64,000 nucleotides of DNA. Origin: Komagataeibacter melaceti (GTDB lineage: Bacteria > Pseudomonadota > Alphaproteobacteria > Acetobacterales > Acetobacteraceae). Location: positions 1-64,000 of the forward strand of contig NZ_QUWV01000071.1 of assembly GCF_003403295.1 (NCBI RefSeq), given 5' to 3'. The notes under the pieces were generated by a model, which ran no database searches, was not told the DNA's origin, and was given only the letters and a program-made list of their open reading frames with translations. Numbering within the stretch: the first letter of the stretch is position 1; each line of letters opens with the position of its first letter. The translations under genes and the position numbers were made by a program. Below are positions 1-64,000 of the stretch, piece after piece.

Positions 1-42
1 CCCCCGCTTCAGGCCCCCCCCCTGAGGCGGGGGAGTTTTTTT
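1..42 (+). terminator. Rho-independent terminator of a gene left of the window
   Basis: A 13-bp GC-rich stem (1-13 pairs with 21-33) closes a seven-C loop and is followed by seven T residues (36-42). The T tract is on the + strand, so it ends a rightward gene lying before the window. Confidence 0.85.
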
Positions 43-118
43 ATGCGAACACCCCGGTTTCCTGCGCCGGTTCAGGGTTAGAGGCTGCTTAAAAGCAACT
101 TATTGATAAAAAATAATA

Positions 119-196
119 AAAGTTTCTGGGTGCTGCTTTTTTTTCAAAAAGGCAGCGTTTTCTGAAGCTTTTTGAAAAAAGCTTCACCAAAAACTT
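119..196. repeat. Cloverleaf-like intergenic repeat (nested inverted repeats)
   Basis: The outer arms AAGTTTCTGG (near 120-129) and CCAAAAACTT (187-196) are nearly complementary. They enclose two hairpins, 132-156 (GCTGC...GCAGC) and 163-186 (TGAAGCTTTTTGAAAAAAGCTTCA family). The whole could fold into a multi-arm structure. I recall similar elements being dispersed between genes of Komagataeibacter and Gluconacetobacter; that is memory, not a search. I found no second copy in this window. Confidence 0.6.
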
Positions 197-370
197 CCTT
201 ATGATTACAGGGCGTTTCTTGGATTGGTTCTATTGCTGTTTTATCCAGAAAAGCAGCTGGAAATTCCCGGTATTCCATCTGGATCAGGAACGCGGTCGCA
301 CTATCCGATAGTGCTCCATTGCCCGAAAATGACCCAGACCAGACGTTAGCCTGCTACACCAAGGCAGACG

Positions 371-1000
371 TCACACCAGCCTGTCATGCATGAAGTGGCT
401 TGCCGAAGCCGCCTGGGACAGGACCAGATGCCGGATTGCGGCTTCCGCCCCCAGATGCCAGCCATGGAACAGAAAGGCGCTCCCCACCAGCGCAGGCAGC
501 AGGTAAACCCATAGCGCCCTGGGCACGGGACCACATTTGAAGCCCAGCACCACCGCCGCGATCGACCCGATCATGGCCCCGGTCACCACTTCCGATACCG
601 TATGGGCATGCAGCACAAGCCGGGTATAGGCCATGACAGCAGCCACGAACATCAGGGGCAGCATGGTCAGGGTTGGCAGGCCGATAAACGCCTCCCGCCC
701 CATCATGATCAGCAGGCTTCCATAGACAAGGCAGGCCGAGGCTACATGGCCACTGGGGCTGAAAACGCGGGCCTGCATGAATACGGCATAATACAGGCCC
801 ATGATTTTCAGGACCAGCATGAGTGCGAGTGTCAGCACCACCGTCACGAGCCAGACGGAGGCGCCACGCCGCCATTCCCGCCAGACCATAACGGCCGCCA
901 CAGTCGCAACGACTGGCAGAATATCGCCCTGATCAGCAAAATCGGTGATGAAACGTATCATAACGAGACGTAATTTCCTGCCACCTGATCGATTCTGCAT
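371..1000 (-). CDS. PAP2-superfamily membrane phosphatase
   Basis: A 209-residue polytopic membrane protein with two of the three acid-phosphatase motifs of the PAP2 family: SPSGHVAS at residues 81-88 and R127-x5-H133-x3-E137. The last residue is normally Asp; here it is Glu. The first motif (K-x6-RP) is not clearly present. Five or six hydrophobic segments can be seen. Family members dephosphorylate lipid phosphates such as undecaprenyl pyrophosphate or phosphatidic acid at the membrane; the substrate here is unknown. An internal ATG at 961 (MIRFITDF) is an equally good start, since neither has a clear Shine-Dalgarno site. The gene stands alone. Confidence 0.8.
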   Translation of the reverse strand: MQNRSGGRKLRLVMIRFITDFADQGDILPVVATVAAVMVWREWRRGASVWLVTVVLTLALMLVLKIMGLYYAVFMQARVFSPSGHVASACLVYGSLLIMMGREAFIGLPTLTMLPLMFVAAVMAYTRLVLHAHTVSEVVTGAMIGSIAAVVLGFKCGPVPRALWVYLLPALVGSAFLFHGWHLGAEAAIRHLVLSQAASASHFMHDRLV

Positions 1001-1135
1001 ATCATATGGGCAGTTACCCGGCCAGCACTATCCCGAATACGCGACAGGAGCAGAAACTGGGCAGGCCGGGCGGAAAATCACCTGAAACACCCCTCACCAC
1101 AAACCGGGGCCATCAGTGCCATGCCGCCGCATGGT

Positions 1136-1182
1136 CCCGACAGGCCCACCGCCGCCGTCAGGGCGGGCGCAGGCCTGTCGGG
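1136..1182 (-). terminator. Long hairpin after the cytochrome c gene
   Basis: Perfect 11-bp arms (1136-1146 and 1172-1182, CCCGACAGGCC and its complement) lie just after the stop of the leftward cytochrome gene. The loop can form a second small GC hairpin. There is no T run, so this may be a weak terminator or an mRNA 3' stabiliser. Confidence 0.5.
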
Positions 1183-1200
1183 TAACAGGTTACGGGTTGA

Positions 1201-2523
1201 TCAGGGCGTTTTGGGTGTCTGCACGCGCTGTGCACCCACCTGCTCGGCCGTGACGCCATGGTCGCCGTTGCCGAAGGTTGCGGTCACATAATTGACCACG
1301 GCCGCGATTTCCGCATTGCTCAGGCGCTGCACGTCGGACTTTCCATCAAAGCCCGGCATATAGGCATGCACGCCATTCGCCGTGCGGTTCACACCCTCCA
1401 GCACGGTCATGATCAGGTTATCCGGGTGCCCGGAACCGACAACAGCGTTGTGGAACAGGGAAGGCACGTAGTGGTCACCCGTCCCCGCCCCGTTGTCGCC
1501 ATGGCAGGATGCGCAGTTGGCGTCATACACCCCCTTGCCGTCCATCGGGTTGAGGTTGTCGATGCGGGTGAGTTCGCCCGAGCGGATATCGGGCGTATCG
1601 AGGGCCTGCCCGGCACGAGCGCGCGCCGGATGCTCGCCATCATCCTCCTTGGCCGGGACCTGAAGGATATAGGCCGCCAGGGCATGCAGGTCCTCATCGG
1701 TCAGGTGGCTGGAGCTATGCTCGATCACTTCCCCCATCGGGCCGGCGGCCTGGCTCAGGCCATCCACATGGCCGGTGCGCAGGTAAGCCACCAGGTCATC
1801 TTCGCTCCAGTCCCCGATCCCGGTGGTCTTGCTGGATGTGATGTCAGGCGCATACCACCCCAGCAGCGAGGCACCGGCCAGGTAACTGTCCGTCTTCTCG
1901 CTCAGCATGACGTTGCGGGGCGTATGGCATGTGCCACAGTGTTCCAACGCATGGGCGAGGTATTTGCCACGCCGCAGCTTGTCAAACGTCGCCGCATCGC
2001 CCGTTTCCGGCTCGCTCTCCCCTGCCACAAGGTTCCAGATCGCCATGGTGATGCGCAGGTTGGCCGGGAAATTGAGTGATGTGGCGGGCGGGGTTTCGGC
2101 CACGGGTTTCACGTCGTGCATGAACCATGTGTACAATGCCGTCACATCATCATCCGTCATGCCGGAATAGGAGACATAGGGCATGGCAGGATAGAGGCGG
2201 CTGCCATCGCGGCGGACGCCGTGGCGCACGCTTTTCTCGAAATCCTGCAGCGTGTATTTACCGATCCCGTGGTCGGGATCGGGCGTGATGTTGGTTGAAA
2301 TGATATCACCCATCGGCGTGGTGATGCTCAGCCCCCCGGCAAAGGGCTGGCCACCGGGCCGGGTATGACAGGCGATACAGTCCCCTGCCGTGGCGACATA
2401 TTTGCCGCGCGCCAGCAGTTCGGCCGAAGGTTCATCCGCCCGGGCGGGTGCGGTGGACAGGGCGGCAAGCATCGCCCCTGCCCCCAGGGCCGGCCACAGG
2501 ATCTTGCGTGCAACATCAGGCAT
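1201..2523 (-). CDS. Triple-haem cytochrome c subunit of membrane FAD dehydrogenase
   Basis: A 440-residue exported cytochrome with an N-terminal signal peptide ending near ALSTAPARA. It has three CxxCH haem-binding motifs, at C49-H53 (CIACH), C196-H200 (CGTCH) and C337-H341 (CASCH). This is the electron-transfer subunit of acetic-acid-bacterial gluconate, 2-ketogluconate or sorbitol dehydrogenases. It takes electrons from the flavoprotein and passes them to ubiquinone in the cytoplasmic membrane. Its start overlaps the stop of the flavoprotein gene by 8 nt, so the two are translationally coupled. Family assignment is firm; the substrate of the complex is not settled by this subunit. Confidence 0.93.
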   Translation of the reverse strand: MPDVARKILWPALGAGAMLAALSTAPARADEPSAELLARGKYVATAGDCIACHTRPGGQPFAGGLSITTPMGDIISTNITPDPDHGIGKYTLQDFEKSVRHGVRRDGSRLYPAMPYVSYSGMTDDDVTALYTWFMHDVKPVAETPPATSLNFPANLRITMAIWNLVAGESEPETGDAATFDKLRRGKYLAHALEHCGTCHTPRNVMLSEKTDSYLAGASLLGWYAPDITSSKTTGIGDWSEDDLVAYLRTGHVDGLSQAAGPMGEVIEHSSSHLTDEDLHALAAYILQVPAKEDDGEHPARARAGQALDTPDIRSGELTRIDNLNPMDGKGVYDANCASCHGDNGAGTGDHYVPSLFHNAVVGSGHPDNLIMTVLEGVNRTANGVHAYMPGFDGKSDVQRLSNAEIAAVVNYVTATFGNGDHGVTAEQVGAQRVQTPKTP

Positions 2524-4153
2524 GGGAAAGTTCTTTTTTCAGCGTATCAGCAACACGCAGGGCGAGTGCCGCGACAGTCAGGGTGATATTGCCGGTCCCA
2601 ACCGAGGAGAAGACGGACGAACTCGCAATAAACAGGTTTTCGTGGTCATGCGTGCGGCAGAAGCCGTCCACCACGGAATCCTTCGGGTCGGTTCCCATGA
2701 TGGTGCTGCCCGCGGGATGGTCCTGCGGGAAGTAGCCCGGCGTCCACTGCTCGTCCGTGCCATGCATAAGGCCGATCAGTTCACGGAACAGGCCGCGGGT
2801 ATGTTCGCAGCTTTTCACCGTATATTCAGGCAGCTTGTAATAGACCTCGGGGTGCGGAATCCCCAGCATGTCCTTATGCGTGCTGCTGAGGGTGAGGCGG
2901 TTTTCCGGGTCGGCCAGCCCTTCGTTATGGCTGAACAGCCGGACGGTGTGGGAGGCGAGGTAGCGGATCTGCTCCTCAAGTTCACGCCCGACATAGCCCT
3001 TGGAAATGGCCAGCGCGGTGGCCAGGTCCACCTGGTTGTCATCCACCATGTGCACCAGATAGGCGCCGCGCTCGTTACGCCAGCTTCCATCACGGAAATT
3101 GTCGATCACGTTGGTTTCAAGCGGCCCCCTGCCCGGCCACAGCGCCTTGTCACCACTGATGAAGGTGACCTGCACCCCCGTATGGTCCATCATGTTACGG
3201 CCCACATGGCCCGAACTGTTGGCAATGCCGTCGGGGCTCTGCTCATCGGCTGAGACCAGCAGGAGCTTCGCAGTCTCGATACAATGTGCGGCGATAACGA
3301 AGTACTTGCCGGTTACGCGGTGCGATCCCTTGTCGGGATCGTAATAATGCACGGCGGTGACGCGCTTGTTGGCGCTGTCCCGCTCAATCTTGTACACAAC
3401 CGCGTTGGGGACGAAACGCGCGCCCGCCGCCTCGGCATGATAGACGGAATAGCTGCCGTTATACATTGCCCCGATCGGGCAGATGGGCATGCAGTTGTTA
3501 TGCCCCTCGCAGGTCGGGCGGTTGTCATAGGGCCGGGTGTTACGCGCCTGCGGCTCATGCACCACGCGGTAGGGCGTCTTTTCACTGATCAGCTTGCGGA
3601 ACTGCTGCGCCGCATATGAAATGGGCAGCGCCTCCATCGGGTAGGGCTGGCGGCGCGGTGAGCCGAGATCCTCACGCGCGGGGTCAGGACCGCAGACCCC
3701 CATCATCACTTCGGCCTGATAGTAGAACGGTTCCAGGTCGTCGTATTTCAGCGCCCAGTCGCGTCCCTGCCCGTAGCGGGTTTTCAGCTCGAAATCCGAT
3801 GGCAGGTAACGCCATGCGCACCCTGCCCAATGCCATGTCGTCCCGCCCATCATGCGCAGGTAAACCTGCTGGTAGGCCTCGGCATCGGGGCCGGTGGTGT
3901 GCAGGTAATCGTTGGGCGTGATCTGGTTGGGGGGATGCAGCGCCCACGGCACGGAAGGAAACGGCCCCTGATAGGACGGCTTGTTTTCAAGGTTGCGGAA
4001 ATTCTCGACAAAATGCTGCCGGTCCACACGCGGTCCCGCTTCCAGCACGATGACGGAAATGCCCGCCCGCACCAGTTCATTGGCAATGGAACTGCCCGCG
4101 ACACCGGAGCCGACGATGACGACGTCGGCCGAGAGGTCCTGTTCAGATGGCAT
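2516..4153 (-). CDS. FAD (GMC-type) large subunit of sugar-acid/polyol dehydrogenase
   Basis: A 545-residue flavoprotein of the GMC oxidoreductase family. The FAD-binding G-x-G-x-x-G is at residues 15-20 (VIVGSGVAGSS), and a C-terminal GMC segment with GTGN lies near 520. There is no signal peptide; in this complex the large subunit is thought to be exported with the Tat-bearing small subunit. It would oxidise D-gluconate, 2-keto-D-gluconate or D-sorbitol in the periplasm. The gene order small-large-cytochrome c matches the sldSLC, gndFGH and kgdSLC operons. Length alone does not decide the substrate; a phylogeny of large subunits would. Confidence 0.92.
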   Translation of the reverse strand: MPSEQDLSADVVIVGSGVAGSSIANELVRAGISVIVLEAGPRVDRQHFVENFRNLENKPSYQGPFPSVPWALHPPNQITPNDYLHTTGPDAEAYQQVYLRMMGGTTWHWAGCAWRYLPSDFELKTRYGQGRDWALKYDDLEPFYYQAEVMMGVCGPDPAREDLGSPRRQPYPMEALPISYAAQQFRKLISEKTPYRVVHEPQARNTRPYDNRPTCEGHNNCMPICPIGAMYNGSYSVYHAEAAGARFVPNAVVYKIERDSANKRVTAVHYYDPDKGSHRVTGKYFVIAAHCIETAKLLLVSADEQSPDGIANSSGHVGRNMMDHTGVQVTFISGDKALWPGRGPLETNVIDNFRDGSWRNERGAYLVHMVDDNQVDLATALAISKGYVGRELEEQIRYLASHTVRLFSHNEGLADPENRLTLSSTHKDMLGIPHPEVYYKLPEYTVKSCEHTRGLFRELIGLMHGTDEQWTPGYFPQDHPAGSTIMGTDPKDSVVDGFCRTHDHENLFIASSSVFSSVGTGNITLTVAALALRVADTLKKELSHA

Positions 4154-4168
4154 GGGGAAGCTCCGGGT

Positions 4169-4783
4169 TCAGGTGGGTTCTACAACGAATTTTGAAGGCG
4201 ACAGGGCAGGTTCCCCCGTTGGAACCGCCACTTCCGGCGGGGTCTTGGTCCAGTAGAACGGACCACCCGCGGCGTAGGTCTTGGGGTAGATGGCATCGCT
4301 GGTGATGTCGAACATCAGGGCCGAGCGATAGACCACGACCTTCTGGTCAGCCACGCCGCGGTACCAGCCGGTCATGATTTCATGGATCACGTCCTTGAAC
4401 ACCGGATCGGCATGTTCGGCGGCGGTGGCCAGTGCGCGGGCGCTGCTGAAATTCCCGCTTTCCATAAGCGCATGCAGCTTGCCTATCTGATCACGGCGCT
4501 CCGGGACCGCGTGGATGATCCCGGCATACAGGGCCTGGCTGATCTGCGGGTTGAGGGTTTCCCGGTCCGTCAGGCGCTTGGAAAGGGCGAGGAAAAGCGG
4601 GGCGACCGTGTCCTCATCAACCGTGGCGGCAAGCCCCGGGTTCGCGCCCACGGCCACCGTGGCCAGCCCCATCGCGCCAAGCAGCATATCGCGGCGCGAC
4701 ATGCGCAATGCCTGGGCCATGCGCATGCTGTTGGGGGTGGCCAGATGAATACGGGTGGAAGAACATGACCGGTCTGCAGCCAT
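4169..4783 (-). CDS. Small subunit of FAD-dependent sorbitol/gluconate dehydrogenase
   Basis: A 204-residue first gene of the dehydrogenase operon. A twin-arginine-like signal (SRRDMLLGA, residues about 29-37) precedes a hydrophobic stretch ending ANPGLA. The rest resembles the small-subunit family of membrane FAD dehydrogenases, with a Y-x-G-V segment and a Y...GG-P-x-Y-W segment. Its known role is as export escort and stabiliser of the flavoprotein. The next gene begins 15 nt downstream. The first in-frame ATG is far upstream of the Tat motif, and a later ATG at 4721 (MRMAQALRMSRRD) is possible. Confidence 0.85.
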   Translation of the reverse strand: MAADRSCSSTRIHLATPNSMRMAQALRMSRRDMLLGAMGLATVAVGANPGLAATVDEDTVAPLFLALSKRLTDRETLNPQISQALYAGIIHAVPERRDQIGKLHALMESGNFSSARALATAAEHADPVFKDVIHEIMTGWYRGVADQKVVVYRSALMFDITSDAIYPKTYAAGGPFYWTKTPPEVAVPTGEPALSPSKFVVEPT

Positions 4784-5154
4784 ATGGTGTCGCCTCTCAT
4801 GTCTGTCCAGCCGGGATGCCGGAAAGAACAGGCATGGCTGAGCGGGATGCAGTAATTAAGCACTATGGATACCGCTACGTAACGTGTTGTCGCAACCTCT
4901 CCGGCCCCTATATTAGCGAATGGCTGGTTCACGTCTGGTGTGCGACAGCATGGGGGCCGACTTTGACATATTACGTAATGACATAATTCCGGATATATAC
5001 TTCGTACGGCAATGAAACCCGCTTCTGTATCCATCACGACAATATCATCCGGAATTCAGGCCCCGGCCTCCCGTCAGGAAAATCGGCGTGACATTCTTGA
5101 TAATACCTCACGGGGGTATAAAGTCAGGGCCGGATGCATATTAGGAGCGCGGCA
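4784..5154. other. Divergent intergenic region, dehydrogenase operon / copA
   Basis: This 371-nt spacer must hold promoters for both flanking transcripts. I see a palindrome ATTACGTAAT near 4969-4978 and the CsoR-like operator at 5103-5119. No convincing ORF or RNA gene is present. Confidence 0.5.
5103..5119 (+). promoter_or_regulatory. CsoR-like copper operator before copA
   Basis: The 17-bp sequence ATACC-TCACGGG-GGTAT is an interrupted inverted repeat, close in form to the G-tract dyads bound by CsoR-family copper sensors in front of copZA operons. It overlaps a possible -10 (GATAAT, 5099-5104) and lies 36 nt before the copA start. No csoR gene is visible in the window. Confidence 0.5.
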
Positions 5155-7533
5155 GTGTCCCAGACCTTTGGCTTTCCTGTCGGCGGGATGAGCTGTGCGG
5201 CCTGCGCCGCGCGGATCGAAAAGATCCTCAACCGCCAGGATGGCGTGAAAGCCACGGTCAATTTCGCCTCGGGCCGTGTCCAGGTCATGCTGGAAAACCC
5301 TGCGGCCTCCATTGGCAATGTTGTATCAGCCATACGCAAGGCCGGTTTTACGGTGGCGGAACAAAGCGTGGACCTGTCCCTGACGGGCATGAGCTGCGCC
5401 AGTTGCGCCGCGCGGATCGAGAAGGTCCTGAACCGCCTCCCCCTGACACGGGCCAGCGTGAATTTCGCGGCCGAAAGGGCGCATGTCGTTTTCGTGCCCG
5501 GCATTGTCGAGCCGGACGCCATCATCAATCGGGTGGAAAAGGCCGGGTTCGGCGCGAAGCTGCTGGATAACAGCCTGAATAAGGATGAACACGCGCAGCG
5601 CGAACAGGCATGGCGGCGCGAGCGCAACGGCTTTCTCCTGACACTGGTGCTGTCGCTGCCTTTTTTCGCACAGATGGTGGCGATGCTGCTTGGCTTTACG
5701 GCCATGATGCCCGACTGGCTGCAATGCGCGCTGGCAACGCCGGTGCAGTTCTACTGCGCGCGCCACCTGTACCAGCGCGCCTGGAACGCGGTGCGTGGCG
5801 GCTCGGCCAACATGGATGTGCTTGTGGTACTGGGCACCAGCATTACCTATTTCTTCAGCACCGCCGTTATTGTGCTGGGCCTGAAGCAGCCGGTCTATTT
5901 TGAGGCCGATGTCGCCATCATCACGCTGATCTCACTGGGCAGGCTGATGGAAACCCGCGCCCGGGACCGGACCAGCGCCGGGATTGAAAGGCTGCTCCGG
6001 CTCCAGCCCCAGATCGCGCATGTGGAAAGCGATGGCGTGGTCATTGATCGCCCGGTGGCCGATGTGCGGGTGGATGACATCCTGATTGTCCGGCCGGGAG
6101 AAAGCATCCCGGTTGATGGCGAGGTCGTGGATGGTGCCTCCGACGTGAATGAGGCCATGCTGACGGGGGAAAGCCTGCCCGTACTGAAAAAGAACGCGGA
6201 CAAGGTCTTTGGCGGCACGATGAACACCACCGGCGCCCTGCGCATCCGGGCCACCGGTGTCGGGGCGGATACGGCGCTGGCGCATATCGTGAACATGGTA
6301 GAACAGGCGCAGGGGTCAAAGGCCAGCGTGCAGCGGCTGGCAGATCGGGTTTCGGCCATTTTTGTCCCGGCCGTGCTGATCCTTGCGCTGCTGACCTTCC
6401 TTGTCGGGTGGCTGGTGACAGACAACGCGACGTGGAGCCTTGTTTCAGCCGTGTCCGTTCTGGTCATCGCCTGCCCCTGCTCGCTTGGCCTGGCCACGCC
6501 CACGGCCATCATGGTTGGCACGGGACTGGGTGCGCGTGCGGGCATCCTGTTTCGCAACGCCAATGCGCTGGAACGGGCGGAAAAACTGACCACCATCATC
6601 ATGGACAAGACCGGCACCCTGACCGAAGGCCACCCCAGCGTAAGCGAGGTGCAGCCCGCACCCGGTATTGAGCCCGCGCACCTGCTGGCCATCGCCTACA
6701 CGCTGGAGAAGGATTCCGAACACCCGCTGGCCCGCGCCATCAGTGATTACGCCGTGGCGGCGGGAACCAGAGCCCTGCCGGTTACGCAGTTCAGGGCCCT
6801 GCCAGGCATGGGGGTTACGGCGCAGGTGGATGGGGCGCCAATCCATATCGGCTCCCCCCGTTTCATGCACGAAGCGGGCATACCGCTGGATGATGCCAGC
6901 GTTACCCGACTGGAACAGGCAGGCAGGACCGTTATTGTGGTGGCGGCGGATGCCCGCGTGCTGGGGTATATTGCCCTGTCCGACCGCCTGCGCGCTGACG
7001 CGGTTGAAACCGTTGCGGCGCTGCATAAGGCAGGTATCAGAATTGTGATGCTGACAGGCGACAACCAGCATGCGGCCGCAGTCGTGGCGCAACAGGTCGG
7101 GGTGGACGACTATCTGGCAGGCGTGCTGCCCGGTGACAAGGCCCATAATGTAGAGAAATACCGTGCCGCAGGGCAGACCGTGGGCATGGTGGGTGACGGC
7201 ATAAACGACGCCCCGGCCCTGGCGGCGGCGGATGTTGGTTTTGCCATTGGCGCAGGCGCTGCCATTGCGCTGGATACGGCGGATGTCGTGCTGATGAAAA
7301 GCGAACTGACCAGTGTGCTGGACGCCATTTCACTCTCGCGCGCGACACTGGCCAAGATCCGGCAGAACCTCTTTTTTGCTTTCATCTACAATATTCTTGG
7401 CCTGCCGCTGGCCGCCTTCGGCCTGCTCAACCCGATCGTAGCCGGGGCCGCGATGGCGATGAGTTCGGTATCGGTTGTCAGCAATTCGCTGCTTCTCAAC
7501 CGCTGGAAGGCGCCCTCCACCCGCCGTGGATAG
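5155..7533 (+). CDS. copA: Cu(I)-translocating P1B-type ATPase
   Basis: I chose the GTG at 5155 because AGGAG (5143-5147) sits 7 nt before it; an in-frame ATG at 5134 has no such site. The protein is about 792 residues. It has two nearly identical N-terminal heavy-metal domains with [13 protein letters not shown] and [13 protein letters not shown]. Transmembrane helices, the TGES actuator motif, the membrane CPC metal site (IACPCSLG), the DKTGT phosphorylation site, the HPL motif and [12 protein letters not shown] follow in the usual order. It exports Cu(I) from the cytoplasm using ATP. All catalytic motifs are intact. A copper-responsive operator lies directly upstream. Confidence 0.95.
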
Positions 7534-7586
7534 GCATGTTCTCCCTACGTACGCCATGAATATTTTAGCTATATTTTGATAAATAT

Positions 7587-7616
7587 GATAACGAACATGC
7601 ATTACGGATCGTTATC
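7587..7616 (+). promoter_or_regulatory. 30-bp dyad upstream of a sigma-54 promoter
   Basis: Perfect 8-bp arms GATAACGA (7587-7594) and TCGTTATC (7609-7616) are separated by 14 nt. The dyad is centred about 50 bp upstream of the -24 element at 7651, a position suited to an enhancer-binding activator or a second regulator. The regulator is unknown. Confidence 0.45.
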
Positions 7617-7650
7617 GGGGTTGATGAACCGCATCAGGCAGGTCGTGCAG

Positions 7651-7665
7651 TGGCACGAATATTGC
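7651..7665 (+). promoter_or_regulatory. Sigma-54 (-24/-12) promoter before orphan gene
   Basis: TGGCACG-AATA-TTGC matches the RpoN consensus TGGCACG-N4-TTGC at every fixed position. It predicts a transcript starting near 7677, which excludes upstream in-frame starts of the following ORF and supports the start at 7810. Confidence 0.7.
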
Positions 7666-7809
7666 TTGGAATTGTGGATACGCAGCAGAATCCGCCGCTA
7701 TTCATTGCACGTTCACAACGTCGTTACCTTCCGGCCATTAGCGGAAATCAAAGAGACGGACAGCAGATATTTTCATTCGCGCATAAATCCTGACCAAAGA
7801 GGATCAGAC

Positions 7810-8151
7810 ATGCTTGATAATCCGTTCAAATCCGACATTGATTACAAGGAAGCCGCTGAACGTAGGGAAACCGACTATCAGGCATGGAAACTTTACGCCA
7901 GGCGGCTGGAAAAACAGTTGGCGGATGTAACGCGCAAACTGGCTGTCATGACCGCATCAGACACCGGCCACCGCGCACAGGTCCGGGCGATAAGCGAGAT
8001 GCACCCCCACAGTCCGCTCCTGGCCGCAACGGATGCCACGTTCGAAAATGGCAACCCCAAGCCCCATATCCGCCTTATATTTGAAAAGTCATTTGATAAC
8101 ATGCTGCGGATCTACGGTGTGCCCGATCCGCAATCACATCGCCTGAACTGA
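7810..8151 (+). CDS. Hypothetical protein, probably sigma-54 controlled
   Basis: A 113-residue soluble protein I do not recognise. The start is the ATG at 7810, preceded by AGAGGA (7798-7803) with 6-nt spacing; the open frame extends further upstream but lacks a ribosome site there. Residues about 10-50 are rich in charged residues and could form a helix or coiled coil (ERRETDYQAWKLYARRLEKQ). The C-terminal half contains HSPLLAATDATFENGN and HIRLIFEKSFDNMLRIYG. There is no signal peptide or membrane segment. A consensus sigma-54 promoter and a dyad lie upstream, so it may belong to a nitrogen- or NifA-type regulon although it sits some 25 kb from the nif island. Confidence 0.7.
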   Translation: MLDNPFKSDIDYKEAAERRETDYQAWKLYARRLEKQLADVTRKLAVMTASDTGHRAQVRAISEMHPHSPLLAATDATFENGNPKPHIRLIFEKSFDNMLRIYGVPDPQSHRLN

Positions 8152-8185
8152 TAACGCCGCCCGCCGAACATGACCGGAAAATATG

Positions 8186-8211
8186 GGAAACCATATGTTT
8201 CCACCATCGTT
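8186..8211 (+). promoter_or_regulatory. Possible ECF-sigma promoter before the YceI gene
   Basis: GGAAA-N17-CGTT resembles the GGAAC-N16/17-CGTT promoters of the alphaproteobacterial general stress sigma factor EcfG, with one mismatch. The same form occurs before the KGG-repeat gene at 21166-21191. The -35 part is also half of a palindrome, GGAAAC-CATAT-GTTTCC. Confidence 0.35.
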
Positions 8212-8294
8212 GTTTTTCACCTCCGGGCCTCACGATAATGATGTTGCCAGCAGGCCAGCCCCTGCATGATCCAGCACAGGCGGAGTATCGTTAC

Positions 8295-8906
8295 GTGAAA
8301 CACGGCATCCTTTCACTACCGCTGGCAGTTGTTGCGCTGTCCCTGCCCACACATGGTCCGGCTGCGGCACAGGCCATGACCAACCCCACGCAGGTCCAGT
8401 CCGGTACCTATCATGTTGAGCCGGAACATACGCAGGTTGCCTTTACGGTCCTGCATCTCGGGTTCACCAATTATCTGGGCCTGCTCTCCCATGCTTCCGG
8501 CACGCTGGAACTTGATGCGCATGATCCGTCACGCACGAAGCTGTCCGTCACCATTCCCGTGGACTCCGTACAGACCACAAACAGCAGACTGACCGGGGAA
8601 CTGAAGGGGGAACAGTGGTTTGACGCAGCCAGATTCCCCACCGCGACATTCACTTCCACCACAATCCGCCTGACGGGACAGGACGATGCCATTGTAACCG
8701 GCAACCTGACCCTGCATGGCGTCACGAAACCTGAAACGCTGCGGGTCCATTTCATCGGTGCGGGCATAAACGCGATGGATGGAAAATATACAGCCGGTTT
8801 CGAGGCCACGGCCACGATCAGGCGCAGCGACTTTGGCATAAAGATGTATGTGCCGCAGGTCAGCGATGACGTGCAACTGCGTATGTCAGGCGCTTTTGAG
8901 CGATAG
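8295..8906 (+). CDS. YceI-family periplasmic lipid-binding protein
   Basis: I favour the GTG at 8295, because AGGCGGAG lies just upstream and the protein then begins with a clean signal peptide (MKHGILSLPLAVVALSLP...AAAQA). An in-frame ATG at 8238 adds 19 residues before that peptide. The mature part has the YceI beta-barrel pattern: Y-x-V-E-x-E-H-T-Q-V-A-F near the N-terminus, then ...F-x-S-T..., a G-x-L-x-L-H-G-V-T-K-P segment, and a C-terminal RSDFGI. YceI proteins bind isoprenoid-type lipids in the periplasm and are often induced by alkaline, osmotic or acid stress. The gene is monocistronic. Confidence 0.9.
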   Translation: MKHGILSLPLAVVALSLPTHGPAAAQAMTNPTQVQSGTYHVEPEHTQVAFTVLHLGFTNYLGLLSHASGTLELDAHDPSRTKLSVTIPVDSVQTTNSRLTGELKGEQWFDAARFPTATFTSTTIRLTGQDDAIVTGNLTLHGVTKPETLRVHFIGAGINAMDGKYTAGFEATATIRRSDFGIKMYVPQVSDDVQLRMSGAFER

Positions 8907-9528
8907 GCGTGACGTGCTGAGCAATACCCCCGATCCTGTCGGCGGGATGATGCCTTAACTATCCCGGACGGGGAGAATTTCATGGCGGGACATCTGTACT
9001 GACTTCGGGTTCCGAACAAGAATATCCCCACGGGATAAATTACGAATTTAATCGTTTATTTCCCAAATATGACGCAGTCCTACTTCATCCACAGGGTCTA
9101 CCTGCTGGATTCTGCGACCATTCCCTACTCTCAAGACTGTTCGCCGCCAACATGAATGGGTAAGCCCCGCGTAGGCTACGAGGAGACGGTGACGACACAT
9201 ATTTTAATAACATACTGTTTTATAATTATATAATTCGGAATCCTTTCGACAGAGGATCGTAGGTCCATCAAATTTAACTAAATTTTAAGCACAATAAATC
9301 ATCACACTTTTTTTTAGTTATTATAGTTGACCGAAACCAGACAGAACCTATAATCCGCCCCGAACGCCCTTTCCGGCGTTTATCCAGCAGGATGAATTCA
9401 CATGATGCGATGTAGCACCCACCCCGTCGCACCCATGGTGTTGACGACCAGCAGATAGAACAACCGGCGGAAATACTGCCGGAGCAACACCCGCAATGCG
9501 TATGCGGGCAGGTAAAGGCAGAACTCCA
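8907..9528. other. AT-rich intergenic region
   Basis: About 620 nt, notably AT-rich at 9200-9320. I see no RNA gene and no ORF with coding character. A leftward open frame spanning 9274-9885 is Cys-rich and implausible and is not called. Promoter elements for the next small gene may lie here, but I cannot assign them. Confidence 0.5.
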
Positions 9529-9744
9529 ATGCTTGAATCCCATATTGTTGAAATTGACGGTACTTTCCTTGGCACCGTGATTCTGGAAGCCGACCGTGAA
9601 ACACGGCGTTTCTATGCCGCGCATGACAGCGTGCGCGCCTTTCATAACCGCACCCTGCGCGCTCAGGATGAACTGACCCGCCAGGTTGCCCGCCTGTACC
9701 GACGCGCGCATGCGGGCATGCATGGTTTTACTGGCAGTAAATGA
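9529..9744 (+). CDS. Small conserved-looking hypothetical protein
   Basis: A 71-residue protein (MLESHIVEIDGTFLGTVILE...). I chose this ATG over the one at 9496, because AGGTAAAGG lies about 10 nt before it and the earlier residues are Arg/Gly-rich and unconvincing; GGAG 11 nt before 9496 keeps that start possible. The N-terminal half looks like beta strands and the C-terminal half is an Arg-rich helix (RETRRFYAAHDSVRAFHNR, then LTRQVARLYRRAH). There is no signal peptide. Function unknown; no operon partner. Confidence 0.6.
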   Translation: MLESHIVEIDGTFLGTVILEADRETRRFYAAHDSVRAFHNRTLRAQDELTRQVARLYRRAHAGMHGFTGSK

Positions 9745-9761
9745 TCCCCCCGGCTTCATCT

Positions 9762-9801
9762 GGCCCGGTCCTGCCGCAAACGCGATAAGGCAGGCCGGGC
9801 C
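9762..9801 (+). terminator. Hairpin after the small gene
   Basis: GGCCCGG-T-CCTGCC (9762-9775) pairs with GGCAGG-CCGGGCC (9789-9801): a 13-bp stem with one bulge, 17 nt after the stop codon. No immediate T run follows, so it may be an imperfect terminator. Confidence 0.5.
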
Positions 9802-10460
9802 AATGGCCATTCCATAAAAAACGCGGCATGAACGACGGTCCCGGTTACGGAGCAGACCCGACGTTCCCGATCCGCACGCCATCAACCGTCATCCCCGCAA
9901 TGGTTGCTTATGCCGAAAGGCCAGCACCATCCGTCATTCCCGGCAGGATACGCAATATTGCGCCGTTCCCATGGATGCATCCATTTTGGGCAAATGTCCT
10001 GAACCGATCCGGGCATCTGCACAGATACGCCCACAGCCGACAGCATACAGAACACATCTGACCTGCATTCATTCCATAATTCCTGAATGATGGTGGTAAT
10101 GACCCGCCGACACAGGACAACGTATCCTCCCCAGACAGTGTAAAGGATATGGCCTGCCGCGCGACATGCCACGGCAACGCCCATGTTCATCCATAACCAT
10201 CACCCGGAATACCGGCGCAGTCGCCTGATATGCGAGCAGTTCTGGCGCGGCAGTCAAGCACTACCATGTCTGCACCGGGCACGTGGATATTTGTATCCAT
10301 AAGTAAAGAAGATAAAAATATCCGTGCAACACTGCGTGTTCCGGCACGTTTACGCTGGGCCGTGACAATCCGGTTCCAGCAGGCCATCTGCCAGCCGCGT
10401 TTACCGCTCCGTCATGGCACTCGCTTTCTCCCCCCATTTCCGGACAGAGGAGAACAGAAA
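9802..10460. other. Intergenic region without supported genes
   Basis: About 660 nt. Several short open frames occur on both strands, but none combines a ribosome site with plausible composition. I see no tRNA, no array and no clear promoter. The only marked signal is the strong ribosome site AGAGGAGA (10446-10453) at its right end. Confidence 0.45.
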
Positions 10461-10679
10461 ATGGATACATCCTTCCAAACGACCAGCTCCGCCCCGCAAT
10501 CCGACCATTCGGACATGACGGGGGCTGGCGTTCCTTCCCGCGGTGGGGACACGCTCACCGCCATGCATCCGGCATGGCCGGGCATGACATCGCGCCCCAC
10601 GGGAAACATGGCATCCCTGCTGCCACGCTCGGCCGATGTATCGGCGCGGCAGCCACGAAAAAGCCTGTTCCGTAAATAA
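10461..10679 (+). CDS. Small hypothetical protein before the glucan synthase gene
   Basis: A 72-residue protein beginning MDTSFQTTSSAPQSDHSDM, with an excellent ribosome site (AGAGGAGA, 7 nt spacing). It is Ser/Thr/Pro/Gly-rich and probably disordered, ending in a basic tail (RQPRKSLFRK). I do not recognise it. It lies 54 nt before the giant glucan synthase gene in the same direction, so the two may share a transcript. The longer open frame from 10230 has no ribosome site. Confidence 0.55.
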   Translation: MDTSFQTTSSAPQSDHSDMTGAGVPSRGGDTLTAMHPAWPGMTSRPTGNMASLLPRSADVSARQPRKSLFRK

Positions 10680-10733
10680 AACAGCATCGGACCAGCCATT
10701 GCTGTTCCCGTGCGCCTGTAGCTGGAGCAGAGA

Positions 10734-13700
10734 ATGGACGGGAACATTGCATCCTCGCTACCGACCGGCCACGCCTTCCGGGCGAAGCGGCGTTCATGGC
10801 TGGCGCGCCTGCTGGGTCATCCGCCAGAACTGACATGGCTGGATGATTTCGCGCCGGTACGGAGCGAGATTTTTGGCCTGGAACGGCTCGAAGCCCATGC
10901 CCGCAGCCTTGCCAGCGCCCAGACGGTCGCATCCCACACAGGGGGTGGTTACGGTCGCCCCCTGTCAAAACGGCTGGCGGAAAACGGGGCCTTCCTGCGT
11001 GCGGCCGACATACGCATTGCCGAGGCCATACAGAGCGGAAAGCAGTTGACGCCCGCCGCCCAATGGCTGGCCGACAACTACGCCCTGGTGGACATGCAGA
11101 TACGCGAGACGGATCTGGACCTGCCACCGCGTTACTATGCCCGCCTGCCCAAGCTGGCCAATGGCCCCTTTGCCGGGCTGCCACGGGTGTTCGGGGCCAC
11201 ATGGGCGCTGGTGGCCCATACGGACAGCAACCTGCAGCCGGACGTCCTGCATCGTTACCTGATGGCTTACCAGAGCGTGGTGCCACTCACCATTGGTGAA
11301 CTCTGGGCCGTGCCGATCACGCTGCGGATCATCCTGATCGAGAACCTGCGCCGGGTTGTCGCCGCGATCATGACCAACAACGCCAGCAGGCGGGATGCCG
11401 ACAGGCTGGCGGACCGGCTCGACCTTTACCGCAAGGACCCCACCGCCGCCATTCCTGCCTTTCTGGCCACGGTGGACCCGTCCATCCTCACCAACGCCTT
11501 TACCGCGCAGCTTGCCCACCGTTCACGCGGGCTGGACCCGGAAAAGGACCCCGCTCTTGTCTGGCTGGGGCAACGCCTTGCCGATCGCGGCACCAGCATT
11601 GACAGCGCGGTGCGTGACGACCTGCAGGAACAGGGCACGTTCAACGCCACCATCCGCAACATCATCACCAGCCTGCGGCTGATTGCCGGGCTGGACTGGA
11701 CGGAGGCATTTGACCGGGCGTGTCTCGTCAACGGGGTTTTTGCCAGCTACGACAGCTTCACGCAGGCCGATTTCGCCAGCCGTGACCTGTACCGCAAGGC
11801 CATTGAGGAACTGGCCCGGGGCAGCAGCCACAGTGAGGTGGCGATAGCCGAACTGGCCGTGACCATGGCGCGCAGGGCGCAGGAGATGGCCCCATCCGAT
11901 CCACGCCGCGCTGACCCCGGTTATTACCTGCTCATGGCGGGACGCGGCGCGCTGGAAGCCGCAATCAACTTTCGCCCGTCATTCACACGCCTGCTGGGCC
12001 GTGGTTTCCGTGCGTATGGCATTACGGCGTACAGCACGGTGGTCATGCTGCTCAGCCTGCTCTTCCTTGCCCTGCCCCTGTGGCTGAGTGACGAGACGGG
12101 GGTGGATTACCTGTGGCTGCTGGCGGTGCTGGCCTTCCTGCCGGTTTCGGAAGCCGCGATCGCATGCGTCAACCGGGTGGCGCTGGAACTGGTGCATGCC
12201 ACCCCCCTGCCGGGGCTGGAGCTGCTTGATGGCATTCCCGCCCGACTGCGCACCATGGTTGTCGTGCCCGTCCTGCTGACAACGGATGAAACGGTCAGCG
12301 CCCTGCTGGCGCGGCTGGAAGTACACTATCTGGCCACGCGCGATGACTCCGTCCATTTCGCGCTGCTGAGTGACTGGACCGATTATACACAGGCCGAAGC
12401 GCCGGATGACCAGCGGCTGCTGGACCGCGCGCTGGCGGGTATCGAGACACTCAACCGCAAATACGGCCCCGTGCCCGGTGGCATGCGTTTCTACCTGCTG
12501 CACCGCAAGCGCGTATGGAGCCGGAGCGAAGGGGTGTGGATGGGGTGGGAGCGTAAGCGTGGCAAGCTGCATGAACTCAACCGCCTGCTGCGCGGGGCCA
12601 CGGATACGACATTCCTGCCCCCGGCCCATGACCTGCCGCATGATGTCAGGTACGTCATTACACTGGACGCCGATACACGCCTGCCGCTGGAAACCGTGCG
12701 CCGCCTGATCGGCAAGATGGCGCACCCGCTCAATACCCCGGCCTTTGATCCCGCATCGGGCCGGGTGCGGGAGGGGCACGGTATTCTTCAGCCCCGGGTC
12801 ACACCCTCCCTGCCGGTCGGGCACCAGAGCACGCTGTTCCAGCGCATCTTCGCCAGCGCCAGCGGCATTGACGCCTATTCCGCCGCGGTATCCGACCTGT
12901 ACCAAGACATGTTTGGTGAAGGATCGTACGCGGGCAAGGGCATATATGATGTCGACGCCTTCCACGCCGCCCTTGCCGGGCGGGTGCCGGAATCAGCCCT
13001 GCTCAGCCATGACCTGTTCGAGGGGATCTTCGCCCGCGCCGGCCTTGCAACGGATGTGGAGGTGGTGGAGGAATTCCCCACCGACTACCTTGTCGCAACC
13101 CAGCGCCTGCACCGCTGGACACGCGGTGACTGGCAGTTGCTGCCATGGATCACATCGGGCGCCCTGCGCCGCAATATTTCTGCGCACGCACGTATTTCGG
13201 GCATTGCGCGGTGGAAGATGCTCGACAACCTGCGGCGCACGCTCAGCATGCCGTTTGCGCTGCTCACACTCGTCACGGGCTGGTTCCTGCCCCTGCATAC
13301 GGCGGTCGTGTGGACAGGGTTCATCCTGCTGACCATCGCAGTACCCGCCTTCCTGCCTGTCCTGCCCGACCTTGTACCGCGCCGGGAATGGATTACGCTG
13401 CGCAGTTACCTCAGTGTCATTGCCGCCACCAGCACCGAGGCGGCAATCACCACCTTTCTCAACATCACCTTCCTTGCGCATCAGGCTTTCATCATGGCCG
13501 ATGCGATCACGCGCACGCTGGTGCGCGTATTCATTACCCGCCGCTACATGCTCCAGTGGGTGCCCGCCGCCCAGATCGCGGGGCTGCTGCGCTCGGGTCT
13601 GGCCGGATATTATGGGCGGATGCTGGCCGCGCCCCTGCTGGCGGGGGCAATTACGCTATGCGTTGCCCAGTGGGCGCCATGGAGCCTGTTTCTGGAACTG

Positions 13701-16700
13701 CCGGTCGCATTGCTGTGGTGCCTGTCACCCGCCGTGGCCATGTGGGCCAGCCGCACGCCGGTCATCGCCGCCCGCTCACGGCCCTCACGTACCGATATCC
13801 GCACGCTGCGCATGACTGCCCGCCGCACCTGGCGCTTTTTCGAGACGTTCACCACCCCGGCGGACCATATGCTGCCGCCTGACAATTTTCAGGAAGACCC
13901 CTCGCCCATTCTGGCGCGGCGCACGTCACCCACCAATATCGGCCTGTACCTGCTCTGCACCGCCAGTGCGCGGGATTTTGGCTGGTGTGGCCTTGCCGAT
14001 ACCGTGGCACGGCTGGAAGCCACCTTCGCCACGCTGGAAACCATGGCCCGCTACCGTGGGCATTTCTACAACTGGTACGCAACCGAAGACCTCAGCCCGC
14101 TTGAGCCGGTTTACGTATCCAGCGTGGATAGCGGCAATCTGGCGGGGCACCTGATCGCGCTGGCCAGCACCTGCCAGAAATGGCGCGACGGCACGGCATC
14201 AACCGATGCCTGGCGTGACGGCGTTGCGGATGCGCTGAACATCGCCATTACGGACCTGACATTCCGCAACGGCGCACGCCTGGCCAACACGGTGCCCGAA
14301 CGGCAGTTGCTGCGGCTACTGACCGGGCTGAAAAACGCGGTCCTGTCCACCCAAGGCAACTCCGCCGGGGAACTGGCCACCCTGCACCGCCACGCAGCCC
14401 AAGTTGCGGAGCATGCCGCGCGGATGCACCCGAGCGTGCCCGAGAACGGCGGCGATGTCATTGCCGACCGGCTGTTCTGGACAGCTTCCCCCCTCCATAC
14501 GCTGGAAAGCCACCTGCGCGACCTTGATGCCGATCTGTATGCCACGCTGCCCACCCGGCTTGACGCACTGGCGCACAAAGCGCGGACCATGGCGCAGGAA
14601 ATGGACTTCCACTTCCTGTGCAATCCATCGCGCAAGCTCCTGTCCATCGGGTATCTGGTCGCGGAAGATACGCTGGATTCCAACTGCTATGACCTTCTGG
14701 CATCCGAAGCCCGGCTGGCGGTGTTCTTTGCCATAGCCAAGGGCGACATGCCCGCGCATGACTGGTTCCGGCTGGGCCGCTCGATCACACCGGTAAAAAA
14801 TGGCGCGGCACTCGTTTCATGGTCCGGCTCGATGTTCGAGTACCTCATGCCCTCGCTGGTCATGCGCGCGCCGATGGGCAGCCTGCTCCAGCAGACGAAC
14901 GCCCTGATCGTGCAGCGCCAGATCGCGTACGGGCAGGCGCGCAACATTCCATGGGGCATTTCGGAATCCGCCTATAACGTGCGCGATCTTGACTATACCT
15001 ACCAGTATTCCAACTTCGGGGTGCCGGGGCTGGGGCTCAAGCGCGGGCTGGGGCTGGATACGGTGGTGGCCCCCTACGCCACCATGCTGGCGGCCATGGT
15101 TGATCCACAAAAGGCGGTGGCCAACCTGTACGTTCTGGAAAAAACCGGCGCGCTTGGCCGCTACGGGCTTTACGAATCCCTTGATTACACGCCTGACCGG
15201 GTACCCGACCATGGCACTGTCGCGATCATCCGGGCCTATATGGCGCATCATCAGGGCATGTCCATCCTTGCGGTGGCGGACGCCATCATGAACGGCATCA
15301 TGCGCACCCGCTTTCATGATGACCCGATCATCGCCTCGGCCGAACTGCTGTTGCAGGAACGCGCGCCGCGCACCGGAGCAGTCGCCCGCCCGCTCCCGTC
15401 CGAAGATGATGCAAAACCCGTGACCCGCCCCGTCACCACACCGGCGGGGCGCTACCTGGAACGCGCGGATACGTCGCAGCCGGTCACGCACCTGCTCTCC
15501 AACGGGCGCTACACGGTCATGCTGACGGCGGCGGGGTCGGGCTACAGCCGGTGGAACGGGCTGGCCATCACGCGCTGGCGCGAGGATGTCACCTGCGATG
15601 ATTATGGCACCTATATCTATCTCAGGAACCGCAGGACGGGACATGTCTGGTCCGCCGGGGCGCAGCCCGCTGGCAGGCGGCCTGATGAATATGCCGTCGC
15701 CTTCCATGAAGACCGCGCCGAATTCGGCCGCCGTGATGGATCACTGACCACCACGCTGGAAATACTCGTCTCGGCTGAAGATGACGCCGAGGTCCGCCAG
15801 CTTTCGGTGTACAACAGCGGCAGCGACGTGGTGGAAATCGACATCACGTCCTACGCCGAACTTGCCATGCTGGCGCAGGATGGTGACATGGCGCATCCGG
15901 CCTTTACCAAGCTGTTTGTCCAGACCGAATACCTGCCCGATTTCCGCACCCTGATCGCAACCCGCCGCCGCCGCACGCCCGATGAGGCGGAAATCTGGGT
16001 TGCCCATCTGGCGGTCTTCGAAGCCGGGAGCGAAATCGAGATTGAAACCGACCGCGCATCCTTTATCGGCCGCAGGCAGAGTGTGCACCAGCCAGCGGCC
16101 ATATCGGGCCTGACGCCGCTTTCGGGCCATACCGGCACGGTGCTTGATCCTGCCTTTTCTATCCGGGTTCCGGTTTCCATCCGCCCCGGCACGCGGGCGC
16201 GCGTTGCGTTCTGGACCATGGCCGCCGCCAGCCGCGAGGCCCTGCTGGACATGATCGACAGGCACAAGGACCATGCCGCCTTTGAGCGCGTACGCACGCT
16301 TGCATGGACACAGGCGCAGGTACAGTTGCGGCACCTGGACATTCCCGCCACCACGGCGGACCTGTTCCAGCGGCTGGCGGGGCATATCCTTTTTGCCGGG
16401 CCAGCCCTGCGCGCGAACACCGCGGCCATTACCAAGGGGGCCGGCGCGCAGCCACTGCTGTGGGAACAGGGCATTTCAGGCGACCTGCCCATTCTCCTGC
16501 TGCGCATACGCGAGGCGTCCGATACCGGTATCGTACGGATGCTACTGCAGGCACATGAGTATTTCCGGCTCAAGCAACTGGCGGTGGATTTTGTCATCCT
16601 GAACGAACACCCGTCTTCTTACCTGCAGGAACTGCAGGTGGCGCTTGACCATATGGTGCATGCCATCCCACGCGGGGACAACAAAACCGGCTCCATACGC

Positions 16701-19298
16701 GTGCTGCGGGCCGACCTGCTGACCCCGGTCCTGCGCAATCTCATCGTGTCCATCGCCCGTGTGGTTCTGGTGGCTGATCATGACCTGGCGGAGCAGCTTG
16801 ACTACGCGCAGGGAACTGCAACGCGCACCTTCCTGCCCGCGCTGGCAGCGCCCCCCGTGGCGGCTTCGGCCTTTGGCGTGCCAGCCATACCGGAGCTGGA
16901 ATTCTTCAACGGCCATGGGGGCTTTGCCGAAAACGGGCGGGAATATGTGGTGGTCCTTGGGCCGGGGCAGAACACGCCAGCGCCATGGATCAATGTCATT
17001 ACCAACGCGACATTCGGCTTCCAGGTCTCGGCCGAGGGCAGCGGCTATACATGGTCGGTCAACAGCCGCGAGCACCAGATCACGCCATGGTCGAACGACC
17101 CGGTCAGTGACCATGCGGGCGAAGTCTTCTATTTCCATGATGAAACCAGCGGCGCGCTGTGGTGCCCCACCGCCGCCGTGCGCCGCGACCGTGCCGCGAC
17201 CTATGTGGCGCGGCATGGGCGGGGATATTCGCGGCTGGAGCGTATCGCGCACGGCATCGCCAGCACCCTGCTCCAGTACGTGCCCGTGACGGACCCGGTC
17301 AAGATTACGCGCATCCAGCTTCACAACCTGTCGGACCAGCCACGCACGCTGTCAGTTACCGCCTATGTGGAATGGGTGCTGGGCCGCGCGCGCAGCACGG
17401 CGGGCCCCTTTGTTTCCACCGCTATGGATGGGGAGACCGGCGCGCTGTTCGCCCGCAACCGATGGAATGCCGAATATGGCGACCGGGTCGCGTTTGCCGA
17501 TATTGGTGGCTATCTCACCGCCTGTTCGGGCGACCGGAGCGCATTTATCGGCCGCAACGGCACGCTGGACCACCCGGAGGCATTCACCCGCGCCAATGGC
17601 GTGCAGGGCCGCACCGGTGCCGGACTGGACCCGTGCGGGGTGGTACAGACAATCGTGACGCTGCCACCAGGGGGGAAGGCTGAAATCACCTTCCTGTTGG
17701 GTGAAGGGGAAAACGAGGACGAAGCCCGCAACCTTGTCACCCGTTACCGTACGATCAACCCCGATCAGGTGCTGGATGCGGTCAGGCGGCACTGGGATGG
17801 TGTGGGTGGCACCATACAGGTCCACACGCCTGACCGGAGTATGGATATCATGCTCAATGGCTGGCTGCTCTATCAGGCGCTGGCCAGCCGCGTGCAGGCA
17901 CGGGCCGGTTTCTATCAGGCAAGCGGCGCCTATGGCTTCCGTGACCAGTTGCAGGATGGCATGGCGCTGGCCCTGTCCTGCCCGGATCTGGTGCGCGCGC
18001 ACCTGCTGCGCGCGGCGTCACGGCAGTTCGTGGAAGGGGATGTGCAGCACTGGTGGCTGCCACACACCGGCGCGGGCGTACGCACCCATATCTCCGATGA
18101 CTGTGCGTGGCTTGCCTATACGGTGGCCCATTACGTCACCACATCGGGCGATACGGGCGTGCTGGACGAACATCTCGCCTTTCTGGAAGCGCCCCCCCTG
18201 CCCATGAGCGAACATGACCGTTTCATGGTCCCCGCCACCTCCGGGCAGGGTGGGTCACTGTTTGAACACTGCGCCCGCGCGCTGGACCACAGTATGGCTA
18301 CGGGGGCGCATGGCCTGCCGCTGATGGGCACGGGCGACTGGAACGACGGCATGAACCATGTCGGCGCGGAAGGCCGGGGGGAGAGTGTGTGGCTGGGCTG
18401 GTTCCTGCACACCACGCTGATGACGTTCATCCCGCTGGCGCGCGCACGCGGCGATCACACCCGCGCCCAGCGATGGGAGGAACACGCCCGGGCGCTGGCC
18501 ACGGCGCTGGAAGACACATGGGATGGGGACTGGTACCTGCGCGCCTATTTTGATGACGGCACGCCACTGGGTTCACATACCGCGGCGGAATGTCAGATCG
18601 ACGCCATTTCCCAGTCATGGGCCGTGCTGTCGGGTGTGGCATCACTGGAACGAGCGGAGCATGCCATGCGCTCGGCCATTACACGGCTTGTGCGGCCGCA
18701 TGACGGGCTGGTCCTTGTCCTCACGCCGCCGTTCGACACCATGGAGCCCGATCCCGGCTACATCCGTGGCTATCCGCCCGGCATACGTGAAAACGGGGGC
18801 CAGTATACCCATGCCGCCCTGTGGACGGTCATGGCCGTGGCCGCGCTGGGGGATGGGGACCGGGCACATGGCCTGTTCCACATGATCAACCCCATCAACC
18901 ATGCACGCGACCCGGACGAAGTGGCCCGTTACCGGCTGGAACCCTATGTTGTCGCGGCCGATGTCTATTCCTGCCCGCCGCATGTGGGCCGGGGCGGGTG
19001 GTCATGGTACACCGGATCGGCCGGGTGGATGCAGCGCGTTGGAGTGGAGACCATTCTGGGCATCCGCATCCATGGCACGCAATTACTGATTGACCCCTGC
19101 ATACCGCGTGAATGGCCGAAATTCGGGGCAAGCATCCGCTGGCGCACGGCCACCTACAGCATTACCGTGCAAAATCCGAACCAGGTGTGCCGTGGCATCA
19201 GTCATGTCAGCGTGGATGGCCGGTCCCTGACGGCCACCACAATCATAGAAATGGTGGATGATGGCGCATCCCATACGGTCACCGTCACGCTGGGCTGA
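10734..19298 (+). CDS. ndvB: Cyclic beta-glucan synthase (NdvB/ChvB/Cgs type)
   Basis: A 2,854-residue membrane enzyme, the usual length for ChvB, NdvB and Cgs (about 2,830-2,870). Order: an N-terminal cytoplasmic region; a membrane pair at about 426-486; a GT84 glycosyltransferase core with D645-A-D647 (TLDADTRLP) and R791-L-H-R-W; a membrane cluster at about 829-1006; a glycoamylase-like segment near 1407 (WGISESAYN, then YSNFGVPGLG); and C-terminal GH94 phosphorylase-like modules with YGFRDQLQDGMAL and the catalytic D2535-W-N-D-G. Family members initiate, elongate, trim and cyclise beta-1,2-glucan from UDP-glucose; the periplasmic product serves in osmoadaptation and host interaction. No dedicated exporter (NdvA/ChvA) is in the window. 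The start has GGAG about 10 nt upstream. Confidence 0.93.
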   Translation: MDGNIASSLPTGHAFRAKRRSWLARLLGHPPELTWLDDFAPVRSEIFGLERLEAHARSLASAQTVASHTGGGYGRPLSKRLAENGAFLRAADIRIAEAIQSGKQLTPAAQWLADNYALVDMQIRETDLDLPPRYYARLPKLANGPFAGLPRVFGATWALVAHTDSNLQPDVLHRYLMAYQSVVPLTIGELWAVPITLRIILIENLRRVVAAIMTNNASRRDADRLADRLDLYRKDPTAAIPAFLATVDPSILTNAFTAQLAHRSRGLDPEKDPALVWLGQRLADRGTSIDSAVRDDLQEQGTFNATIRNIITSLRLIAGLDWTEAFDRACLVNGVFASYDSFTQADFASRDLYRKAIEELARGSSHSEVAIAELAVTMARRAQEMAPSDPRRADPGYYLLMAGRGALEAAINFRPSFTRLLGRGFRAYGITAYSTVVMLLSLLFLALPLWLSDETGVDYLWLLAVLAFLPVSEAAIACVNRVALELVHATPLPGLELLDGIPARLRTMVVVPVLLTTDETVSALLARLEVHYLATRDDSVHFALLSDWTDYTQAEAPDDQRLLDRALAGIETLNRKYGPVPGGMRFYLLHRKRVWSRSEGVWMGWERKRGKLHELNRLLRGATDTTFLPPAHDLPHDVRYVITLDADTRLPLETVRRLIGKMAHPLNTPAFDPASGRVREGHGILQPRVTPSLPVGHQSTLFQRIFASASGIDAYSAAVSDLYQDMFGEGSYAGKGIYDVDAFHAALAGRVPESALLSHDLFEGIFARAGLATDVEVVEEFPTDYLVATQRLHRWTRGDWQLLPWITSGALRRNISAHARISGIARWKMLDNLRRTLSMPFALLTLVTGWFLPLHTAVVWTGFILLTIAVPAFLPVLPDLVPRREWITLRSYLSVIAATSTEAAITTFLNITFLAHQAFIMADAITRTLVRVFITRRYMLQWVPAAQIAGLLRSGLAGYYGRMLAAPLLAGAITLCVAQWAPWSLFLELPVALLWCLSPAVAMWASRTPVIAARSRPSRTDIRTLRMTARRTWRFFETFTTPADHMLPPDNFQEDPSPILARRTSPTNIGLYLLCTASARDFGWCGLADTVARLEATFATLETMARYRGHFYNWYATEDLSPLEPVYVSSVDSGNLAGHLIALASTCQKWRDGTASTDAWRDGVADALNIAITDLTFRNGARLANTVPERQLLRLLTGLKNAVLSTQGNSAGELATLHRHAAQVAEHAARMHPSVPENGGDVIADRLFWTASPLHTLESHLRDLDADLYATLPTRLDALAHKARTMAQEMDFHFLCNPSRKLLSIGYLVAEDTLDSNCYDLLASEARLAVFFAIAKGDMPAHDWFRLGRSITPVKNGAALVSWSGSMFEYLMPSLVMRAPMGSLLQQTNALIVQRQIAYGQARNIPWGISESAYNVRDLDYTYQYSNFGVPGLGLKRGLGLDTVVAPYATMLAAMVDPQKAVANLYVLEKTGALGRYGLYESLDYTPDRVPDHGTVAIIRAYMAHHQGMSILAVADAIMNGIMRTRFHDDPIIASAELLLQERAPRTGAVARPLPSEDDAKPVTRPVTTPAGRYLERADTSQPVTHLLSNGRYTVMLTAAGSGYSRWNGLAITRWREDVTCDDYGTYIYLRNRRTGHVWSAGAQPAGRRPDEYAVAFHEDRAEFGRRDGSLTTTLEILVSAEDDAEVRQLSVYNSGSDVVEIDITSYAELAMLAQDGDMAHPAFTKLFVQTEYLPDFRTLIATRRRRTPDEAEIWVAHLAVFEAGSEIEIETDRASFIGRRQSVHQPAAISGLTPLSGHTGTVLDPAFSIRVPVSIRPGTRARVAFWTMAAASREALLDMIDRHKDHAAFERVRTLAWTQAQVQLRHLDIPATTADLFQRLAGHILFAGPALRANTAAITKGAGAQPLLWEQGISGDLPILLLRIREASDTGIVRMLLQAHEYFRLKQLAVDFVILNEHPSSYLQELQVALDHMVHAIPRGDNKTGSIRVLRADLLTPVLRNLIVSIARVVLVADHDLAEQLDYAQGTATRTFLPALAAPPVAASAFGVPAIPELEFFNGHGGFAENGREYVVVLGPGQNTPAPWINVITNATFGFQVSAEGSGYTWSVNSREHQITPWSNDPVSDHAGEVFYFHDETSGALWCPTAAVRRDRAATYVARHGRGYSRLERIAHGIASTLLQYVPVTDPVKITRIQLHNLSDQPRTLSVTAYVEWVLGRARSTAGPFVSTAMDGETGALFARNRWNAEYGDRVAFADIGGYLTACSGDRSAFIGRNGTLDHPEAFTRANGVQGRTGAGLDPCGVVQTIVTLPPGGKAEITFLLGEGENEDEARNLVTRYRTINPDQVLDAVRRHWDGVGGTIQVHTPDRSMDIMLNGWLLYQALASRVQARAGFYQASGAYGFRDQLQDGMALALSCPDLVRAHLLRAASRQFVEGDVQHWWLPHTGAGVRTHISDDCAWLAYTVAHYVTTSGDTGVLDEHLAFLEAPPLPMSEHDRFMVPATSGQGGSLFEHCARALDHSMATGAHGLPLMGTGDWNDGMNHVGAEGRGESVWLGWFLHTTLMTFIPLARARGDHTRAQRWEEHARALATALEDTWDGDWYLRAYFDDGTPLGSHTAAECQIDAISQSWAVLSGVASLERAEHAMRSAITRLVRPHDGLVLVLTPPFDTMEPDPGYIRGYPPGIRENGGQYTHAALWTVMAVAALGDGDRAHGLFHMINPINHARDPDEVARYRLEPYVVAADVYSCPPHVGRGGWSWYTGSAGWMQRVGVETILGIRIHGTQLLIDPCIPREWPKFGASIRWRTATYSITVQNPNQVCRGISHVSVDGRSLTATTIIEMVDDGASHTVTVTLG

Positions 19299-19428
19299 TG
19301 CCCGCCTTGGAAAAGCAGTTACGGGGTTTGTGGAAAACTGAAAAACTCTTTCCCCCATGTGCCGTTAGGTGCGCATGCACAGATAGCAGGCCCATTCTCG
19401 TGACCTCTTCCATAAACGGAGAAAGACG

Positions 19429-19665
19429 ATGATCTGCCGCACATATGTCCATATACAGTCTCCCCCCTTTCCGCTGGCCCTGGCCGGCAACCCAACTGGC
19501 GGGCAGGAGCCAAAGGGAAGCGGGACGGGAAAACCCCGCGCGGGGGAAGACGAGCCGGAATCCACCCTCGATAACGATGAGCGGATCGAGGCCACCAGCC
19601 ACAAGGGCACCGAGCAGAACCCCGAAAGCTGCAACGACCACCCGCCACGCCACCGGCAGGACTGA
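19429..19665 (+). CDS. Small hydrophilic, probably disordered protein
   Basis: A 78-residue ORF with a good ribosome site (GGAGA, 19418-19422, 6-nt spacing). After a short hydrophobic start (MICRTYVHIQSPPFPLALA) it is strongly hydrophilic, rich in Glu, Asp, Lys, Pro and Gly, as in small stress proteins. No known domain. It could be spurious; the ribosome site and the composition are the only support. The neighbours are other small rightward genes. Confidence 0.45.
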   Translation: MICRTYVHIQSPPFPLALAGNPTGGQEPKGSGTGKPRAGEDEPESTLDNDERIEATSHKGTEQNPESCNDHPPRHRQD

Positions 19666-19774
19666 TGCGGTCCTGCGGCAGGCAGCCCGCCGCAGGACCG
19701 CACGACCTGATGAAATGGTATGCAACCTTCGGACTTTCCGGGGCTTTAGGTCTGGACAGAAGGGAGACAAAGAC

Positions 19775-20113
19775 ATGGCAAACACATTACGTTCAACCCT
19801 GCTCGCGGCAATTGTGGCCAGTGTTCCGGCCATGGCCATGGCACAGTCCGACATGGGGAATGAACCCGCGCCGACCGCGAATTCAGCGGCATCCGAAGTG
19901 GGCCGGAACCCGCCTTCGGCAACCACGCCCAACGGCAAACGGGTGGAGCCGTCCGACAAGCTGTGGAACAACCCCCGCACCGTGTCCGAGCAGCCCGGAA
20001 CCCAGCCGCCGCCCAACGGCAGCACGACGCACCATCATGACCATGGCAGCGAGGGACGCAGCTCACGCGGCGGCAACAAGACCCCCTCCCCCGCCGACAG
20101 AAGCGATGACTGA
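19775..20113 (+). CDS. Secreted Pro/His-rich hypothetical protein
   Basis: A 112-residue protein. The ATG at 19775 is preceded by AAGGGAGAC with about 7-8 nt spacing and begins a clear signal peptide (MANTLRSTLLAAIVASVPAMAMA, cleavage before QS). The mature part is low-complexity: Asn/Pro/Thr-rich, then a His cluster (THHHDHG) and Ser/Arg/Gly at the end. It is probably a disordered periplasmic protein; the His cluster might bind metal, which is a guess. The frame is open upstream to 19445 but without a ribosome site. Confidence 0.72.
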   Translation: MANTLRSTLLAAIVASVPAMAMAQSDMGNEPAPTANSAASEVGRNPPSATTPNGKRVEPSDKLWNNPRTVSEQPGTQPPPNGSTTHHHDHGSEGRSSRGGNKTPSPADRSDD

Positions 20114-20185
20114 CGCGGCGCCACATCCGTAAGGTGCCGCATCCCTCTGCCGGGAAACCAACATCCATACGAAGGTACCCCGATC

Positions 20186-20332
20186 ATGCAGAACAGACCC
20201 GACCCCCTGAAGGACAAGCCCCCTACGCCCGAGGAAAAGCAGGCGGATGAAGGGCGTGACGAAGCTCTGGACGAGAGCTTTCCCGCAAGCGATCCCCCAG
20301 CGCAGGGACGGACGACCGGGCCGGACAAATAA
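20186..20332 (+). CDS. 48-residue protein with the DESFPASDPP motif
   Basis: Reading from ATG 20186 to TAA 20330-20332 gives MQNRPDPLKDKPPTPEEKQ..., then DEALDESFPASDPPAQGR, ending GPDK. The (L)DE-x-FPASDPP motif recurs in many tiny, highly charged alphaproteobacterial proteins of unknown function. It is acidic and probably disordered. GAAGGTAC upstream gives a moderate ribosome site. It lies 72 nt after the secreted His-rich protein gene and may be cotranscribed with it. Confidence 0.72.
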   Translation: MQNRPDPLKDKPPTPEEKQADEGRDEALDESFPASDPPAQGRTTGPDK

Positions 20333-20400
20333 ACCCTCCGGCCCGACGCTTCCCACGTCAGTTTTCGGGATGGTTGCGCACGCCATTCCCTGACACGGCA

Positions 20401-20430
20401 AGGCCCCTTCCCCCCACGGGGATGGGGCTT
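20401..20430. terminator. Hairpin between convergent genes
   Basis: The arms are AGGCCCC-TT-CCCC and GGGG-AT-GGGGCTT, between a rightward gene ending at 20332 and a leftward gene ending at 20436. It could end transcripts from both sides, though the T runs are short. Confidence 0.5.
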
Positions 20431-20435
20431 CCTGT

Positions 20436-20900
20436 TCATTCACCCCCGACCTTCAGCTTTTCGCGTTCCGCATCCACGCTCATGCGCTGGAATGCGCCCA
20501 GCGCCAGCACGATCAGGGTCGCGACCACCAGCAGGCTGGCCGGATAGAGAATATCAGATGGTTCGCTGGTATTGCTCTCGAAAACCCCGACCAGCCCCTC
20601 AATGAAAACCGCGATGATGATTGTGGTGATGAACTTGGTCAGGCTTGCACGGGCTTCCCCCAGGCTTTTTTTGCCGCTGGTCTGGATAACCTCTTCTTCC
20701 ACAAAATATTTCGCCACATCAAACACCGCCACGGCAATCACGACATAACTGATCGCCTGCAGGAGCGCGCTCCTGCCCGCATGTGCTGAATGTGAGAAGG
20801 CCGTAACCAGGTCCACCATCCCGAACACCAGAAGCATGAGCGCAAGCAGCATGAGCATGATACTGGCCGCTGCAAAAGCAAGACGTGACAGATATTGCAT
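20436..20900 (-). CDS. Four-helix membrane protein of unknown function
   Basis: A 154-residue protein from the ATG at 20900, which has GGGG 9-10 nt upstream; the frame is open to 21008. Four hydrophobic helices are visible: LAFAAASIMLMLLALMLLVF, LLQAISYVVIAVAVF, FITTIIIAVFIEGLVGVF and YPASLLVVATLIVLALGAF. A charged loop (EEEVIQTSGKKSLGEARASLTK) lies between helices 2 and 3. I do not recognise a family with confidence; the layout is reminiscent of small PsiE-like membrane proteins. It faces the stress-type genes convergently and is probably monocistronic. Confidence 0.8.
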   Translation of the reverse strand: MQYLSRLAFAAASIMLMLLALMLLVFGMVDLVTAFSHSAHAGRSALLQAISYVVIAVAVFDVAKYFVEEEVIQTSGKKSLGEARASLTKFITTIIIAVFIEGLVGVFESNTSEPSDILYPASLLVVATLIVLALGAFQRMSVDAEREKLKVGGE

Positions 20901-21305
20901 CCTCACCAATCCCCGTTTTCGTACAGATGCTGGCATGTATGGGCTGGCGTTCACCCCCTGCCATTTAAAATGGCAAGAAAAAATATGCGGCGGGTGAACC
21001 TGCGTCATAACACCGCCATGCAGTCATGCTACATTTTGGACCATACCGAAGAATATACAAGACAAAAATATTCCGCATTGCGAAATACACACCAACTTTA
21101 TATTATGAATTCGATACGTACTTCATGAATGCGGGGAATATTTATTTTTATTCCTCCGCAAAACGGGAAACCCCGCACCGGGTGCTCCGTTAACCTATCC
21201 GCAGCGTGCAATGCCGGGATCGCTTTCTCACCACAACCCCACAGGCGGGGGGGTGAGAGATAACAAGGACCACCGGGCCGCTGCAATCCAGAAAGGTGAA
21301 CGATC
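20901..21305. other. Divergent intergenic region
   Basis: About 400 nt between the membrane protein gene and the KGG-repeat gene. It holds the possible ECF-type promoter at 21166-21191. The left half is AT-rich. No ORF is supported. Confidence 0.45.
21166..21191 (+). promoter_or_regulatory. Possible ECF-sigma promoter before the KGG-repeat gene
   Basis: GGAAA (21166-21170), 17 nt, then CGTT (21188-21191). This is one base from the EcfG general-stress consensus and has the same form as the site before the YceI gene. It lies 115 nt upstream of a gene whose family is stress-induced. Confidence 0.4.
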
Positions 21306-21632
21306 ATGGTTTATCGTATCTACCCGCATGAAGATGCCAGAATTCCCGCAACAGCACCTGCCGGCACACGCGGCAGTGGTGGCCAGGGCGGCGGCGCCGA
21401 ACACAACCCCGGCAACTTTGCCAATGACCCCCAGAAAGCATCCGAAGCCGGACGCAAGGGCGGCCAGCACAGCGGCGGCAATTTTGCCCGGGACCCGCAA
21501 AGGGCGGCCGAAGCCGGCCATAAGGGAGGACAGCACAGCTCGGGCAACTTTGCCCAGGACCCGCAGCGCGCGGCCGAGGCGGGCCGCAAGGGGGGACAGC
21601 ACAGTCACGACCACGATGCCGACAAGGGCTGA
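21306..21632 (+). CDS. KGG-repeat stress protein (Con-10/GsiB-like)
   Basis: A 108-residue hydrophilic protein with three tandem copies of a roughly 20-residue unit, GNFA-x-DPQ-(K/R)-A-(S/A)-EAG-x-KGGQHS, covering residues about 36-100. Such KGG repeats define the stress-induced Con-10/GsiB-type family, thought to protect proteins or membranes during desiccation, heat or starvation. A good ribosome site (AAAGGTGA) precedes the ATG. The C-terminus is His/Asp-rich (HSHDHDADKG). A stress-type promoter candidate lies upstream and a hairpin downstream, so it is probably monocistronic. Confidence 0.9.
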   Translation: MVYRIYPHEDARIPATAPAGTRGSGGQGGGAEHNPGNFANDPQKASEAGRKGGQHSGGNFARDPQRAAEAGHKGGQHSSGNFAQDPQRAAEAGRKGGQHSHDHDADKG

Positions 21633-21640
21633 CTTCCGGT

Positions 21641-21665
21641 GGGCGGAACCTTTCAGGTTCCGCCC
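21641..21665 (+). terminator. Hairpin after the KGG-repeat gene
   Basis: A perfect 11-bp stem (GGGCGGAACCT / AGGTTCCGCCC) with a three-base loop starts 9 nt after the stop codon. No T run follows; it could still act as a terminator or mRNA stabiliser. Confidence 0.55.
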
Positions 21666-21856
21666 TGCCGCAATGCAGGACCATCTGGACAAAACACGGC
21701 TTTATGCAGGCATTGCGCTGCATACCATAAATGAAATTTGAAAATGGAATGAAAATATAATTCCGGGCTTCCTGCACCGGATTATGTATTCGTGCCTGTT
21801 TTTATGGTGCTTCGCTTCCTGTTGACGCCACCACCACGCATAGGGAGTCGTAACCA

Positions 21857-22390
21857 ATGAATAAAATCATGATAGCCATGCTGGGGCTGGCAACCTGCAT
21901 ATCGGTGCCCGCCATGGCGCAGTCCATACCGGAAAAGAGCGGCATCAATTCCCTTATGGGCGTTGCCTCCCGCACGGCGGATTTTATCAAGATCGCCACG
22001 ATCAGTGACCTGTATGAAATCCAGTCCAGTGAACTGGCACAGCAGAACCACAACCCGACGCTGAGCACCTTTGCCGCGCGGATGATCGAGGATCATAAAA
22101 AGATCTCCGCATCCCTTACGGATATTGTCCATAGCAACAACCTGCAGGTGGACCAGCCGACCGCCCTGGATGAAAATCACCAGAGCATGCTGGACAAACT
22201 CAAATCGCTCCACGGCAATGATTTCACCCTGCAGTACCGTTCGGACCAGATTTCAGGCCATGAAGATGCTGTATCTCTGTACCGGCGCTATGCCGAAGGC
22301 GGGGACAACCCGGCACTGAAGGCATGGGCCGCGCGCACCCTTCCCACGCTTGAAAACCACCTGAAGATGGCCCGCGCTCTGCCGCAGTAA
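21857..22390 (+). CDS. DUF4142 periplasmic protein (ferritin-like fold)
   Basis: A 177-residue protein with a signal peptide (MNKIMIAMLGLATCISVPAMA, cleavage before QS). The mature part matches the DUF4142 pattern: ...DFIKIATISDLYEIQSSELA..., then FAARMIEDHKKI, then a C-terminal helix ending in AARTLPTLENHL. The family is predicted to form a four-helix bundle. Its role is unknown, though members are often stress-induced in Proteobacteria. It is probably monocistronic, and last in this group of small rightward genes. Confidence 0.85.
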   Translation: MNKIMIAMLGLATCISVPAMAQSIPEKSGINSLMGVASRTADFIKIATISDLYEIQSSELAQQNHNPTLSTFAARMIEDHKKISASLTDIVHSNNLQVDQPTALDENHQSMLDKLKSLHGNDFTLQYRSDQISGHEDAVSLYRRYAEGGDNPALKAWAARTLPTLENHLKMARALPQ

Positions 22391-22521
22391 AGCAGGGTGC
22401 CAGAACAGGCTATCAGTCATTCCAATACCGGGCATACATGGCCCCTGCCCCCGACCGGCATGGGCTTTCGATACGTGGCAGGCCACACCGCGCAACGTCC
22501 TGCGCATGATCTGGCTACACA

Positions 22522-23616
22522 TTACGTGCGCAGCGCCGGTACCGCAGTTGCCGTTACCGCCACCGGCTGTATCCACGCATCGTCACGCGCAATACGCCCC
22601 GCCGATATGTCGAGCGCGCAGTTAACGACAATGGGAGCCGCCCCGTCCGGCACCACTGTTTCAAACCGCAGGCCCTGTATGCCCACACTGGTCGTGAAAT
22701 CATATGTGCCCAGCATGCCGCGCGTCTGGCGCAGCCATGCCATCGCCCCGCCGCGTTCTGGCAGCAGGCGGATATCGGAGGGGCGAATAAGCACATCCGC
22801 CCTGCCGTCAGCACCAGTAGTGGCGAATGCGTGAATATCGGGCATGTCGGCTATGAACAGCCCATGTTCAACCCGGCCGGGAATACGGATCACATCGCCC
22901 GTGAATTCCATCACGAACGGGCTGGCCGGGCTTTCCTCCAGTTGCCGTGCGGTCCCGGCCTGCACAATGCGCCCATGGCGCATCAGCGCGATCGTATCCG
23001 CCAGTTCGGTCGCTTCCTGCCGGTCATGGGTGACAAGAATGGTGGTCAGGCCCAGCCGCTCATGCAGGTCACGCAGCCAGCCACGGATCTGCCTGCGCAC
23101 AAGCGGGTCCAACGCGCCGAACGGTTCATCCAGCAGCAACAGGCGCGGCCCCGTGGCCAGCGCGCGCGCAAGTGCCACACGCTGGCGCTGCCCACCCGAC
23201 AACTGGTGCGGATAGCGCCCACCCACGCCGGGAAGCTGCATGAGGTCCAGAAGCTCCGCCACCCGGCTGGCTATTTCCGCCCGTGTCGGGCGTGTGCGGC
23301 GGGGGCGGATGGACAGGCCAAAGCCGATATTGTCCGCCACACTCATATGCGCGAACAGGGCATAATGCTGGAACACGAAACCTATGTTCCGCTCCCGTGC
23401 CGCAAGGTTATCCACCCGCGCGCCATCAATGGACACCTGCCCGCCCTGATGCGGGTCCAGCCCGGCAATGATGCGCAGCAACGATGTCTTGCCCGCGCCC
23501 GACGGGCCAACCAGTGCGGTAAAGCTGCCATCGGCCACCGTGAGGGAGACATCATCGACAATGGGCTGCCCGTTCCGGGGGCTGACACGGATGATATGGT
23601 CCAGGTTCACGCTCAT
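22522..23616 (-). CDS. cysA: Sulfate/thiosulfate ABC transporter ATPase
   Basis: A 364-residue ABC ATPase with Walker A GPSGAGKT (near residues 38-45), the Q-loop FVFQHYALF, the signature LSGGQRQRVALARAL and Walker B LLLLDEPFGALD. A C-terminal TOBE-like regulatory part (about 240-364) follows. It energises sulfate or thiosulfate uptake. It is the last gene of the sbp-cysT-cysW-cysA operon; its start overlaps the cysW stop by 4 nt. Near nitrogenase genes it may help meet the sulfur demand of Fe-S cluster assembly, but that link is inference. Confidence 0.94.
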   Translation of the reverse strand: MSVNLDHIIRVSPRNGQPIVDDVSLTVADGSFTALVGPSGAGKTSLLRIIAGLDPHQGGQVSIDGARVDNLAARERNIGFVFQHYALFAHMSVADNIGFGLSIRPRRTRPTRAEIASRVAELLDLMQLPGVGGRYPHQLSGGQRQRVALARALATGPRLLLLDEPFGALDPLVRRQIRGWLRDLHERLGLTTILVTHDRQEATELADTIALMRHGRIVQAGTARQLEESPASPFVMEFTGDVIRIPGRVEHGLFIADMPDIHAFATTGADGRADVLIRPSDIRLLPERGGAMAWLRQTRGMLGTYDFTTSVGIQGLRFETVVPDGAAPIVVNCALDISAGRIARDDAWIQPVAVTATAVPALRT

Positions 23617-24416
23617 GCGGCTATTCCCATTCTGGCATGACGCCGTTCGACAATATTGCGGGCAATCACGACGGTAATGGCCATAAGAGCAAGGAGTGCG
23701 GCCATCGTGAACGCGGCCACCGTCTGGTAGCCATTGTACAGGGTCTCGATATGCAGCGGCATGGTTTCCGTCAGGCCGGGAATGTGACCCGACACAACTG
23801 ACACGGCCCCGAATTCACCCATCGCCCGCGCGGTGGTCAGCAACACACCAGATACAAGCGCCAGCCGCGCGCCCGGCAGGGTGACATGCCACAGTACCTG
23901 CCATAACCCGGCACCCAGCATGACCGCCGCTTCCTCGGCTTCGCGCCCGTTATGCGCCAGCATGGGCATGAGGGTGCGCGTGACATAGGGAAAGGTGACA
24001 AACAGCGTGGCCAGCACCATGCCCGGTGGCGCGAACATGATGGGGTAGCCCCACTGCTCCAGCACCTTGCCCCACCATCCCTGCGTCCCGAAAACCAGCA
24101 GCCAGATCAGTCCCCCCACCACCGGCGAGACACTGAGCGGCAGTTCAACCAGCACGATCAGCAGCCCCCGGCCGGGAAAGCGGAACTGTGACAGCGTCCA
24201 TGCCGCCATCACGCCAAAACCCGTGTTGATGACAACGGTCGCCGCCGTGACAAGAACGGTCAGGCGGATGGCCGATAACGCATCGGGATCGGCAAATGTT
24301 GCCAGCATGGTGCCCACACCGTGGGAAAGCGCCATGACGAACACCAGCACCGGCGGCGGAATGATCATGATGGCGACCAGCAGATAGACGATGCTGGCGA
24401 ACATGAAGCGTGTCAT
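23613..24416 (-). CDS. cysW: Sulfate ABC transporter permease CysW
   Basis: A permease with about six membrane helices. The cytoplasmic EAA loop with EEAAVMLGAGLWQVLWHVTLPG lies near residue 170. I chose the ATG at 24416 (MTRFMFAS), because GGGGGA lies 8 nt before it; an ATG at 24434 overlapping the cysT stop by 4 nt is the alternative. It forms the channel with CysT and is energised by CysA. Sequence order and spacing fit a single sulfate operon. Confidence 0.93.
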   Translation of the reverse strand: MTRFMFASIVYLLVAIMIIPPPVLVFVMALSHGVGTMLATFADPDALSAIRLTVLVTAATVVINTGFGVMAAWTLSQFRFPGRGLLIVLVELPLSVSPVVGGLIWLLVFGTQGWWGKVLEQWGYPIMFAPPGMVLATLFVTFPYVTRTLMPMLAHNGREAEEAAVMLGAGLWQVLWHVTLPGARLALVSGVLLTTARAMGEFGAVSVVSGHIPGLTETMPLHIETLYNGYQTVAAFTMAALLALMAITVVIARNIVERRHARMGIAA

Positions 24417-24430
24417 CGTGATTGTCCCCC

Positions 24431-25300
24431 TCATGCCTGTGCGTGTGACAGGCAGCGGCGCAGCACGCTGATTGCTGCAAGGGAAAGCAGCGAGAGCACG
24501 ACAAGCACAACCCCGATCAGCGTCGCACCGCGCGTGTCATATTCCTGCAGGCGGATAATGATCAGCAGGGGCGCGATTTCCGTATGGAACGGCTGGTTCC
24601 CGGCAATGAAGATGACGGAACCGTATTCCCCTATGCCACGCGCGAAAGCCATGCCGAACGCCGTGACCAGTGCGGGATAAAGCGCGGGCAGTATGACCCG
24701 GCCCACTACCTGCGCGCGGCTGGCGCCCAGCACTTCGGCCGCTTCCTCCACATCACGCGGCAGGTTGCGCAGCACGGGGGCGACCGTACGCACCACAAAG
24801 GGCAGGCCGATGAACATGAGGGCGATCACGATACCCGTCTGCGTATAGGCCACGCGCAGCCCCATGCGCGCCAGCGGTGCGCCGATCCAGCCATTGGCGG
24901 CGTACAGCGTCGCCATGGTAATGCCGACCACGGCGGTCGGCAGGGCGAAGGGCAGTTCCACCAGCATGTCGATCACGCGCCGGCCCGGAATGTCGGAACG
25001 CACCAGCGCCCAGGCCAGCAGCAGCCCCGGCACCAGGTCAGCCAGCGCCGCGATCAGGGCCGAGCAGAAACTGACCCGGAGCGCGGCCAGCATCCGCCCG
25101 TCACGCATGGCGCTGGCAACCGCGCGCGCGCCGTCATGGATGCCGCCGCTCCACGGGCGCACCATCAGCGCCGTGAGCGGAAGGATGACCAGAACACCCA
25201 GCCACAGCAGGGTCAGGCCCAGACCGATGCCGAAGCCCGGCAGCGCATCACGCCGCCGGGGCCACGCAAACCGCCCGGACAGGAGGCGCAGCGCCGTCAT
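24431..25300 (-). CDS. cysT: Sulfate ABC transporter permease CysT (CysU)
   Basis: A 289-residue permease with six hydrophobic segments and the EAA loop EEAAEVLGASRAQVVGRVILPALYPAL near residue 195. It is the partner of CysW. Its start overlaps the stop of the sulfate-binding protein gene by 4 nt (ATGA), as usual in a coupled operon. The N-terminal 30 residues are basic (RFAWPRRRD) and precede the first helix. Confidence 0.93.
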   Translation of the reverse strand: MTALRLLSGRFAWPRRRDALPGFGIGLGLTLLWLGVLVILPLTALMVRPWSGGIHDGARAVASAMRDGRMLAALRVSFCSALIAALADLVPGLLLAWALVRSDIPGRRVIDMLVELPFALPTAVVGITMATLYAANGWIGAPLARMGLRVAYTQTGIVIALMFIGLPFVVRTVAPVLRNLPRDVEEAAEVLGASRAQVVGRVILPALYPALVTAFGMAFARGIGEYGSVIFIAGNQPFHTEIAPLLIIIRLQEYDTRGATLIGVVLVVLSLLSLAAISVLRRCLSHAQA

Positions 25301-26322
25301 TTTGTATAAATGCCATCAAAGATGCCGCCATCGGCAAAATGGTCTTTCTGTACTTTCGCCCATCCGCCAAGGCTGGCGATGTCAAATGTATGCACATCCG
25401 CGAACCGCTCACGGTTTTCCGCCAGAATGGCCGGGTCAACCGGGCGGAAGTAATGCCGGGCGCCGATCTTCTGGCCCACGGGGCTGAACAGGAATTCGAC
25501 ATAGGCCTGTGCAATCTCCGTCGTGCCATGGGCCTGCGCATTCCGGTCCACCACTGCAACGGGCGGCTCCGCCAGGATCGTGACGGGGGGCACGACAATA
25601 TCGAACTGCTCCGGCCCAAGCTCCCGCGTGGCCAGCAGGGCCTCGTCTTCCCACGCCAGCAGGACATCACCCAGACCGCGCTGGACAAAACTGTTTGTCG
25701 CCCCACGCGCGCCCGTATCGAGCACCGGCACATGGCCGAACAGGGATTTGAGGTACGCACGCGCCGTATCCGGCGTTCCGCCGGGCTGCCTGAGCGCCCA
25801 GCCCCACGCGGCCAGATAATTCCAGCGCGCCCCGCCCGATGTCTTGGGGTTGGGGGTAATGACCTGCACACCGTCACGCAGCAGGTCGGGCCAGTCGCGG
25901 ATGTTCTTCGGGTTCCCCTTGCGCACCAGAAAGACGATGGTGCTGGTGAACGGCGTGGAATTATGCGGCAGGCGCTTCTGCCAGTCCGCCGCCAGCAATC
26001 CGTTCTGGGCAAGGATATCAATATCATATGCCAGCCCGAGGGTTACGATATCAGCAGGCGCGCCCTCCAGCACCGAACGCGCCTGCGCACCCGACCCACC
26101 GTGGGACGTGCGGATCTGGACCGGGCTGCCACCATGTGCCTGCGCCCATGCGCGGGAGAAATCACGGTCGATTTCCTGATAGAGTTCACGCGTCGGATCA
26201 TAGGAAACGTTCAGCAGCGTGGACGCAGCCCACGCCCGTCGCGGCCGGATAAGCGGGGCGGCACCCGCCGCAAGGGCAAGACCGAAAAACCGGCGGCGGG
26301 TGGGAGAGAATATGTCAGACAT
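25297..26322 (-). CDS. sbp: Periplasmic sulfate-binding protein
   Basis: A 341-residue solute-binding protein. The N-terminus has a Tat-like signal (TRRRFFGLALAAGAAPLI...RRAWA). The mature part begins STLLNVSYDPTRELYQEI, typical of the sulfate/thiosulfate-binding family, and contains R-T-S-H-G-G-S-G-A-Q-A-R-S-V as ligand loop. It delivers sulfate to CysTWA. It is the first transport gene, 57 nt after the porin gene in the same direction, so porin and transporter probably form one transcript. Confidence 0.94.
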   Translation of the reverse strand: MSDIFSPTRRRFFGLALAAGAAPLIRPRRAWAASTLLNVSYDPTRELYQEIDRDFSRAWAQAHGGSPVQIRTSHGGSGAQARSVLEGAPADIVTLGLAYDIDILAQNGLLAADWQKRLPHNSTPFTSTIVFLVRKGNPKNIRDWPDLLRDGVQVITPNPKTSGGARWNYLAAWGWALRQPGGTPDTARAYLKSLFGHVPVLDTGARGATNSFVQRGLGDVLLAWEDEALLATRELGPEQFDIVVPPVTILAEPPVAVVDRNAQAHGTTEIAQAYVEFLFSPVGQKIGARHYFRPVDPAILAENRERFADVHTFDIASLGGWAKVQKDHFADGGIFDGIYTK

Positions 26323-26379
26323 GAAGATCGTCCCTGATTTCTGTAATAGATGCCCGGCACCGGGCGGCCCGTGAAAAGT

Positions 26380-28056
26380 TCAGAAAGAAGCCTGGATGCG
26401 CCCGACAACGGCATTGCCATCCCGGCCCAGCACGTTAATGGCCTTGTTCGACCCGCCGGTGCTCCGGCTGATGATGAAACGCTCATAATCAAGCATGAAC
26501 CGGATATGGCGGTTGGGGTACCAGTTCAGGCCCGCCTCCCACGCGGTCTGCTGGTTGCCGTTGATGCCTGTCCCGCCCTGATTGGGCACGTCATCCAGAT
26601 CCGTGACACTCCACCGCCCGGACAACTCAAGCGCGCCCCAGTGGTTGTGTGCGGGGTCAAAGTCCTTTTCGACACCTGGGGTCGTGAAAGCGGCGATCTT
26701 GGAGTTATATCCACGCGGTTTCCCGAACAGCGTGTAATTGGCCGCGACATACCAGCCGTCAAAACCCAGTGAGGGCAGCGGGTCCGTGCCCGAATGATCG
26801 CGCTGGACGCCAACGTGGTAGTACTGCCCCTTCAGCAGGAAGCGCCGCCAGCGAAGCGCCAGTTCCGGCCCCGCCGCCCAGATCTGGGCCACATCGGTCA
26901 GGGCCCCCGAACTCAGGAGAGAGGTCTCGCCCAGCGGGATTTCGGTATTGTCACTGAAGGTGTACTGACGCCCCTTCGAACTTTCATTGACCTTGAACGC
27001 GGTGGTGGCGCTTCCCCCCACATAGAGGTCAATATCCTTGCTGACATAGGGTCGCCCTGCCACACGCAGCACGCCGCCGGTCTGGCTGTCCGTGATTGTG
27101 GTGTCCTTGCTACGATCCCCGAATTTCTGGCCCGTGAAATAACCGGCCACCAGCCAGCGGTCTTCGTAATGCTCACCGCCAATGCTGAAGCGGGCCACGC
27201 CACCGGCAATGTTGCGCACCAGATCCACGATGGTCGGGCGTTCGAGGAATTCGAAAGCCCCCGAACGTTCTGCACTTTCCTCATCACCGCGCGGCTGGAA
27301 GTAACCAACTGTAAGCGTGGTATGGTTGAAGCCGGTATAGTTCAGGTTGGCCTCGAACAGCCCGACCGTGCCATCGACGGAGCTGGAGCCGAAATCAGGC
27401 GTCACGTTCGCAACCCAGTCCTTGTAACGCCATGTGAAGTACAGCCGCAGCCGACGGGCGTTTTCCGTCAGGTTATTGAAATTGCCCTTGGTCTCCCCCG
27501 GTTTCGGGCCGCTACCCACAAAGCCGCCAATATCTTCCTGCGCCAGCAGGCCTACGGAAAAGCTGTACGCCTTGTCATCGGATGCAATAGTCGGTCGGCC
27601 AGACGGAAAGCCGATGCGCATGCCACCGATATGCACGCTCTCATCCTGTTCCGATGCCGCCTTGAATTCGGCCCAGGACGGGATCGGCCCCTCGGACAGG
27701 GCGGTGCGGGTTTCGGCATCGGTGCGCGGACCATGCGGGTGGGACGCACCTTCGACATCCCCGATCACAGGCAGCGGTCCCGACCACGGGGCAGGCTGCG
27801 CGGCGGCGCGGGCCACCTGCTGGCGCCTGCTGGCCAGGCTGGATGAACGCAGCGCGCCCGGTCCCTCATCACGCACGATCCGCGCCTTAAGCTGCTGGAT
27901 CTCGCCCGACATCTGCCGGCGCATTTCCAGCATTTCGCGACGCAGCGCGATGATTGACTCATCCTGCGAAGCCGCCATGGCCAGGGAGGGGCAGATGGTC
28001 GCGGAAATCACGGCACTGAATGTTAGGATATGTCGACTGCCCAGTTGCACGACCAT
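26380..28056 (-). CDS. OprP/OprO-family outer-membrane porin
   Basis: About 558 residues from the ATG at 28056; a GTG at 28071 is the other candidate. After a signal peptide (ILTFSAVISATICPSLAMA) comes a short coiled coil (ESIIALRREMLEMRRQM...), typical of the N-terminal trimerisation part of these porins. A long beta-barrel region follows, with many alternating aromatic strands and a C-terminal Phe (GRIQASF). OprP-type porins take up anions such as phosphate. Its position at the head of a sulfate transport operon suggests an anion channel for sulfate; this is inference. Confidence 0.85.
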   Translation of the reverse strand: MVVQLGSRHILTFSAVISATICPSLAMAASQDESIIALRREMLEMRRQMSGEIQQLKARIVRDEGPGALRSSSLASRRQQVARAAAQPAPWSGPLPVIGDVEGASHPHGPRTDAETRTALSEGPIPSWAEFKAASEQDESVHIGGMRIGFPSGRPTIASDDKAYSFSVGLLAQEDIGGFVGSGPKPGETKGNFNNLTENARRLRLYFTWRYKDWVANVTPDFGSSSVDGTVGLFEANLNYTGFNHTTLTVGYFQPRGDEESAERSGAFEFLERPTIVDLVRNIAGGVARFSIGGEHYEDRWLVAGYFTGQKFGDRSKDTTITDSQTGGVLRVAGRPYVSKDIDLYVGGSATTAFKVNESSKGRQYTFSDNTEIPLGETSLLSSGALTDVAQIWAAGPELALRWRRFLLKGQYYHVGVQRDHSGTDPLPSLGFDGWYVAANYTLFGKPRGYNSKIAAFTTPGVEKDFDPAHNHWGALELSGRWSVTDLDDVPNQGGTGINGNQQTAWEAGLNWYPNRHIRFMLDYERFIISRSTGGSNKAINVLGRDGNAVVGRIQASF

Positions 28057-28578
28057 CTTTTTCTTTCCCACTTATGGCACGCTCATAAATCACGTCATAT
28101 GACGGTGATTGTCGTATTGACTGCGTTACATCGTGGTTAATCCATCATAAACCATCAGGTCAATGGGTAGTTTAATCTCATTGTGCGATTTTTGTGTGTT
28201 TAATATGGATTGGGCGATTCAGATGCGTATGTACCACACCAAAATCCACGATCATTATCGTAAATTTTAGCCCGGCATAATGATTTTGTTTTTATTTTCT
28301 GAATGTTATGAGAATACCCCCTAATGTTTCCGGCCTTCTTGCAGCGATGAAAACATCAGGCGTGGCATTTCTCGGCAGAGGGGAAAACAGCCTAATCCCC
28401 ATGACCCCGCCATATATCCATAAGCACGATAATTTATCGTTATTTAAATTACAAACTCTAGCGTGAAATATGTCGGCGACACCCCGCCAGCACCATGCGG
28501 GCACGGGAATCTTTTCTGCGCATACCCGATGGAAATCTCTCCTCACGCCGGGGACAGGCGTGATACGGTGCCGCCGGC
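28057..28578. other. Divergent intergenic region with several palindromes
   Basis: About 520 AT-rich nt between the porin gene and the nadQ-like gene. It holds CGTCATATGACG (28093-28104) near the porin start, and two related dyads: ACGAT-CATT-ATCGT (28248-28261) and ACGAT-AATTT-ATCGT (28426-28440). Regulators are unknown. I see no ORF with support. Confidence 0.5.
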
Positions 28579-29481
28579 ATGACGACCCAGATAATGATCG
28601 AACTGATCGCCGTTCTTACCGCTGCGCGGGATGACAGCCCGCTGGTCATGACAATTGACCATGGGCGGTCGTTGCCATCGGGGCCGCTTGAAAGCACGCA
28701 CCGCTCCCTTCAGGCCGGGGTCCGCGCGTGGGTGGAGCGCCAGACCGGGCACCCGATCGGCCATGTGGAACAGCTCTATACCTTTGCCGATCATGACCGC
28801 ACGCTGGCCATGCCACAGGGCAGGATGATCGCCATTTCCTATCTCGCCCTGACCCGGAGCCATGCGGGTGAGACCGGGTGGCGGAACTGGTACGACTATT
28901 TCCCGTGGGAAAACTACAAGGCCGAGGAAGGCCGGACCTGTCGTGCCTTGATCGAACACAAGCTCCAGCAATGGGTGGCCGGGATGGAAAACCCCGCCAC
29001 GCGCATGCGGCAGAAGCAGCGCTGCGCGAGCCTGTTCGCCATTGGCAACCTGTCGGCATGGAATGACGAACTGGTGCTCCAGCGTTACGAACTGCTGTAC
29101 GAGGCGGGACTAGTGGTGGAAGCTGGCTGCCCCCTCGAACACGCCGTGCCGGGGCTGGCGATGTATCATGACCACCGCCGCATCCTGGCCACCGGCATGG
29201 CCCGGCTGCGTGCAAAGATACGTTACCGCCCGGTGGTATTCGAGCTGATGCCGGAAGAATTCACGCTCCTGCAGCTCCAGCGTATGGTGGAAAGCCTATC
29301 GGGTATCCATATACATAAACAGAACTTCCGGCGCCTGATCATGCAGCAGCAACTGATTGAGGAAACAGGCGCAATGGAGGAACGGACTGGCGGACGGCCT
29401 GCCCGGCTGTTCCGTTTCTGTGGGGAAGTCAGGCAGGCGCGGCAGATCACGGGCACCAAGGTTCCCCTCGCCCTGCCCTGA
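28579..29481 (+). CDS. nadQ: NadQ/NrtR-type Nudix-related regulator of NAD synthesis
   Basis: A 300-residue protein with an N-terminal Nudix-like domain lacking an intact Nudix box (about 5-200) and a C-terminal winged-helix domain (about 215-290; FTLLQLQRMVESLSGIHIHKQNFRRLI...GRPARLFRF). This matches the COG4111 group, named NadQ in alphaproteobacteria, which represses de novo NAD genes. It lies just upstream of nadABC, and an ideal dyad (29568-29588) lies between it and nadA. The ribosome site is weak. The name rests on domain pattern plus context. Confidence 0.8.
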   Translation: MTTQIMIELIAVLTAARDDSPLVMTIDHGRSLPSGPLESTHRSLQAGVRAWVERQTGHPIGHVEQLYTFADHDRTLAMPQGRMIAISYLALTRSHAGETGWRNWYDYFPWENYKAEEGRTCRALIEHKLQQWVAGMENPATRMRQKQRCASLFAIGNLSAWNDELVLQRYELLYEAGLVVEAGCPLEHAVPGLAMYHDHRRILATGMARLRAKIRYRPVVFELMPEEFTLLQLQRMVESLSGIHIHKQNFRRLIMQQQLIEETGAMEERTGGRPARLFRFCGEVRQARQITGTKVPLALP

Positions 29482-29567
29482 CACCGGGTAGCAGACCTCA
29501 CGAAAATCCTGATTGACAAACGGGTGGTTTCCCTCTGGAAGTGTCGGGGCGGCTCCTGCCGGACGGC

Positions 29568-29588
29568 TTATACTCAATATGAGCATAA
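29568..29588 (+). promoter_or_regulatory. Probable NadQ operator before nadA
   Basis: TTAT-n-CTCA-n3-TGAG-n-ATAA, a 21-bp dyad perfect in its arms, 14 nt upstream of the first nadA start. Its position between the regulator gene and the nadABC operon points to NadQ control. Confidence 0.65.
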
Positions 29589-29601
29589 ATCTTAGGCGGG
29601 A

Positions 29602-30600
29602 ATGGAAGGAAAAATGGCCATGAACCAGATCGCGTTGAAGGACAGGACAGACGGGCTGTATGACCGGGTGCGTCATCTGGTCCCTGAAATGGAATGGGAG
29701 ACCTTTGTCGAGGATATCCGGGCGATTGAAGTCCTGAAGCGTGAGCGTAACGCCGTCATTCTGGCGCATAATTACCAGACGCCGGAAATCTTCCATTGCG
29801 TGGCCGACATCCGGGGCGACAGCCTTGCCCTGGCACGCGAGGCGCAGGATACGCAGGCCGATGTGATTGTCATGGCCGGTGTCCATTTCATGGCGGAAAC
29901 GGCCAAGATGCTCAATCCGCACAGCACCGTCCTGATACCGGACATGCATGCGGGCTGCTCACTGGCGGATTCCATCACCGCGCAGGATGTGCGCATGCTG
30001 CGCGCGCTGCATCCGGGTGTGCCGGTTGTCTCGTACGTCAATACCTCGGCCGAGGTGAAGGCCGAGACCGATGTGTGCTGCACATCGGGCAACGCAAAAC
30101 GGGTGGTGGAAAGCCTGGGCACGGACCGGGTCATCATGATCCCCGATGAATATCTTGCCCGCAATATCGAGGCGGAAACCGGTATCAAGATGATCACCTG
30201 GCCCGGCCACTGCGAGGTGCATGAACGCTTCACCCCGCAGGAGATCGCCCGCATGCGCGCCGACCATCCCGGTCTGGTCGTCATCGCGCATCCCGAATGC
30301 CCGCCGGAAGTGGTTGCCGCGTCCGACTTCAGCGGTTCAACCGCCATGATGGGTGATTTCGTGCGCGAACATGCCGGAAGCCGTATCCTGCTGGTGACGG
30401 AATGTTCCATGAGCGACAACCTTGCGGTAAAATACCCGCAGACATCGTTCGTGCGCCCGTGCAACATGTGCCCGCACATGAAGCGCATCACCCTGTCCAA
30501 CATCCGGCAGGCGCTGGAAAACATGACGCATGAAGTCACGCTGGACCCGGAACTGGCCAGCCGTGGCCGCCGCGCTGTTGAACGCATGCTGGCGATATGA
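29602..30600 (+). CDS. nadA: Quinolinate synthase A
   Basis: A 332-residue [4Fe-4S] enzyme that condenses iminoaspartate with dihydroxyacetone phosphate to quinolinate. Family sequences visible: LAHNYQTPEI near the N-terminus, ADSITAQDVR, CTSGNAKRVVESL, PDEYLARN, HPECPPEV, TECSMSDN and CNMCPHMKRIT. The conserved cluster cysteines are present. Starts at 29602, 29614 and 29620 are all possible; GGAAGG precedes the second. The nadB start overlaps its stop by 4 nt. Probably regulated by NadQ through the dyad upstream. Confidence 0.96.
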   Translation: MEGKMAMNQIALKDRTDGLYDRVRHLVPEMEWETFVEDIRAIEVLKRERNAVILAHNYQTPEIFHCVADIRGDSLALAREAQDTQADVIVMAGVHFMAETAKMLNPHSTVLIPDMHAGCSLADSITAQDVRMLRALHPGVPVVSYVNTSAEVKAETDVCCTSGNAKRVVESLGTDRVIMIPDEYLARNIEAETGIKMITWPGHCEVHERFTPQEIARMRADHPGLVVIAHPECPPEVVAASDFSGSTAMMGDFVREHAGSRILLVTECSMSDNLAVKYPQTSFVRPCNMCPHMKRITLSNIRQALENMTHEVTLDPELASRGRRAVERMLAI

Positions 30601-32165
30601 CCCGCCACCTCCCCGCGCTGGAACAGCTTGCCGGTCAGCCGCTTATTGTCGGTGCGGGGCTGGCGGGGCTCATGACGGCGCTGTCCACCACGCGCCGTTG
30701 CGTCGTGTTGTGCGCGGGGCGACTGGAAGATGTGACCCCTCCCCCCGGTTCAAGCGTACTGGCGCAGGGGGGCATGGCCGCCGCCGTTGGTCCGGATGAT
30801 TCACCTGCGCTGCATGCGGCAGACACATTGCAGGCCGGGGCCGGACTGTGCGACCCGCAGGTTGTGGACCGCATTACCCGTGATGGCCCCGCCATCATTA
30901 CACGCCTGACGGATCTGGGCGTAAAATGGGACCGGCAGGCCGATGGCAGCCTGCAACTGGGGCTGGAAGCCGCACATTCCCGCCGCCGCATCGCCCATGC
31001 GGGAGAAGACGCCACCGGTGCCATGATCATGCGCGCCCTGGTGGCCCGCGTGCGCCAGACACCACGCATTACCGTAATCGAGCATGCCCATGCGCGTGAT
31101 ATTGTCATGCATGACGGCGCGGTTGCGGGCCTGCGGCTGGCCGTATCAGGCCGGGAACTGACCCTTCCCACAACGGCGGTCGTGCTGGCGACCGGCGGGG
31201 TGGGCAGCCTGTTTGCCGATACGACCAACCCCGCAGGCGCAACCGGCAGCGGGCTTGCCATTGCCGCGCGGGCGGGGGCGGTCCTGGGCAATATGGAATT
31301 CGTACAGTTCCATCCCACCGCCCTTTCCGCCGGAAAGGAGGGGCAGAGGCTCTGCCTGATCAGCGAGGCCGTGCGTGGTGAGGGCGCCATCCTGGTTGAT
31401 GAAACCGGCGCACGGTTTACCGAGGAACTGGCCACGCGCGACACCGTGGCACGCGCGGTCTGGCGGCACATGATGCAGGGGCACAGGATATACCTTGATG
31501 CCCGCAAGGCGGTCGGCGCTGACTTTCCCCACCATTTCCCGGCCATCTTCGCGCTGTGCCAGTCCCACGGGATTGATCCGGTCACCCAGCCCATACCTGT
31601 GCGCCCCGCCGCCCATTATCACATGGGGGGCGTGGTGGTGGACATGCAGGGCCGCACCGGCATTACCGGCCTGTGGGCAGCGGGGGAAGTCGCCTGTACC
31701 GGCCTGCACGGCGCAAACCGGCTGGCCAGCAATTCGCTGCTTGAGGCCGCTGCCTATGGATCATGGATCGGGCAAGCCCTTGATGGCTGCACCTTGCCCG
31801 CGCCGCCCTCCGTCATGCCGGTTGCGGATATGGAAACCGTGCGGCCTGCCCCATCCCAGCCTTACCGCCGGATCATGAGCCATTATGCCGGTGTCATCCG
31901 CACGGGTGATGGGCTGCTTGAAGGACTGCAACGCCTGTCAGCCGATATGCGGACGGATGCCGGCCTGATCTGCACGACCATTCTTTATGCCGCCCTGCAA
32001 CGCCATGAAAGCCGGGGCGCGCACTTCCGCAGTGATTTCCCTACATCGCGTGATGCAGGCGTGTCCTCAGGCTTCACCCTGCCGGAACTGCGGACCCGGA
32101 TCGCCAGCATGGTGGATACCGGCATACGCTCCAGCCTGCCAGAACATGAGAGAACGCCCACATGA
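30597..32165 (+). CDS. nadB: L-aspartate oxidase
   Basis: A 522-residue flavoprotein that oxidises L-aspartate to iminoaspartate, the NadA substrate. FAD-binding PLIVGAGLAGLMTA is near residue 17. The succinate dehydrogenase-like motifs GGMAAAVGPDDS, FVQFHPTAL and HYHMGGVVVD are visible, as is GEVACTGLHGANRLASNSLLE. Overlaps with nadA (4 nt) and nadC (4 nt) show a tight operon. Length is normal for the family. Confidence 0.96.
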   Translation: MTRHLPALEQLAGQPLIVGAGLAGLMTALSTTRRCVVLCAGRLEDVTPPPGSSVLAQGGMAAAVGPDDSPALHAADTLQAGAGLCDPQVVDRITRDGPAIITRLTDLGVKWDRQADGSLQLGLEAAHSRRRIAHAGEDATGAMIMRALVARVRQTPRITVIEHAHARDIVMHDGAVAGLRLAVSGRELTLPTTAVVLATGGVGSLFADTTNPAGATGSGLAIAARAGAVLGNMEFVQFHPTALSAGKEGQRLCLISEAVRGEGAILVDETGARFTEELATRDTVARAVWRHMMQGHRIYLDARKAVGADFPHHFPAIFALCQSHGIDPVTQPIPVRPAAHYHMGGVVVDMQGRTGITGLWAAGEVACTGLHGANRLASNSLLEAAAYGSWIGQALDGCTLPAPPSVMPVADMETVRPAPSQPYRRIMSHYAGVIRTGDGLLEGLQRLSADMRTDAGLICTTILYAALQRHESRGAHFRSDFPTSRDAGVSSGFTLPELRTRIASMVDTGIRSSLPEHERTPT

Positions 32166-33016
32166 TCCATCCCCTGCCCGACATCATGCTTGAACCACTT
32201 GTGCGCGCCGGGCTTCTGGAAGATCTGGGCCGTGCGGGCGACCTGACAACCGATGCCGTCATAATCGATACCAACACACCCGTGCGCGCGGCCTTTGTTG
32301 CCCGGCAGGATGGTGTCATTGCCGGACTGGACATGGCCCGCCTGTCCTTCGCGCTCATGGACCCGCGCATTACGTTTGAACCACATGTATCCGACGGGAG
32401 TGCGGTCACGGCCGGTACGCGTCTTGCCACCGTGGCGGGGCCCGCGCGTGGCATCCTGTCGGGTGAGCGGGTCGGGCTGAATTTCCTCTCGCATCTCAGC
32501 GGTATCGCCACGGCCACCGCGCAACTGGTTGAACTGGTGCGCCCCTACCACGCCAGGATTACCTGCACACGCAAGACCATGCCCGGCCTGCGTGCCATAC
32601 AGAAATATGCGGTCAGGGCTGGTGGTGCGAACAATCACCGCTTCGGGCTGGATGACGCCATCCTGATAAAGGACAATCATCTGGCTTTTGCCGGTGGCAT
32701 CCGCCCCGCAGTTGAACGGGCCCGGGCCAATGCGGGGCATCTGGTCCGTATCGAACTGGAAGTGGATACGCTGGAGCAGTTGGCCGAGGGGCTGGAAGTC
32801 GGGGGGGTTGATGTCTTCCTGCTTGATAACATGCCGCCCGACATGCTGCGCGAGGCCGTGCAACTGGTGAACGGTCGCGCGGTGACCGAAGCCTCCGGCG
32901 GCATTACGCCCGAAACCATCATAGCCGTGGCGCAGAGTGGTGTTGACCTGATTTCGCTCGGCTGGCTTACCCATACCGTGCGGGTTCTGGATATCGGGCT
33001 GGATTATCAGGCCTGA
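32162..33016 (+). CDS. nadC: Nicotinate-nucleotide pyrophosphorylase (quinolinate PRTase)
   Basis: A 284-residue enzyme that joins quinolinate to PRPP, giving nicotinate mononucleotide. Visible motifs: EDLGRAGDLTTDAV at the N-terminus, the catalytic segment TRKTMPGLRAIQKYAVRAGGANNHR, and the C-terminal EASGGITPETI. It ends the nadABC operon. A paralogue of the same fold, modD, lies about 1.4 kb away on the other strand but is diverged and belongs to the fix operon. Confidence 0.96.
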   Translation: MIHPLPDIMLEPLVRAGLLEDLGRAGDLTTDAVIIDTNTPVRAAFVARQDGVIAGLDMARLSFALMDPRITFEPHVSDGSAVTAGTRLATVAGPARGILSGERVGLNFLSHLSGIATATAQLVELVRPYHARITCTRKTMPGLRAIQKYAVRAGGANNHRFGLDDAILIKDNHLAFAGGIRPAVERARANAGHLVRIELEVDTLEQLAEGLEVGGVDVFLLDNMPPDMLREAVQLVNGRAVTEASGGITPETIIAVAQSGVDLISLGWLTHTVRVLDIGLDYQA

Positions 33017-33070
33017 TATGATGGAGCATATGGCGCGCCGTTAAGACGCCTCCCCCGTCGGTTCCGGCAG

Positions 33071-33106
33071 AAAAAATACCCCACCCATGCACCGACACGG
33101 GTGGGG
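33071..33106 (-). terminator. Terminator of the mop gene
   Basis: An 8-bp stem (CCCCACCC / GGGTGGGG) with a 12-nt loop. On the minus strand it is followed by a T run (33071-33076). It lies 11 nt after the mop stop and may also slow nadC transcripts coming from the left. Confidence 0.75.
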
Positions 33107-33116
33107 CCGTTACCTT

Positions 33117-33320
33117 TTACACACCGACCATGACGTCAGATGCCTTGATGATGGCGGTTGCGGGTTCACCGACCTTGAGCTTCATGTCCGCCACGGATTC
33201 ATTGGTGATGGAGGCCGTGATGATCTTGCCGCCGATATCAATGCTGACATGCGAGGTCGTCGCGCCCTTGATGATTTCAACAATCTTGCCAGCAATCTGG
33301 TTACGTGCGCTGATTTTCAT
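33117..33320 (-). CDS. mop: Free-standing molybdate-binding Mop (molbindin) protein
   Basis: A 67-residue single TOBE/Mop domain: SARNQIAGKIVEIIKGATTSHVSIDIGG, then ASITNESVADMKLKVGEPATAIIKASDVMV. Molbindins assemble into hexamers that store or buffer molybdate in the cytoplasm. It closes the nif island next to modD and has its own upstream region and terminator. ModC of this window lacks the Mop domain, so this protein may take over Mo sensing or storage; that link is inference. Confidence 0.93.
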   Translation of the reverse strand: MKISARNQIAGKIVEIIKGATTSHVSIDIGGKIITASITNESVADMKLKVGEPATAIIKASDVMVGV

Positions 33321-33557
33321 TTTTCAACTCTCTCCAAATATTCCAACTATATCCCGATATTCATATCCGGATATTATGTAATGAGATATTAATTACATTG
33401 CACAGCATATTCTATCAATACAAATTTTGCGCAACAACCAAGCCGCGATCAGATTTTAGATGCCTCATGCACCCTGAATATATAAAATATTGATAATAAT
33501 AACCTCTTTAACTCACTACAACCAAATATAGTCAGGCGGAAATGGACATATACGCAA
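33321..33557. other. AT-rich control region upstream of mop
   Basis: Holds ATATCCGGATAT (33363-33374) and the dyad ATGTAAT-N9-ATTACAT (33376-33398). A weak sigma-54-like element on the minus strand (CGGCTTG-GTTG-TTGC, 33431-33445) keeps the GG-N10-GC core only. These are candidates for mop control; none is proven. Confidence 0.4.
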
Positions 33558-34445
33558 TCATGCCGGTTTTATTGTAACCTGCACATCGCGTGGTTTCGCC
33601 GCATAGGGCGCGGATGTCACGATAATATCGGCACCCGCCCTTACGTACTGTTCCACATTCCGCGCATTGATGCCGCCTGCCGCCACAATGCGGGGGGACA
33701 GGCCAGCGGCCGCCAGACTGGCGCGAAGCTGCTGGATGGCTTCGGGTGCGAATTTTTCCAGTTGCAGGGCCTCGGCCCCCGCAATCGCCGCCGCCATGGC
33801 GGATTCCATGTCACAGACCTCGATCACGATCCGCCGTTCCGGCGCATTGGCACGCAGGCGGGACACGGCCTGATCCAGCCCTTCACACGGGTCCATGAAC
33901 GCCAGATGTTCGGCAAAGACCAGAATGGTGTCGGACAGTCCCGTCCGATGCATGATCCCCCCGCCCGCCTGCACCGCACGGACCGCCACCGCCCGCGTAA
34001 GCGGTGGCGCCTTGCGCGAACAGGCAATGGCCACGCCAGCGGGGGGCGCATTGTCTCCGGCGCGGGCGGCACGAACGATATCGTTCGTTTCCGTTGCGAT
34101 CCCTGCCGCCCATTCCAGCAATGTCTGGGCGACTTTCCAGCCCATATGCAGCGCACCAGCCGGGCCGGACGCCCGGAGCAGAAGCTGCCCGGGCGCCACG
34201 CGCGTGCCACTTCCGGTCGTGATTTCGGCGTCCGCCCCCAGGCGTGTCAGCAATGCGGCCACATCTTCCGTGCAGCACGCAACCTGCTCATGCCTGGCGG
34301 CAAATGTCATGACGCCCGGTTTCCGGCCGATCCCCAGCGCCCGCGTTGTCAGGTCCCCAAAGGGCACATCTTCCGCAAGCAGCGTATCAAGCAGGGTATT
34401 GGCCAGCGGGGCCAGACATTCATCCGAACTTGAACAGGACGCCAT
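33558..34445 (-). CDS. modD: ModD, NadC-like protein linked to molybdenum metabolism
   Basis: About 295 residues of the quinolinate phosphoribosyltransferase fold, as in the ModD proteins found beside molybdate genes of phototrophs and diazotrophs. The N-terminus [18 protein letters not shown] replaces the NadC EDLG...DLTT segment, and [21 protein letters not shown] replaces the TRKT motif. The start at 34445 has GAGG just upstream and overlaps the fixX end by 26 nt; the frame is open to 34526. The biochemical role is not established. It is the last gene of fixABCX-modD. Confidence 0.88.
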
Positions 34446-34713
34446 AGCCGCCTCGGGGATAGTTCCATTTGATATCGCCTGACTTCGCGCAGACAACACG
34501 GCAGGTGCCACATTCCATGCAGCCATCGGCCGTGATCTCGACCTGACCCTGTTCGTTCTGGCTGTAGCAGCCCGCCGGACAGACCCGCGTCATAGCCACC
34601 AGTTCGCGCGACGGGACTTCGTGCGGACGGATCTCGATATGCGGACGCCCCACATCCACAACATACCTGTTCTGGAACAGACGGTTTTCTACCCGATCGT
34701 CACTCATCGCCAT
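34420..34713 (-). CDS. fixX: Ferredoxin-like protein FixX
   Basis: A 97-residue Fe-S protein with CPAGCY and [11 protein letters not shown], the FixX cluster ligands. It forms the Fe-S partner of FixC in the electron-bifurcating FixABCX complex that provides low-potential electrons for nitrogenase. Its start overlaps the fixC end by 10 nt. The C-terminal [15 protein letters not shown] is typical. Confidence 0.96.
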
Positions 34714-36014
34714 GCCCTCGCCAGTTTGAATGCATCCCCCAGCAGGCCAGTCAACCCGCGGGCCTGCCGCGCACTACGCAGAATGTCGGATTCCTTGGAC
34801 TTCTTGTCCTTCCCATCGACACGGAACCATGTCTGTGCCGAGCGGTTCAGCAACCGTGGATACAGGTCCATGATATGGCGGCCACCCTGTTCCAGCATGC
34901 GTGGCACATTTTTGTATTTCTTCATGTCCTTCATCACGAAGGAGTCCTCAAGCTGCCTGACATAGGTCTGCAGGTTGTCGCGCGTGCAGGTCATGCATGA
35001 GCCGAGGATGTTCGCCACCACTTCCCCCGCTAGGCGGCCGGTGGTCATGGCCAGGTTGGAACCTTCACGATGCACCGCATTGACGAAATGCCCCGCATCC
35101 CCCACCACAATCCAGCCATCACCCACCAGTTCGGGCACGGCGCGGAAGCCCCCTTCGGGGATCAGGTGTGCTGCATATTCCTTGATTTCCGAACCCTCCA
35201 GCAGGGCCTTGATGCTGGGGTGGTTCTTGAAACGGTCAAGGATGCCATGGGGTGTGGCCTCGCCACTTTTGGCGAACTCGCTGACCAGGCATCCCACACC
35301 GACCGAGATTGATTCACGGTTGGTGTACAGGAAGGCAGTGCCAACCATGCCATCCGTAATCGTGCCCATGGCCTCGATCACGACACCTTCCTCACCCTTG
35401 AGGTTGAAGCGGGCATCAATCACTTCCTGCGGGAGGAAGTGCATTTCCTTGACCGCCAGCGCCACATCCTCGGGGCGCAGTTCCCGGCGCAGCCCCGAAC
35501 GCTGGCCGACAAGGCCGTTCACGCCTTCGGCCAGCACCACCACATCGGCAAAGATGCCGTTGCCATCGCGGTCCGTCTGCACGCCGATCACCCGTTTGTT
35601 CTCATCGGTGATCAGGCTCGTGACCGTTGTCTCGAACAGGACGGTCACACCGATTTCACGCACGCAGCGATTGAACCACTTATCAAACTGCGCACGGATG
35701 ATCGTGTAACGGTTGGGCCTGTCCTCGTTGTAGTCATCGCTGCGGTGGTGCATGCCGGTATGCCCGGCGTCATCCATCATCCAGATCCGCTGTTCGATCA
35801 CGTGCCGTTCCAGCGGCGCTTCGTCGCGGAAATCGGGGATGATCTTTTCCAGCGCATCGGAATACAGGATCGCGCCCTGCACGTTCTTGGAACCTGCATA
35901 CTCCCCGCGTTCGATCTGCAGGACCTTCAGGCCCCGCTGCGCCATCGTATAGGCCGCGGCATTGCCTGACGGGCCCGCACCGACGACGATGGCGTCAAAA
36001 TGCTCGTGAGTCAT
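34704..36014 (-). CDS. fixC: FixC flavoprotein (ETF-quinone oxidoreductase-like)
   Basis: About 436 residues from the ATG at 36014, which has GAGGAG 6 nt upstream. FAD-binding [16 protein letters not shown] is at residues about 9-24. The rest matches Fix[26 protein letters not shown] and [23 protein letters not shown]. With FixX it passes electrons from FixAB to quinone. Member of the fixABCX operon behind a sigma-54 promoter. Confidence 0.95.
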
Positions 36015-36024
36015 CACTCTCTCC

Positions 36025-37119
36025 TCAACCCGCAAGCCGGTTTACGCTCAGGCGCTGCCTGAAGGCATTGGTCAGTGCCGGCAGAAGCGTAATCGCATCC
36101 GCCGTGATCCCCACATGCGCGAAATCGAAAATCGGCGCCTGCGGGTCGGTGTTGATTGCAACAATAAGGTCCGCGCCCTCAACGCCCACACGGTGCTGGA
36201 TCGCGCCGGAAATGCCAGCGGCAATGTACAGGCGCGGACGGATGGTCTTGCCGGTCTGGCCGATCTGCCGTTCCGCCGGAATCCAGCCTTTCTGCACCAG
36301 CGGGCGCGAACCACCCCAGTCCCCGCCCAGCGCGTTGGCCAGGTCACGCACAAGCTGCACGTTCTCGCTGGTGCGCAGCCCAATGCCGCCTGCCACGACA
36401 ATATCGGCAAAGGCAAGCTGGGCCGCTTCATTAGCCGTATCGGGCAGGAAGTCGAGCACCTTGGTGATGATGTCTTCTTCCTTCAGGTCAACCGTGAACT
36501 CGACAATCCGCCCGCTGCGCCCTTCCTGCGCGACCGGCATCGCCATGACACGGGGACGCACCGTCGCCATCTGCGGGCGGTAGTTCAGCGTATGGATCGT
36601 GCACAGGAGCGACCCGCCGAATGTCGGCCGCGTGGCGGCAAGCGAACGCTCACCATCAATGGCAAGCTCGGTGCAGTCCGCCGTCAACCCGGTCTTGAGC
36701 GTTGTCGCCACCGCACCGGCCAGATCACGACCCAGAACCGTCGCACCCAGCAGCATGATTTCAGGCTGGTACTTCTCCACCAGCGCCGTCATGACCCGTG
36801 TGTAGGGTTCATTGCGGTAATCCGCCAGCACGGGGTTATCAATGATATAGGCAAGGTCCGCACCGTAGGAAAAAGTGGTCCCGGCCACTTCTTCCAGCGC
36901 ATCGTGCCCACTGCCCGCGATGACGGCTGCCAGTTCGACTTCCAGCTTGTCGGCGAGCTTACGCCCTTCCCCCAGCAGTTCCAGCGAGACGGGATGAATC
37001 CGGCCATGCTCGAATTCAATGAAAACCCACACATGCTTGTAGGAGCGGAAATGTTCGGGCAGTTCCCGCTTCATGTTGGCGCGGCCGCTTCCGGCTGGCC
37101 GTGAAGTCTGATTGCTCAT
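36025..37119 (-). CDS. fixB: FixB, electron-transfer flavoprotein alpha chain
   Basis: A 364-residue ETF-alpha homologue. The N-terminal part has [23 protein letters not shown]. The C-terminal FAD domain has [58 protein letters not shown] and [16 protein letters not shown]. It pairs with FixA and accepts electrons from NADH. The first about 15 residues ([14 protein letters not shown]) are variable. Confidence 0.96.
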
Positions 37120-37132
37120 GCCAGTCTTTCCT

Positions 37133-37987
37133 TCAGTGTCCGGCCGCCTGCCGGAGCAGGTCGTCCTGCAATGCGGGCTGGCGGGTGAATATCTGGTTGA
37201 TCAGCGCATCGGCCATGGCGACGGGGGACTGATCCGTCGTGGCAACCATCTCGGCCTTTTCCTCACGCGCGGTAGGGGCGAAGACCTTCTTGACCACCGT
37301 GGGCGAGCCACGCAGGCCACACAGGCTGACATCGGGTATGCCCACGGTGGCAGCGTTCCACTTCACCACCTCCGCCCGGGCGGCGCGCAGTGCGTCCGCC
37401 TGCGTTCCCCGGCGGATTTCGTTCGAGCCTTCCATCATCGTGACCATGACGGGCAACTGAGAGCGCAGGACCTGCACCCCATGGTCTCCACGGCGGCGGA
37501 CCAGTATCTGCCGGTCCGTCAGGTCCATGTCGTCAATACCGGACACATAGGTCAACTGTGACAGGCCCAGACGGCGGGCGATGCCGGGACCGACCTGGGC
37601 GGTATCGCCATCAATGGTCTGCTTGCCGCAGAACACGATGTCAGGCGCGCCCCATGTCTCACCCGCCTTCAGGATCAGGTTGGACAGGGCATAGCTGGTC
37701 GCGAGCGTATCGGACCCGGCGAACACACGGTCCGTCAGCAGGACCGCACGGTCCGCGCCGTAGGTCAGCGCCTTGCGCAGGCTGTCAACAGCCATTGGCG
37801 GCCCCATGGTCATTACCGTGACCTCACCACCGAACCTGTCACGCAGGCGCAGCGCCTGCTCCAGACCGAACAGGTCGTAGGGGTTGATGATTGTCGGCAC
37901 ACCTTGCCGCATGATCGTATTGGTCACAGGGTGAACGCGGATCTGCCCGCTGTCCGGAACCTGTTTGATACAGACAAATATTTGCAT
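37133..37987 (-). CDS. fixA: FixA, electron-transfer flavoprotein beta chain
   Basis: About 284 residues from the ATG at 37987 ([18 protein letters not shown]), where the homologous region begins; the frame is open to 38116 but that part overlaps the sigma-54 promoter. Visible: [16 protein letters not shown] and [22 protein letters not shown]. FixAB splits electrons from NADH between quinone and ferredoxin. First gene of fixABCX-modD, with promoter and NifA site just upstream. Confidence 0.96.
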
Positions 37988-38035
37988 TTCCACGAGCTCC
38001 CTCGGCGTGCCGTGCACGTCCTGTCCCCCCGGGGC

Positions 38036-38050
38036 GCAAAAGGCGTGCCA
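38036..38050 (-). promoter_or_regulatory. Sigma-54 promoter of fixABCX-modD
   Basis: On the minus strand, TGGCACG-CCTT-TTGC fits the consensus at every fixed base. It predicts a start near 38024, giving an untranslated leader of about 37 nt before fixA. Confidence 0.88.
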
Positions 38051-38130
38051 ACCGCGGACCCGCTGCAAACAACGGGCAATTGCATTACGAACGCCCCCGC
38101 CGGAGCGGCGCGACACGATTACGTCGGGTT

Positions 38131-38457
38131 TTACTCCCCGCTTTGTGTCAACTCCGACAGGCTGACAAAAGCACCGGACGGGCGGATGGCGTCCCGATGC
38201 ACCTTGAACACACGTTCCGTAATGGGGGTCGAGCGGGTGAAGTCATCATAGGCACGCTGAAGCTGCGCACGGCACAGCGCACGGCACGCGGCATCATCAC
38301 CACCCTGTTCGATATCGGCACCATTGAGATAGGTACCCATGCGGCGCAGGATGTGCAGCCGGGCCACATTGAGCACCTGCGGGTCGTACGGCACGTCAAG
38401 CACGCGAAAAAAATCCTCAGCCGCCGAAAGCTGGCGCAGTTCGTCCAGTATTCCCAT
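38131..38457 (-). CDS. nifW: Nitrogenase-stabilising protein NifW
   Basis: A 108-residue protein with the NifW pattern: L-x-x-L-x-x-A-E-D-F-F at the N-terminus, FRVLDVPYDPQVLNVARLHILRRMGTYL, and ...A-Y-x-D-F. NifW protects or helps maturation of the MoFe protein under oxygen. It ends the iscN-nifUSVW operon and its last codons hold the fix operon NifA site. Confidence 0.94.
   Translation of the reverse strand: MGILDELRQLSAAEDFFRVLDVPYDPQVLNVARLHILRRMGTYLNGADIEQGGDDAACRALCRAQLQRAYDDFTRSTPITERVFKVHRDAIRPSGAFVSLSELTQSGE
38144..38159. promoter_or_regulatory. NifA upstream activator site for fixABCX
   Basis: TGT-GTCAACTCCG-ACA is an exact TGT-N10-ACA. It lies about 100 bp upstream of the -24 element, inside the 3' end of nifW. 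It differs at two bases from the nifB site at 55710. Confidence 0.85.
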
Positions 38458-38498
38458 CGTCCTGTTCCCCTGTGGGCCGTGCCCCGTATAGGTTCATC

Positions 38499-39641
38499 TC
38501 ACCGTGTCTGGTTACAGCCCGACATGGCGGCGTATAATTCCGCAACTTCATTCAGTGCGACGTTACGCTTGGCAGTCGCGGCACGCTCACGCACGGATGC
38601 CAGCATGCCCACAACCAGTGCGTCATCCGCCTCAAGCCCCAGCGTTTCCAGCGCATGGCGCATGGCGGCCCGCCCGGAATGTTTGCCCAGCACGATTTCG
38701 CGCCGTCGGCCAAACTGCATGGGGTCCAGTGCTTCATAGGTGCCCGTGTCACGCAGCAGCCCCGAGACATGGATACCGGATTCATGGCGGAACACGCTGT
38801 CACCTACGATCGCCTTGTCCACCGGGACCGCACGACCGGAGGCCCGTGCGACAAGTGCTGCAAGCCCGGGCAACTGCACCGGGTCAACGCCGCTGTGGCA
38901 CCCGAGCAGGCGCGGCGCGCCGACCACGACTTCCTCCAGCGCGGCGTTACCCGCCCGCTCCCCCAGCCCCAGCACGGTGACACTGGCGCCATGCGCGCCA
39001 CCGCGAATGGCAGCCAGCGTGTTGGCGGTCGCCAGCCCCAGATCATCATGGCCATGGAATTCGATCTGCAGCCTGCAGCTTTCGCGCAGCCGGGTCATGA
39101 CTTCATAGACGCCAAACGGCTCCATGATCCCCAGCGTATCGGCATAACGGAAGCGGAAAGCCCCCGCCTGCTGCGCAATACCGACCAGATCCAGCAGGAA
39201 GGATATATCCGCGCGGCTGGCATCCTCGCCCCCTACCGACACGGCAAGGCCGCAATCACTGGCATGCGACACCACATCATAAACCATATCCAGCACCCGA
39301 CGCGGCGACGTGCGGTACTTGGCCATGATCTGGCGCATGGAGGTCGAGACCGACAGGTGGATGCTGTCCAGCCCGGTACGCCGGGCAACCAGAATATCTT
39401 CATGGCGCATCCGGCACCACGGGATGACACGGGCGCGCTGCACCGTGTCACCAATGGCGGCGATGATGGCGATCTCGTCATCGCCCATGGCCGGAACACC
39501 CGCCTCGATATCATCCACGCCGGCCTGATCAAGCGCGCGGGCGATTTCGAGCTTTTCCGCAGCGGTAAACGCAACACCAGGTGCCTGTTCACCATCCCTG
39601 AGGGTGGTGTCATTTACGATCAGGCGTGTGCAGTCTGACAT
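38499..39641 (-). CDS. nifV: Homocitrate synthase NifV
   Basis: A 380-residue enzyme of the alpha-isopropylmalate synthase family. [16 protein letters not shown] at residues about 10-25 is the hallmark. [23 protein letters not shown] and [11 protein letters not shown] carry the metal-binding residues. It makes homocitrate, the organic ligand of FeMo-cofactor, from acetyl-CoA and 2-oxoglutarate. It follows nifS by 35 nt. Confidence 0.97.
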
Positions 39642-39676
39642 ATGGCGTCCCCTCTCTTGCCCCGCGGAACGCGGGA

Positions 39677-40879
39677 TCAGGCATAGGTCGGCGCAAAACC
39701 GGACTGGCCAGCATTCTTGCCATCCCAGAACGGGGACATTTCCCGCAGCCTGGCGATAATGCCCGGCATGACTTCCAGCACGTGATCCACGTCTTCATCC
39801 GTATTCTCGCGTGAGAACGAGAAGCGGATCGCGCCGTGGGCTGCGGTGTAGGGCACCTTCATCGCCCGCAGGACATGCGATGGCTCAAGCGAGCCGGACG
39901 TACAGGCCGAACCTGATGACGCCGCGATGCCCGCCTTGTTCATGAGCAGCAGGATCGCCTCGCCCTCGATATACTCGAACGCAACATTCGCGGTGTTGGG
40001 CAGGCGGTTTTCCACATCCCCCGCCACGAACGAATTGCCGATCCGCTGCAGCAGCCCCTGCTCCAGCCGGTCACGCATGGCACGTACGCGGGTGTTTTCA
40101 TCATTGATGTGCTGCTGCGCCAGTTCCGCCGCGACACCAAGGGCGACAATGCCGGGCGCGTTCTCGGTGCCCGCGCGCCGCCCGCGTTCCTGATGGCCGC
40201 CACGGATCAGCGGCCGCAGCCGCACGCCACGGCGCACGTACAGCGCCCCGATCCCCTTGGGCGCGTGCAGCTTGTGCCCGGACAGGGACAGCATGTCGAT
40301 TGCCGTCTCCTTCAGGTTCATCGGGATCTTGCCAACAGCCTGCACCGCATCGGTATGGAACAGGGCACCAGCTTCATGGGCGAGTTCGGCCAGCATTTCC
40401 ACCGGGAAGATCGTGCCGGTCTCGTTATTGGCCCACATGATGGAGGCTATGGCGGTGCGCGGTGAAAGTGCCTTGCGATACGCCTCGACATCCAGCCTGC
40501 CGCGCGCATCCACGCCGATATAGTGCACCTTGATGCCCCGTGACTTTTCCAGCCACGCGCACAGTGCCAGCACGGCCGGGTGCTCCACCGCGCTTGTCAC
40601 GATCTCGTTGCGGGCACCCTGTGTTTCCAGCGCGGAAAGGATGGCCGTGTTGTCGGATTCCGTACCGCCGCCGGTAAAGACGATTTCATGGTCGAACTGC
40701 GCGCCCAGCAGGGCCTGTAGCTGCCGCCGCCCCTTCAGCACGGCCCCCCCCACTTCCGAACCGAAGGCATGCATGGAGGATGCATTGCCGAACTGTTCGG
40801 TAAAGAAGGGCAGCATAGCCGCAACCGCAGCCGGATCGACACGGGTAGTTGCATTATTGTCGAGATAGACCGCCTTCAT
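39677..40879 (-). CDS. nifS: Cysteine desulfurase NifS
   Basis: About 400 residues from the ATG at 40879; AGGGAG sits 8 nt before it, so it is preferred to a GTG at 40888. Motifs: [12 protein letters not shown] at the start, the PLP lysine in [21 protein letters not shown], and the active-site Cys loop [20 protein letters not shown]. It takes sulfur from cysteine for the scaffold NifU. Its start is 14 nt after the nifU stop. Confidence 0.97.
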
Positions 40880-40892
40880 CTTGCCCACTCCC

Positions 40893-41822
40893 TTACTTCC
40901 CGGCCGGAACCGGAATAACGCGCACCGGCATGCCCAGCCGTTCGGCCAGACGCCCCTGGATGCCCTGAACGGTCACCGCCGCAAGCTGGCAGTTGACGCA
41001 TGCGCCGGTCATGCGGACCATCACGCGGTTGTCCTCCACATCCACCAGTTCGCAATCACCGCCATCGTTGCGCAGTGCGGGGCGCAGTTCCTCCAGCACT
41101 TCCTCGATCACGCGGATCTTCTGCACGGTCGTCATTCTGGAACTGGCGGGGGCGGGAGGTGCGACCGGGGATTTGCGCTGCTGGCGGCCGGGCGCCACCG
41201 GCACCGCCCCCATGACAAATGCCTGCGCGGGGTCAAGCAGGCCCTCGGCCACCATCTCGGCATTGGTTTTTTCCAGCACGGCTTCCACACCCTCGACACA
41301 GGTGCCGCAGCTTCCTGTCGCCTTGGTGAAATGGGCCACCTGCTCCATGCTGGTAAGGCCGTTATTGCGCACGGCCCGCTCGATCATGCCTTCATCAATG
41401 CCAAAGCACTTGCACAGCAGCGCGCCTTCCTCATGGTCGTCTTCCCAGACCTCGCCACGATAATTGGCCACCGCCGCGCGCAGGGCCTCGTACCCCATGA
41501 CGGAGCAGTGCATCTTTTCGGGCGGAAGGCCGCCGAGGAAATCGGCAATGTCCTGATTGGTGATCTTCAGCGCCTCATCAAGCGTCTTGCCGATGATGAT
41601 CTCGGTCAGGGCGGAGGACGATGCGATTGCCGAACCGCACCCGAAGGTCTGGAAGCGTGCATCGGTAATCCGTTCGGATTCCGGGTCCACCTTGATCATG
41701 AGCTTCAGCGCGTCGCCACAGGCAATGGCGCCCACTTCCCCCACGCCGCTGGCATCTTCCAGCGTTCCCGCGTTTTTCGGGTTGAAGAAGTATTCCTGTA
41801 CTTTATCAGAGTATTCCCACAT
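40893..41822 (-). CDS. nifU: Fe-S scaffold protein NifU
   Basis: A 309-residue three-domain protein. The N-terminal IscU-like part has CGDALKLMIKV. The central [2Fe-2S] ferredoxin-like part has CKCFG and CGTCVEGVEAVL. The C-terminal Nfu part has MTGACVNCQLAAVTVQGIQGRL. A Pro/Ala linker (APPAPASSR) separates the last two. It assembles [4Fe-4S] clusters for nitrogenase with NifS. All expected cluster cysteines are present. Confidence 0.97.
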   Translation of the reverse strand: MWEYSDKVQEYFFNPKNAGTLEDASGVGEVGAIACGDALKLMIKVDPESERITDARFQTFGCGSAIASSSALTEIIIGKTLDEALKITNQDIADFLGGLPPEKMHCSVMGYEALRAAVANYRGEVWEDDHEEGALLCKCFGIDEGMIERAVRNNGLTSMEQVAHFTKATGSCGTCVEGVEAVLEKTNAEMVAEGLLDPAQAFVMGAVPVAPGRQQRKSPVAPPAPASSRMTTVQKIRVIEEVLEELRPALRNDGGDCELVDVEDNRVMVRMTGACVNCQLAAVTVQGIQGRLAERLGMPVRVIPVPAGK

Positions 41823-41866
41823 GGGGCACGCCTCCCGTTACCTGGTGAAATCGCCTGGCACGCGTA

Positions 41867-42187
41867 TTAACTGAAGGATTTTCCGCACGAGCATTTGGAT
41901 GCCGCATTCGGGTTGTCGAACGAGAAGCCGGACTGCTCCAGCGTCACGACAAAATCGACGGTCGTGCCGTCCAGATGCGGCATGCTCTCCGCATCGACGA
42001 AAACCTTCACCCCATCCATTTCCATGATCACGTCGGACGGCTCGGGCGCCGAGACCAGCCCCATCATGTATTTGAAGCCCGAACACCCACCGGATTCAAC
42101 CATGATGCGGATGCCATCAACCGGGCCGGCTGCCCCCGCGATTGCCGAGCGAACGGCGTCACAGGCACTTGGCGTCAGCTGGATCAT
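41867..42187 (-). CDS. iscN: nif-linked A-type Fe-S carrier (IscA/HesB family)
   Basis: 106 residues from the ATG at 42187, with AGGAG 6 nt upstream; the frame is open to 42349 across the promoter, which rules out the longer form. Ligand cysteines: G-G-C-S-G-F-K in the middle and the C-terminal K-C-S-C-G-K-S-F. Alphaproteobacterial nif clusters often have such a gene (iscN) before nifUS. First gene of the iscN-nifU-S-V-W operon. Confidence 0.93.
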   Translation of the reverse strand: MIQLTPSACDAVRSAIAGAAGPVDGIRIMVESGGCSGFKYMMGLVSAPEPSDVIMEMDGVKVFVDAESMPHLDGTTVDFVVTLEQSGFSFDNPNAASKCSCGKSFS

Positions 42188-42227
42188 CGCGAACTCCTCT
42201 TTCCACGAAAGGTTTGTCTGGAAAGAC

Positions 42228-42242
42228 GCAAGCGTCGTGCCA
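42228..42242 (-). promoter_or_regulatory. Sigma-54 promoter of iscN-nifUSVW
   Basis: On the minus strand TGGCACG-ACGC-TTGC, a perfect consensus. The predicted start near 42216 leaves a leader of about 29 nt. Confidence 0.88.
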
Positions 42243-42300
42243 AGAACGGATGGCGGGGATTGACCATTCCACCGTACGGAATCTGTACGGTTTGCAACTT

Positions 42301-42331
42301 TGTCGGCTTCCTGACGTGTCCGGACGCGACA
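42301..42331. promoter_or_regulatory. Imperfect NifA site region for iscN-nifUSVW
   Basis: Two near-matches overlap here: TGT-N10-ACG (42301-42316) and TGT-N9-ACA (42317-42331). The position, about 60-90 bp upstream of the -24 element, is right for NifA. The outer TTGTCG...CGACAA pair also occurs around the nifH site. Confidence 0.5.
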
Positions 42332-42359
42332 AATAAAAAATCCCGGCACGGGGCCGGGA
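42332..42359 (-). terminator. Terminator after nifQ
   Basis: A 7-bp stem TCCCGGC / GCCGGGA (42341-42359) followed on the minus strand by TTTTTTATTT. It ends the nifH-to-nifQ operon before the iscN promoter. Confidence 0.85.
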
Positions 42360-42394
42360 CTGGAATTATACTTTTATGCCATGCGAATGATTTT

Positions 42395-43012
42395 TCAGGC
42401 GGCCTTGCCCGCCGCTATGCGCGCCAGCAGGCTTTCACCATCCTCCTCGCCAAAGCACTGGTCAAAATCGTCACATTCATCACAGACGGGGGTGGTGCAG
42501 ATACTGTAGCCTTCATCACGGCAGATGAGGCGGAAGAAGAATTTCTTCCATTTCATGTCCGCACTGTTGCGCCGCGCCAGTGGCTCGAAATGACGTTCCA
42601 GCAGCCACGAAAGCTCGCGCCTGTGCCGCAGCCCCAGATCCTGCCACAGGTGGTTGGGCTCCATTGCCCGGCGCGCGATCAGGGCCGCGAGCAGTTGCCC
42701 CCATGTGGCATCATCCGAACAGTTGCCCCGGCGCAGCAGGTCACGCAGCGCCGCCTCCGTCGCATCCATCTCGGGCGCGGGCATTTCAGCCAGACGCTCG
42801 AAACGCTCCTTTGCACCGGGCAATGTCCTGCCGACCAGTTCAACCATGTCGCGACCGCCCAGCCCGGTCAGTTGCGCCAGCGGGACCGACCGCTCACGCG
42901 CCTGAACGAGGGAAAGGGCGAGAATGGAGGCAACAACATGGGCATCGAACTGGTCACACTCGCCCCCCGCGCTACCGGCCATAAGCCAGCCGTAGATGTC
43001 CGTGGCCTGCAT
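42395..43012 (-). CDS. nifQ: Molybdenum donor protein NifQ
   Basis: About 205 residues from the ATG at 43012; the frame is open to 43093 but would then overlap fdxB. The C-terminal motif C-x4-C-x2-C-x5-C (CTTPVCDECDDFDQC) is complete and holds the [Mo-3Fe-4S] precursor site. NifQ supplies Mo to NifEN/NifH for FeMo-cofactor. Last gene of the long nifH operon. Confidence 0.93.
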   Translation of the reverse strand: MQATDIYGWLMAGSAGGECDQFDAHVVASILALSLVQARERSVPLAQLTGLGGRDMVELVGRTLPGAKERFERLAEMPAPEMDATEAALRDLLRRGNCSDDATWGQLLAALIARRAMEPNHLWQDLGLRHRRELSWLLERHFEPLARRNSADMKWKKFFFRLICRDEGYSICTTPVCDECDDFDQCFGEEDGESLLARIAAGKAA

Positions 43013-43037
43013 TGCTTTTCCATCCCTTCGGGTTCTG

Positions 43038-43328
43038 TCAGCCTGCCCCGTGCGTCTGGCAATCGGTGGGGCACACCCGGGCGCATGCGCCACAGCCTAT
43101 GCAGGCACCGGCGTCCGCCATCACCATCACGCGGCGTTCAACGTCACCATCATCCTCGTCTTCGTCGTCAACCACGTTGCCCTCATCATCAATCCCGCGC
43201 AGGGTCATGACGCCACGGCCACAGACCTTGAAGCAGCGCCCGCAGCCGATACACACCGCCGGGTTGATCGAGAGAAGGTAATCCGGCTGCCAGGGCCGGC
43301 CATCACGCGTTACGCAGTCCATATTCAT
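43038..43328 (-). CDS. fdxB: nif-specific ferredoxin III, two [4Fe-4S] motifs
   Basis: A 96-residue ferredoxin with CIGCGRCFKVC near residue 26 and CIGCGACARVCP near residue 75. A very acidic insert (DDEDEDDGD) lies between them. This arrangement is the nif-specific ferredoxin III family. It probably donates electrons to nitrogenase or its assembly. Its start overlaps the end of the DUF683 gene by 4 nt. Confidence 0.93.
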   Translation of the reverse strand: MNMDCVTRDGRPWQPDYLLSINPAVCIGCGRCFKVCGRGVMTLRGIDDEGNVVDDEDEDDGDVERRVMVMADAGACIGCGACARVCPTDCQTHGAG

Positions 43329-43534
43329 TCCCCTGCCGCTGCCTCGGCGGCCTTCAGCGCCTCGCGCTTTGCCGTCAGGTCCGCATAGGCCTGATGGGCC
43401 CGGGCCGCGACGGCCGTGATTGTCTGCCAGTTGACGGGCAGGTCCTCAGCCAGATCATGCAGGTCCATCTTGGCCTGGGTTGCCCGCGCGGACAGCTTTT
43501 TCAGTTCCGCCTTCATCTCAGCAATCTGCATCAT
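43325..43534 (-). CDS. DUF683 (Rop-like, CCE_0567 family) nif protein
   Basis: A 69-residue helical hairpin protein (MKAELKKLSARATQAKMDLHDLAEDLPVNW...). Members occur only in nif clusters, usually beside the DUF269 gene, and the structure of one is a helical dimer. Its role is not settled. Two Met codons (43534, 43531) can serve as start. Confidence 0.9.
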   Translation of the reverse strand: MMQIAEMKAELKKLSARATQAKMDLHDLAEDLPVNWQTITAVAARAHQAYADLTAKREALKAAEAAAGE

Positions 43535-43546
43535 GCCGTCCCTCCG

Positions 43547-44014
43547 TTATGCCCGTGCGACTTCTGGAAATTCCTCGATCTGGCTGATCGCCTGACGAAC
43601 CGCCTTTTCCCCTTCACGCGCCAGCGCCGACAGGTTTTCAAACCCGAAGCGGTGCACGTCACGCAGTGACTTCGCCAGAACGACCAGCCTGCCGGTGGTC
43701 AGGATCACGCGGCCAAACCCCTCATGGCTCATCTTCATCATCGGTGACGCCATAAGCCCGGTCTCCTGCTCGATCGCGAGGCCCACGGCCTGATAGAAGG
43801 TCTCGACACGCGCCAGCGTATCGGGGTCCGGGTCGCTGATCATCGGCATGGCGCGGCGTTCTTCCTTCGTAACGATGTAATCGTCCAGCAGCGCCGTATC
43901 CTTCTTGCGCTCCCATGCGCCGTACATGTCTTCCGCCCGGATACGCCCGACCAGCGCCTTCATGAACGGCGTCGCCATGGGGTCATCAATGGTTTCATTA
44001 CCTGTCTGCGACAT
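43547..44014 (-). CDS. NifX-associated DUF269 protein
   Basis: A 155-residue protein of the DUF269 family, found directly after nifX in most Mo-nitrogenase clusters. Visible: PFMKALVGRIRAEDMYGAWE, FYQAVGLAIEQETG, and GFGRVILTTGRLVVLAKSLRDVHRFGF. Probably aids FeMo-cofactor traffic or nitrogenase maturation. It starts 2 nt after the nifX stop. Confidence 0.92.
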   Translation of the reverse strand: MSQTGNETIDDPMATPFMKALVGRIRAEDMYGAWERKKDTALLDDYIVTKEERRAMPMISDPDPDTLARVETFYQAVGLAIEQETGLMASPMMKMSHEGFGRVILTTGRLVVLAKSLRDVHRFGFENLSALAREGEKAVRQAISQIEEFPEVARA

Positions 44015-44016
44015 CG

Positions 44017-44520
44017 TCAGTCTTCCTCATCCAGAAAATCCATGGAGCGTGGTGTCGCTGCCCCCATGGCCTTGCGCAGCCATGGCGGGGGGTTGCCGGA
44101 CATCATGGTCTGCACACGTTCGATAACGGACGGTATGCTCTGCGCCGTGGGCAGCTTGACCGGGTGGATGCGCGCGCCCACCACCTTGGCTGCGGCCGGT
44201 CCGCCAATCGCCAGCACGAAAAGCAGGTTGCAACCGGTCAGGGCCTCGACCTTGGGGCCGATCCTGTCATCCCCTTCAACCTTGTGCGCGCCAGATTCGT
44301 CCGACACTTCATCAAAGCCCACGGCCTCGACAAAATGCGCCTCGTCCGGGGTTACGTCCCATACGGCAAACCGGCGCGCCGAGCCGAAATGCGCGTTCAG
44401 GGACTTCATATCCTGCGTCGCGATCGCGATACGCAGCCGGGGCACGGGTGCAGTCTCGGCTTTACCTGCGCCACCATCGGCTGGCGCGGGATCAATGAGC
44501 TGCAAGTGACGCGCTGTCAT
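44017..44520 (-). CDS. nifX: FeMo-cofactor carrier NifX
   Basis: About 167 residues from the ATG at 44520, with GAGGAG 7 nt upstream; the upstream open frame lies inside nifN and is not coding. The domain RIAIATQDMKSLNAHFGSARRFAVWDVTPDEAHF is shared with the end of NifB. NifX holds the NifB-co and VK precursors during cofactor synthesis. It overlaps the nifN end by 29 nt. Confidence 0.94.
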   Translation of the reverse strand: MTARHLQLIDPAPADGGAGKAETAPVPRLRIAIATQDMKSLNAHFGSARRFAVWDVTPDEAHFVEAVGFDEVSDESGAHKVEGDDRIGPKVEALTGCNLLFVLAIGGPAAAKVVGARIHPVKLPTAQSIPSVIERVQTMMSGNPPPWLRKAMGAATPRSMDFLDEED

Positions 44521-45889
44521 GCACAATCTCCTCGTTGAAAGGGGCAGGCCGCGCGGGCGCGAAATCGTCCGGCTTGTGTTCATGCATCTGCCCCATGAAC
44601 AGGTTGGCGACACGGAAAATGAGGTCCCGCGTGCCGCAGTACCCAACCGTGTGCATATGAGCCGTGCCCAGCCGGTCAAAAATGGGAAAACCCACCCGCA
44701 GCAGGGGAATGCCCAGCCGCCGGGCGGACTGTCGGCCATGGCTGTGGGTTACCAGAAGATCCGCCCCGCCAGCGGCACGCACCGCATCCTCCATATCCGT
44801 CAGATCGCCAATGATGACGCGCTCCGTCGGGATCTGGGCCAGGTTGGGGGAATTGGCGGTGGACGCCACGGCGGCCACGATTTTCGCGCCCATGCTGGTA
44901 AAGAACTGCGACAGGCTGAACAGCAGGTCCGGGTCCGCCGCAATGGCGATCCGCTTGCCACCAAAATGGAAGTGCCCGTCCAGCATCGCATCCAGAAGCT
45001 GGCTGCGCTGGCGGCGGTAGCGCCCCGGCACCGCCCGGCCCGAAATATGTGAAAGCAGGGACAGCAGGCGGTCATTGGGCGCCAGCCCCGTCAGGGTGGA
45101 AAATACCGTTACCGGCACACCGGTCAGGCTGCACAGCAGGTCGGCGGGCTGGCGCATATGTTCGCCAATGGCGATGGTATGCACGGCGCGCGCCATCTGC
45201 GCCACTTCCTCCAGCCTTGCGCCACCCTGCGTTGTTGCGCACCAGTCCTCGGCAATGTGCCCGTCCAGCGAGCCGGACAGGTCCGGCAGGATAACCGGGT
45301 ACAGCCCGAAACTTTCAATCAGGTCACGCAGGTACTCGATGTCGGCAGGCGTCTGGTTGACACCCGGCAGGACATTGACTTGCTGGAAGGATGTCACGGC
45401 GGGCGACCATGGCGCCACCACGCCATCAATGACCGCACTGACTGCTGCGGCCCATCCATCCTCCAGGGCACCTATGTAATCAGGGGTGGAGGCGAATACG
45501 ACGGACGTGTCCGCCAGTTCGGGCTGTCGCGCAAGGATCAGCTTCAGGTCCCCGGCATAATCCTCGCCCCGCGTTTCCACCAGCGCGGTGGAGGCTATGC
45601 CGATAAAACGCGGTTTCATCCGGCGCTGCAGGTTCAGCAGGGCTTCTTCCATATTGCCCGCCGCACCCAGAATGGTCGCGACTTCATCCATCGCGGTTGT
45701 CTGTAGCGGGATGGCCTCCTTGTAATGCCGGACAAGCAGCACGAGCGCGAAGGACGTACACCCCTGCGACCCATGCAGCAGCGGCACCGCCCCCTCTATG
45801 CCCAGATAGCCCAGCGCAGCACCCAGTGGCGTGGACGACTTGAGCGGGTTGATGGAGACGGGCTTACGTGACTTGATGATTTCAGCCAT
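44492..45889 (-). CDS. nifN: FeMo-cofactor scaffold subunit NifN
   Basis: A 465-residue NifK-like protein starting MAEIIKSRKPVSINPLKSSTPLGAALGYLGIEG. LLHGSQGCTSFALVLLVRHYKE holds a conserved cluster Cys. With NifE it forms the alpha2beta2 scaffold on which FeMo-cofactor is finished. It starts immediately after nifE (no gap), so the pair is coupled. Confidence 0.96.
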   Translation of the reverse strand: MAEIIKSRKPVSINPLKSSTPLGAALGYLGIEGAVPLLHGSQGCTSFALVLLVRHYKEAIPLQTTAMDEVATILGAAGNMEEALLNLQRRMKPRFIGIASTALVETRGEDYAGDLKLILARQPELADTSVVFASTPDYIGALEDGWAAAVSAVIDGVVAPWSPAVTSFQQVNVLPGVNQTPADIEYLRDLIESFGLYPVILPDLSGSLDGHIAEDWCATTQGGARLEEVAQMARAVHTIAIGEHMRQPADLLCSLTGVPVTVFSTLTGLAPNDRLLSLLSHISGRAVPGRYRRQRSQLLDAMLDGHFHFGGKRIAIAADPDLLFSLSQFFTSMGAKIVAAVASTANSPNLAQIPTERVIIGDLTDMEDAVRAAGGADLLVTHSHGRQSARRLGIPLLRVGFPIFDRLGTAHMHTVGYCGTRDLIFRVANLFMGQMHEHKPDDFAPARPAPFNEEIVHDSASLAAH

Positions 45890-47341
45890 CTATCCCTCCC
45901 TTGCCAGGGGTGTCAGGCGGGGCACGTTATCGTCCAGCCAGTCTTCCGTTTCACCTTCCTCCCACGGCGCCAGACGCCGCACTTCCGCCCAGACCGGATT
46001 GGACAGCGAACGGTCGAGTTCCTGCACCAGCGTGACCATGCCGTCATATCCGGCATAGGCTTCATGGCGTTCCTGATTGATGTCGAGCCATGGCACCCGC
46101 GCCTTGAGTGCGACAAACTGCGTGCGCCCGCCCGATAGCAGGATGTCGGCATCACCCCGGCGGAGCTGGGCATACATCTCACGCGGGGGAATGCTTTCGA
46201 CCATGTGCGCATCCCCGCCCATGATGTCTTTGATTTTCTGCTTGTCGTTATCGGTGGATTTGCGGACCGAGGTGCCGACCACCACCATCCCCATCTCCTG
46301 CAGGGCGGATACGATCGACCATGATTTGACGCCGCCCGTGTAAAGCAGCACGCGCTTGCCAGCCAGGCGCTGGCGATAGGGTTCGATCCGCGCCCATGCC
46401 CGCGCTTCCTCCGCCGCAATCAGGGCCTCGGTCCGGGCAATCAGGTCTTCGGGCGCGCCGCGCGACACCAGCAGTTTCGCCACCGAGCGCAGGGCGGTGG
46501 AGGTGTCGCTTATGCCGTAAAATGACCCCTCAAAATAAGGGATGCCCCAGCGTTCTTCCATCTTGCGTGCGACATTGATGAGTGCGGTCGAGCACACCAT
46601 CATGTTCACTTTCGCACGGTGCGCGGACGCCACTTCGCGATACCGGGCATCGCCCGTCACACAGGCATGCACACGGATGCCAAGAGCCTCGAACAGGGGC
46701 CGGACCTGCCACAGTTCACCGGACAGGTTGTATTCACCTAAAATATTGATGTCGAAAGGCGTGCTGACTTCCGGCTCCATCGTACCGATCACATGATCGA
46801 GCAGGGCCTCGCCCGCCAGCTTGTTGCCCAGATTCTTGGACCCCACAAATCCCGGCGCATCCACGGGTATGCAGGGCGTGCCGAGTTTGTCGGATGCATA
46901 GGCGCATACCGCGCCGATATCATCACCGATCAATGCGGGAACACAGGTGGAATAAACGAAAACGGCAGGTGGCGCGTAGCGCGCGATCACCTCCTTGATG
47001 GCTTTGTACAGTCTTTTTTCGCCCGTCCCCATGACAATATCCATCTGGGACAGGTCGGTCGTCACCCCCAGCCGGTACAGCCTTGGCCCGGAACTGGCCG
47101 CATGCCGGTTGTCCCAGCCATTGCCTTCACACGCCAGCGGACCATGAACGAGATGGACCACATCCGTAATTGGCTGAAGCGCGATCTTGGCGCCATCAAA
47201 CGCGCAGCCGCCCGCAGCCGCACCCGGCGTCAGCGGTTTGGAGCAACCTTTCTTGCGTTCCTTCTCACCTTTTGCCGCGTTCTTGTCGCAGCCCGGCTCG
47301 TTGAACAGTTCGGCAACCTTCGCCTTCAAAGCGTCGCTCAT
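45890..47341 (-). CDS. nifE: FeMo-cofactor scaffold subunit NifE
   Basis: About 483 residues from the ATG at 47341, with GGAGAGGACG upstream. Visible: [52 protein letters not shown] and [22 protein letters not shown]. It is the NifD-like partner of NifN. A perfect 9-bp hairpin lies between the nifK stop and this start. Confidence 0.96.
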
Positions 47342-47370
47342 CGTCCTCTCCAACCTGTTTTCCCGCGCAT

Positions 47371-47393
47371 CCGGGCGGCACATAGCCGCCCGG
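47371..47393 (-). other. Intercistronic hairpin nifK/nifE
   Basis: CCGGGCGGC-ACATA-GCCGCCCGG, a perfect 9-bp stem with a 5-nt loop, 8 nt after the nifK stop. There is no T run. It may slow exonucleases or attenuate transcription into nifEN. Confidence 0.6.
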
Positions 47394-47401
47394 CGCGAAC
47401 A

Positions 47402-48937
47402 TTAGCGTGTCAGATCAAAGGAATAATCCGTCACGCCGGGGTCCATCGTCTCGTCGTCCAGCTTGTCGAAAATCTTGTCCAGCAACGTCACCAGAACACG
47501 CAGCGCGCCCTGATAACCCCATACCGGGAAGCGGTGATGATGATGCCGGTCAAAGATCGGGAACATGAGGCGGATCAGCGGGGTATTGGTGTCACGCTCC
47601 AGATACTTGCCATAGGAATTGCCGATCAGCAGATCGACTTCCTCGGTGGCCAGCAGCGAACGCATGTGCCACAGGTCCTTGCCGCCCCATGCCTTGCAGC
47701 CAGCGCCAAAGGGCGAGCTGTCGAACAGGGCCTGCATCTTTTCTTCCCAGGCCTTGCTGCCGTTGGTGGCCAGGCAGTGCTTCGGCTCGCCACCCGTTTC
47801 CATGATGAAGCGCGCCATGCCGTACACGAAGTCGGGGTCACCGTAGATCGCGTAGGTCTTGCCGTGCAGCCAGGACTGGCTATCGGCCATCGCGTCAATC
47901 AGGCGGCCACGCTCCATTTCCAGTTCCTGCGGGATGGGCTTGCCCGACAGTTCGGAGATGGTCTGGAGCAGTTCGTCAGTTCCCGCCACACCCAGCGGGT
48001 AATGCAGGGCCGCCGTCTTCTGGCCAAAGCCCGCGCAGTATTCAAGGGTCTTGGGCGTGCAGTATTCCTGCAGCGAGATCGTGGCCGCCGCGTTGACCGC
48101 GTCACGCGCCGCTTCGATCTTGGTGCCGCCGTCATACATGCGGAACTCACCATCCGACGGGGTATCGAACTGGTCCGACACATCCGACAGGATCGTGTAT
48201 TCCACACCCATCAGGCCGAGGATGCGCTTGAGTTCACGGTTGTTACCCACCGCAAAACCGTCAAAACCCGGAATGATGTTGATGGAGGTGTTGGGAACGG
48301 CAGTCCTGCCCTTCCAGAAATGCTCGAGGATGCCCTTGAGCATGTTGTCGTAGCCGGTGACATGGCTGCCGACGAATGCCGGGGTGTGGGCGAAAGGAAC
48401 GTCGTATTCCTTGGGTACCGAGCCCTTTTCCTTGGCGGTCTGGATAAAGGCATGCAGGTCATCGCCGATGACTTCCGCCATGCAGGTGGTCGAGACCGCG
48501 ATCATCTTGGGGTCGTACAGCTTGTAGGTGTTGGCCAGGCCATCCACCATGTTGTTCAGGCCGCCGAACACCGCCGCATCTTCCGTCATGGACGAGGAAA
48601 CCGCCGAGGAGGGTTCCTTGAAATGCCGTGACAGGTGCGAACGGTAATACGCCACGCAGCCCTGTGAGCCATGCACGAAGCTCATGGTCCGTTCAAAGCC
48701 GGACGCCACGAAAACCGCGCCCAGCGGCTGGCATGCCTTGGCCGGATTGACCGACAGCGACGTGCGGGCAAAGTTCTTTTCACGGTAGTCCCAGCTTTTG
48801 GTCCAGTCCGCGATTTCGGTTACTTTCTCAGCCGGAGGCATATTCTCCAGCTTCGCCTTTTCGGCCAGCATCTGCTTGTATTCCGGTTCCCGGAACAGCG
48901 GCGCATGGTCGAGGATCTTATCAACATTTTGAGGCAT
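47402..48937 (-). CDS. nifK: Nitrogenase MoFe protein beta chain
   Basis: A 511-residue beta subunit. P-cluster cysteines lie in [27 protein letters not shown] and [16 protein letters not shown]. The C-terminus ends ...[13 protein letters not shown]. With NifD it forms the MoFe protein that reduces N2 to ammonia. The length and the long N-terminus ([15 protein letters not shown]) fit the usual Mo-type NifK. Confidence 0.98.
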
Positions 48938-48960
48938 GGTAATGGGAATCCTTTCACATA

Positions 48961-48986
48961 CCCGCGTGCGCCATACGGCACGCGGG
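48961..48986 (-). other. Intercistronic hairpin nifD/nifK
   Basis: CCCGCGTGC (48961-48969) pairs perfectly with GCACGCGGG (48978-48986) around an 8-nt loop, in the 62-nt gap between nifD and nifK. No T run. Confidence 0.6.
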
Positions 48987-48999
48987 CCGCTTTATGGCC

Positions 49000-50496
49000 T
49001 CAGGCAGCTTTTTTCCACGGAGCCTTGAACATGCTCCAGACAGGATTGTTGATGGCGAGATCCATGTCGCGCGCGAAGATGGCGAACCCATCATAGCCGT
49101 GATACGGACCCGAATAATCCCATGAATGCATCTGGCGGAAGGGAATGCCCATCTTCTGGACGGGGTATTTTTCCTTGATGCCCGAGCCGACCAGATCGGG
49201 ACGGATACCTTCAATGAACTTTTCCAGTTCATAGCCGGTCACGTCATCATAGATCAGCGTGCCTTCCTTAACGTAATGACCGGTGCGCTGGTAATCATCG
49301 TTATGGGCGAACTCATAACCCGTTCCGGTGATTTCCATGCCCAGATCGTTATAGGCATTGACCACGTGACGCGGGCGCAGGCCGCCGACGTACAGCATGA
49401 CCTTCTTGCCCTCGAGGCGCGGACGGAACTTTTCAAGGACCGCATCGACCAGCGGCTGGTACTTCGCAATGACGCGCTCGGCACCTTCCATGATCCTGTC
49501 ATCAAACAGCGCGGCAATCTTGCGCAGGGAGGCCGCGATCTGCGACGGGCCGAAGAAGTTGTATTCCACCCAGGGGATACCGTACTTCTCTTCCATGTGG
49601 CGGCAGATGTAGTTCATGGAACGGTAGCAGTGGATCAGGTTCAGCTTCGCCTTGGGCGCGCGTTCCATTTCCGCCAGCGTCGCATCACCGGACCAGTTGC
49701 CGACCACGCGCAGGCCCATTTCCTCAAGCAGGATACGCGAAGACCATGCATCGCCACCGATGTTGTAGTCACCGATCACGTTGACATCGTACGGCGTCGT
49801 CTCGAATTCCTCGGGGCTGTCGTTCTTGTCGAACACCCAGTCCCGGATCGCGTCATTGGCGATGTGATGGCCGAGTGACTGGGAAACGCCACGGAACCCC
49901 TCGCAGCGGACCGGCACGATGGTCTTGCCGATTTCTTTTTTCTTCTTGCGCGAAACGGCTTCGATATCGTCACCGATCAGGCCGATCGGGCATTCGGACT
50001 GCACCGAAATTCCCTTGGCCAGCGGAAACAGGGTGTCGATCTCGTCAATGATCGTTTCCAGCTTCTTGTCACCGCCGAACACGATGTCCTTTTCCTGGAA
50101 ATCGGACGTGAACTGCATGGTGACGAAGCTGTCAACACCGGTATTGCCGATGTAGTAATTGCGGCGCTGCGACCATGAATACTGGCCACATCCGACCGGG
50201 CCATGGCTGATATGGACCATGTCCTTGACCGGACCCCACACCACGCCCTTCGAGCCAGCATAGGCGCAGCCGCGGATGGTCATGACACCCGGGATGGACT
50301 TCACATTCGACTTGACCGCGCAATCGCTGAGGACTTCGCCCTCGGCGGAATCGGCCTTTTCTTCCTCGGTCGGCGCCTTGGCGACACTGAGGTGCTTCTG
50401 CCGCCGCTTTTTGGCCTTGTCCGGGTACGCTTCCAGCACTTCCGCGATCAGGCGGGCGTGGAACTCGCTTTCGTTAACGTCTTTGTCCAAACTCAT
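49000..50496 (-). CDS. nifD: Nitrogenase MoFe protein alpha chain
   Basis: About 498 residues from the ATG at 50496 (AGGGG upstream). P-cluster Cys regions: [27 protein letters not shown] and [12 protein letters not shown]. FeMo-cofactor ligands: Cys in [11 protein letters not shown] and His in [18 protein letters not shown]. All are those of the molybdenum enzyme rather than Vnf or Anf. The longer open frame to 50562 includes the hairpin region and is not coding. Confidence 0.98.
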
Positions 50497-50527
50497 TTTC
50501 TTGGTCCCCTTCGTGGAAGCGGGAAAC

Positions 50528-50555
50528 GATGTCCGGCAGTCTCCCGCCGGACATC
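50528..50555 (-). other. Intercistronic hairpin nifH/nifD
   Basis: GATGTCCGGC (50528-50537) and GCCGGACATC (50546-50555) form a perfect 10-bp stem with an 8-nt loop, starting 7 nt after the nifH stop. No T run. It is placed like the nifH mRNA stabilisers proposed in other diazotrophs. Confidence 0.65.
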
Positions 50556-50562
50556 CTGACAA

Positions 50563-51504
<942 letters not shown>

Positions 51505-51528
51505 TTAGGCCCGCCAATAAGGACATCC

Positions 51529-51543
51529 GCAAACAGCGTGCCA
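51529..51543 (-). promoter_or_regulatory. Sigma-54 promoter of the nifH operon
   Basis: Minus strand TGGCACG-CTGT-TTGC, a full consensus match. The predicted start near 51517 gives a leader of about 55 nt before nifH. Confidence 0.92.
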
Positions 51544-51604
51544 TCATGGGAATAATAAAAAGAAAGGCTGCTTTACTCAGTAACCGACAGTTTTTTGACC
51601 GGTT

Positions 51605-51620
51605 TGTCGCGCTTCGTACA
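51605..51620. promoter_or_regulatory. NifA upstream activator site for nifH
   Basis: TGT-CGCGCTTCGT-ACA is an exact TGT-N10-ACA, about 70 bp upstream of the -24 element. It lies inside a wider inverted repeat, TTGTCGC (51604-51610) / GCGACAA (51624-51630). Confidence 0.88.
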
Positions 51621-51666
51621 AAGGCGACAATAAAACGGGACCGATCCTGCTTTACTCCACGACCAT

Positions 51667-51700
51667 AAAAAAACCGCTGCGCAGGGAACATGCGCAGCGG
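51667..51700 (-). terminator. Terminator of the nifB operon
   Basis: A perfect 10-bp stem CCGCTGCGCA / TGCGCAGCGG with a 7-nt loop, followed on the minus strand by seven T residues. It follows the SIR2-like gene and isolates the nifH promoter. Confidence 0.92.
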
Positions 51701-51737
51701 CTGGGCGGAAGATATCCGGGGGCGGGAAAACGTGAAC

Positions 51738-52568
51738 TCAGGCCACCAGCATCTCCGCCATCGCATCCAGCGAGATACAGACGGGCCGGATGCCATTGAT
51801 CTCCAGAAAACGCAGTTCATTGCGTGACATCACTTCCGGCTCCACCACCGCGTAATAGGGGCCGGCGGAGCGTTTCATGATCTGCCGGGCATAGATGCGC
51901 AGCATCTGGTCATCAAAGCGACAACCGAGGAACACAAAGCCACATTCGGCACGCCGGAACCTGACAATCTCCGGTATGGGTGTCTGAATGTCGATTTCCG
52001 TCAGGACCTCGACATAATCGGAATCCGCAATCAGGTAGTTATGGGCAGGTGTGACCGAACCATGCGGTTTGTACAGGATGGTTTTCCAGCCCCGTGCTTC
52101 CCCGACCGGCACTTCCTGACCGGCCGCGTCATAGGCGCGGAACCACTGGAACTCACCAATACCCGCGCGGGTGATACCCTGAATTTCACCCCATGCATCC
52201 GGCGGGCAGCCTGCTTCAAGTGCCGTGCGCATGGCGCCGTCGTACCAGGTATCAACAATCAGGGGCGGGGCGTAGGCGGCCAGCATCTCATGCAGGCCCA
52301 CGGGCTGCACCGGCTCGGCATACGCCTTGTCCATTAGCGCCGTAAGGGTGGAACGGTGGCGGCGGCTTTCAATATACTGCGCCGCCGCCCACGGGTTGCC
52401 GCGCGCCCGCTTGGGCAGGGCGACCTGCCGGCCCAGAAACGCCGCCAGATCGGCCGGGCTTGCGGGTACATCGCCCGGTGGCCGCAATTCGCTAACCCCC
52501 GTGCCCAGATACGGGATCAGCCGCCCCGCACGCAGGCCCGCGCTGATTTCGTGGGTGACGTCACTCAT
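51738..52568 (-). CDS. SIR2-like domain protein of the nifB operon
   Basis: A 276-residue protein with a SIR2-like Rossmann start (AGRLIPYLGTGVSEL) and, later, KPHGSVTPAHNYLIADSDY and GFVFLGCRFDDQMLRIYARQI. The Gly-rich first motif and the PHGS segment fit NAD-binding SIR2-like proteins, but the zinc-finger cysteines of true sirtuins are absent. Similar genes occur in other diazotroph nif clusters with no fixed function. It overlaps nifT by 4 nt and is the last gene of nifB-fdxN-LRV-nifZ-nifT-SIR2. Confidence 0.82.
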   Translation of the reverse strand: MSDVTHEISAGLRAGRLIPYLGTGVSELRPPGDVPASPADLAAFLGRQVALPKRARGNPWAAAQYIESRRHRSTLTALMDKAYAEPVQPVGLHEMLAAYAPPLIVDTWYDGAMRTALEAGCPPDAWGEIQGITRAGIGEFQWFRAYDAAGQEVPVGEARGWKTILYKPHGSVTPAHNYLIADSDYVEVLTEIDIQTPIPEIVRFRRAECGFVFLGCRFDDQMLRIYARQIMKRSAGPYYAVVEPEVMSRNELRFLEINGIRPVCISLDAMAEMLVA

Positions 52569-52786
52569 GTACCCTCCCCTTCCTCGCTCAGCTTGCGGGC
52601 ATTGACCGTAATCGGCAGCCGGGGCTCCGCATCCATTTCCGGCAGTTCAAGCACCCAGCCATTCTTGAGCCTGATCCATCCGCCCCACAGCGCATCATGC
52701 TGCTGGGCAATGACGGGCTCTTCCAGATCCTTCTTGGGTACGTAAATCGACAGTCCACGCGTATCCCGCCGCACCATGACCTTCAT
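52565..52786 (-). CDS. nifT: NifT/FixU protein
   Basis: A 73-residue protein starting MKVMVRRDTRGLSIYVPKKDLEEPV, the NifT/FixU signature, with WGGWIRLKNGWVLELP in the middle. Its role is unclear and it is usually dispensable. It overlaps nifZ and the SIR2-like gene by 4 nt each. Confidence 0.93.
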   Translation of the reverse strand: MKVMVRRDTRGLSIYVPKKDLEEPVIAQQHDALWGGWIRLKNGWVLELPEMDAEPRLPITVNARKLSEEGEGT

Positions 52787-53061
52787 TTTACTGCCTCTGC
52801 TTCCAGGTTGAGTTCGCGCGCGCGCATGCCGACCACGGTTCCACGGTCGATAAATTCGACGGCATAAATGTAATAGCGTTGAAGAAAGACACCGATGTCG
52901 CGCACGTAACCGACATCGCCCTTGTGAACCAGCATTTCCCCGATTTCGCGGCCCGCGAATGTCCCGTCATTTTTTACGTAACGGGTCGCGCGCACTTTCG
53001 TGCCGGGCATGAAAACGGGCTGCCTGCGGATCTCGACTTCTTCCTCACGTCCCAGTCCCAT
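52783..53061 (-). CDS. nifZ: NifZ, P-cluster maturation protein
   Basis: About 92 residues from the ATG at 53061, preceded by AGGAAGGA 8 nt upstream; an ATG at 53082 has no such site. Visible: FMPGTKVRATRYVKNDGTF, GDVGYVRDIGVFLQRYYIYAVEF and the end GMRARELNL. NifZ helps form the second P-cluster of the MoFe protein. The start overlaps the LRV gene end by 17 nt. Confidence 0.92.
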   Translation of the reverse strand: MGLGREEEVEIRRQPVFMPGTKVRATRYVKNDGTFAGREIGEMLVHKGDVGYVRDIGVFLQRYYIYAVEFIDRGTVVGMRARELNLEAEAVK

Positions 53062-53863
53062 CGGGGTGTTCCTTCCTGACATCTTCAGACAGACGACACT
53101 TGATCAGATCCTGAATGAGCGGTTCATCGTCATCGGCAAGTTCATGCAGCATGTCGGATGGCAGCCGCTCGATCGCGGTGTAACGCACGCGCAGGTCTTC
53201 ATCGGTGGCCAGGATCGCAAGCAGCGGCGTCGCCACGCGCGTTGCCACAATCTGGCGCACCGTCGGTTCGGGATCAGCCAGCATGGACGAAAGATAGGCC
53301 GGTGCGATGCGGCGGGCGACCCACCGGCGCACATCGGCATCCACGTCCCGCACGGCTGTCAGCAGCATTTCCGGCACAAGGCGGCGCACCACCATAAGCC
53401 GGACCCCTGCGTCCTCATCGGCCAGAAGCCCGATCAGGTCCCTGCCCTCCAGCCTGCTGGCCAGTGCGATCCTGACGCGGCGGTCGGGATCGGTGGACAG
53501 GGGCAGGATACGTGCAACCGGCAGGCGCAGGACCGCCCCGACCCTGACCTCCCCTTCCGGGTCGTCCAGCATCGGGGGAAGCCGGAATATGGTGCAGTAC
53601 CGCACCGCGATGGCCCGGACTTCATCATAGGGGTGATCGAGGTATTCATCCGCCACCGACGGGTTATGGCGGAAGAACCTGTCCACCCGCCGCGCCCGGC
53701 GGTCGCGCACGCAGCTACGCCCCCGCTGGCACCGGCCATCGCGATGCATGGGTTCATGCCGGCAGTCGCGACAGCGTACCTGATGCCCCTGCCAGTCCAC
53801 GGCTTCGTGCGTGAAATCGGCAGGGGCGCGAGCCGTGTCGTGTGTCGGCGTGTCCTCACTCAT
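53045..53863 (-). CDS. 4Fe-4S leucine-rich-variant (LRV) repeat protein
   Basis: A 272-residue protein. The N-terminal part has a four-Cys cluster site (CRDCRHEPMHRDGRCQRGRSC, residues about 30-51). Tandem 24-residue LRV repeats fill about 65-250, e.g. DDPEGEVRVGAVLRLP and LADPEPTVRQIVATRV. An Fe-S LRV protein was described from Azotobacter vinelandii near nitrogenase genes. The repeat surface probably binds a partner protein; the cluster may sense redox or oxygen. Function is not known. It lies between fdxN and nifZ in the nifB operon. Confidence 0.88.
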   Translation of the reverse strand: MSEDTPTHDTARAPADFTHEAVDWQGHQVRCRDCRHEPMHRDGRCQRGRSCVRDRRARRVDRFFRHNPSVADEYLDHPYDEVRAIAVRYCTIFRLPPMLDDPEGEVRVGAVLRLPVARILPLSTDPDRRVRIALASRLEGRDLIGLLADEDAGVRLMVVRRLVPEMLLTAVRDVDADVRRWVARRIAPAYLSSMLADPEPTVRQIVATRVATPLLAILATDEDLRVRYTAIERLPSDMLHELADDDEPLIQDLIKCRLSEDVRKEHPDGTGT

Positions 53864-53884
53864 GCGACAGCCCCCCGGAACAGG

Positions 53885-54079
53885 TCAGGCCGGGATGCAG
53901 GTATTGGGAACCGGGCAGACTTCCGCGCACTGGGCCACGTCAAAATGCCCTTCACATTCCGTGCACTTCTTGGGGTTGATGACGTACAGGTCGTTCTTGA
54001 GCGTGATCGCGCCGTTGGGACATTCGAATTCGCAGGCACCGCATACCGTGCACTGGGATGTAACAATCTTGTAGGCCAT
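53885..54079 (-). CDS. fdxN: nif ferredoxin FdxN, two [4Fe-4S]
   Basis: A 64-residue bacterial-type ferredoxin: [16 protein letters not shown] and [23 protein letters not shown]. The longer spacing in the second motif is typical of FdxN. It is known to donate electrons to nitrogenase or to NifB. It follows nifB by 40 nt in the same operon. Confidence 0.95.
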
Positions 54080-54119
54080 GGGTCTTTCTCCTGTGGGTTA
54101 TATTGAAAAAATCCGGTTT

Positions 54120-55595
54120 TCAGGCTGTCTGCCGGATTTCCGTTCCGAATTTGGCGGAATACCAGCCGGTAATCCCGGCCTCGATCCAGTCATGCGCGTA
54201 GTCATGGCTGACCTCGATCCCGGCTTCGTTGAGGCTATCACGCGGGCAGTCCCCAACCCTGGCGCACAGCACGGCGCGCACGCCTTCCAGCGCCTCGATC
54301 GTGCTGTCCAGCGTCGCGTCCTCGCCCCAGCCACCTTCGCAGTAATTGTCCACCTTGCGATGGCCGGTGAAGGTGATCCCCGCTGCCGAGACCTCGTAGA
54401 TCTGGAATTCACGGGCATGGCCGAAATGCTGGTTGATCCGCCCGCCACCCTTGGTCGCAACCGCCACCAGCACCGGGGTCTCCGCATCGATCCCGGCCAG
54501 CATCGCCCCGGCGGCCTCGCGCTGCTTCATGTGCTCGCCGCGCTCCTGCGCCACGACCTCACGATAGCTTTCCCGGCGTGACGGGTCGTAGGACACTTCA
54601 TCGGCCAACTGGTCCATCGTGAATTCCTGCCCGCGGTCCTCACCCAGCAGGCCGACTGCATCTGCCCGGCACTGGCGGCAATGCCGCATGAGCTTGGTCC
54701 CGTCGGACAGGCGGTCCTGCAGGGCCTTGAGTTCCTGCGCCTTTGGCCCACGCTGCCCGGTCAGGCCGAAATGCGTGCCATGCGCGGGGTCGGAAATCAG
54801 CGGCATGATGTTGTGCAGGAAAGCGCCCTTCGCCTTGACGACGCGGTTCACCTCGATCAGGTGTTCGTCATTGATACCGGGGATCATGACGGAATTGATC
54901 TTGGTCAGGATGCCGCGCGCAGTCAGCATCTCCAGCCCGAGCATCTGACGCTCATGCAGGATTTTCGAGGCGTCCAGACCCGTCCAGCGTTTATTCCTGT
55001 AGAAAATCCACGGATAGATCTTCGTCCCGATTTCCGGATCAACCATGTTGATCGTGATCGTGACATGGTCGATGTTCATTTCCGCGATTTCATCGACATG
55101 GTCAGGCAGGGCCAGGCCGTTTGTCGAGAGGCACAGTTTGATGTCCGGAATATCCTGTGACACCTGTGCAAAGGTTTCGCGCGTCTTTTTCCAGTCGTAA
55201 CAGGCATCACCCGGCCCGGCGATGCCGAGGACGGAAAGCTGCGGCACCTCGTTGGCCACCGTAATGACCTTGCGCCGCGCCTGCACGGGCGTCAGCTTTT
55301 CCGATACGACACCGGGGCGGCTTTCATTCGCGCAGTCATATTTGCGGTTACAGTAATTGCACTGGATGTTGCATGCGGGCGCCACGGCCACGTGCATGCG
55401 GGCGAAATAATGATGCGCCTCCTCCGAATAGCAGGGGTGATCCTTGACCTTTTCCCATATTTCCGGGGGCAGGTCGGACGGACCATCGGAACTTCCGCAA
55501 CTGGATGAAGAACATCCGCCCTCACCGCTCAGGGCCGAACGCATACCCTGCGCATCCTGCGGTGCAAGCATATCCAGACTGATGAGCTGTGCCAT
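54120..55595 (-). CDS. nifB: NifB, radical SAM FeMo-cofactor core synthase
   Basis: About 491 residues. The ATG at 55595 has GGAG 7 nt upstream, whereas the ATG at 55601 would leave only 1 nt. The radical SAM motif CNIQCNYCNRKYDC is near residue 75. An N-terminal GGCSSSSCGSSDG and a C-terminal NifX-like domain (VLVAVATKGGGRINQHFGHAREF) are present. It makes NifB-co, the [8Fe-9S-C] precursor. First gene of its operon, behind a sigma-54 promoter. Confidence 0.97.
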   Translation of the reverse strand: MAQLISLDMLAPQDAQGMRSALSGEGGCSSSSCGSSDGPSDLPPEIWEKVKDHPCYSEEAHHYFARMHVAVAPACNIQCNYCNRKYDCANESRPGVVSEKLTPVQARRKVITVANEVPQLSVLGIAGPGDACYDWKKTRETFAQVSQDIPDIKLCLSTNGLALPDHVDEIAEMNIDHVTITINMVDPEIGTKIYPWIFYRNKRWTGLDASKILHERQMLGLEMLTARGILTKINSVMIPGINDEHLIEVNRVVKAKGAFLHNIMPLISDPAHGTHFGLTGQRGPKAQELKALQDRLSDGTKLMRHCRQCRADAVGLLGEDRGQEFTMDQLADEVSYDPSRRESYREVVAQERGEHMKQREAAGAMLAGIDAETPVLVAVATKGGGRINQHFGHAREFQIYEVSAAGITFTGHRKVDNYCEGGWGEDATLDSTIEALEGVRAVLCARVGDCPRDSLNEAGIEVSHDYAHDWIEAGITGWYSAKFGTEIRQTA

Positions 55596-55634
55596 TGCCA
55601 TTCTCCGGACTGACTTTCGCTAATCAGGTCCGGC

Positions 55635-55649
55635 GCAAGAAGCATGCCA
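55635..55649 (-). promoter_or_regulatory. Sigma-54 promoter of the nifB operon
   Basis: Minus strand TGGCATG-CTTC-TTGC: one mismatch (C to T) from consensus, with the GG and GC cores intact. The predicted start near 55623 leaves about 28 nt of leader. Confidence 0.82.
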
Positions 55650-55709
55650 TCGCGGGGATGGCGGGTTCCGGTGCCCCCGCAACCCCCCGCGTCAGGAGAG
55701 CGACAGGAA

Positions 55710-55725
55710 TGTGTCAACCACGACA
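55710..55725. promoter_or_regulatory. NifA upstream activator site for nifB
   Basis: TGT-GTCAACCACG-ACA, an exact TGT-N10-ACA, about 68 bp upstream of the -24 element. Nearly identical to the fixABCX site. Confidence 0.85.
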
Positions 55726-55745
55726 ATTCCGACACGCATTTCCCG

Positions 55746-57509
55746 TCAGAATTTTTTAATGGAAATCCCGTTCTTGCGCAGGGCATAGCCGATCTGGCGC
55801 GGGGTCAGGCCCAGTATGCGCGCGGCCTTGGCCTGCACCCATCCCGCCGTTTCCATAGCCTCGATCAGTTCTTCGCGCTGCGCGCTCCATTCTCCCTGCG
55901 CAGCCGAACAGACCGAGGAGGACGGACAGGTCGCCGCCGGGTCAGGGGCCGATGACGCGGCAGGGGCTGCAACGACTTCATCAACCGGCAGGGACGGCAC
56001 GGGCGGCGGTGGGGCCGGAACAGTGTCCTTATCCACCGTGCCGGTGCTGTCCTGCGCCAGTTGCGGGCCGGGTAATGAGGACGCAGGTGTAGGATTGCGC
56101 CAGAAAATGGAGGAAAGGCATCCATCACTCCGGCAGGCGAAATCCTGCGCGGTAATGACATCTCCCTGCGCGAGGGTTGCCGTCCTGCGAATACAGTTTT
56201 CCAGTTCACGCACATTGCCGGGGAAGTAGCACGCAGTCAGCACATCCACGCCGGTGGGATCAATGGACAGGTCGGTATGGTTGCTTTCGTTAAAGCGACG
56301 GAGGAATTCCTCGGCCAGCAACGGAATATCGGACATGCGCTCACGCAGGGCGGGCAGAAAAATGGGGATCACACTCAGGCGGTAATACAGGTCGGCACGG
56401 AAGCGCCCCTTGCTGACCGCCTCTTCAAGGTTACGGTTTGTCGCCGTCACGATGCGGACATTGACCTTGAGCGTACGCGTGCCTCCCACACGCTCGAATT
56501 CCCCATCCTGAAGCACACGGAGCAGCTTGGCCTGAAAACTGGGTGAAATCTCACCGATCTCATCCATGAACAGCGTGCCGCCATCAGCCAGTTCAAAGCG
56601 CCCCTTGCGCTGGTTGAGTGCTCCAGTAAACGCCCCCTTTTCATGCCCGAACAGTTCGGATTCCAGCACACTTTCAGGCAGGGCGGCGCAATTCAGTTTA
56701 ACGAAAGGCTTGTTCTGCCGGGGGGATGCCATATGGATGGCGCGGGCAAAAAGCTCCTTGCCCGTGCCGGACTCACCACGCAACAGGACGGTGACGTTAC
56801 TGCGGGCCACGATCTCGATTTTCTTGAGCACGGCGCGCAGGGCCGGGCTGTTGCCCACAATGCCGAAATCATTCCCGCTTTCCTCCCCTTCCGTCAGGGC
56901 CTTGCGTTCATGTGCGACATCTTTCATCAGCCGTTCACGGTCACGCTGCACCAGGCGGTGCAGGCGCAGCATCTGCCCCATAAGCCCCGCGACCATGGAA
57001 AGCAGGCTGACATCAATACTGCCGACAACTGAATCCTGTGCAATCGCGGGCCGGTCCAGAATCAGGACACCAACCACCTGTTCACGGCTGATGATGGGCA
57101 CGCCGATGATCCCGATGCGACCGGGGCCGACCTCCCACGCCGGGGCCCTGGCAAAACCGTATTTCATATCCAGCGCCACATCCGGTACCAGCAATGGTTG
57201 CTGGCTGGTAACGATCTGCCCGATGGCCTGTTCGGGCATGCTGCCGACATAGGTTCTGGCGGCAACGGGATCGGCATAGGTGCTGATGACCGTATCGTTG
57301 TTTTCCGCCTCATCGAACAGGACAACGGCGGCGTTGTTCATATCGACAAAGTTTTCAAGAATGGTCAGGACGCTTTTGATGATTCCGGAAGTTTCCGTTG
57401 GCGCACACAAAATTTTTGAAATTTCATGCAGCCCGAATAAAGCGCGTTCCGCCCATGTTGACTGGCCTGCCATGTTGACGGGCCGACAGGGAATGTGATC
57501 CGCAGGCAT
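55746..57509 (-). CDS. nifA: Nif-specific sigma-54 activator NifA
   Basis: About 587 residues from the ATG at 57509 (GGAGG upstream); the open frame extends to 57578. Order: N-terminal GAF domain (about 25-180); AAA+ core with Walker A GESGTGKE (about 245-252) and GAFTGA (about 292-297) for sigma-54 contact; an interdomain cysteine motif C427-x11-C439-x19-C459-x4-C464, exactly that of oxygen-sensitive alphaproteobacterial NifA; a Pro/Ala-rich linker; and a Fis-type helix-turn-helix at the C-terminus. It activates the nifB, nifH, iscN and fixA promoters. Its own promoter is not recognisable. Confidence 0.97.
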
Positions 57510-57752
57510 GTCTATTGCCTCCCCCCACTTCTCCAACTGCACCCAGATATGCTCCTTCGGGATGCATAGACATGACACCCCGGCACAGGAGTTACAACCT
57601 TCATTTTAAAAATATGAAACATATCATCCCAGAATTCGATAACAAATTTCTTAGATTTTCTATTTCCATTATTTTTCTAATGCTTACGTCTTGTCGTATA
57701 TATTCGTTCGGGAATAGATATATGTTCCGTTTTATATAGATGTCCGGAATAC

Positions 57753-58331
57753 TTACTCTGCATAACGCTCTTCGGGCAGTCTTTCGGACCGGCTGCGCAC
57801 GTACAGGTGCGCCCAGTCAAGCAGGCTTGCGCTGCGCGGCGGCAGGACCGGTGCAGCATGATCCTGACCAATAAATGCCTCCCACGCCGGAAGGTGATTA
57901 CGGCTTACGACAACGACCACCGGGATGCCCCGGCAGATGGCTTCCGCTATTTCCGTGCGCAGGCCGCCGCCTTCGGCCTCCCGCACACCGAACCGGTTGA
58001 TGAACAGCACATCGGGGGCCTGTTCGATTCGTGTTCGCAACGTCACCGCAATCGTGCCCATTGCATCCATATCCAGCGTGCATGCACGCGCGCCCGCGCC
58101 GCGATAGCGGTCCAGCCGGACCAGGGAGCCATCCGTCAGGTCATGCACATACATCTCGTACCGGCCGTCGCTGCGCAGCCGGCCGCGCTTCTGGACAAAG
58201 CCGCCAACCTCCAGCCCTCGCGCACGCAGGATGGTGATTGCATGCCACAAAGCCATCTCGACTTCCTGCGGGTCATTGTCCTGCATGATGACCGCAATCG
58301 GATAGGCGTATGAACCTGCGTGGTCTGGCAT
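57753..58331 (-). CDS. DUF2478-family protein, mod/nif associated
   Basis: A 192-residue protein: YPIAVIMQDNDPQEVEMALWHAI, then GFVQKRGRLRSDGRYEMYVHDLTDG, CTLDMDAMG, DVLFINRFGVREAEGGGLRTEIAEAICRGIPVVVVV. This is the DUF2478 pattern. Members lie next to molybdate transport and nif genes and may be NTPase-like; function is unproven. It is transcribed away from modABC and has its own sigma-54-like promoter. Confidence 0.82.
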   Translation of the reverse strand: MPDHAGSYAYPIAVIMQDNDPQEVEMALWHAITILRARGLEVGGFVQKRGRLRSDGRYEMYVHDLTDGSLVRLDRYRGAGARACTLDMDAMGTIAVTLRTRIEQAPDVLFINRFGVREAEGGGLRTEIAEAICRGIPVVVVVSRNHLPAWEAFIGQDHAAPVLPPRSASLLDWAHLYVRSRSERLPEERYAE

Positions 58332-58369
58332 CTTTGTGCTCCCCTATCTTGATTGACAGTCCGGCACAC

Positions 58370-58384
58370 GCAATTTTCGTGCCG
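58370..58384 (-). promoter_or_regulatory. Sigma-54-like promoter of the DUF2478 gene
   Basis: Minus strand CGGCACG-AAAA-TTGC differs from consensus only at the first base. The start would be near 58358, with a leader of about 27 nt. I found no TGT-N10-ACA nearby. Confidence 0.65.
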
Positions 58385-58446
58385 AAACCTGCACCGGATT
58401 ATGACAGAACTTTTTCAGTACCGAATATCACGCTGTATTTATATAT

Positions 58447-58469
58447 CGTTTCTACATAGTTCCATAACG
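58447..58469 (+). promoter_or_regulatory. Possible degenerate Mo-box (ModE-type site)
   Basis: CGTTTCTA-N7-CCATAACG keeps the CGTT...ATAACG ends of ModE boxes. It abuts the -24 element of the modA promoter. No modE gene is in the window, so this is tentative. Confidence 0.3.
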
Positions 58470-58484
58470 TGGCATGGCTTTTGC
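58470..58484 (+). promoter_or_regulatory. Sigma-54 promoter of modABC-rpoN
   Basis: TGGCATG-GCTT-TTGC, one base from consensus and with the same C-to-T change as the nifB promoter. The predicted start near 58496 leaves a leader of about 92 nt before modA. Confidence 0.72.
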
Positions 58485-58587
58485 GTGTAACCTGTCATCT
58501 CTGGCGTTTGCCCGGACCTTTCGGCGCATTGGCGGACGTACCCCGCCTGCCCCGCACAGGTTCACGGCCCGGACAAAAGGTACTGCA

Positions 58588-59364
58588 ATGCGTGCATTCC
58601 GCCTGATCCTGCTTGTGCCCGCCACCATCATCGCGCTGCTTGCCGCGCGACAGGCCATGGCCGACCCGCTCCGGCTGGCCGTTGCCGCGAATTTCACCGG
58701 GACCGCGCAGCAGCTTGTGGCGGAATTTACACAAAATACCGGCATAACCGCGACAATCAGTTCCGGTTCAAGCGGGCAGCTTTTCATGCAGGTCACGCAG
58801 GGCGCGCCGTTTGATATTTTCCTCAGCGCGGATACGAAGCGCCCGACCGACCTGATCGCCAACGGGCTGGGGGTGACTACGTCCCGTTTCACCTATGCCA
58901 TTGGCCAACTGGTTCTGTGGAGCCCCGCTACGCAGACCCGGCCGGATGAACATGAACTGCGCCAGGCTGCTTTCACGCATCTGGCCATCTGCAACCCCAA
59001 TACCGCCCCCTACGGCACCGCCGCCATTGAAACACTGGACAGGCTTGGCCTGCATACCATGCTTCAGCCCAGGCTGGTGGTGGCGCAGTCGGTCAGCCAG
59101 GCACTGGAACTGGCGCAGAGCGGCAATGCCGAACTGGCCTTCGTCGCACTGGCCCAGATCCGCCCGCTGCGGGAAGGATCCTACTGGCTTGTGCCCCCGG
59201 CCTTGTACACTCCCATCCGGCAGGATGCGATCCTGCTCACCCGGGCGGAAAATGATGACCATGCGCGAAAGTTCATGGCGTTCCTGCATGGCGCAAAAGC
59301 TGCCAGCCTGATCAGGGAAGCCGGTTATCTTACGGACACTCCGGCGCAAGACCCTGCGCCATGA
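58588..59364 (+). CDS. modA: Periplasmic molybdate-binding protein
   Basis: About 258 residues from the ATG at 58588 (AAAGG upstream), which begins a signal peptide (FRLILLVPATIIALLAARQAMA). Upstream in-frame Met codons lie at the promoter and are excluded. Motifs: LRLAVAANFTGTAQQL, ISSGSSGQLFMQVTQGAPFDIFLSAD, NPNTAPYGTAA. It binds molybdate for ModBC. Start of modABC-rpoN. Confidence 0.95.
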   Translation: MRAFRLILLVPATIIALLAARQAMADPLRLAVAANFTGTAQQLVAEFTQNTGITATISSGSSGQLFMQVTQGAPFDIFLSADTKRPTDLIANGLGVTTSRFTYAIGQLVLWSPATQTRPDEHELRQAAFTHLAICNPNTAPYGTAAIETLDRLGLHTMLQPRLVVAQSVSQALELAQSGNAELAFVALAQIRPLREGSYWLVPPALYTPIRQDAILLTRAENDDHARKFMAFLHGAKAASLIREAGYLTDTPAQDPAP

Positions 59365-60047
59365 CGGTCCTCTCCCCCGACGTGACGGAAGCGGTGGTCC
59401 TGACGCTGGAACTGGCAGCGGTAACGACAACCCTGCTGATTGCGCTTGCGCTCCCGATTTCATGGTGGCTGGCATGGCCGCGGCGGTGGTGGAAGTCCGT
59501 CATTGGCGCCATCATCTCACTGCCCCTTGTCCTGCCGCCCAGTGTGCTGGGGTTTTATTTTCTGGTGGCTTTCGGGCCGTCAGGGCCCGGCGGATGGATT
59601 GCGCATCTGTGGGGCGCGCGTACGCTTGCCTTCACCTTTCCCGGTCTGGTGATCGGTTCCCTGCTCTATGCCCTGCCCTTTGCCGTGCAGCCCATCCACA
59701 ATGCATTCCACGCCATGGGACGCAGGCCGCTGGAAGTCGCGGCGACGCTTGGCGCCTCGCCATGGCGGACCTTCCATAGTGTTGTCATTCCGCTGGCATG
59801 GCCCGGCATAGCCACGGCCATCGTGCTGGGCTTTGCCCATACGGTGGGTGAATTCGGCATTGTGCTCATGATTGGCGGGGACATTCCGGGTCATACACGG
59901 GTGCTGTCAGTCGCACTGTACGACTATGTGGAAAATGCCCGCTGGCATGAGGCGAATATCATCGCGGCGGGCATGGTCGTGTTCTCGTTCATTACGATCA
60001 TGCTTCTATCCTCCCTCCAGCTTCGTAGCCGGGGGCATGATTCATGA
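59361..60047 (+). CDS. modB: Molybdate ABC transporter permease
   Basis: A 228-residue membrane protein with about five hydrophobic helices and the EAA loop (ALGRRPLEVAATLGASPWRTFHSVVIPLAWPGI-type, near residue 125). Its start overlaps the modA stop by 4 nt and its stop overlaps modC by 4 nt. It forms the channel for molybdate. Confidence 0.95.
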   Translation: MTVLSPDVTEAVVLTLELAAVTTTLLIALALPISWWLAWPRRWWKSVIGAIISLPLVLPPSVLGFYFLVAFGPSGPGGWIAHLWGARTLAFTFPGLVIGSLLYALPFAVQPIHNAFHAMGRRPLEVAATLGASPWRTFHSVVIPLAWPGIATAIVLGFAHTVGEFGIVLMIGGDIPGHTRVLSVALYDYVENARWHEANIIAAGMVVFSFITIMLLSSLQLRSRGHDS

Positions 60048-60769
60048 ACAGCGGGCGGGGTCTTCAGGCCGCTTTCCGGGGCGGCACCGGCGGGTTTTGT
60101 TATGATGTGGAATTCAGCGCGCCCACCCACGGCGTGACCGCCCTGTTCGGCCCCTCTGGCTGCGGAAAAAGCACGATCCTGCGCTGCATTGCCGGTCTGG
60201 AACGGGCGCGGGAGGGTTACTGCCACTTCAACGGCCAGATATGGCAGGACAGCCACCGCTTCGTGCCGACGTGGGAACGGCCGATCGGTTTCGTGTTCCA
60301 GGACCCCTCCCTTTTTACGCATATGTCCGTCAGGCAGAACCTGCTTTTTGGCGCATCTGGCGGCACGCGGGCGCAGCAGCAATCCGCTTTTTCGGAAACC
60401 ATTGCGATGCTGGACCTTGAACCCCTGCTTAGTCGTGGCGTGACCCATCTGTCGGGTGGAGAAAAACAGCGTGTGGCCATTGGCCGCGCCCTGCTGCGCC
60501 GGCCCGCGCTGCTGCTGATGGATGAACCCCTGTCCGCCCTGGACCAGCCCAGAAAGCAGGAAATCCTGCCCTATCTGCGCACACTGTGCCGGAATGCCAG
60601 CATTCCCGTCGTGTATATCTCCCACGATCCCGATGAAATCGCGTGCCTGACAGACCGCGTCATAACGCTGGATTCAGGTCACGTTACCCACAGGCCCACA
60701 TGGGACGACAGGCAGGCGTTCACGCCCCGGCCATCTGCCGCCGGTCCCGATGTTATGATGGGAACATAA
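60044..60769 (+). CDS. modC: Molybdate ABC transporter ATPase, short form without TOBE domain
   Basis: A 241-residue ATPase with Walker A GPSGCGKST, Q-loop FVFQDPSLF, signature LSGGEKQRVAIGRAL and Walker B LLLMDEPLSALD. Typical ModC proteins have about 350 residues and end with a TOBE/Mop domain that binds molybdate; here the protein stops after the ATPase. A separate mop gene exists at the other end of the island. It energises ModB. Confidence 0.94.
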   Translation: MNSGRGLQAAFRGGTGGFCYDVEFSAPTHGVTALFGPSGCGKSTILRCIAGLERAREGYCHFNGQIWQDSHRFVPTWERPIGFVFQDPSLFTHMSVRQNLLFGASGGTRAQQQSAFSETIAMLDLEPLLSRGVTHLSGGEKQRVAIGRALLRRPALLLMDEPLSALDQPRKQEILPYLRTLCRNASIPVVYISHDPDEIACLTDRVITLDSGHVTHRPTWDDRQAFTPRPSAAGPDVMMGT

Positions 60770-60773
60770 AACC

Positions 60774-62162
60774 ATGGCTACAGGTCATCGCCAGGAACTA
60801 GGACAGCATCAGGGTCTGTTCATAAGCGTCCGCATGCGGCAGTCGCTTCAGATCCTTCAGTTCTCCAACGCCGAACTGCAGGAATTCCTCGCCAGCGAAG
60901 TCGAGAAGAACCCCATCCTCGAACAGCCGCATGAGACGGAGGAGGCTCCCGTGCCCTCACGGGTGAAGGATACCGTATCCTACGCCTCCATCCGTGATTC
61001 CGGCGCCACGGCGCAGCGCTGGATGCACGATGGCGGGCTGGATGATGACGGCATGGCCCGCATTGCCGACAGCGCCCCACCACTGCGTGAGCGTATATTC
61101 GAACAGTTCGTACTCTCGGGCTGCACCCTGGCCGAGCGTGAAATCGGTGCGCACCTGATCAGCGGGCTTGATGCCGTCGGCCGCCTGTCGCTCCCGCCCG
61201 GGGAGATTGCCGGTATGCTCGGGGTGCCTGCATCGCAGGTCGAAGCGGTGCGGCAGCGGATGATGCGCCTGGACCCGCCGGGGCTGTTTGCACAATCCCT
61301 GCATGAATGCCTGCGGGTCCAGTTGGAAGAGCGGAACCGGATGGACCCGGCAATGGAAAAACTGCTGGAAAATCTCGACCTGCTGGCACGTCATGACCTC
61401 AAGCGGCTATGCCAGGTCTGTAATGTGGACCTTGAGGACATGCACGATATGGTCTCCGACCTGCGTGCACTCAATCCGAAACCGGGCGCGGAGGCATTAT
61501 CGGGCAATCCGGGTCTGGCCGTGCCTGACATATTGATGGAACACACCCCGGAATCCGGCTGGATACTGGAACTGAACCCCGATACAACACCACGTGTTGT
61601 CATAAACAGCGCCCTCAGCACCCGTATTTCCCTACGTGCCCACGCAACGGAGCGCGCCTTTCTGGCGGAGCATCTGACCAGCGCGAACTGGCTGATCCGC
61701 TCGCTCCAGCAAAGAAGCATAACGATCCTGCGTGTCGCCACGGAGATCATGCGGCGTCAGGAAAAATTCCTGACACAGGGGCCCGCGGGCCTTGCACCAC
61801 TGACGCTGCGCATGGTGGCGGAAAGCCTTGATATGCACGAAAGCACCGTCAGCCGTGTTACGGCCAACAAATATATTGCCACCGTTCGTGGCATCCTGCC
61901 GCTCAAGTTCTTCTTTGTCGCGGCCCTGCCGGGGCAGAATGGCGAGATGCACAGCAGCCTCGCCATCCAGAACCAGATCAGGCAGATGATCCAGGGGGAA
62001 CAGCCAACCGCCCCGTTATCGGATGACGCCATTGCGGCCCAACTGCGCGGCAAAGGGATAGAAGTCGCCCGGCGCACCGTTGCAAAATACCGCGAGGGCA
62101 TGGGCTTTCCCAATTCGGTCCAGCGCAGGCAGCGTGCCAACAGTTCCATAGCACCTGCCTGA
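60774..62162 (+). CDS. rpoN: RNA polymerase sigma-54 factor
   Basis: 462 residues. The N-terminal Gln/Leu-rich activator region has SVRMRQSLQILQFSNAELQEFLASEVEKNPILE. The central core-binding domain and a helix-turn-helix (TLRMVAESLDMHESTVSRVTANKYI) follow, and the RpoN box ARRTVAKYRE lies near 432-441. It starts 4 nt after modC and so is the fourth gene of the mod operon. It directs transcription at -24/-12 promoters of the nif, fix and mod genes. Whether the genome has a second rpoN cannot be told here. Confidence 0.96.
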   Translation: MATGHRQELGQHQGLFISVRMRQSLQILQFSNAELQEFLASEVEKNPILEQPHETEEAPVPSRVKDTVSYASIRDSGATAQRWMHDGGLDDDGMARIADSAPPLRERIFEQFVLSGCTLAEREIGAHLISGLDAVGRLSLPPGEIAGMLGVPASQVEAVRQRMMRLDPPGLFAQSLHECLRVQLEERNRMDPAMEKLLENLDLLARHDLKRLCQVCNVDLEDMHDMVSDLRALNPKPGAEALSGNPGLAVPDILMEHTPESGWILELNPDTTPRVVINSALSTRISLRAHATERAFLAEHLTSANWLIRSLQQRSITILRVATEIMRRQEKFLTQGPAGLAPLTLRMVAESLDMHESTVSRVTANKYIATVRGILPLKFFFVAALPGQNGEMHSSLAIQNQIRQMIQGEQPTAPLSDDAIAAQLRGKGIEVARRTVAKYREGMGFPNSVQRRQRANSSIAPA

Positions 62163-62203
62163 AGGGATGGCACGGGCCGTTTCCATTACTGAACGGACCG
62201 GGA

Positions 62204-63328
62204 TCATTCAGGGCCTTTTGTGATCGTTATTGCGAAGCATGTGGCCACAAACCCGTCGATGGCAAGTTTCAGATGATGCTGGTTGGTGCTTATTCCCAGC
62301 TCCTCGCTCACATTGTTCATCAGGTGCCCGCCCCATGGCGGCACATCAATGAACTGGTCCATCGGACGGTTGCCCGCATTGAAATCAAGCTGTGCGACCT
62401 TGTGCCCTGCCGCCTCCATTTTCCGGGCGAATTCCTCAATATGTTTGCGCTGGAACAGAACGGTTATCCAGTTGTCTATGGTCGGTCCATCCGGGTTGAT
62501 GTTGAATTCCATCGTATGGACCGCCGTACCGCCGGGGCGGAGGGTGCGGAGGGAGTTCTCAATAAAATCCAGTCCTTTCTGGATTGATCCCAGATGCTCC
62601 AGCGCGCAGATCGACCAGCAGAAATCATATCCGGAAAGGTCATCCGGTATGGCATTCATATCCACAAACCGGTGACTGACCATGCGGTTGAAAGTATCCC
62701 TGTCAACCAGATGCTCCATATACGCATTTTCCAGCGTCTGCGCATATTCATTACTGCTCATCCACCCCGAAGTCTGCTGATGTTCGGGCGGCAGGTCGGT
62801 AATGGTTGTGCTGACCCCCTTGGCGGCAAGGTAACTGGGGATCGGTTCAACGCCGCAGCCAAACCCCAGCCCCTTCTTATCTGGGGAAATATTGCCCGTG
62901 GAATACAATGCCTGAAGCAGATAGGTGTGTTCCCATATCTTTCTATGGAGAATGAGGGGAACCTTCAGCTCGGATGTCCAGTATCGGGACCAGTCGCTTT
63001 CCATATCCTCCTGAGTGCAGAGTTTGGATTTTATCGCTATATCCTGCGGCCCATCATGCTGGACAGGTGGCAGGGCATCTACCAGCGAACGTGCCAGACG
63101 GTACCCCATTGCCTTGATATTCAACGAAGTTGCGTCAATATTACGCAACCTCTCATTCAGTGCGTTAATATTCGGCTGTGAATCCTGATTGACAAGACTA
63201 AGCAGAAGACGCAGTTTCCGTTCATTATATTCATCCGAGATCGCGTTAACCTGCTTTTCTAATATTGCCCTCACTCTCCTGTTTAACGGACGTGTGATAA
63301 ACGCACTGATTTTCTTTTTTATGCTCAT
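62204..63328 (-). CDS. SAM-dependent methyltransferase-like protein
   Basis: A 374-residue protein. A basic N-terminus and a helical region (about 1-140) precede a class I methyltransferase core: motif I GLGFGCGVEPIPSYLAAKG (about 155-173), TITDLPPEHQQ, then DFCWSICALEHLGSIQKGLDFI and LRPGGTAVHTMEF. Substrate unknown; similar proteins occur in polysaccharide or glycan clusters. It converges on rpoN and looks unrelated to nitrogen fixation. Confidence 0.8.
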   Translation of the reverse strand: MSIKKKISAFITRPLNRRVRAILEKQVNAISDEYNERKLRLLLSLVNQDSQPNINALNERLRNIDATSLNIKAMGYRLARSLVDALPPVQHDGPQDIAIKSKLCTQEDMESDWSRYWTSELKVPLILHRKIWEHTYLLQALYSTGNISPDKKGLGFGCGVEPIPSYLAAKGVSTTITDLPPEHQQTSGWMSSNEYAQTLENAYMEHLVDRDTFNRMVSHRFVDMNAIPDDLSGYDFCWSICALEHLGSIQKGLDFIENSLRTLRPGGTAVHTMEFNINPDGPTIDNWITVLFQRKHIEEFARKMEAAGHKVAQLDFNAGNRPMDQFIDVPPWGGHLMNNVSEELGISTNQHHLKLAIDGFVATCFAITITKGPE

Positions 63329-64000
63329 GGGGGGCCTATGTATGATTTTTCATGGTCCGCTGCGGACTGACTGTTACTGCACACCTAAACCATTGTGGAA
63401 AATGAATAAAACGAAAATCAACCTGTAACACGTTGCGTTGCATAACTGCCAATAGCCGGTGACGGCCCGCAGGTTGTAACACATTGTCGGTATGTTCAAG
63501 GATTTCGTCAGCCCGTCTTCTCAGGGTTGATGAGACAGTCACTGTTGCTGGCTACCACAACATTCCGCCTGCTACAGGCTTTGGGGAACGCTCCTTCACC
63601 CCGCCTGCCCGCTACAGAAATTGCAAGAGGCCACCGGTAAATTATACCGGAGGGGTTTCCAGCAGGCACCTTGCCCGCACCAAATAGGCCGCCTGCCGAT
63701 CGGGTTCAGGCCCTGTCATAACGTCTTTCAAAAACGCCATGGTGTTCCAGGTCCGCAATACCCGCAGGGTGAATGGCATTCTTTTTGCGGCGGGACACTC
63801 AGGGGGAGCGCATGTTCATTTGCCCGGTTTTCCACAGGCCGGACGGTGCATGCAGTCAATATGGAAAACAGGGCACCAGCGGTACGGAAAAGAAATATAT
63901 CCTCCTTCAACCACCATGCACCATCCATAACCGGATGACCGACGAGTGACGGAAGATACCAGCCTGAATACTGTCGTAATTACGACATTCTGACGTCTGC
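63329..64000. other. Right-end intergenic region without supported genes
   Basis: About 670 nt. Short open frames are present but lack ribosome sites and coding character. Dyads: CCGGTA-AATTA-TACCGG (63634-63650) and the perfect 16-bp palindrome at 63972-63987. Confidence 0.45.
63972..63987. promoter_or_regulatory. Perfect TGT-N10-ACA palindrome at the window edge
   Basis: TGTCGTAATTACGACA is a perfect 16-bp palindrome that also fits the NifA site pattern TGT-N10-ACA. What it controls lies beyond the window, if anything. It could equally be the operator of another dimeric regulator. Confidence 0.4.

Follow-up and report, generated by a model that had tools for sequence, protein, structure and literature searches.

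In the 64-kb window of Komagataeibacter melaceti analysed here (the whole stretch of 64,000 nucleotides), three genes for a molybdate transporter, modABC, and a gene for sigma-54, rpoN, follow one another behind a conserved -24/-12 promoter. This string is probably an autoactivated nitrogen fixation (nif) operon with a specialised rpoN that is kept apart from the nitrogen regulator NtrC. Through such an arrangement, nitrogen fixation may be able to raise its own sigma-54, separately from the rest of the cell.

The modABC-rpoN string and its promoters

Proteins encoded in the string were identified from sequence by Pfam and NCBIfam profile searches. The plus-strand string opens with modA (58588..59364), encoding a molybdate-binding protein (TIGR01256, 203 bits, over the cut-off); the ATG at 58588 is a plausible start because the first ATG of the frame, at 58474, falls inside the promoter. 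It continues with modB (59361..60047, +), the molybdate permease (TIGR02141, over the cut-off), and modC (60044..60769, +), whose product is an ABC ATPase of 241 amino acids with modC_ABC (TIGR02142) as its best NCBIfam match. All three components of the transporter are present, with ModC scoring slightly below the cut-off (282.3 against 285.05 bits) over positions 1-216 of the 353 in the model; it is without the C-terminal part of that model, and no TOBE domain is among its Pfam matches. The last gene, rpoN (60774..62162, +), encodes a nif-linked sigma-54 of 462 amino acids with Sigma54_AID, CBD and DBD domains and TIGR02395 all over their cut-offs, and with the RpoN box ARRTVAKYR. Spacings of -4 (modA-modB), -4 (modB-modC) and +4 nt (modC-rpoN) agree with the contiguity, with overlaps or gaps of 4 nt, described in an earlier sequence-only reading of this DNA, and the four genes are predicted to be co-transcribed.

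The sigma-54 promoter proposed in that reading matches the pattern exactly (TGGCATG-N4-TTGC, 58470..58484, +). The gene string and promoter recur in six nif-bearing relatives, including Gluconacetobacter diazotrophicus PAl5, G. azotocaptans and G. johannae, where neighbouring genes were called by tblastn. All seven loci have an exact -24/-12 element upstream of modA, and in each of them rpoN immediately follows genes related to nitrogen fixation as part of a single string, with a modC-rpoN spacing between +5 and -8 nt; relative to the proteins of this genome, identities range over 48-77% for ModA and 52-91% for RpoN. The linkage, previously taken as unusual, is thus no one-off, and the autoregulatory layout proposed for it, a sigma-54 promoter followed by modABC and rpoN, gains the backing of conservation at seven of seven loci. 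A second -24/-12 element, with one mismatch in a pattern scan, lies on the minus strand (58370..58384) and reads towards a DUF2478 gene (57753..58331, -; PF10649, 147.8 bits) and nifA. This divergent element is found with at most one mismatch in all seven intergenic regions, and DUF2478 is the divergent neighbour in six, there being no match in G004.

The putative activator of the modABC-rpoN promoter is NifA, encoded on the minus strand (55746..57578; TIGR01817, over the cut-off) with an intact GAFTGA motif. Three further sigma-54 promoters of the window, all on the minus strand, are accompanied by the NifA site TGT-N10-ACA: those of nifB (TIGR01290; promoter 55635..55649, site 55710-55725), nifH (TIGR01287; 51529..51543, site 51605-51620) and a fixA-like gene (38036..38050, site 38144-38159). 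The 300 nt preceding the modA promoter contain no exact TGT-N10-ACA at any of the seven loci, by a scan that may miss degenerate sites; sites with one mismatch occur upstream of modA at three loci. G004 has three such sites, one is common to G254 and G285, which are near-identical, and no position is shared by all three genomes.

Across the whole genome, the exact sigma-54 pattern has 21 matches against 3 for a reversed control. The window contains 6 of these matches, where about 0.4 would be expected by length. Genome-wide, exact sites are not commoner in genomes with RpoN (reversed control in brackets: this genome 21 (3), G012 15 (2), G004 13 (1)) than in genomes without it (G010 19 (2), G001 16 (6), G009 12 (3), G017 9 (5)); the counts for G254 are 11 (12). 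What is informative in these counts is solely the clustering of sites at nif.

Private copies of rpoN and loss of the housekeeping gene

An RpoN match is present in only 3 of the 19 genomes of the genus, exactly the three with a true NifH, and is absent from the other 16. In the sister genus nifH occurs in 4 of the 12 genomes covered, and the same four carry modABC-rpoN. In each of the 18 lptB loci found in the genus, the gene after lptB is hpf and no rpoN intervenes (G015, without an lptB match, is absent from this count and from the lptB-region tree). The lptB locus of this genome (L115) likewise runs into hpf with no rpoN and so departs from the housekeeping order lptB-rpoN-hpf. The earlier suggestion to search for a second rpoN in the lptB context proved useful: a second copy exists, which follows a nickel transporter in a NiFe-hydrogenase cluster and is not beside lptB. 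NiFe hydrogenase is found in 4 of the 31 genomes, and the same four have a hydrogenase-linked rpoN. The general-purpose, lptB-linked rpoN has been lost in the genus, so that sigma-54 persists there only in the form of private copies. Such privacy is not general, since G. diazotrophicus and G. azotocaptans keep a housekeeping rpoN in addition to the operon; G. johannae (G164) has lost it too.

The 11 private RpoNs, both nif- and hydrogenase-linked, form one clade (SH-aLRT 100) that joins the housekeeping RpoN of Gluconacetobacter with a support of 96; three partial proteins (L023, L007, L020) were left out of this tree and of the column counts below. On this phylogeny, the two private copies of the present genome fall in a single clade that descends from the RpoN of the family itself, and the nif-linked gene would be a specialised copy that arose by duplication of that rpoN. 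A plasmid origin was considered and rejected: 230 plasmid records match RpoN, all below 60% identity, and no acetic acid bacterium is among the matches listed, which cover 15 rows and ten organism names out of a set with 34 further names.

The same distribution could reflect mere packaging, in which a nif island carries rpoN and a molybdate transporter so as to work anywhere and no regulatory coupling has been selected. In favour of this reading, modABC-rpoN accompanies nif throughout the genomes compared in two genera, and the hydrogenase cluster is packaged in a similar way, but gene order and the sigma-54 promoter have been kept despite the divergence of ModA and RpoN noted above, and the divergent promoter has been kept too, so that packaging by itself appears rather unlikely.

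Private RpoN and its proposed separation from NtrC

In the nif island the private RpoN would have NifA as partner, and the hydrogenase-cluster RpoN of this genome would be served by an NtrC-family regulator. This genome encodes five activator-family proteins scoring above 100 bits, and GAFTGA is intact in just two of them, NifA and the hydrogenase regulator. Insulation from NtrC would act through both sides of the contact between activator and sigma factor, by changes in the activator-contact Region I on the side of the private RpoNs and in the threonine of GAFTGA on the side of NtrC. In Region I, 3 of 18 columns invariant among housekeeping RpoNs are changed in all 11 private proteins, while the corresponding figures for the other two domains are 0 of 23 and 1 of 53; the changes in these 11 are not independent because of their shared ancestry. 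Among 404 NtrC columns invariant in 25 other NtrCs, the sole column changed in all three RpoN-bearing genomes is the GAFTGA threonine, replaced by S, S and A on two lineages. Within the genus this sigma-54-contact residue is altered in these three genomes only, and the pattern amounts to two events in 19 genomes. Of the two trees used for the lineages, the NtrC tree was built with the motif column included, and the lptB-region tree is independent of NtrC. The change from T to S may leave partial activity. NtrC of Rhodobacter capsulatus is without GAFTGA (PMC10274813); the loop is deleted there, whereas the present NtrC differs by a single residue.

The motif is intact in NtrC of each of the 16 genomes of the genus that have no RpoN, for which the preferred explanation offers no account, and in NtrC of G. 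johannae, whose housekeeping rpoN is lost as well.

A broader reading can be put forward tentatively, namely that the lineage has dissolved global sigma-54 regulation into island-borne modules of one sigma factor and one activator, each with metal uptake (molybdenum with nif, nickel with hydrogenase) for its enzyme and orthogonal to NtrC, the global activator that remains, through reciprocal changes in GAFTGA and Region I. G012 and G004, which have one RpoN each and probably only one activator competent to work with it, would be natural, minimal sigma-54 circuits. Should the NtrC change be real insulation, it becomes testable how activators sharing one sigma-54 contact surface avoid cross-talk, and whether one residue lets NtrC shed sigma-54. 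Such tests are practical because the operon is also present in G. diazotrophicus PAl5, a model diazotroph. A nif island able to carry its own sigma factor and molybdenum uptake also matters for moving nitrogen fixation into RpoN-less hosts.

Proposed regulation of the operon and its precedents

In the proposed circuit, a weak basal promoter would supply some RpoN. Once NifA is active, RpoN polymerase would fire the promoter at 58470, molybdate uptake and RpoN would rise together, and the raised RpoN would then serve nif and fix promoters. The promoter at 58470 alone cannot be the whole story, because some RpoN must come from a basal source, as in R. capsulatus. That need also speaks for an alternative scheme in which rpoN is expressed constitutively from a promoter within modC and the sigma-54 promoter serves modABC only, with no meaningful loop. 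A weak constitutive promoter lies directly upstream of R. capsulatus rpoN, separate and for basal expression (PMC6925177), and another weak one lies between Rhizobium etli prxS and rpoN2 (PMC3538637). Against this scheme, the close modC-rpoN spacing at all seven loci suggests translation from one message, and a simple, weak scan of the operon strand found no sigma-70-like site in 57400-62400; an independent rpoN promoter without a loop is accordingly judged improbable.

For autoactivation, the closest precedents are nifU2-rpoN of R. capsulatus and rhizobial prxS-rpoN2. The R. capsulatus superoperon has rpoN last, behind a NifA-RpoN-dependent promoter (Cullen et al., 1994, in PMC6925177). The present rpoN, judged from sequence alone, is likewise last in a nif-related string behind a -24/-12 promoter, with a molybdate transporter upstream in place of nifU2. 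In R. etli and Mesorhizobium loti, a second rpoN specialised for nitrogen fixation ends a NifA-activated operon (PMC3538637). The present copy is similarly placed at an operon end and tied to nitrogen fixation, with NifA as its presumed activator; the gene upstream in rhizobia encodes a peroxiredoxin, and those hosts retain the housekeeping rpoN1 that is lost here. The modABC genes of G. diazotrophicus have already been assigned to a predicted NifA regulon, and in the available part of that paper rpoN is not stated to be the last gene of the operon (PMC4999443).

Another comparison is with RpoN1 and RpoN2 of Rhodobacter sphaeroides, paralogues of sigma-54 each of which functions with its own activator alone, a specificity partly due to the -11 base of the promoter. 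By comparison with that pair (described in part in PMC3538637), the class-wide changes found here are mostly in Region I.

Repression of modABC-rpoN by molybdate, with a ModE-type protein acting on a Mo-box, is very improbable, even though the palindrome CGTT-N15-AACG (58447..58469) abuts the -24 element, a 122-aa frame of this genome resembles the N-terminal part of ModE (78 bits, below the cut-off of 98.5), and the mopA-modABC operon of R. capsulatus is repressed by molybdenum through Mo-boxes (PMC6925177). The palindrome, read earlier as a degenerate Mo-box, occurs once against 0.88 expected and was judged a chance match; it is broken in G012 and G004, both relatives within the same genus, a fuller Mo-box pattern with up to three mismatches does not match at this position, and none of the seven genomes has a ModE match over the cut-off. 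This part of the earlier proposal is thus unsupported; unlike mopA-modABC, which is driven by NtrC and RpoD in that account, the present operon has a sigma-54 promoter.

A scan with the divergent neighbour DUF2478 returned nine loci, three of them in Gluconacetobacter. The other six show no rpoN in their available flanks, and one of them (L171) has modABC nearby.

The modABC-rpoN operon and its promoter

The modA, modB, modC and rpoN genes of K. melaceti form a rightward string at 58588-62162 with spacings of -4, -4 and +4 nt, confirming the contiguity proposed in the sequence-only reading; the window takes in 64,000 bases of a 65,114-base contig, in a genome of 3.49 Mb. ModA and ModB pass their profile cut-offs, ModC has the correct best match (282.3 bits against a cut-off of 285.05, confined to positions 1-216 of 353), and the nif-linked RpoN possesses all three sigma-54 domains. 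A DUF2478 gene, nifA and nifB lie upstream of modA in the opposite orientation. The nifH-nifB interval, in relatives as well, holds a SIR2-like-domain gene (PF13289; 51738-52568) and an LRV/HEAT-repeat iron-sulphur gene (PF05484, PF01816, PF02985; 53045-53863). Elsewhere in the window, a 2854-aa open reading frame (10734-19298) matches Glycoamylase (PF10091) and Glyco_trans_2_3 (PF13632) over its first 1500 residues.

The sigma-54 promoter claimed upstream of modA (58470-58484) holds up as an exact match to TGGCAYG-N4-TTGC. An exact element precedes modA in this genome and in all six relatives that have the modABC-rpoN locus, seven loci in total, and the remaining intergenic DNA shows little conservation between the two genera; the predicted promoter is thus supported by conservation. 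Exact sites number 21 genome-wide, six of them inside the window (about 0.4 expected by length), and 13 window sites have at most one mismatch (6.5 expected). Four of the six exact window sites precede nifH, nifB, a fixA-like gene and modA, and a fifth is positioned at the 5' end of the frame of an IscA-like gene. The sixth (7651-7665) is remote from the nif genes, with a YceI-family gene (8238-8906) following after approximately 0.6 kb. All seven loci also have a divergent element, with no more than one mismatch, at a distance of 65-236 nt from the modA element. The two other nif- and RpoN-bearing genomes of the genus are G012 and G004; in the latter, the locus gave no match to DUF2478 and the first labelled gene on the divergent side is nifA, an arrangement which hints that nifA may share an autoactivation loop.

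The nifH, nifB and fixA-like promoters each have an exact NifA site (TGT-N10-ACA) 61-94 nt upstream; for the modA promoter, none of the seven loci has one at a distance of up to 300 nt. The window has 12 such sites in all, no excess over the 10.7 expected by chance. A perfect palindrome close to the window end, TGTCGTAATTACGACA (63972-63987), also matches this pattern. The Mo-box proposed at 58447-58469, abutting the modA promoter, found no support: it is a 4+4 palindrome at chance level (one found, 0.88 expected) and is disrupted in G012 and G004, and none of the seven genomes encodes a ModE match over the cut-off, each having one below it at 75-79 bits.

Distribution and a possible mode of regulation

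The modABC-rpoN operon is also present in G012, G004 and four genomes of the sister genus, three of which match, with full identity across a 2-kb core, records of G. diazotrophicus PA1 5, G. azotocaptans LMG 21311 and G. johannae LMG 21312. Three of the 19 genomes of the window's genus have RpoN, and these three are also the ones with true NifH (E under 1e-130). NifH was detected in 19 of the 397 genomes sampled from the family; at least seven of these carry modABC-rpoN, a minimum in that modABC beside rpoN was assessed in seven of the 19. In the NifH-bearing genomes G117, G183, G295, G378, G413 and G424, the listed rpoN is on a different contig from nifH or approximately 0.8 Mb distant.

We infer that modABC-rpoN would activate its own transcription as an operon, with basal expression from a separate promoter, resembling the scheme described for R. 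capsulatus nifU2-rpoN (PMC6925177) and modelled for M. loti prxS-rpoN2 (PMC3538637). The G. diazotrophicus genome paper notes modABC in the nif cluster, and a term search of its text did not return the word rpoN (PMC2765452); NifA control of modABC in this species was predicted in a comparative study (PMC4999443). Full-text literature searches pairing rpoN with modABC and nif, with Komagataeibacter and with G. diazotrophicus yielded no title on the modABC-rpoN linkage; subscription literature was mostly outside their reach, and an earlier mention is possible.

Private RpoN copies and loss of the housekeeping gene

The suggested search for a second rpoN in the lptB context proved useful. A second copy exists outside the window (contig C49, L003:6854-8275, minus strand), but in a NiFe-hydrogenase cluster, adjoined by hypB, an NtrC-family regulator, hypD, hypE and a NicO nickel transporter. 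In the window's genus the start of hpf (PF02482) lies 276-404 nt downstream of lptB (TIGR04406), and rpoN is absent from the interval in 18 of 18 loci, a count excluding G015, which has no lptB match. NiFe hydrogenase is present in four of 31 genomes, the same four that hold a hydrogenase-linked rpoN; in all four a candidate -24/-12-like element with one mismatch lies 940-1034 nt after the large-subunit gene. An intact-looking lptB-rpoN is found in six of seven Gluconacetobacter-group genomes examined (L075-L080). In the seventh, G. johannae (G164; L105/L161), the housekeeping rpoN between lptB and hpf is internally deleted, its first codons fused in frame to its last, and the nif and hydrogenase copies are retained; this is housekeeping rpoN loss caught in the act. 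In G407, also of this group, the sole RpoN match is very weak (3e-8), and a full rpoN is present in its close relatives.

In a tree of 48 RpoN proteins (quick method, SH-aLRT supports, without bootstrap), the seven nif-linked and four hydrogenase-linked copies form one group (support 100) that joins the Gluconacetobacter housekeeping RpoN at 96. Because this placement is inside the family, beside that housekeeping RpoN, these private copies look like the product of duplication within the acetic acid bacteria rather than of a distant donor. The tree does not settle branching order inside the group, and the nif copies form no demonstrated separate clade. Columns that do not vary among 37 housekeeping RpoNs, allowing one exception, were compared with the 11 private copies, all of which depart at three of 18 such columns in Region I, the activator-contact domain (P to A/V, L to M, A to S/T), at none of 23 in the core-binding domain and at one of 53 in the DNA-binding domain (3/18 against 1/76, p about 0.02, the 11 copies not being independent). 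Further changes across the three domains are few in the nif copies (1, 0 and 2 columns) and more numerous in the hydrogenase copies (5, 5 and 7); the RpoN box is retained in the former and slightly changed in the latter.

The sigma-54-contact motif of NtrC

NtrC and NtrX are both kept in all 19 genomes of the genus, the G012 proteins scoring over NCBIfam cut-offs. GAFTGA is present in NifA and the hydrogenase regulator, and is absent from NtrX (7/7 examined) and from an RtcR-like protein of the window's genome (621 bits, cut-off 650). NtrC retains GAFTGA in every one of the genus's 16 RpoN-less genomes and in all nine Gluconacetobacter-group genomes fetched; the motif is GAFSGA in the window's genome (L128, truncated by the contig end) and G012 (L129), and GAFAGA in G004 (L130). 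The other 25 NtrCs share 404 invariant columns, and among these only the motif's threonine is changed in all three RpoN-bearing genomes, which depart at one, three and two columns, respectively (two control genomes, 2 and 0). Three of 19 genomes drawn at random would match these three with a chance of one in 969. The RpoN-bearing genomes do not form a single clade, and two changes are required on both the lptB-region and NtrC trees; with two events, the evidence that the change is tied to RpoN presence is moderate. The GAFTGA threonine of PspF has been described as critical for sigma-54 contact (PMC2941729), and in R. capsulatus and Caulobacter, NtrC proteins lacking the motif work at sigma-70 promoters (PMC10274813). 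An orphan NifA-like protein (555 aa; L165, L166, L167; 398 bits, cut-off 528.85) carries GAFPGA in three RpoN-less genomes, apparently the decay expected without RpoN and the opposite of the NtrC pattern.
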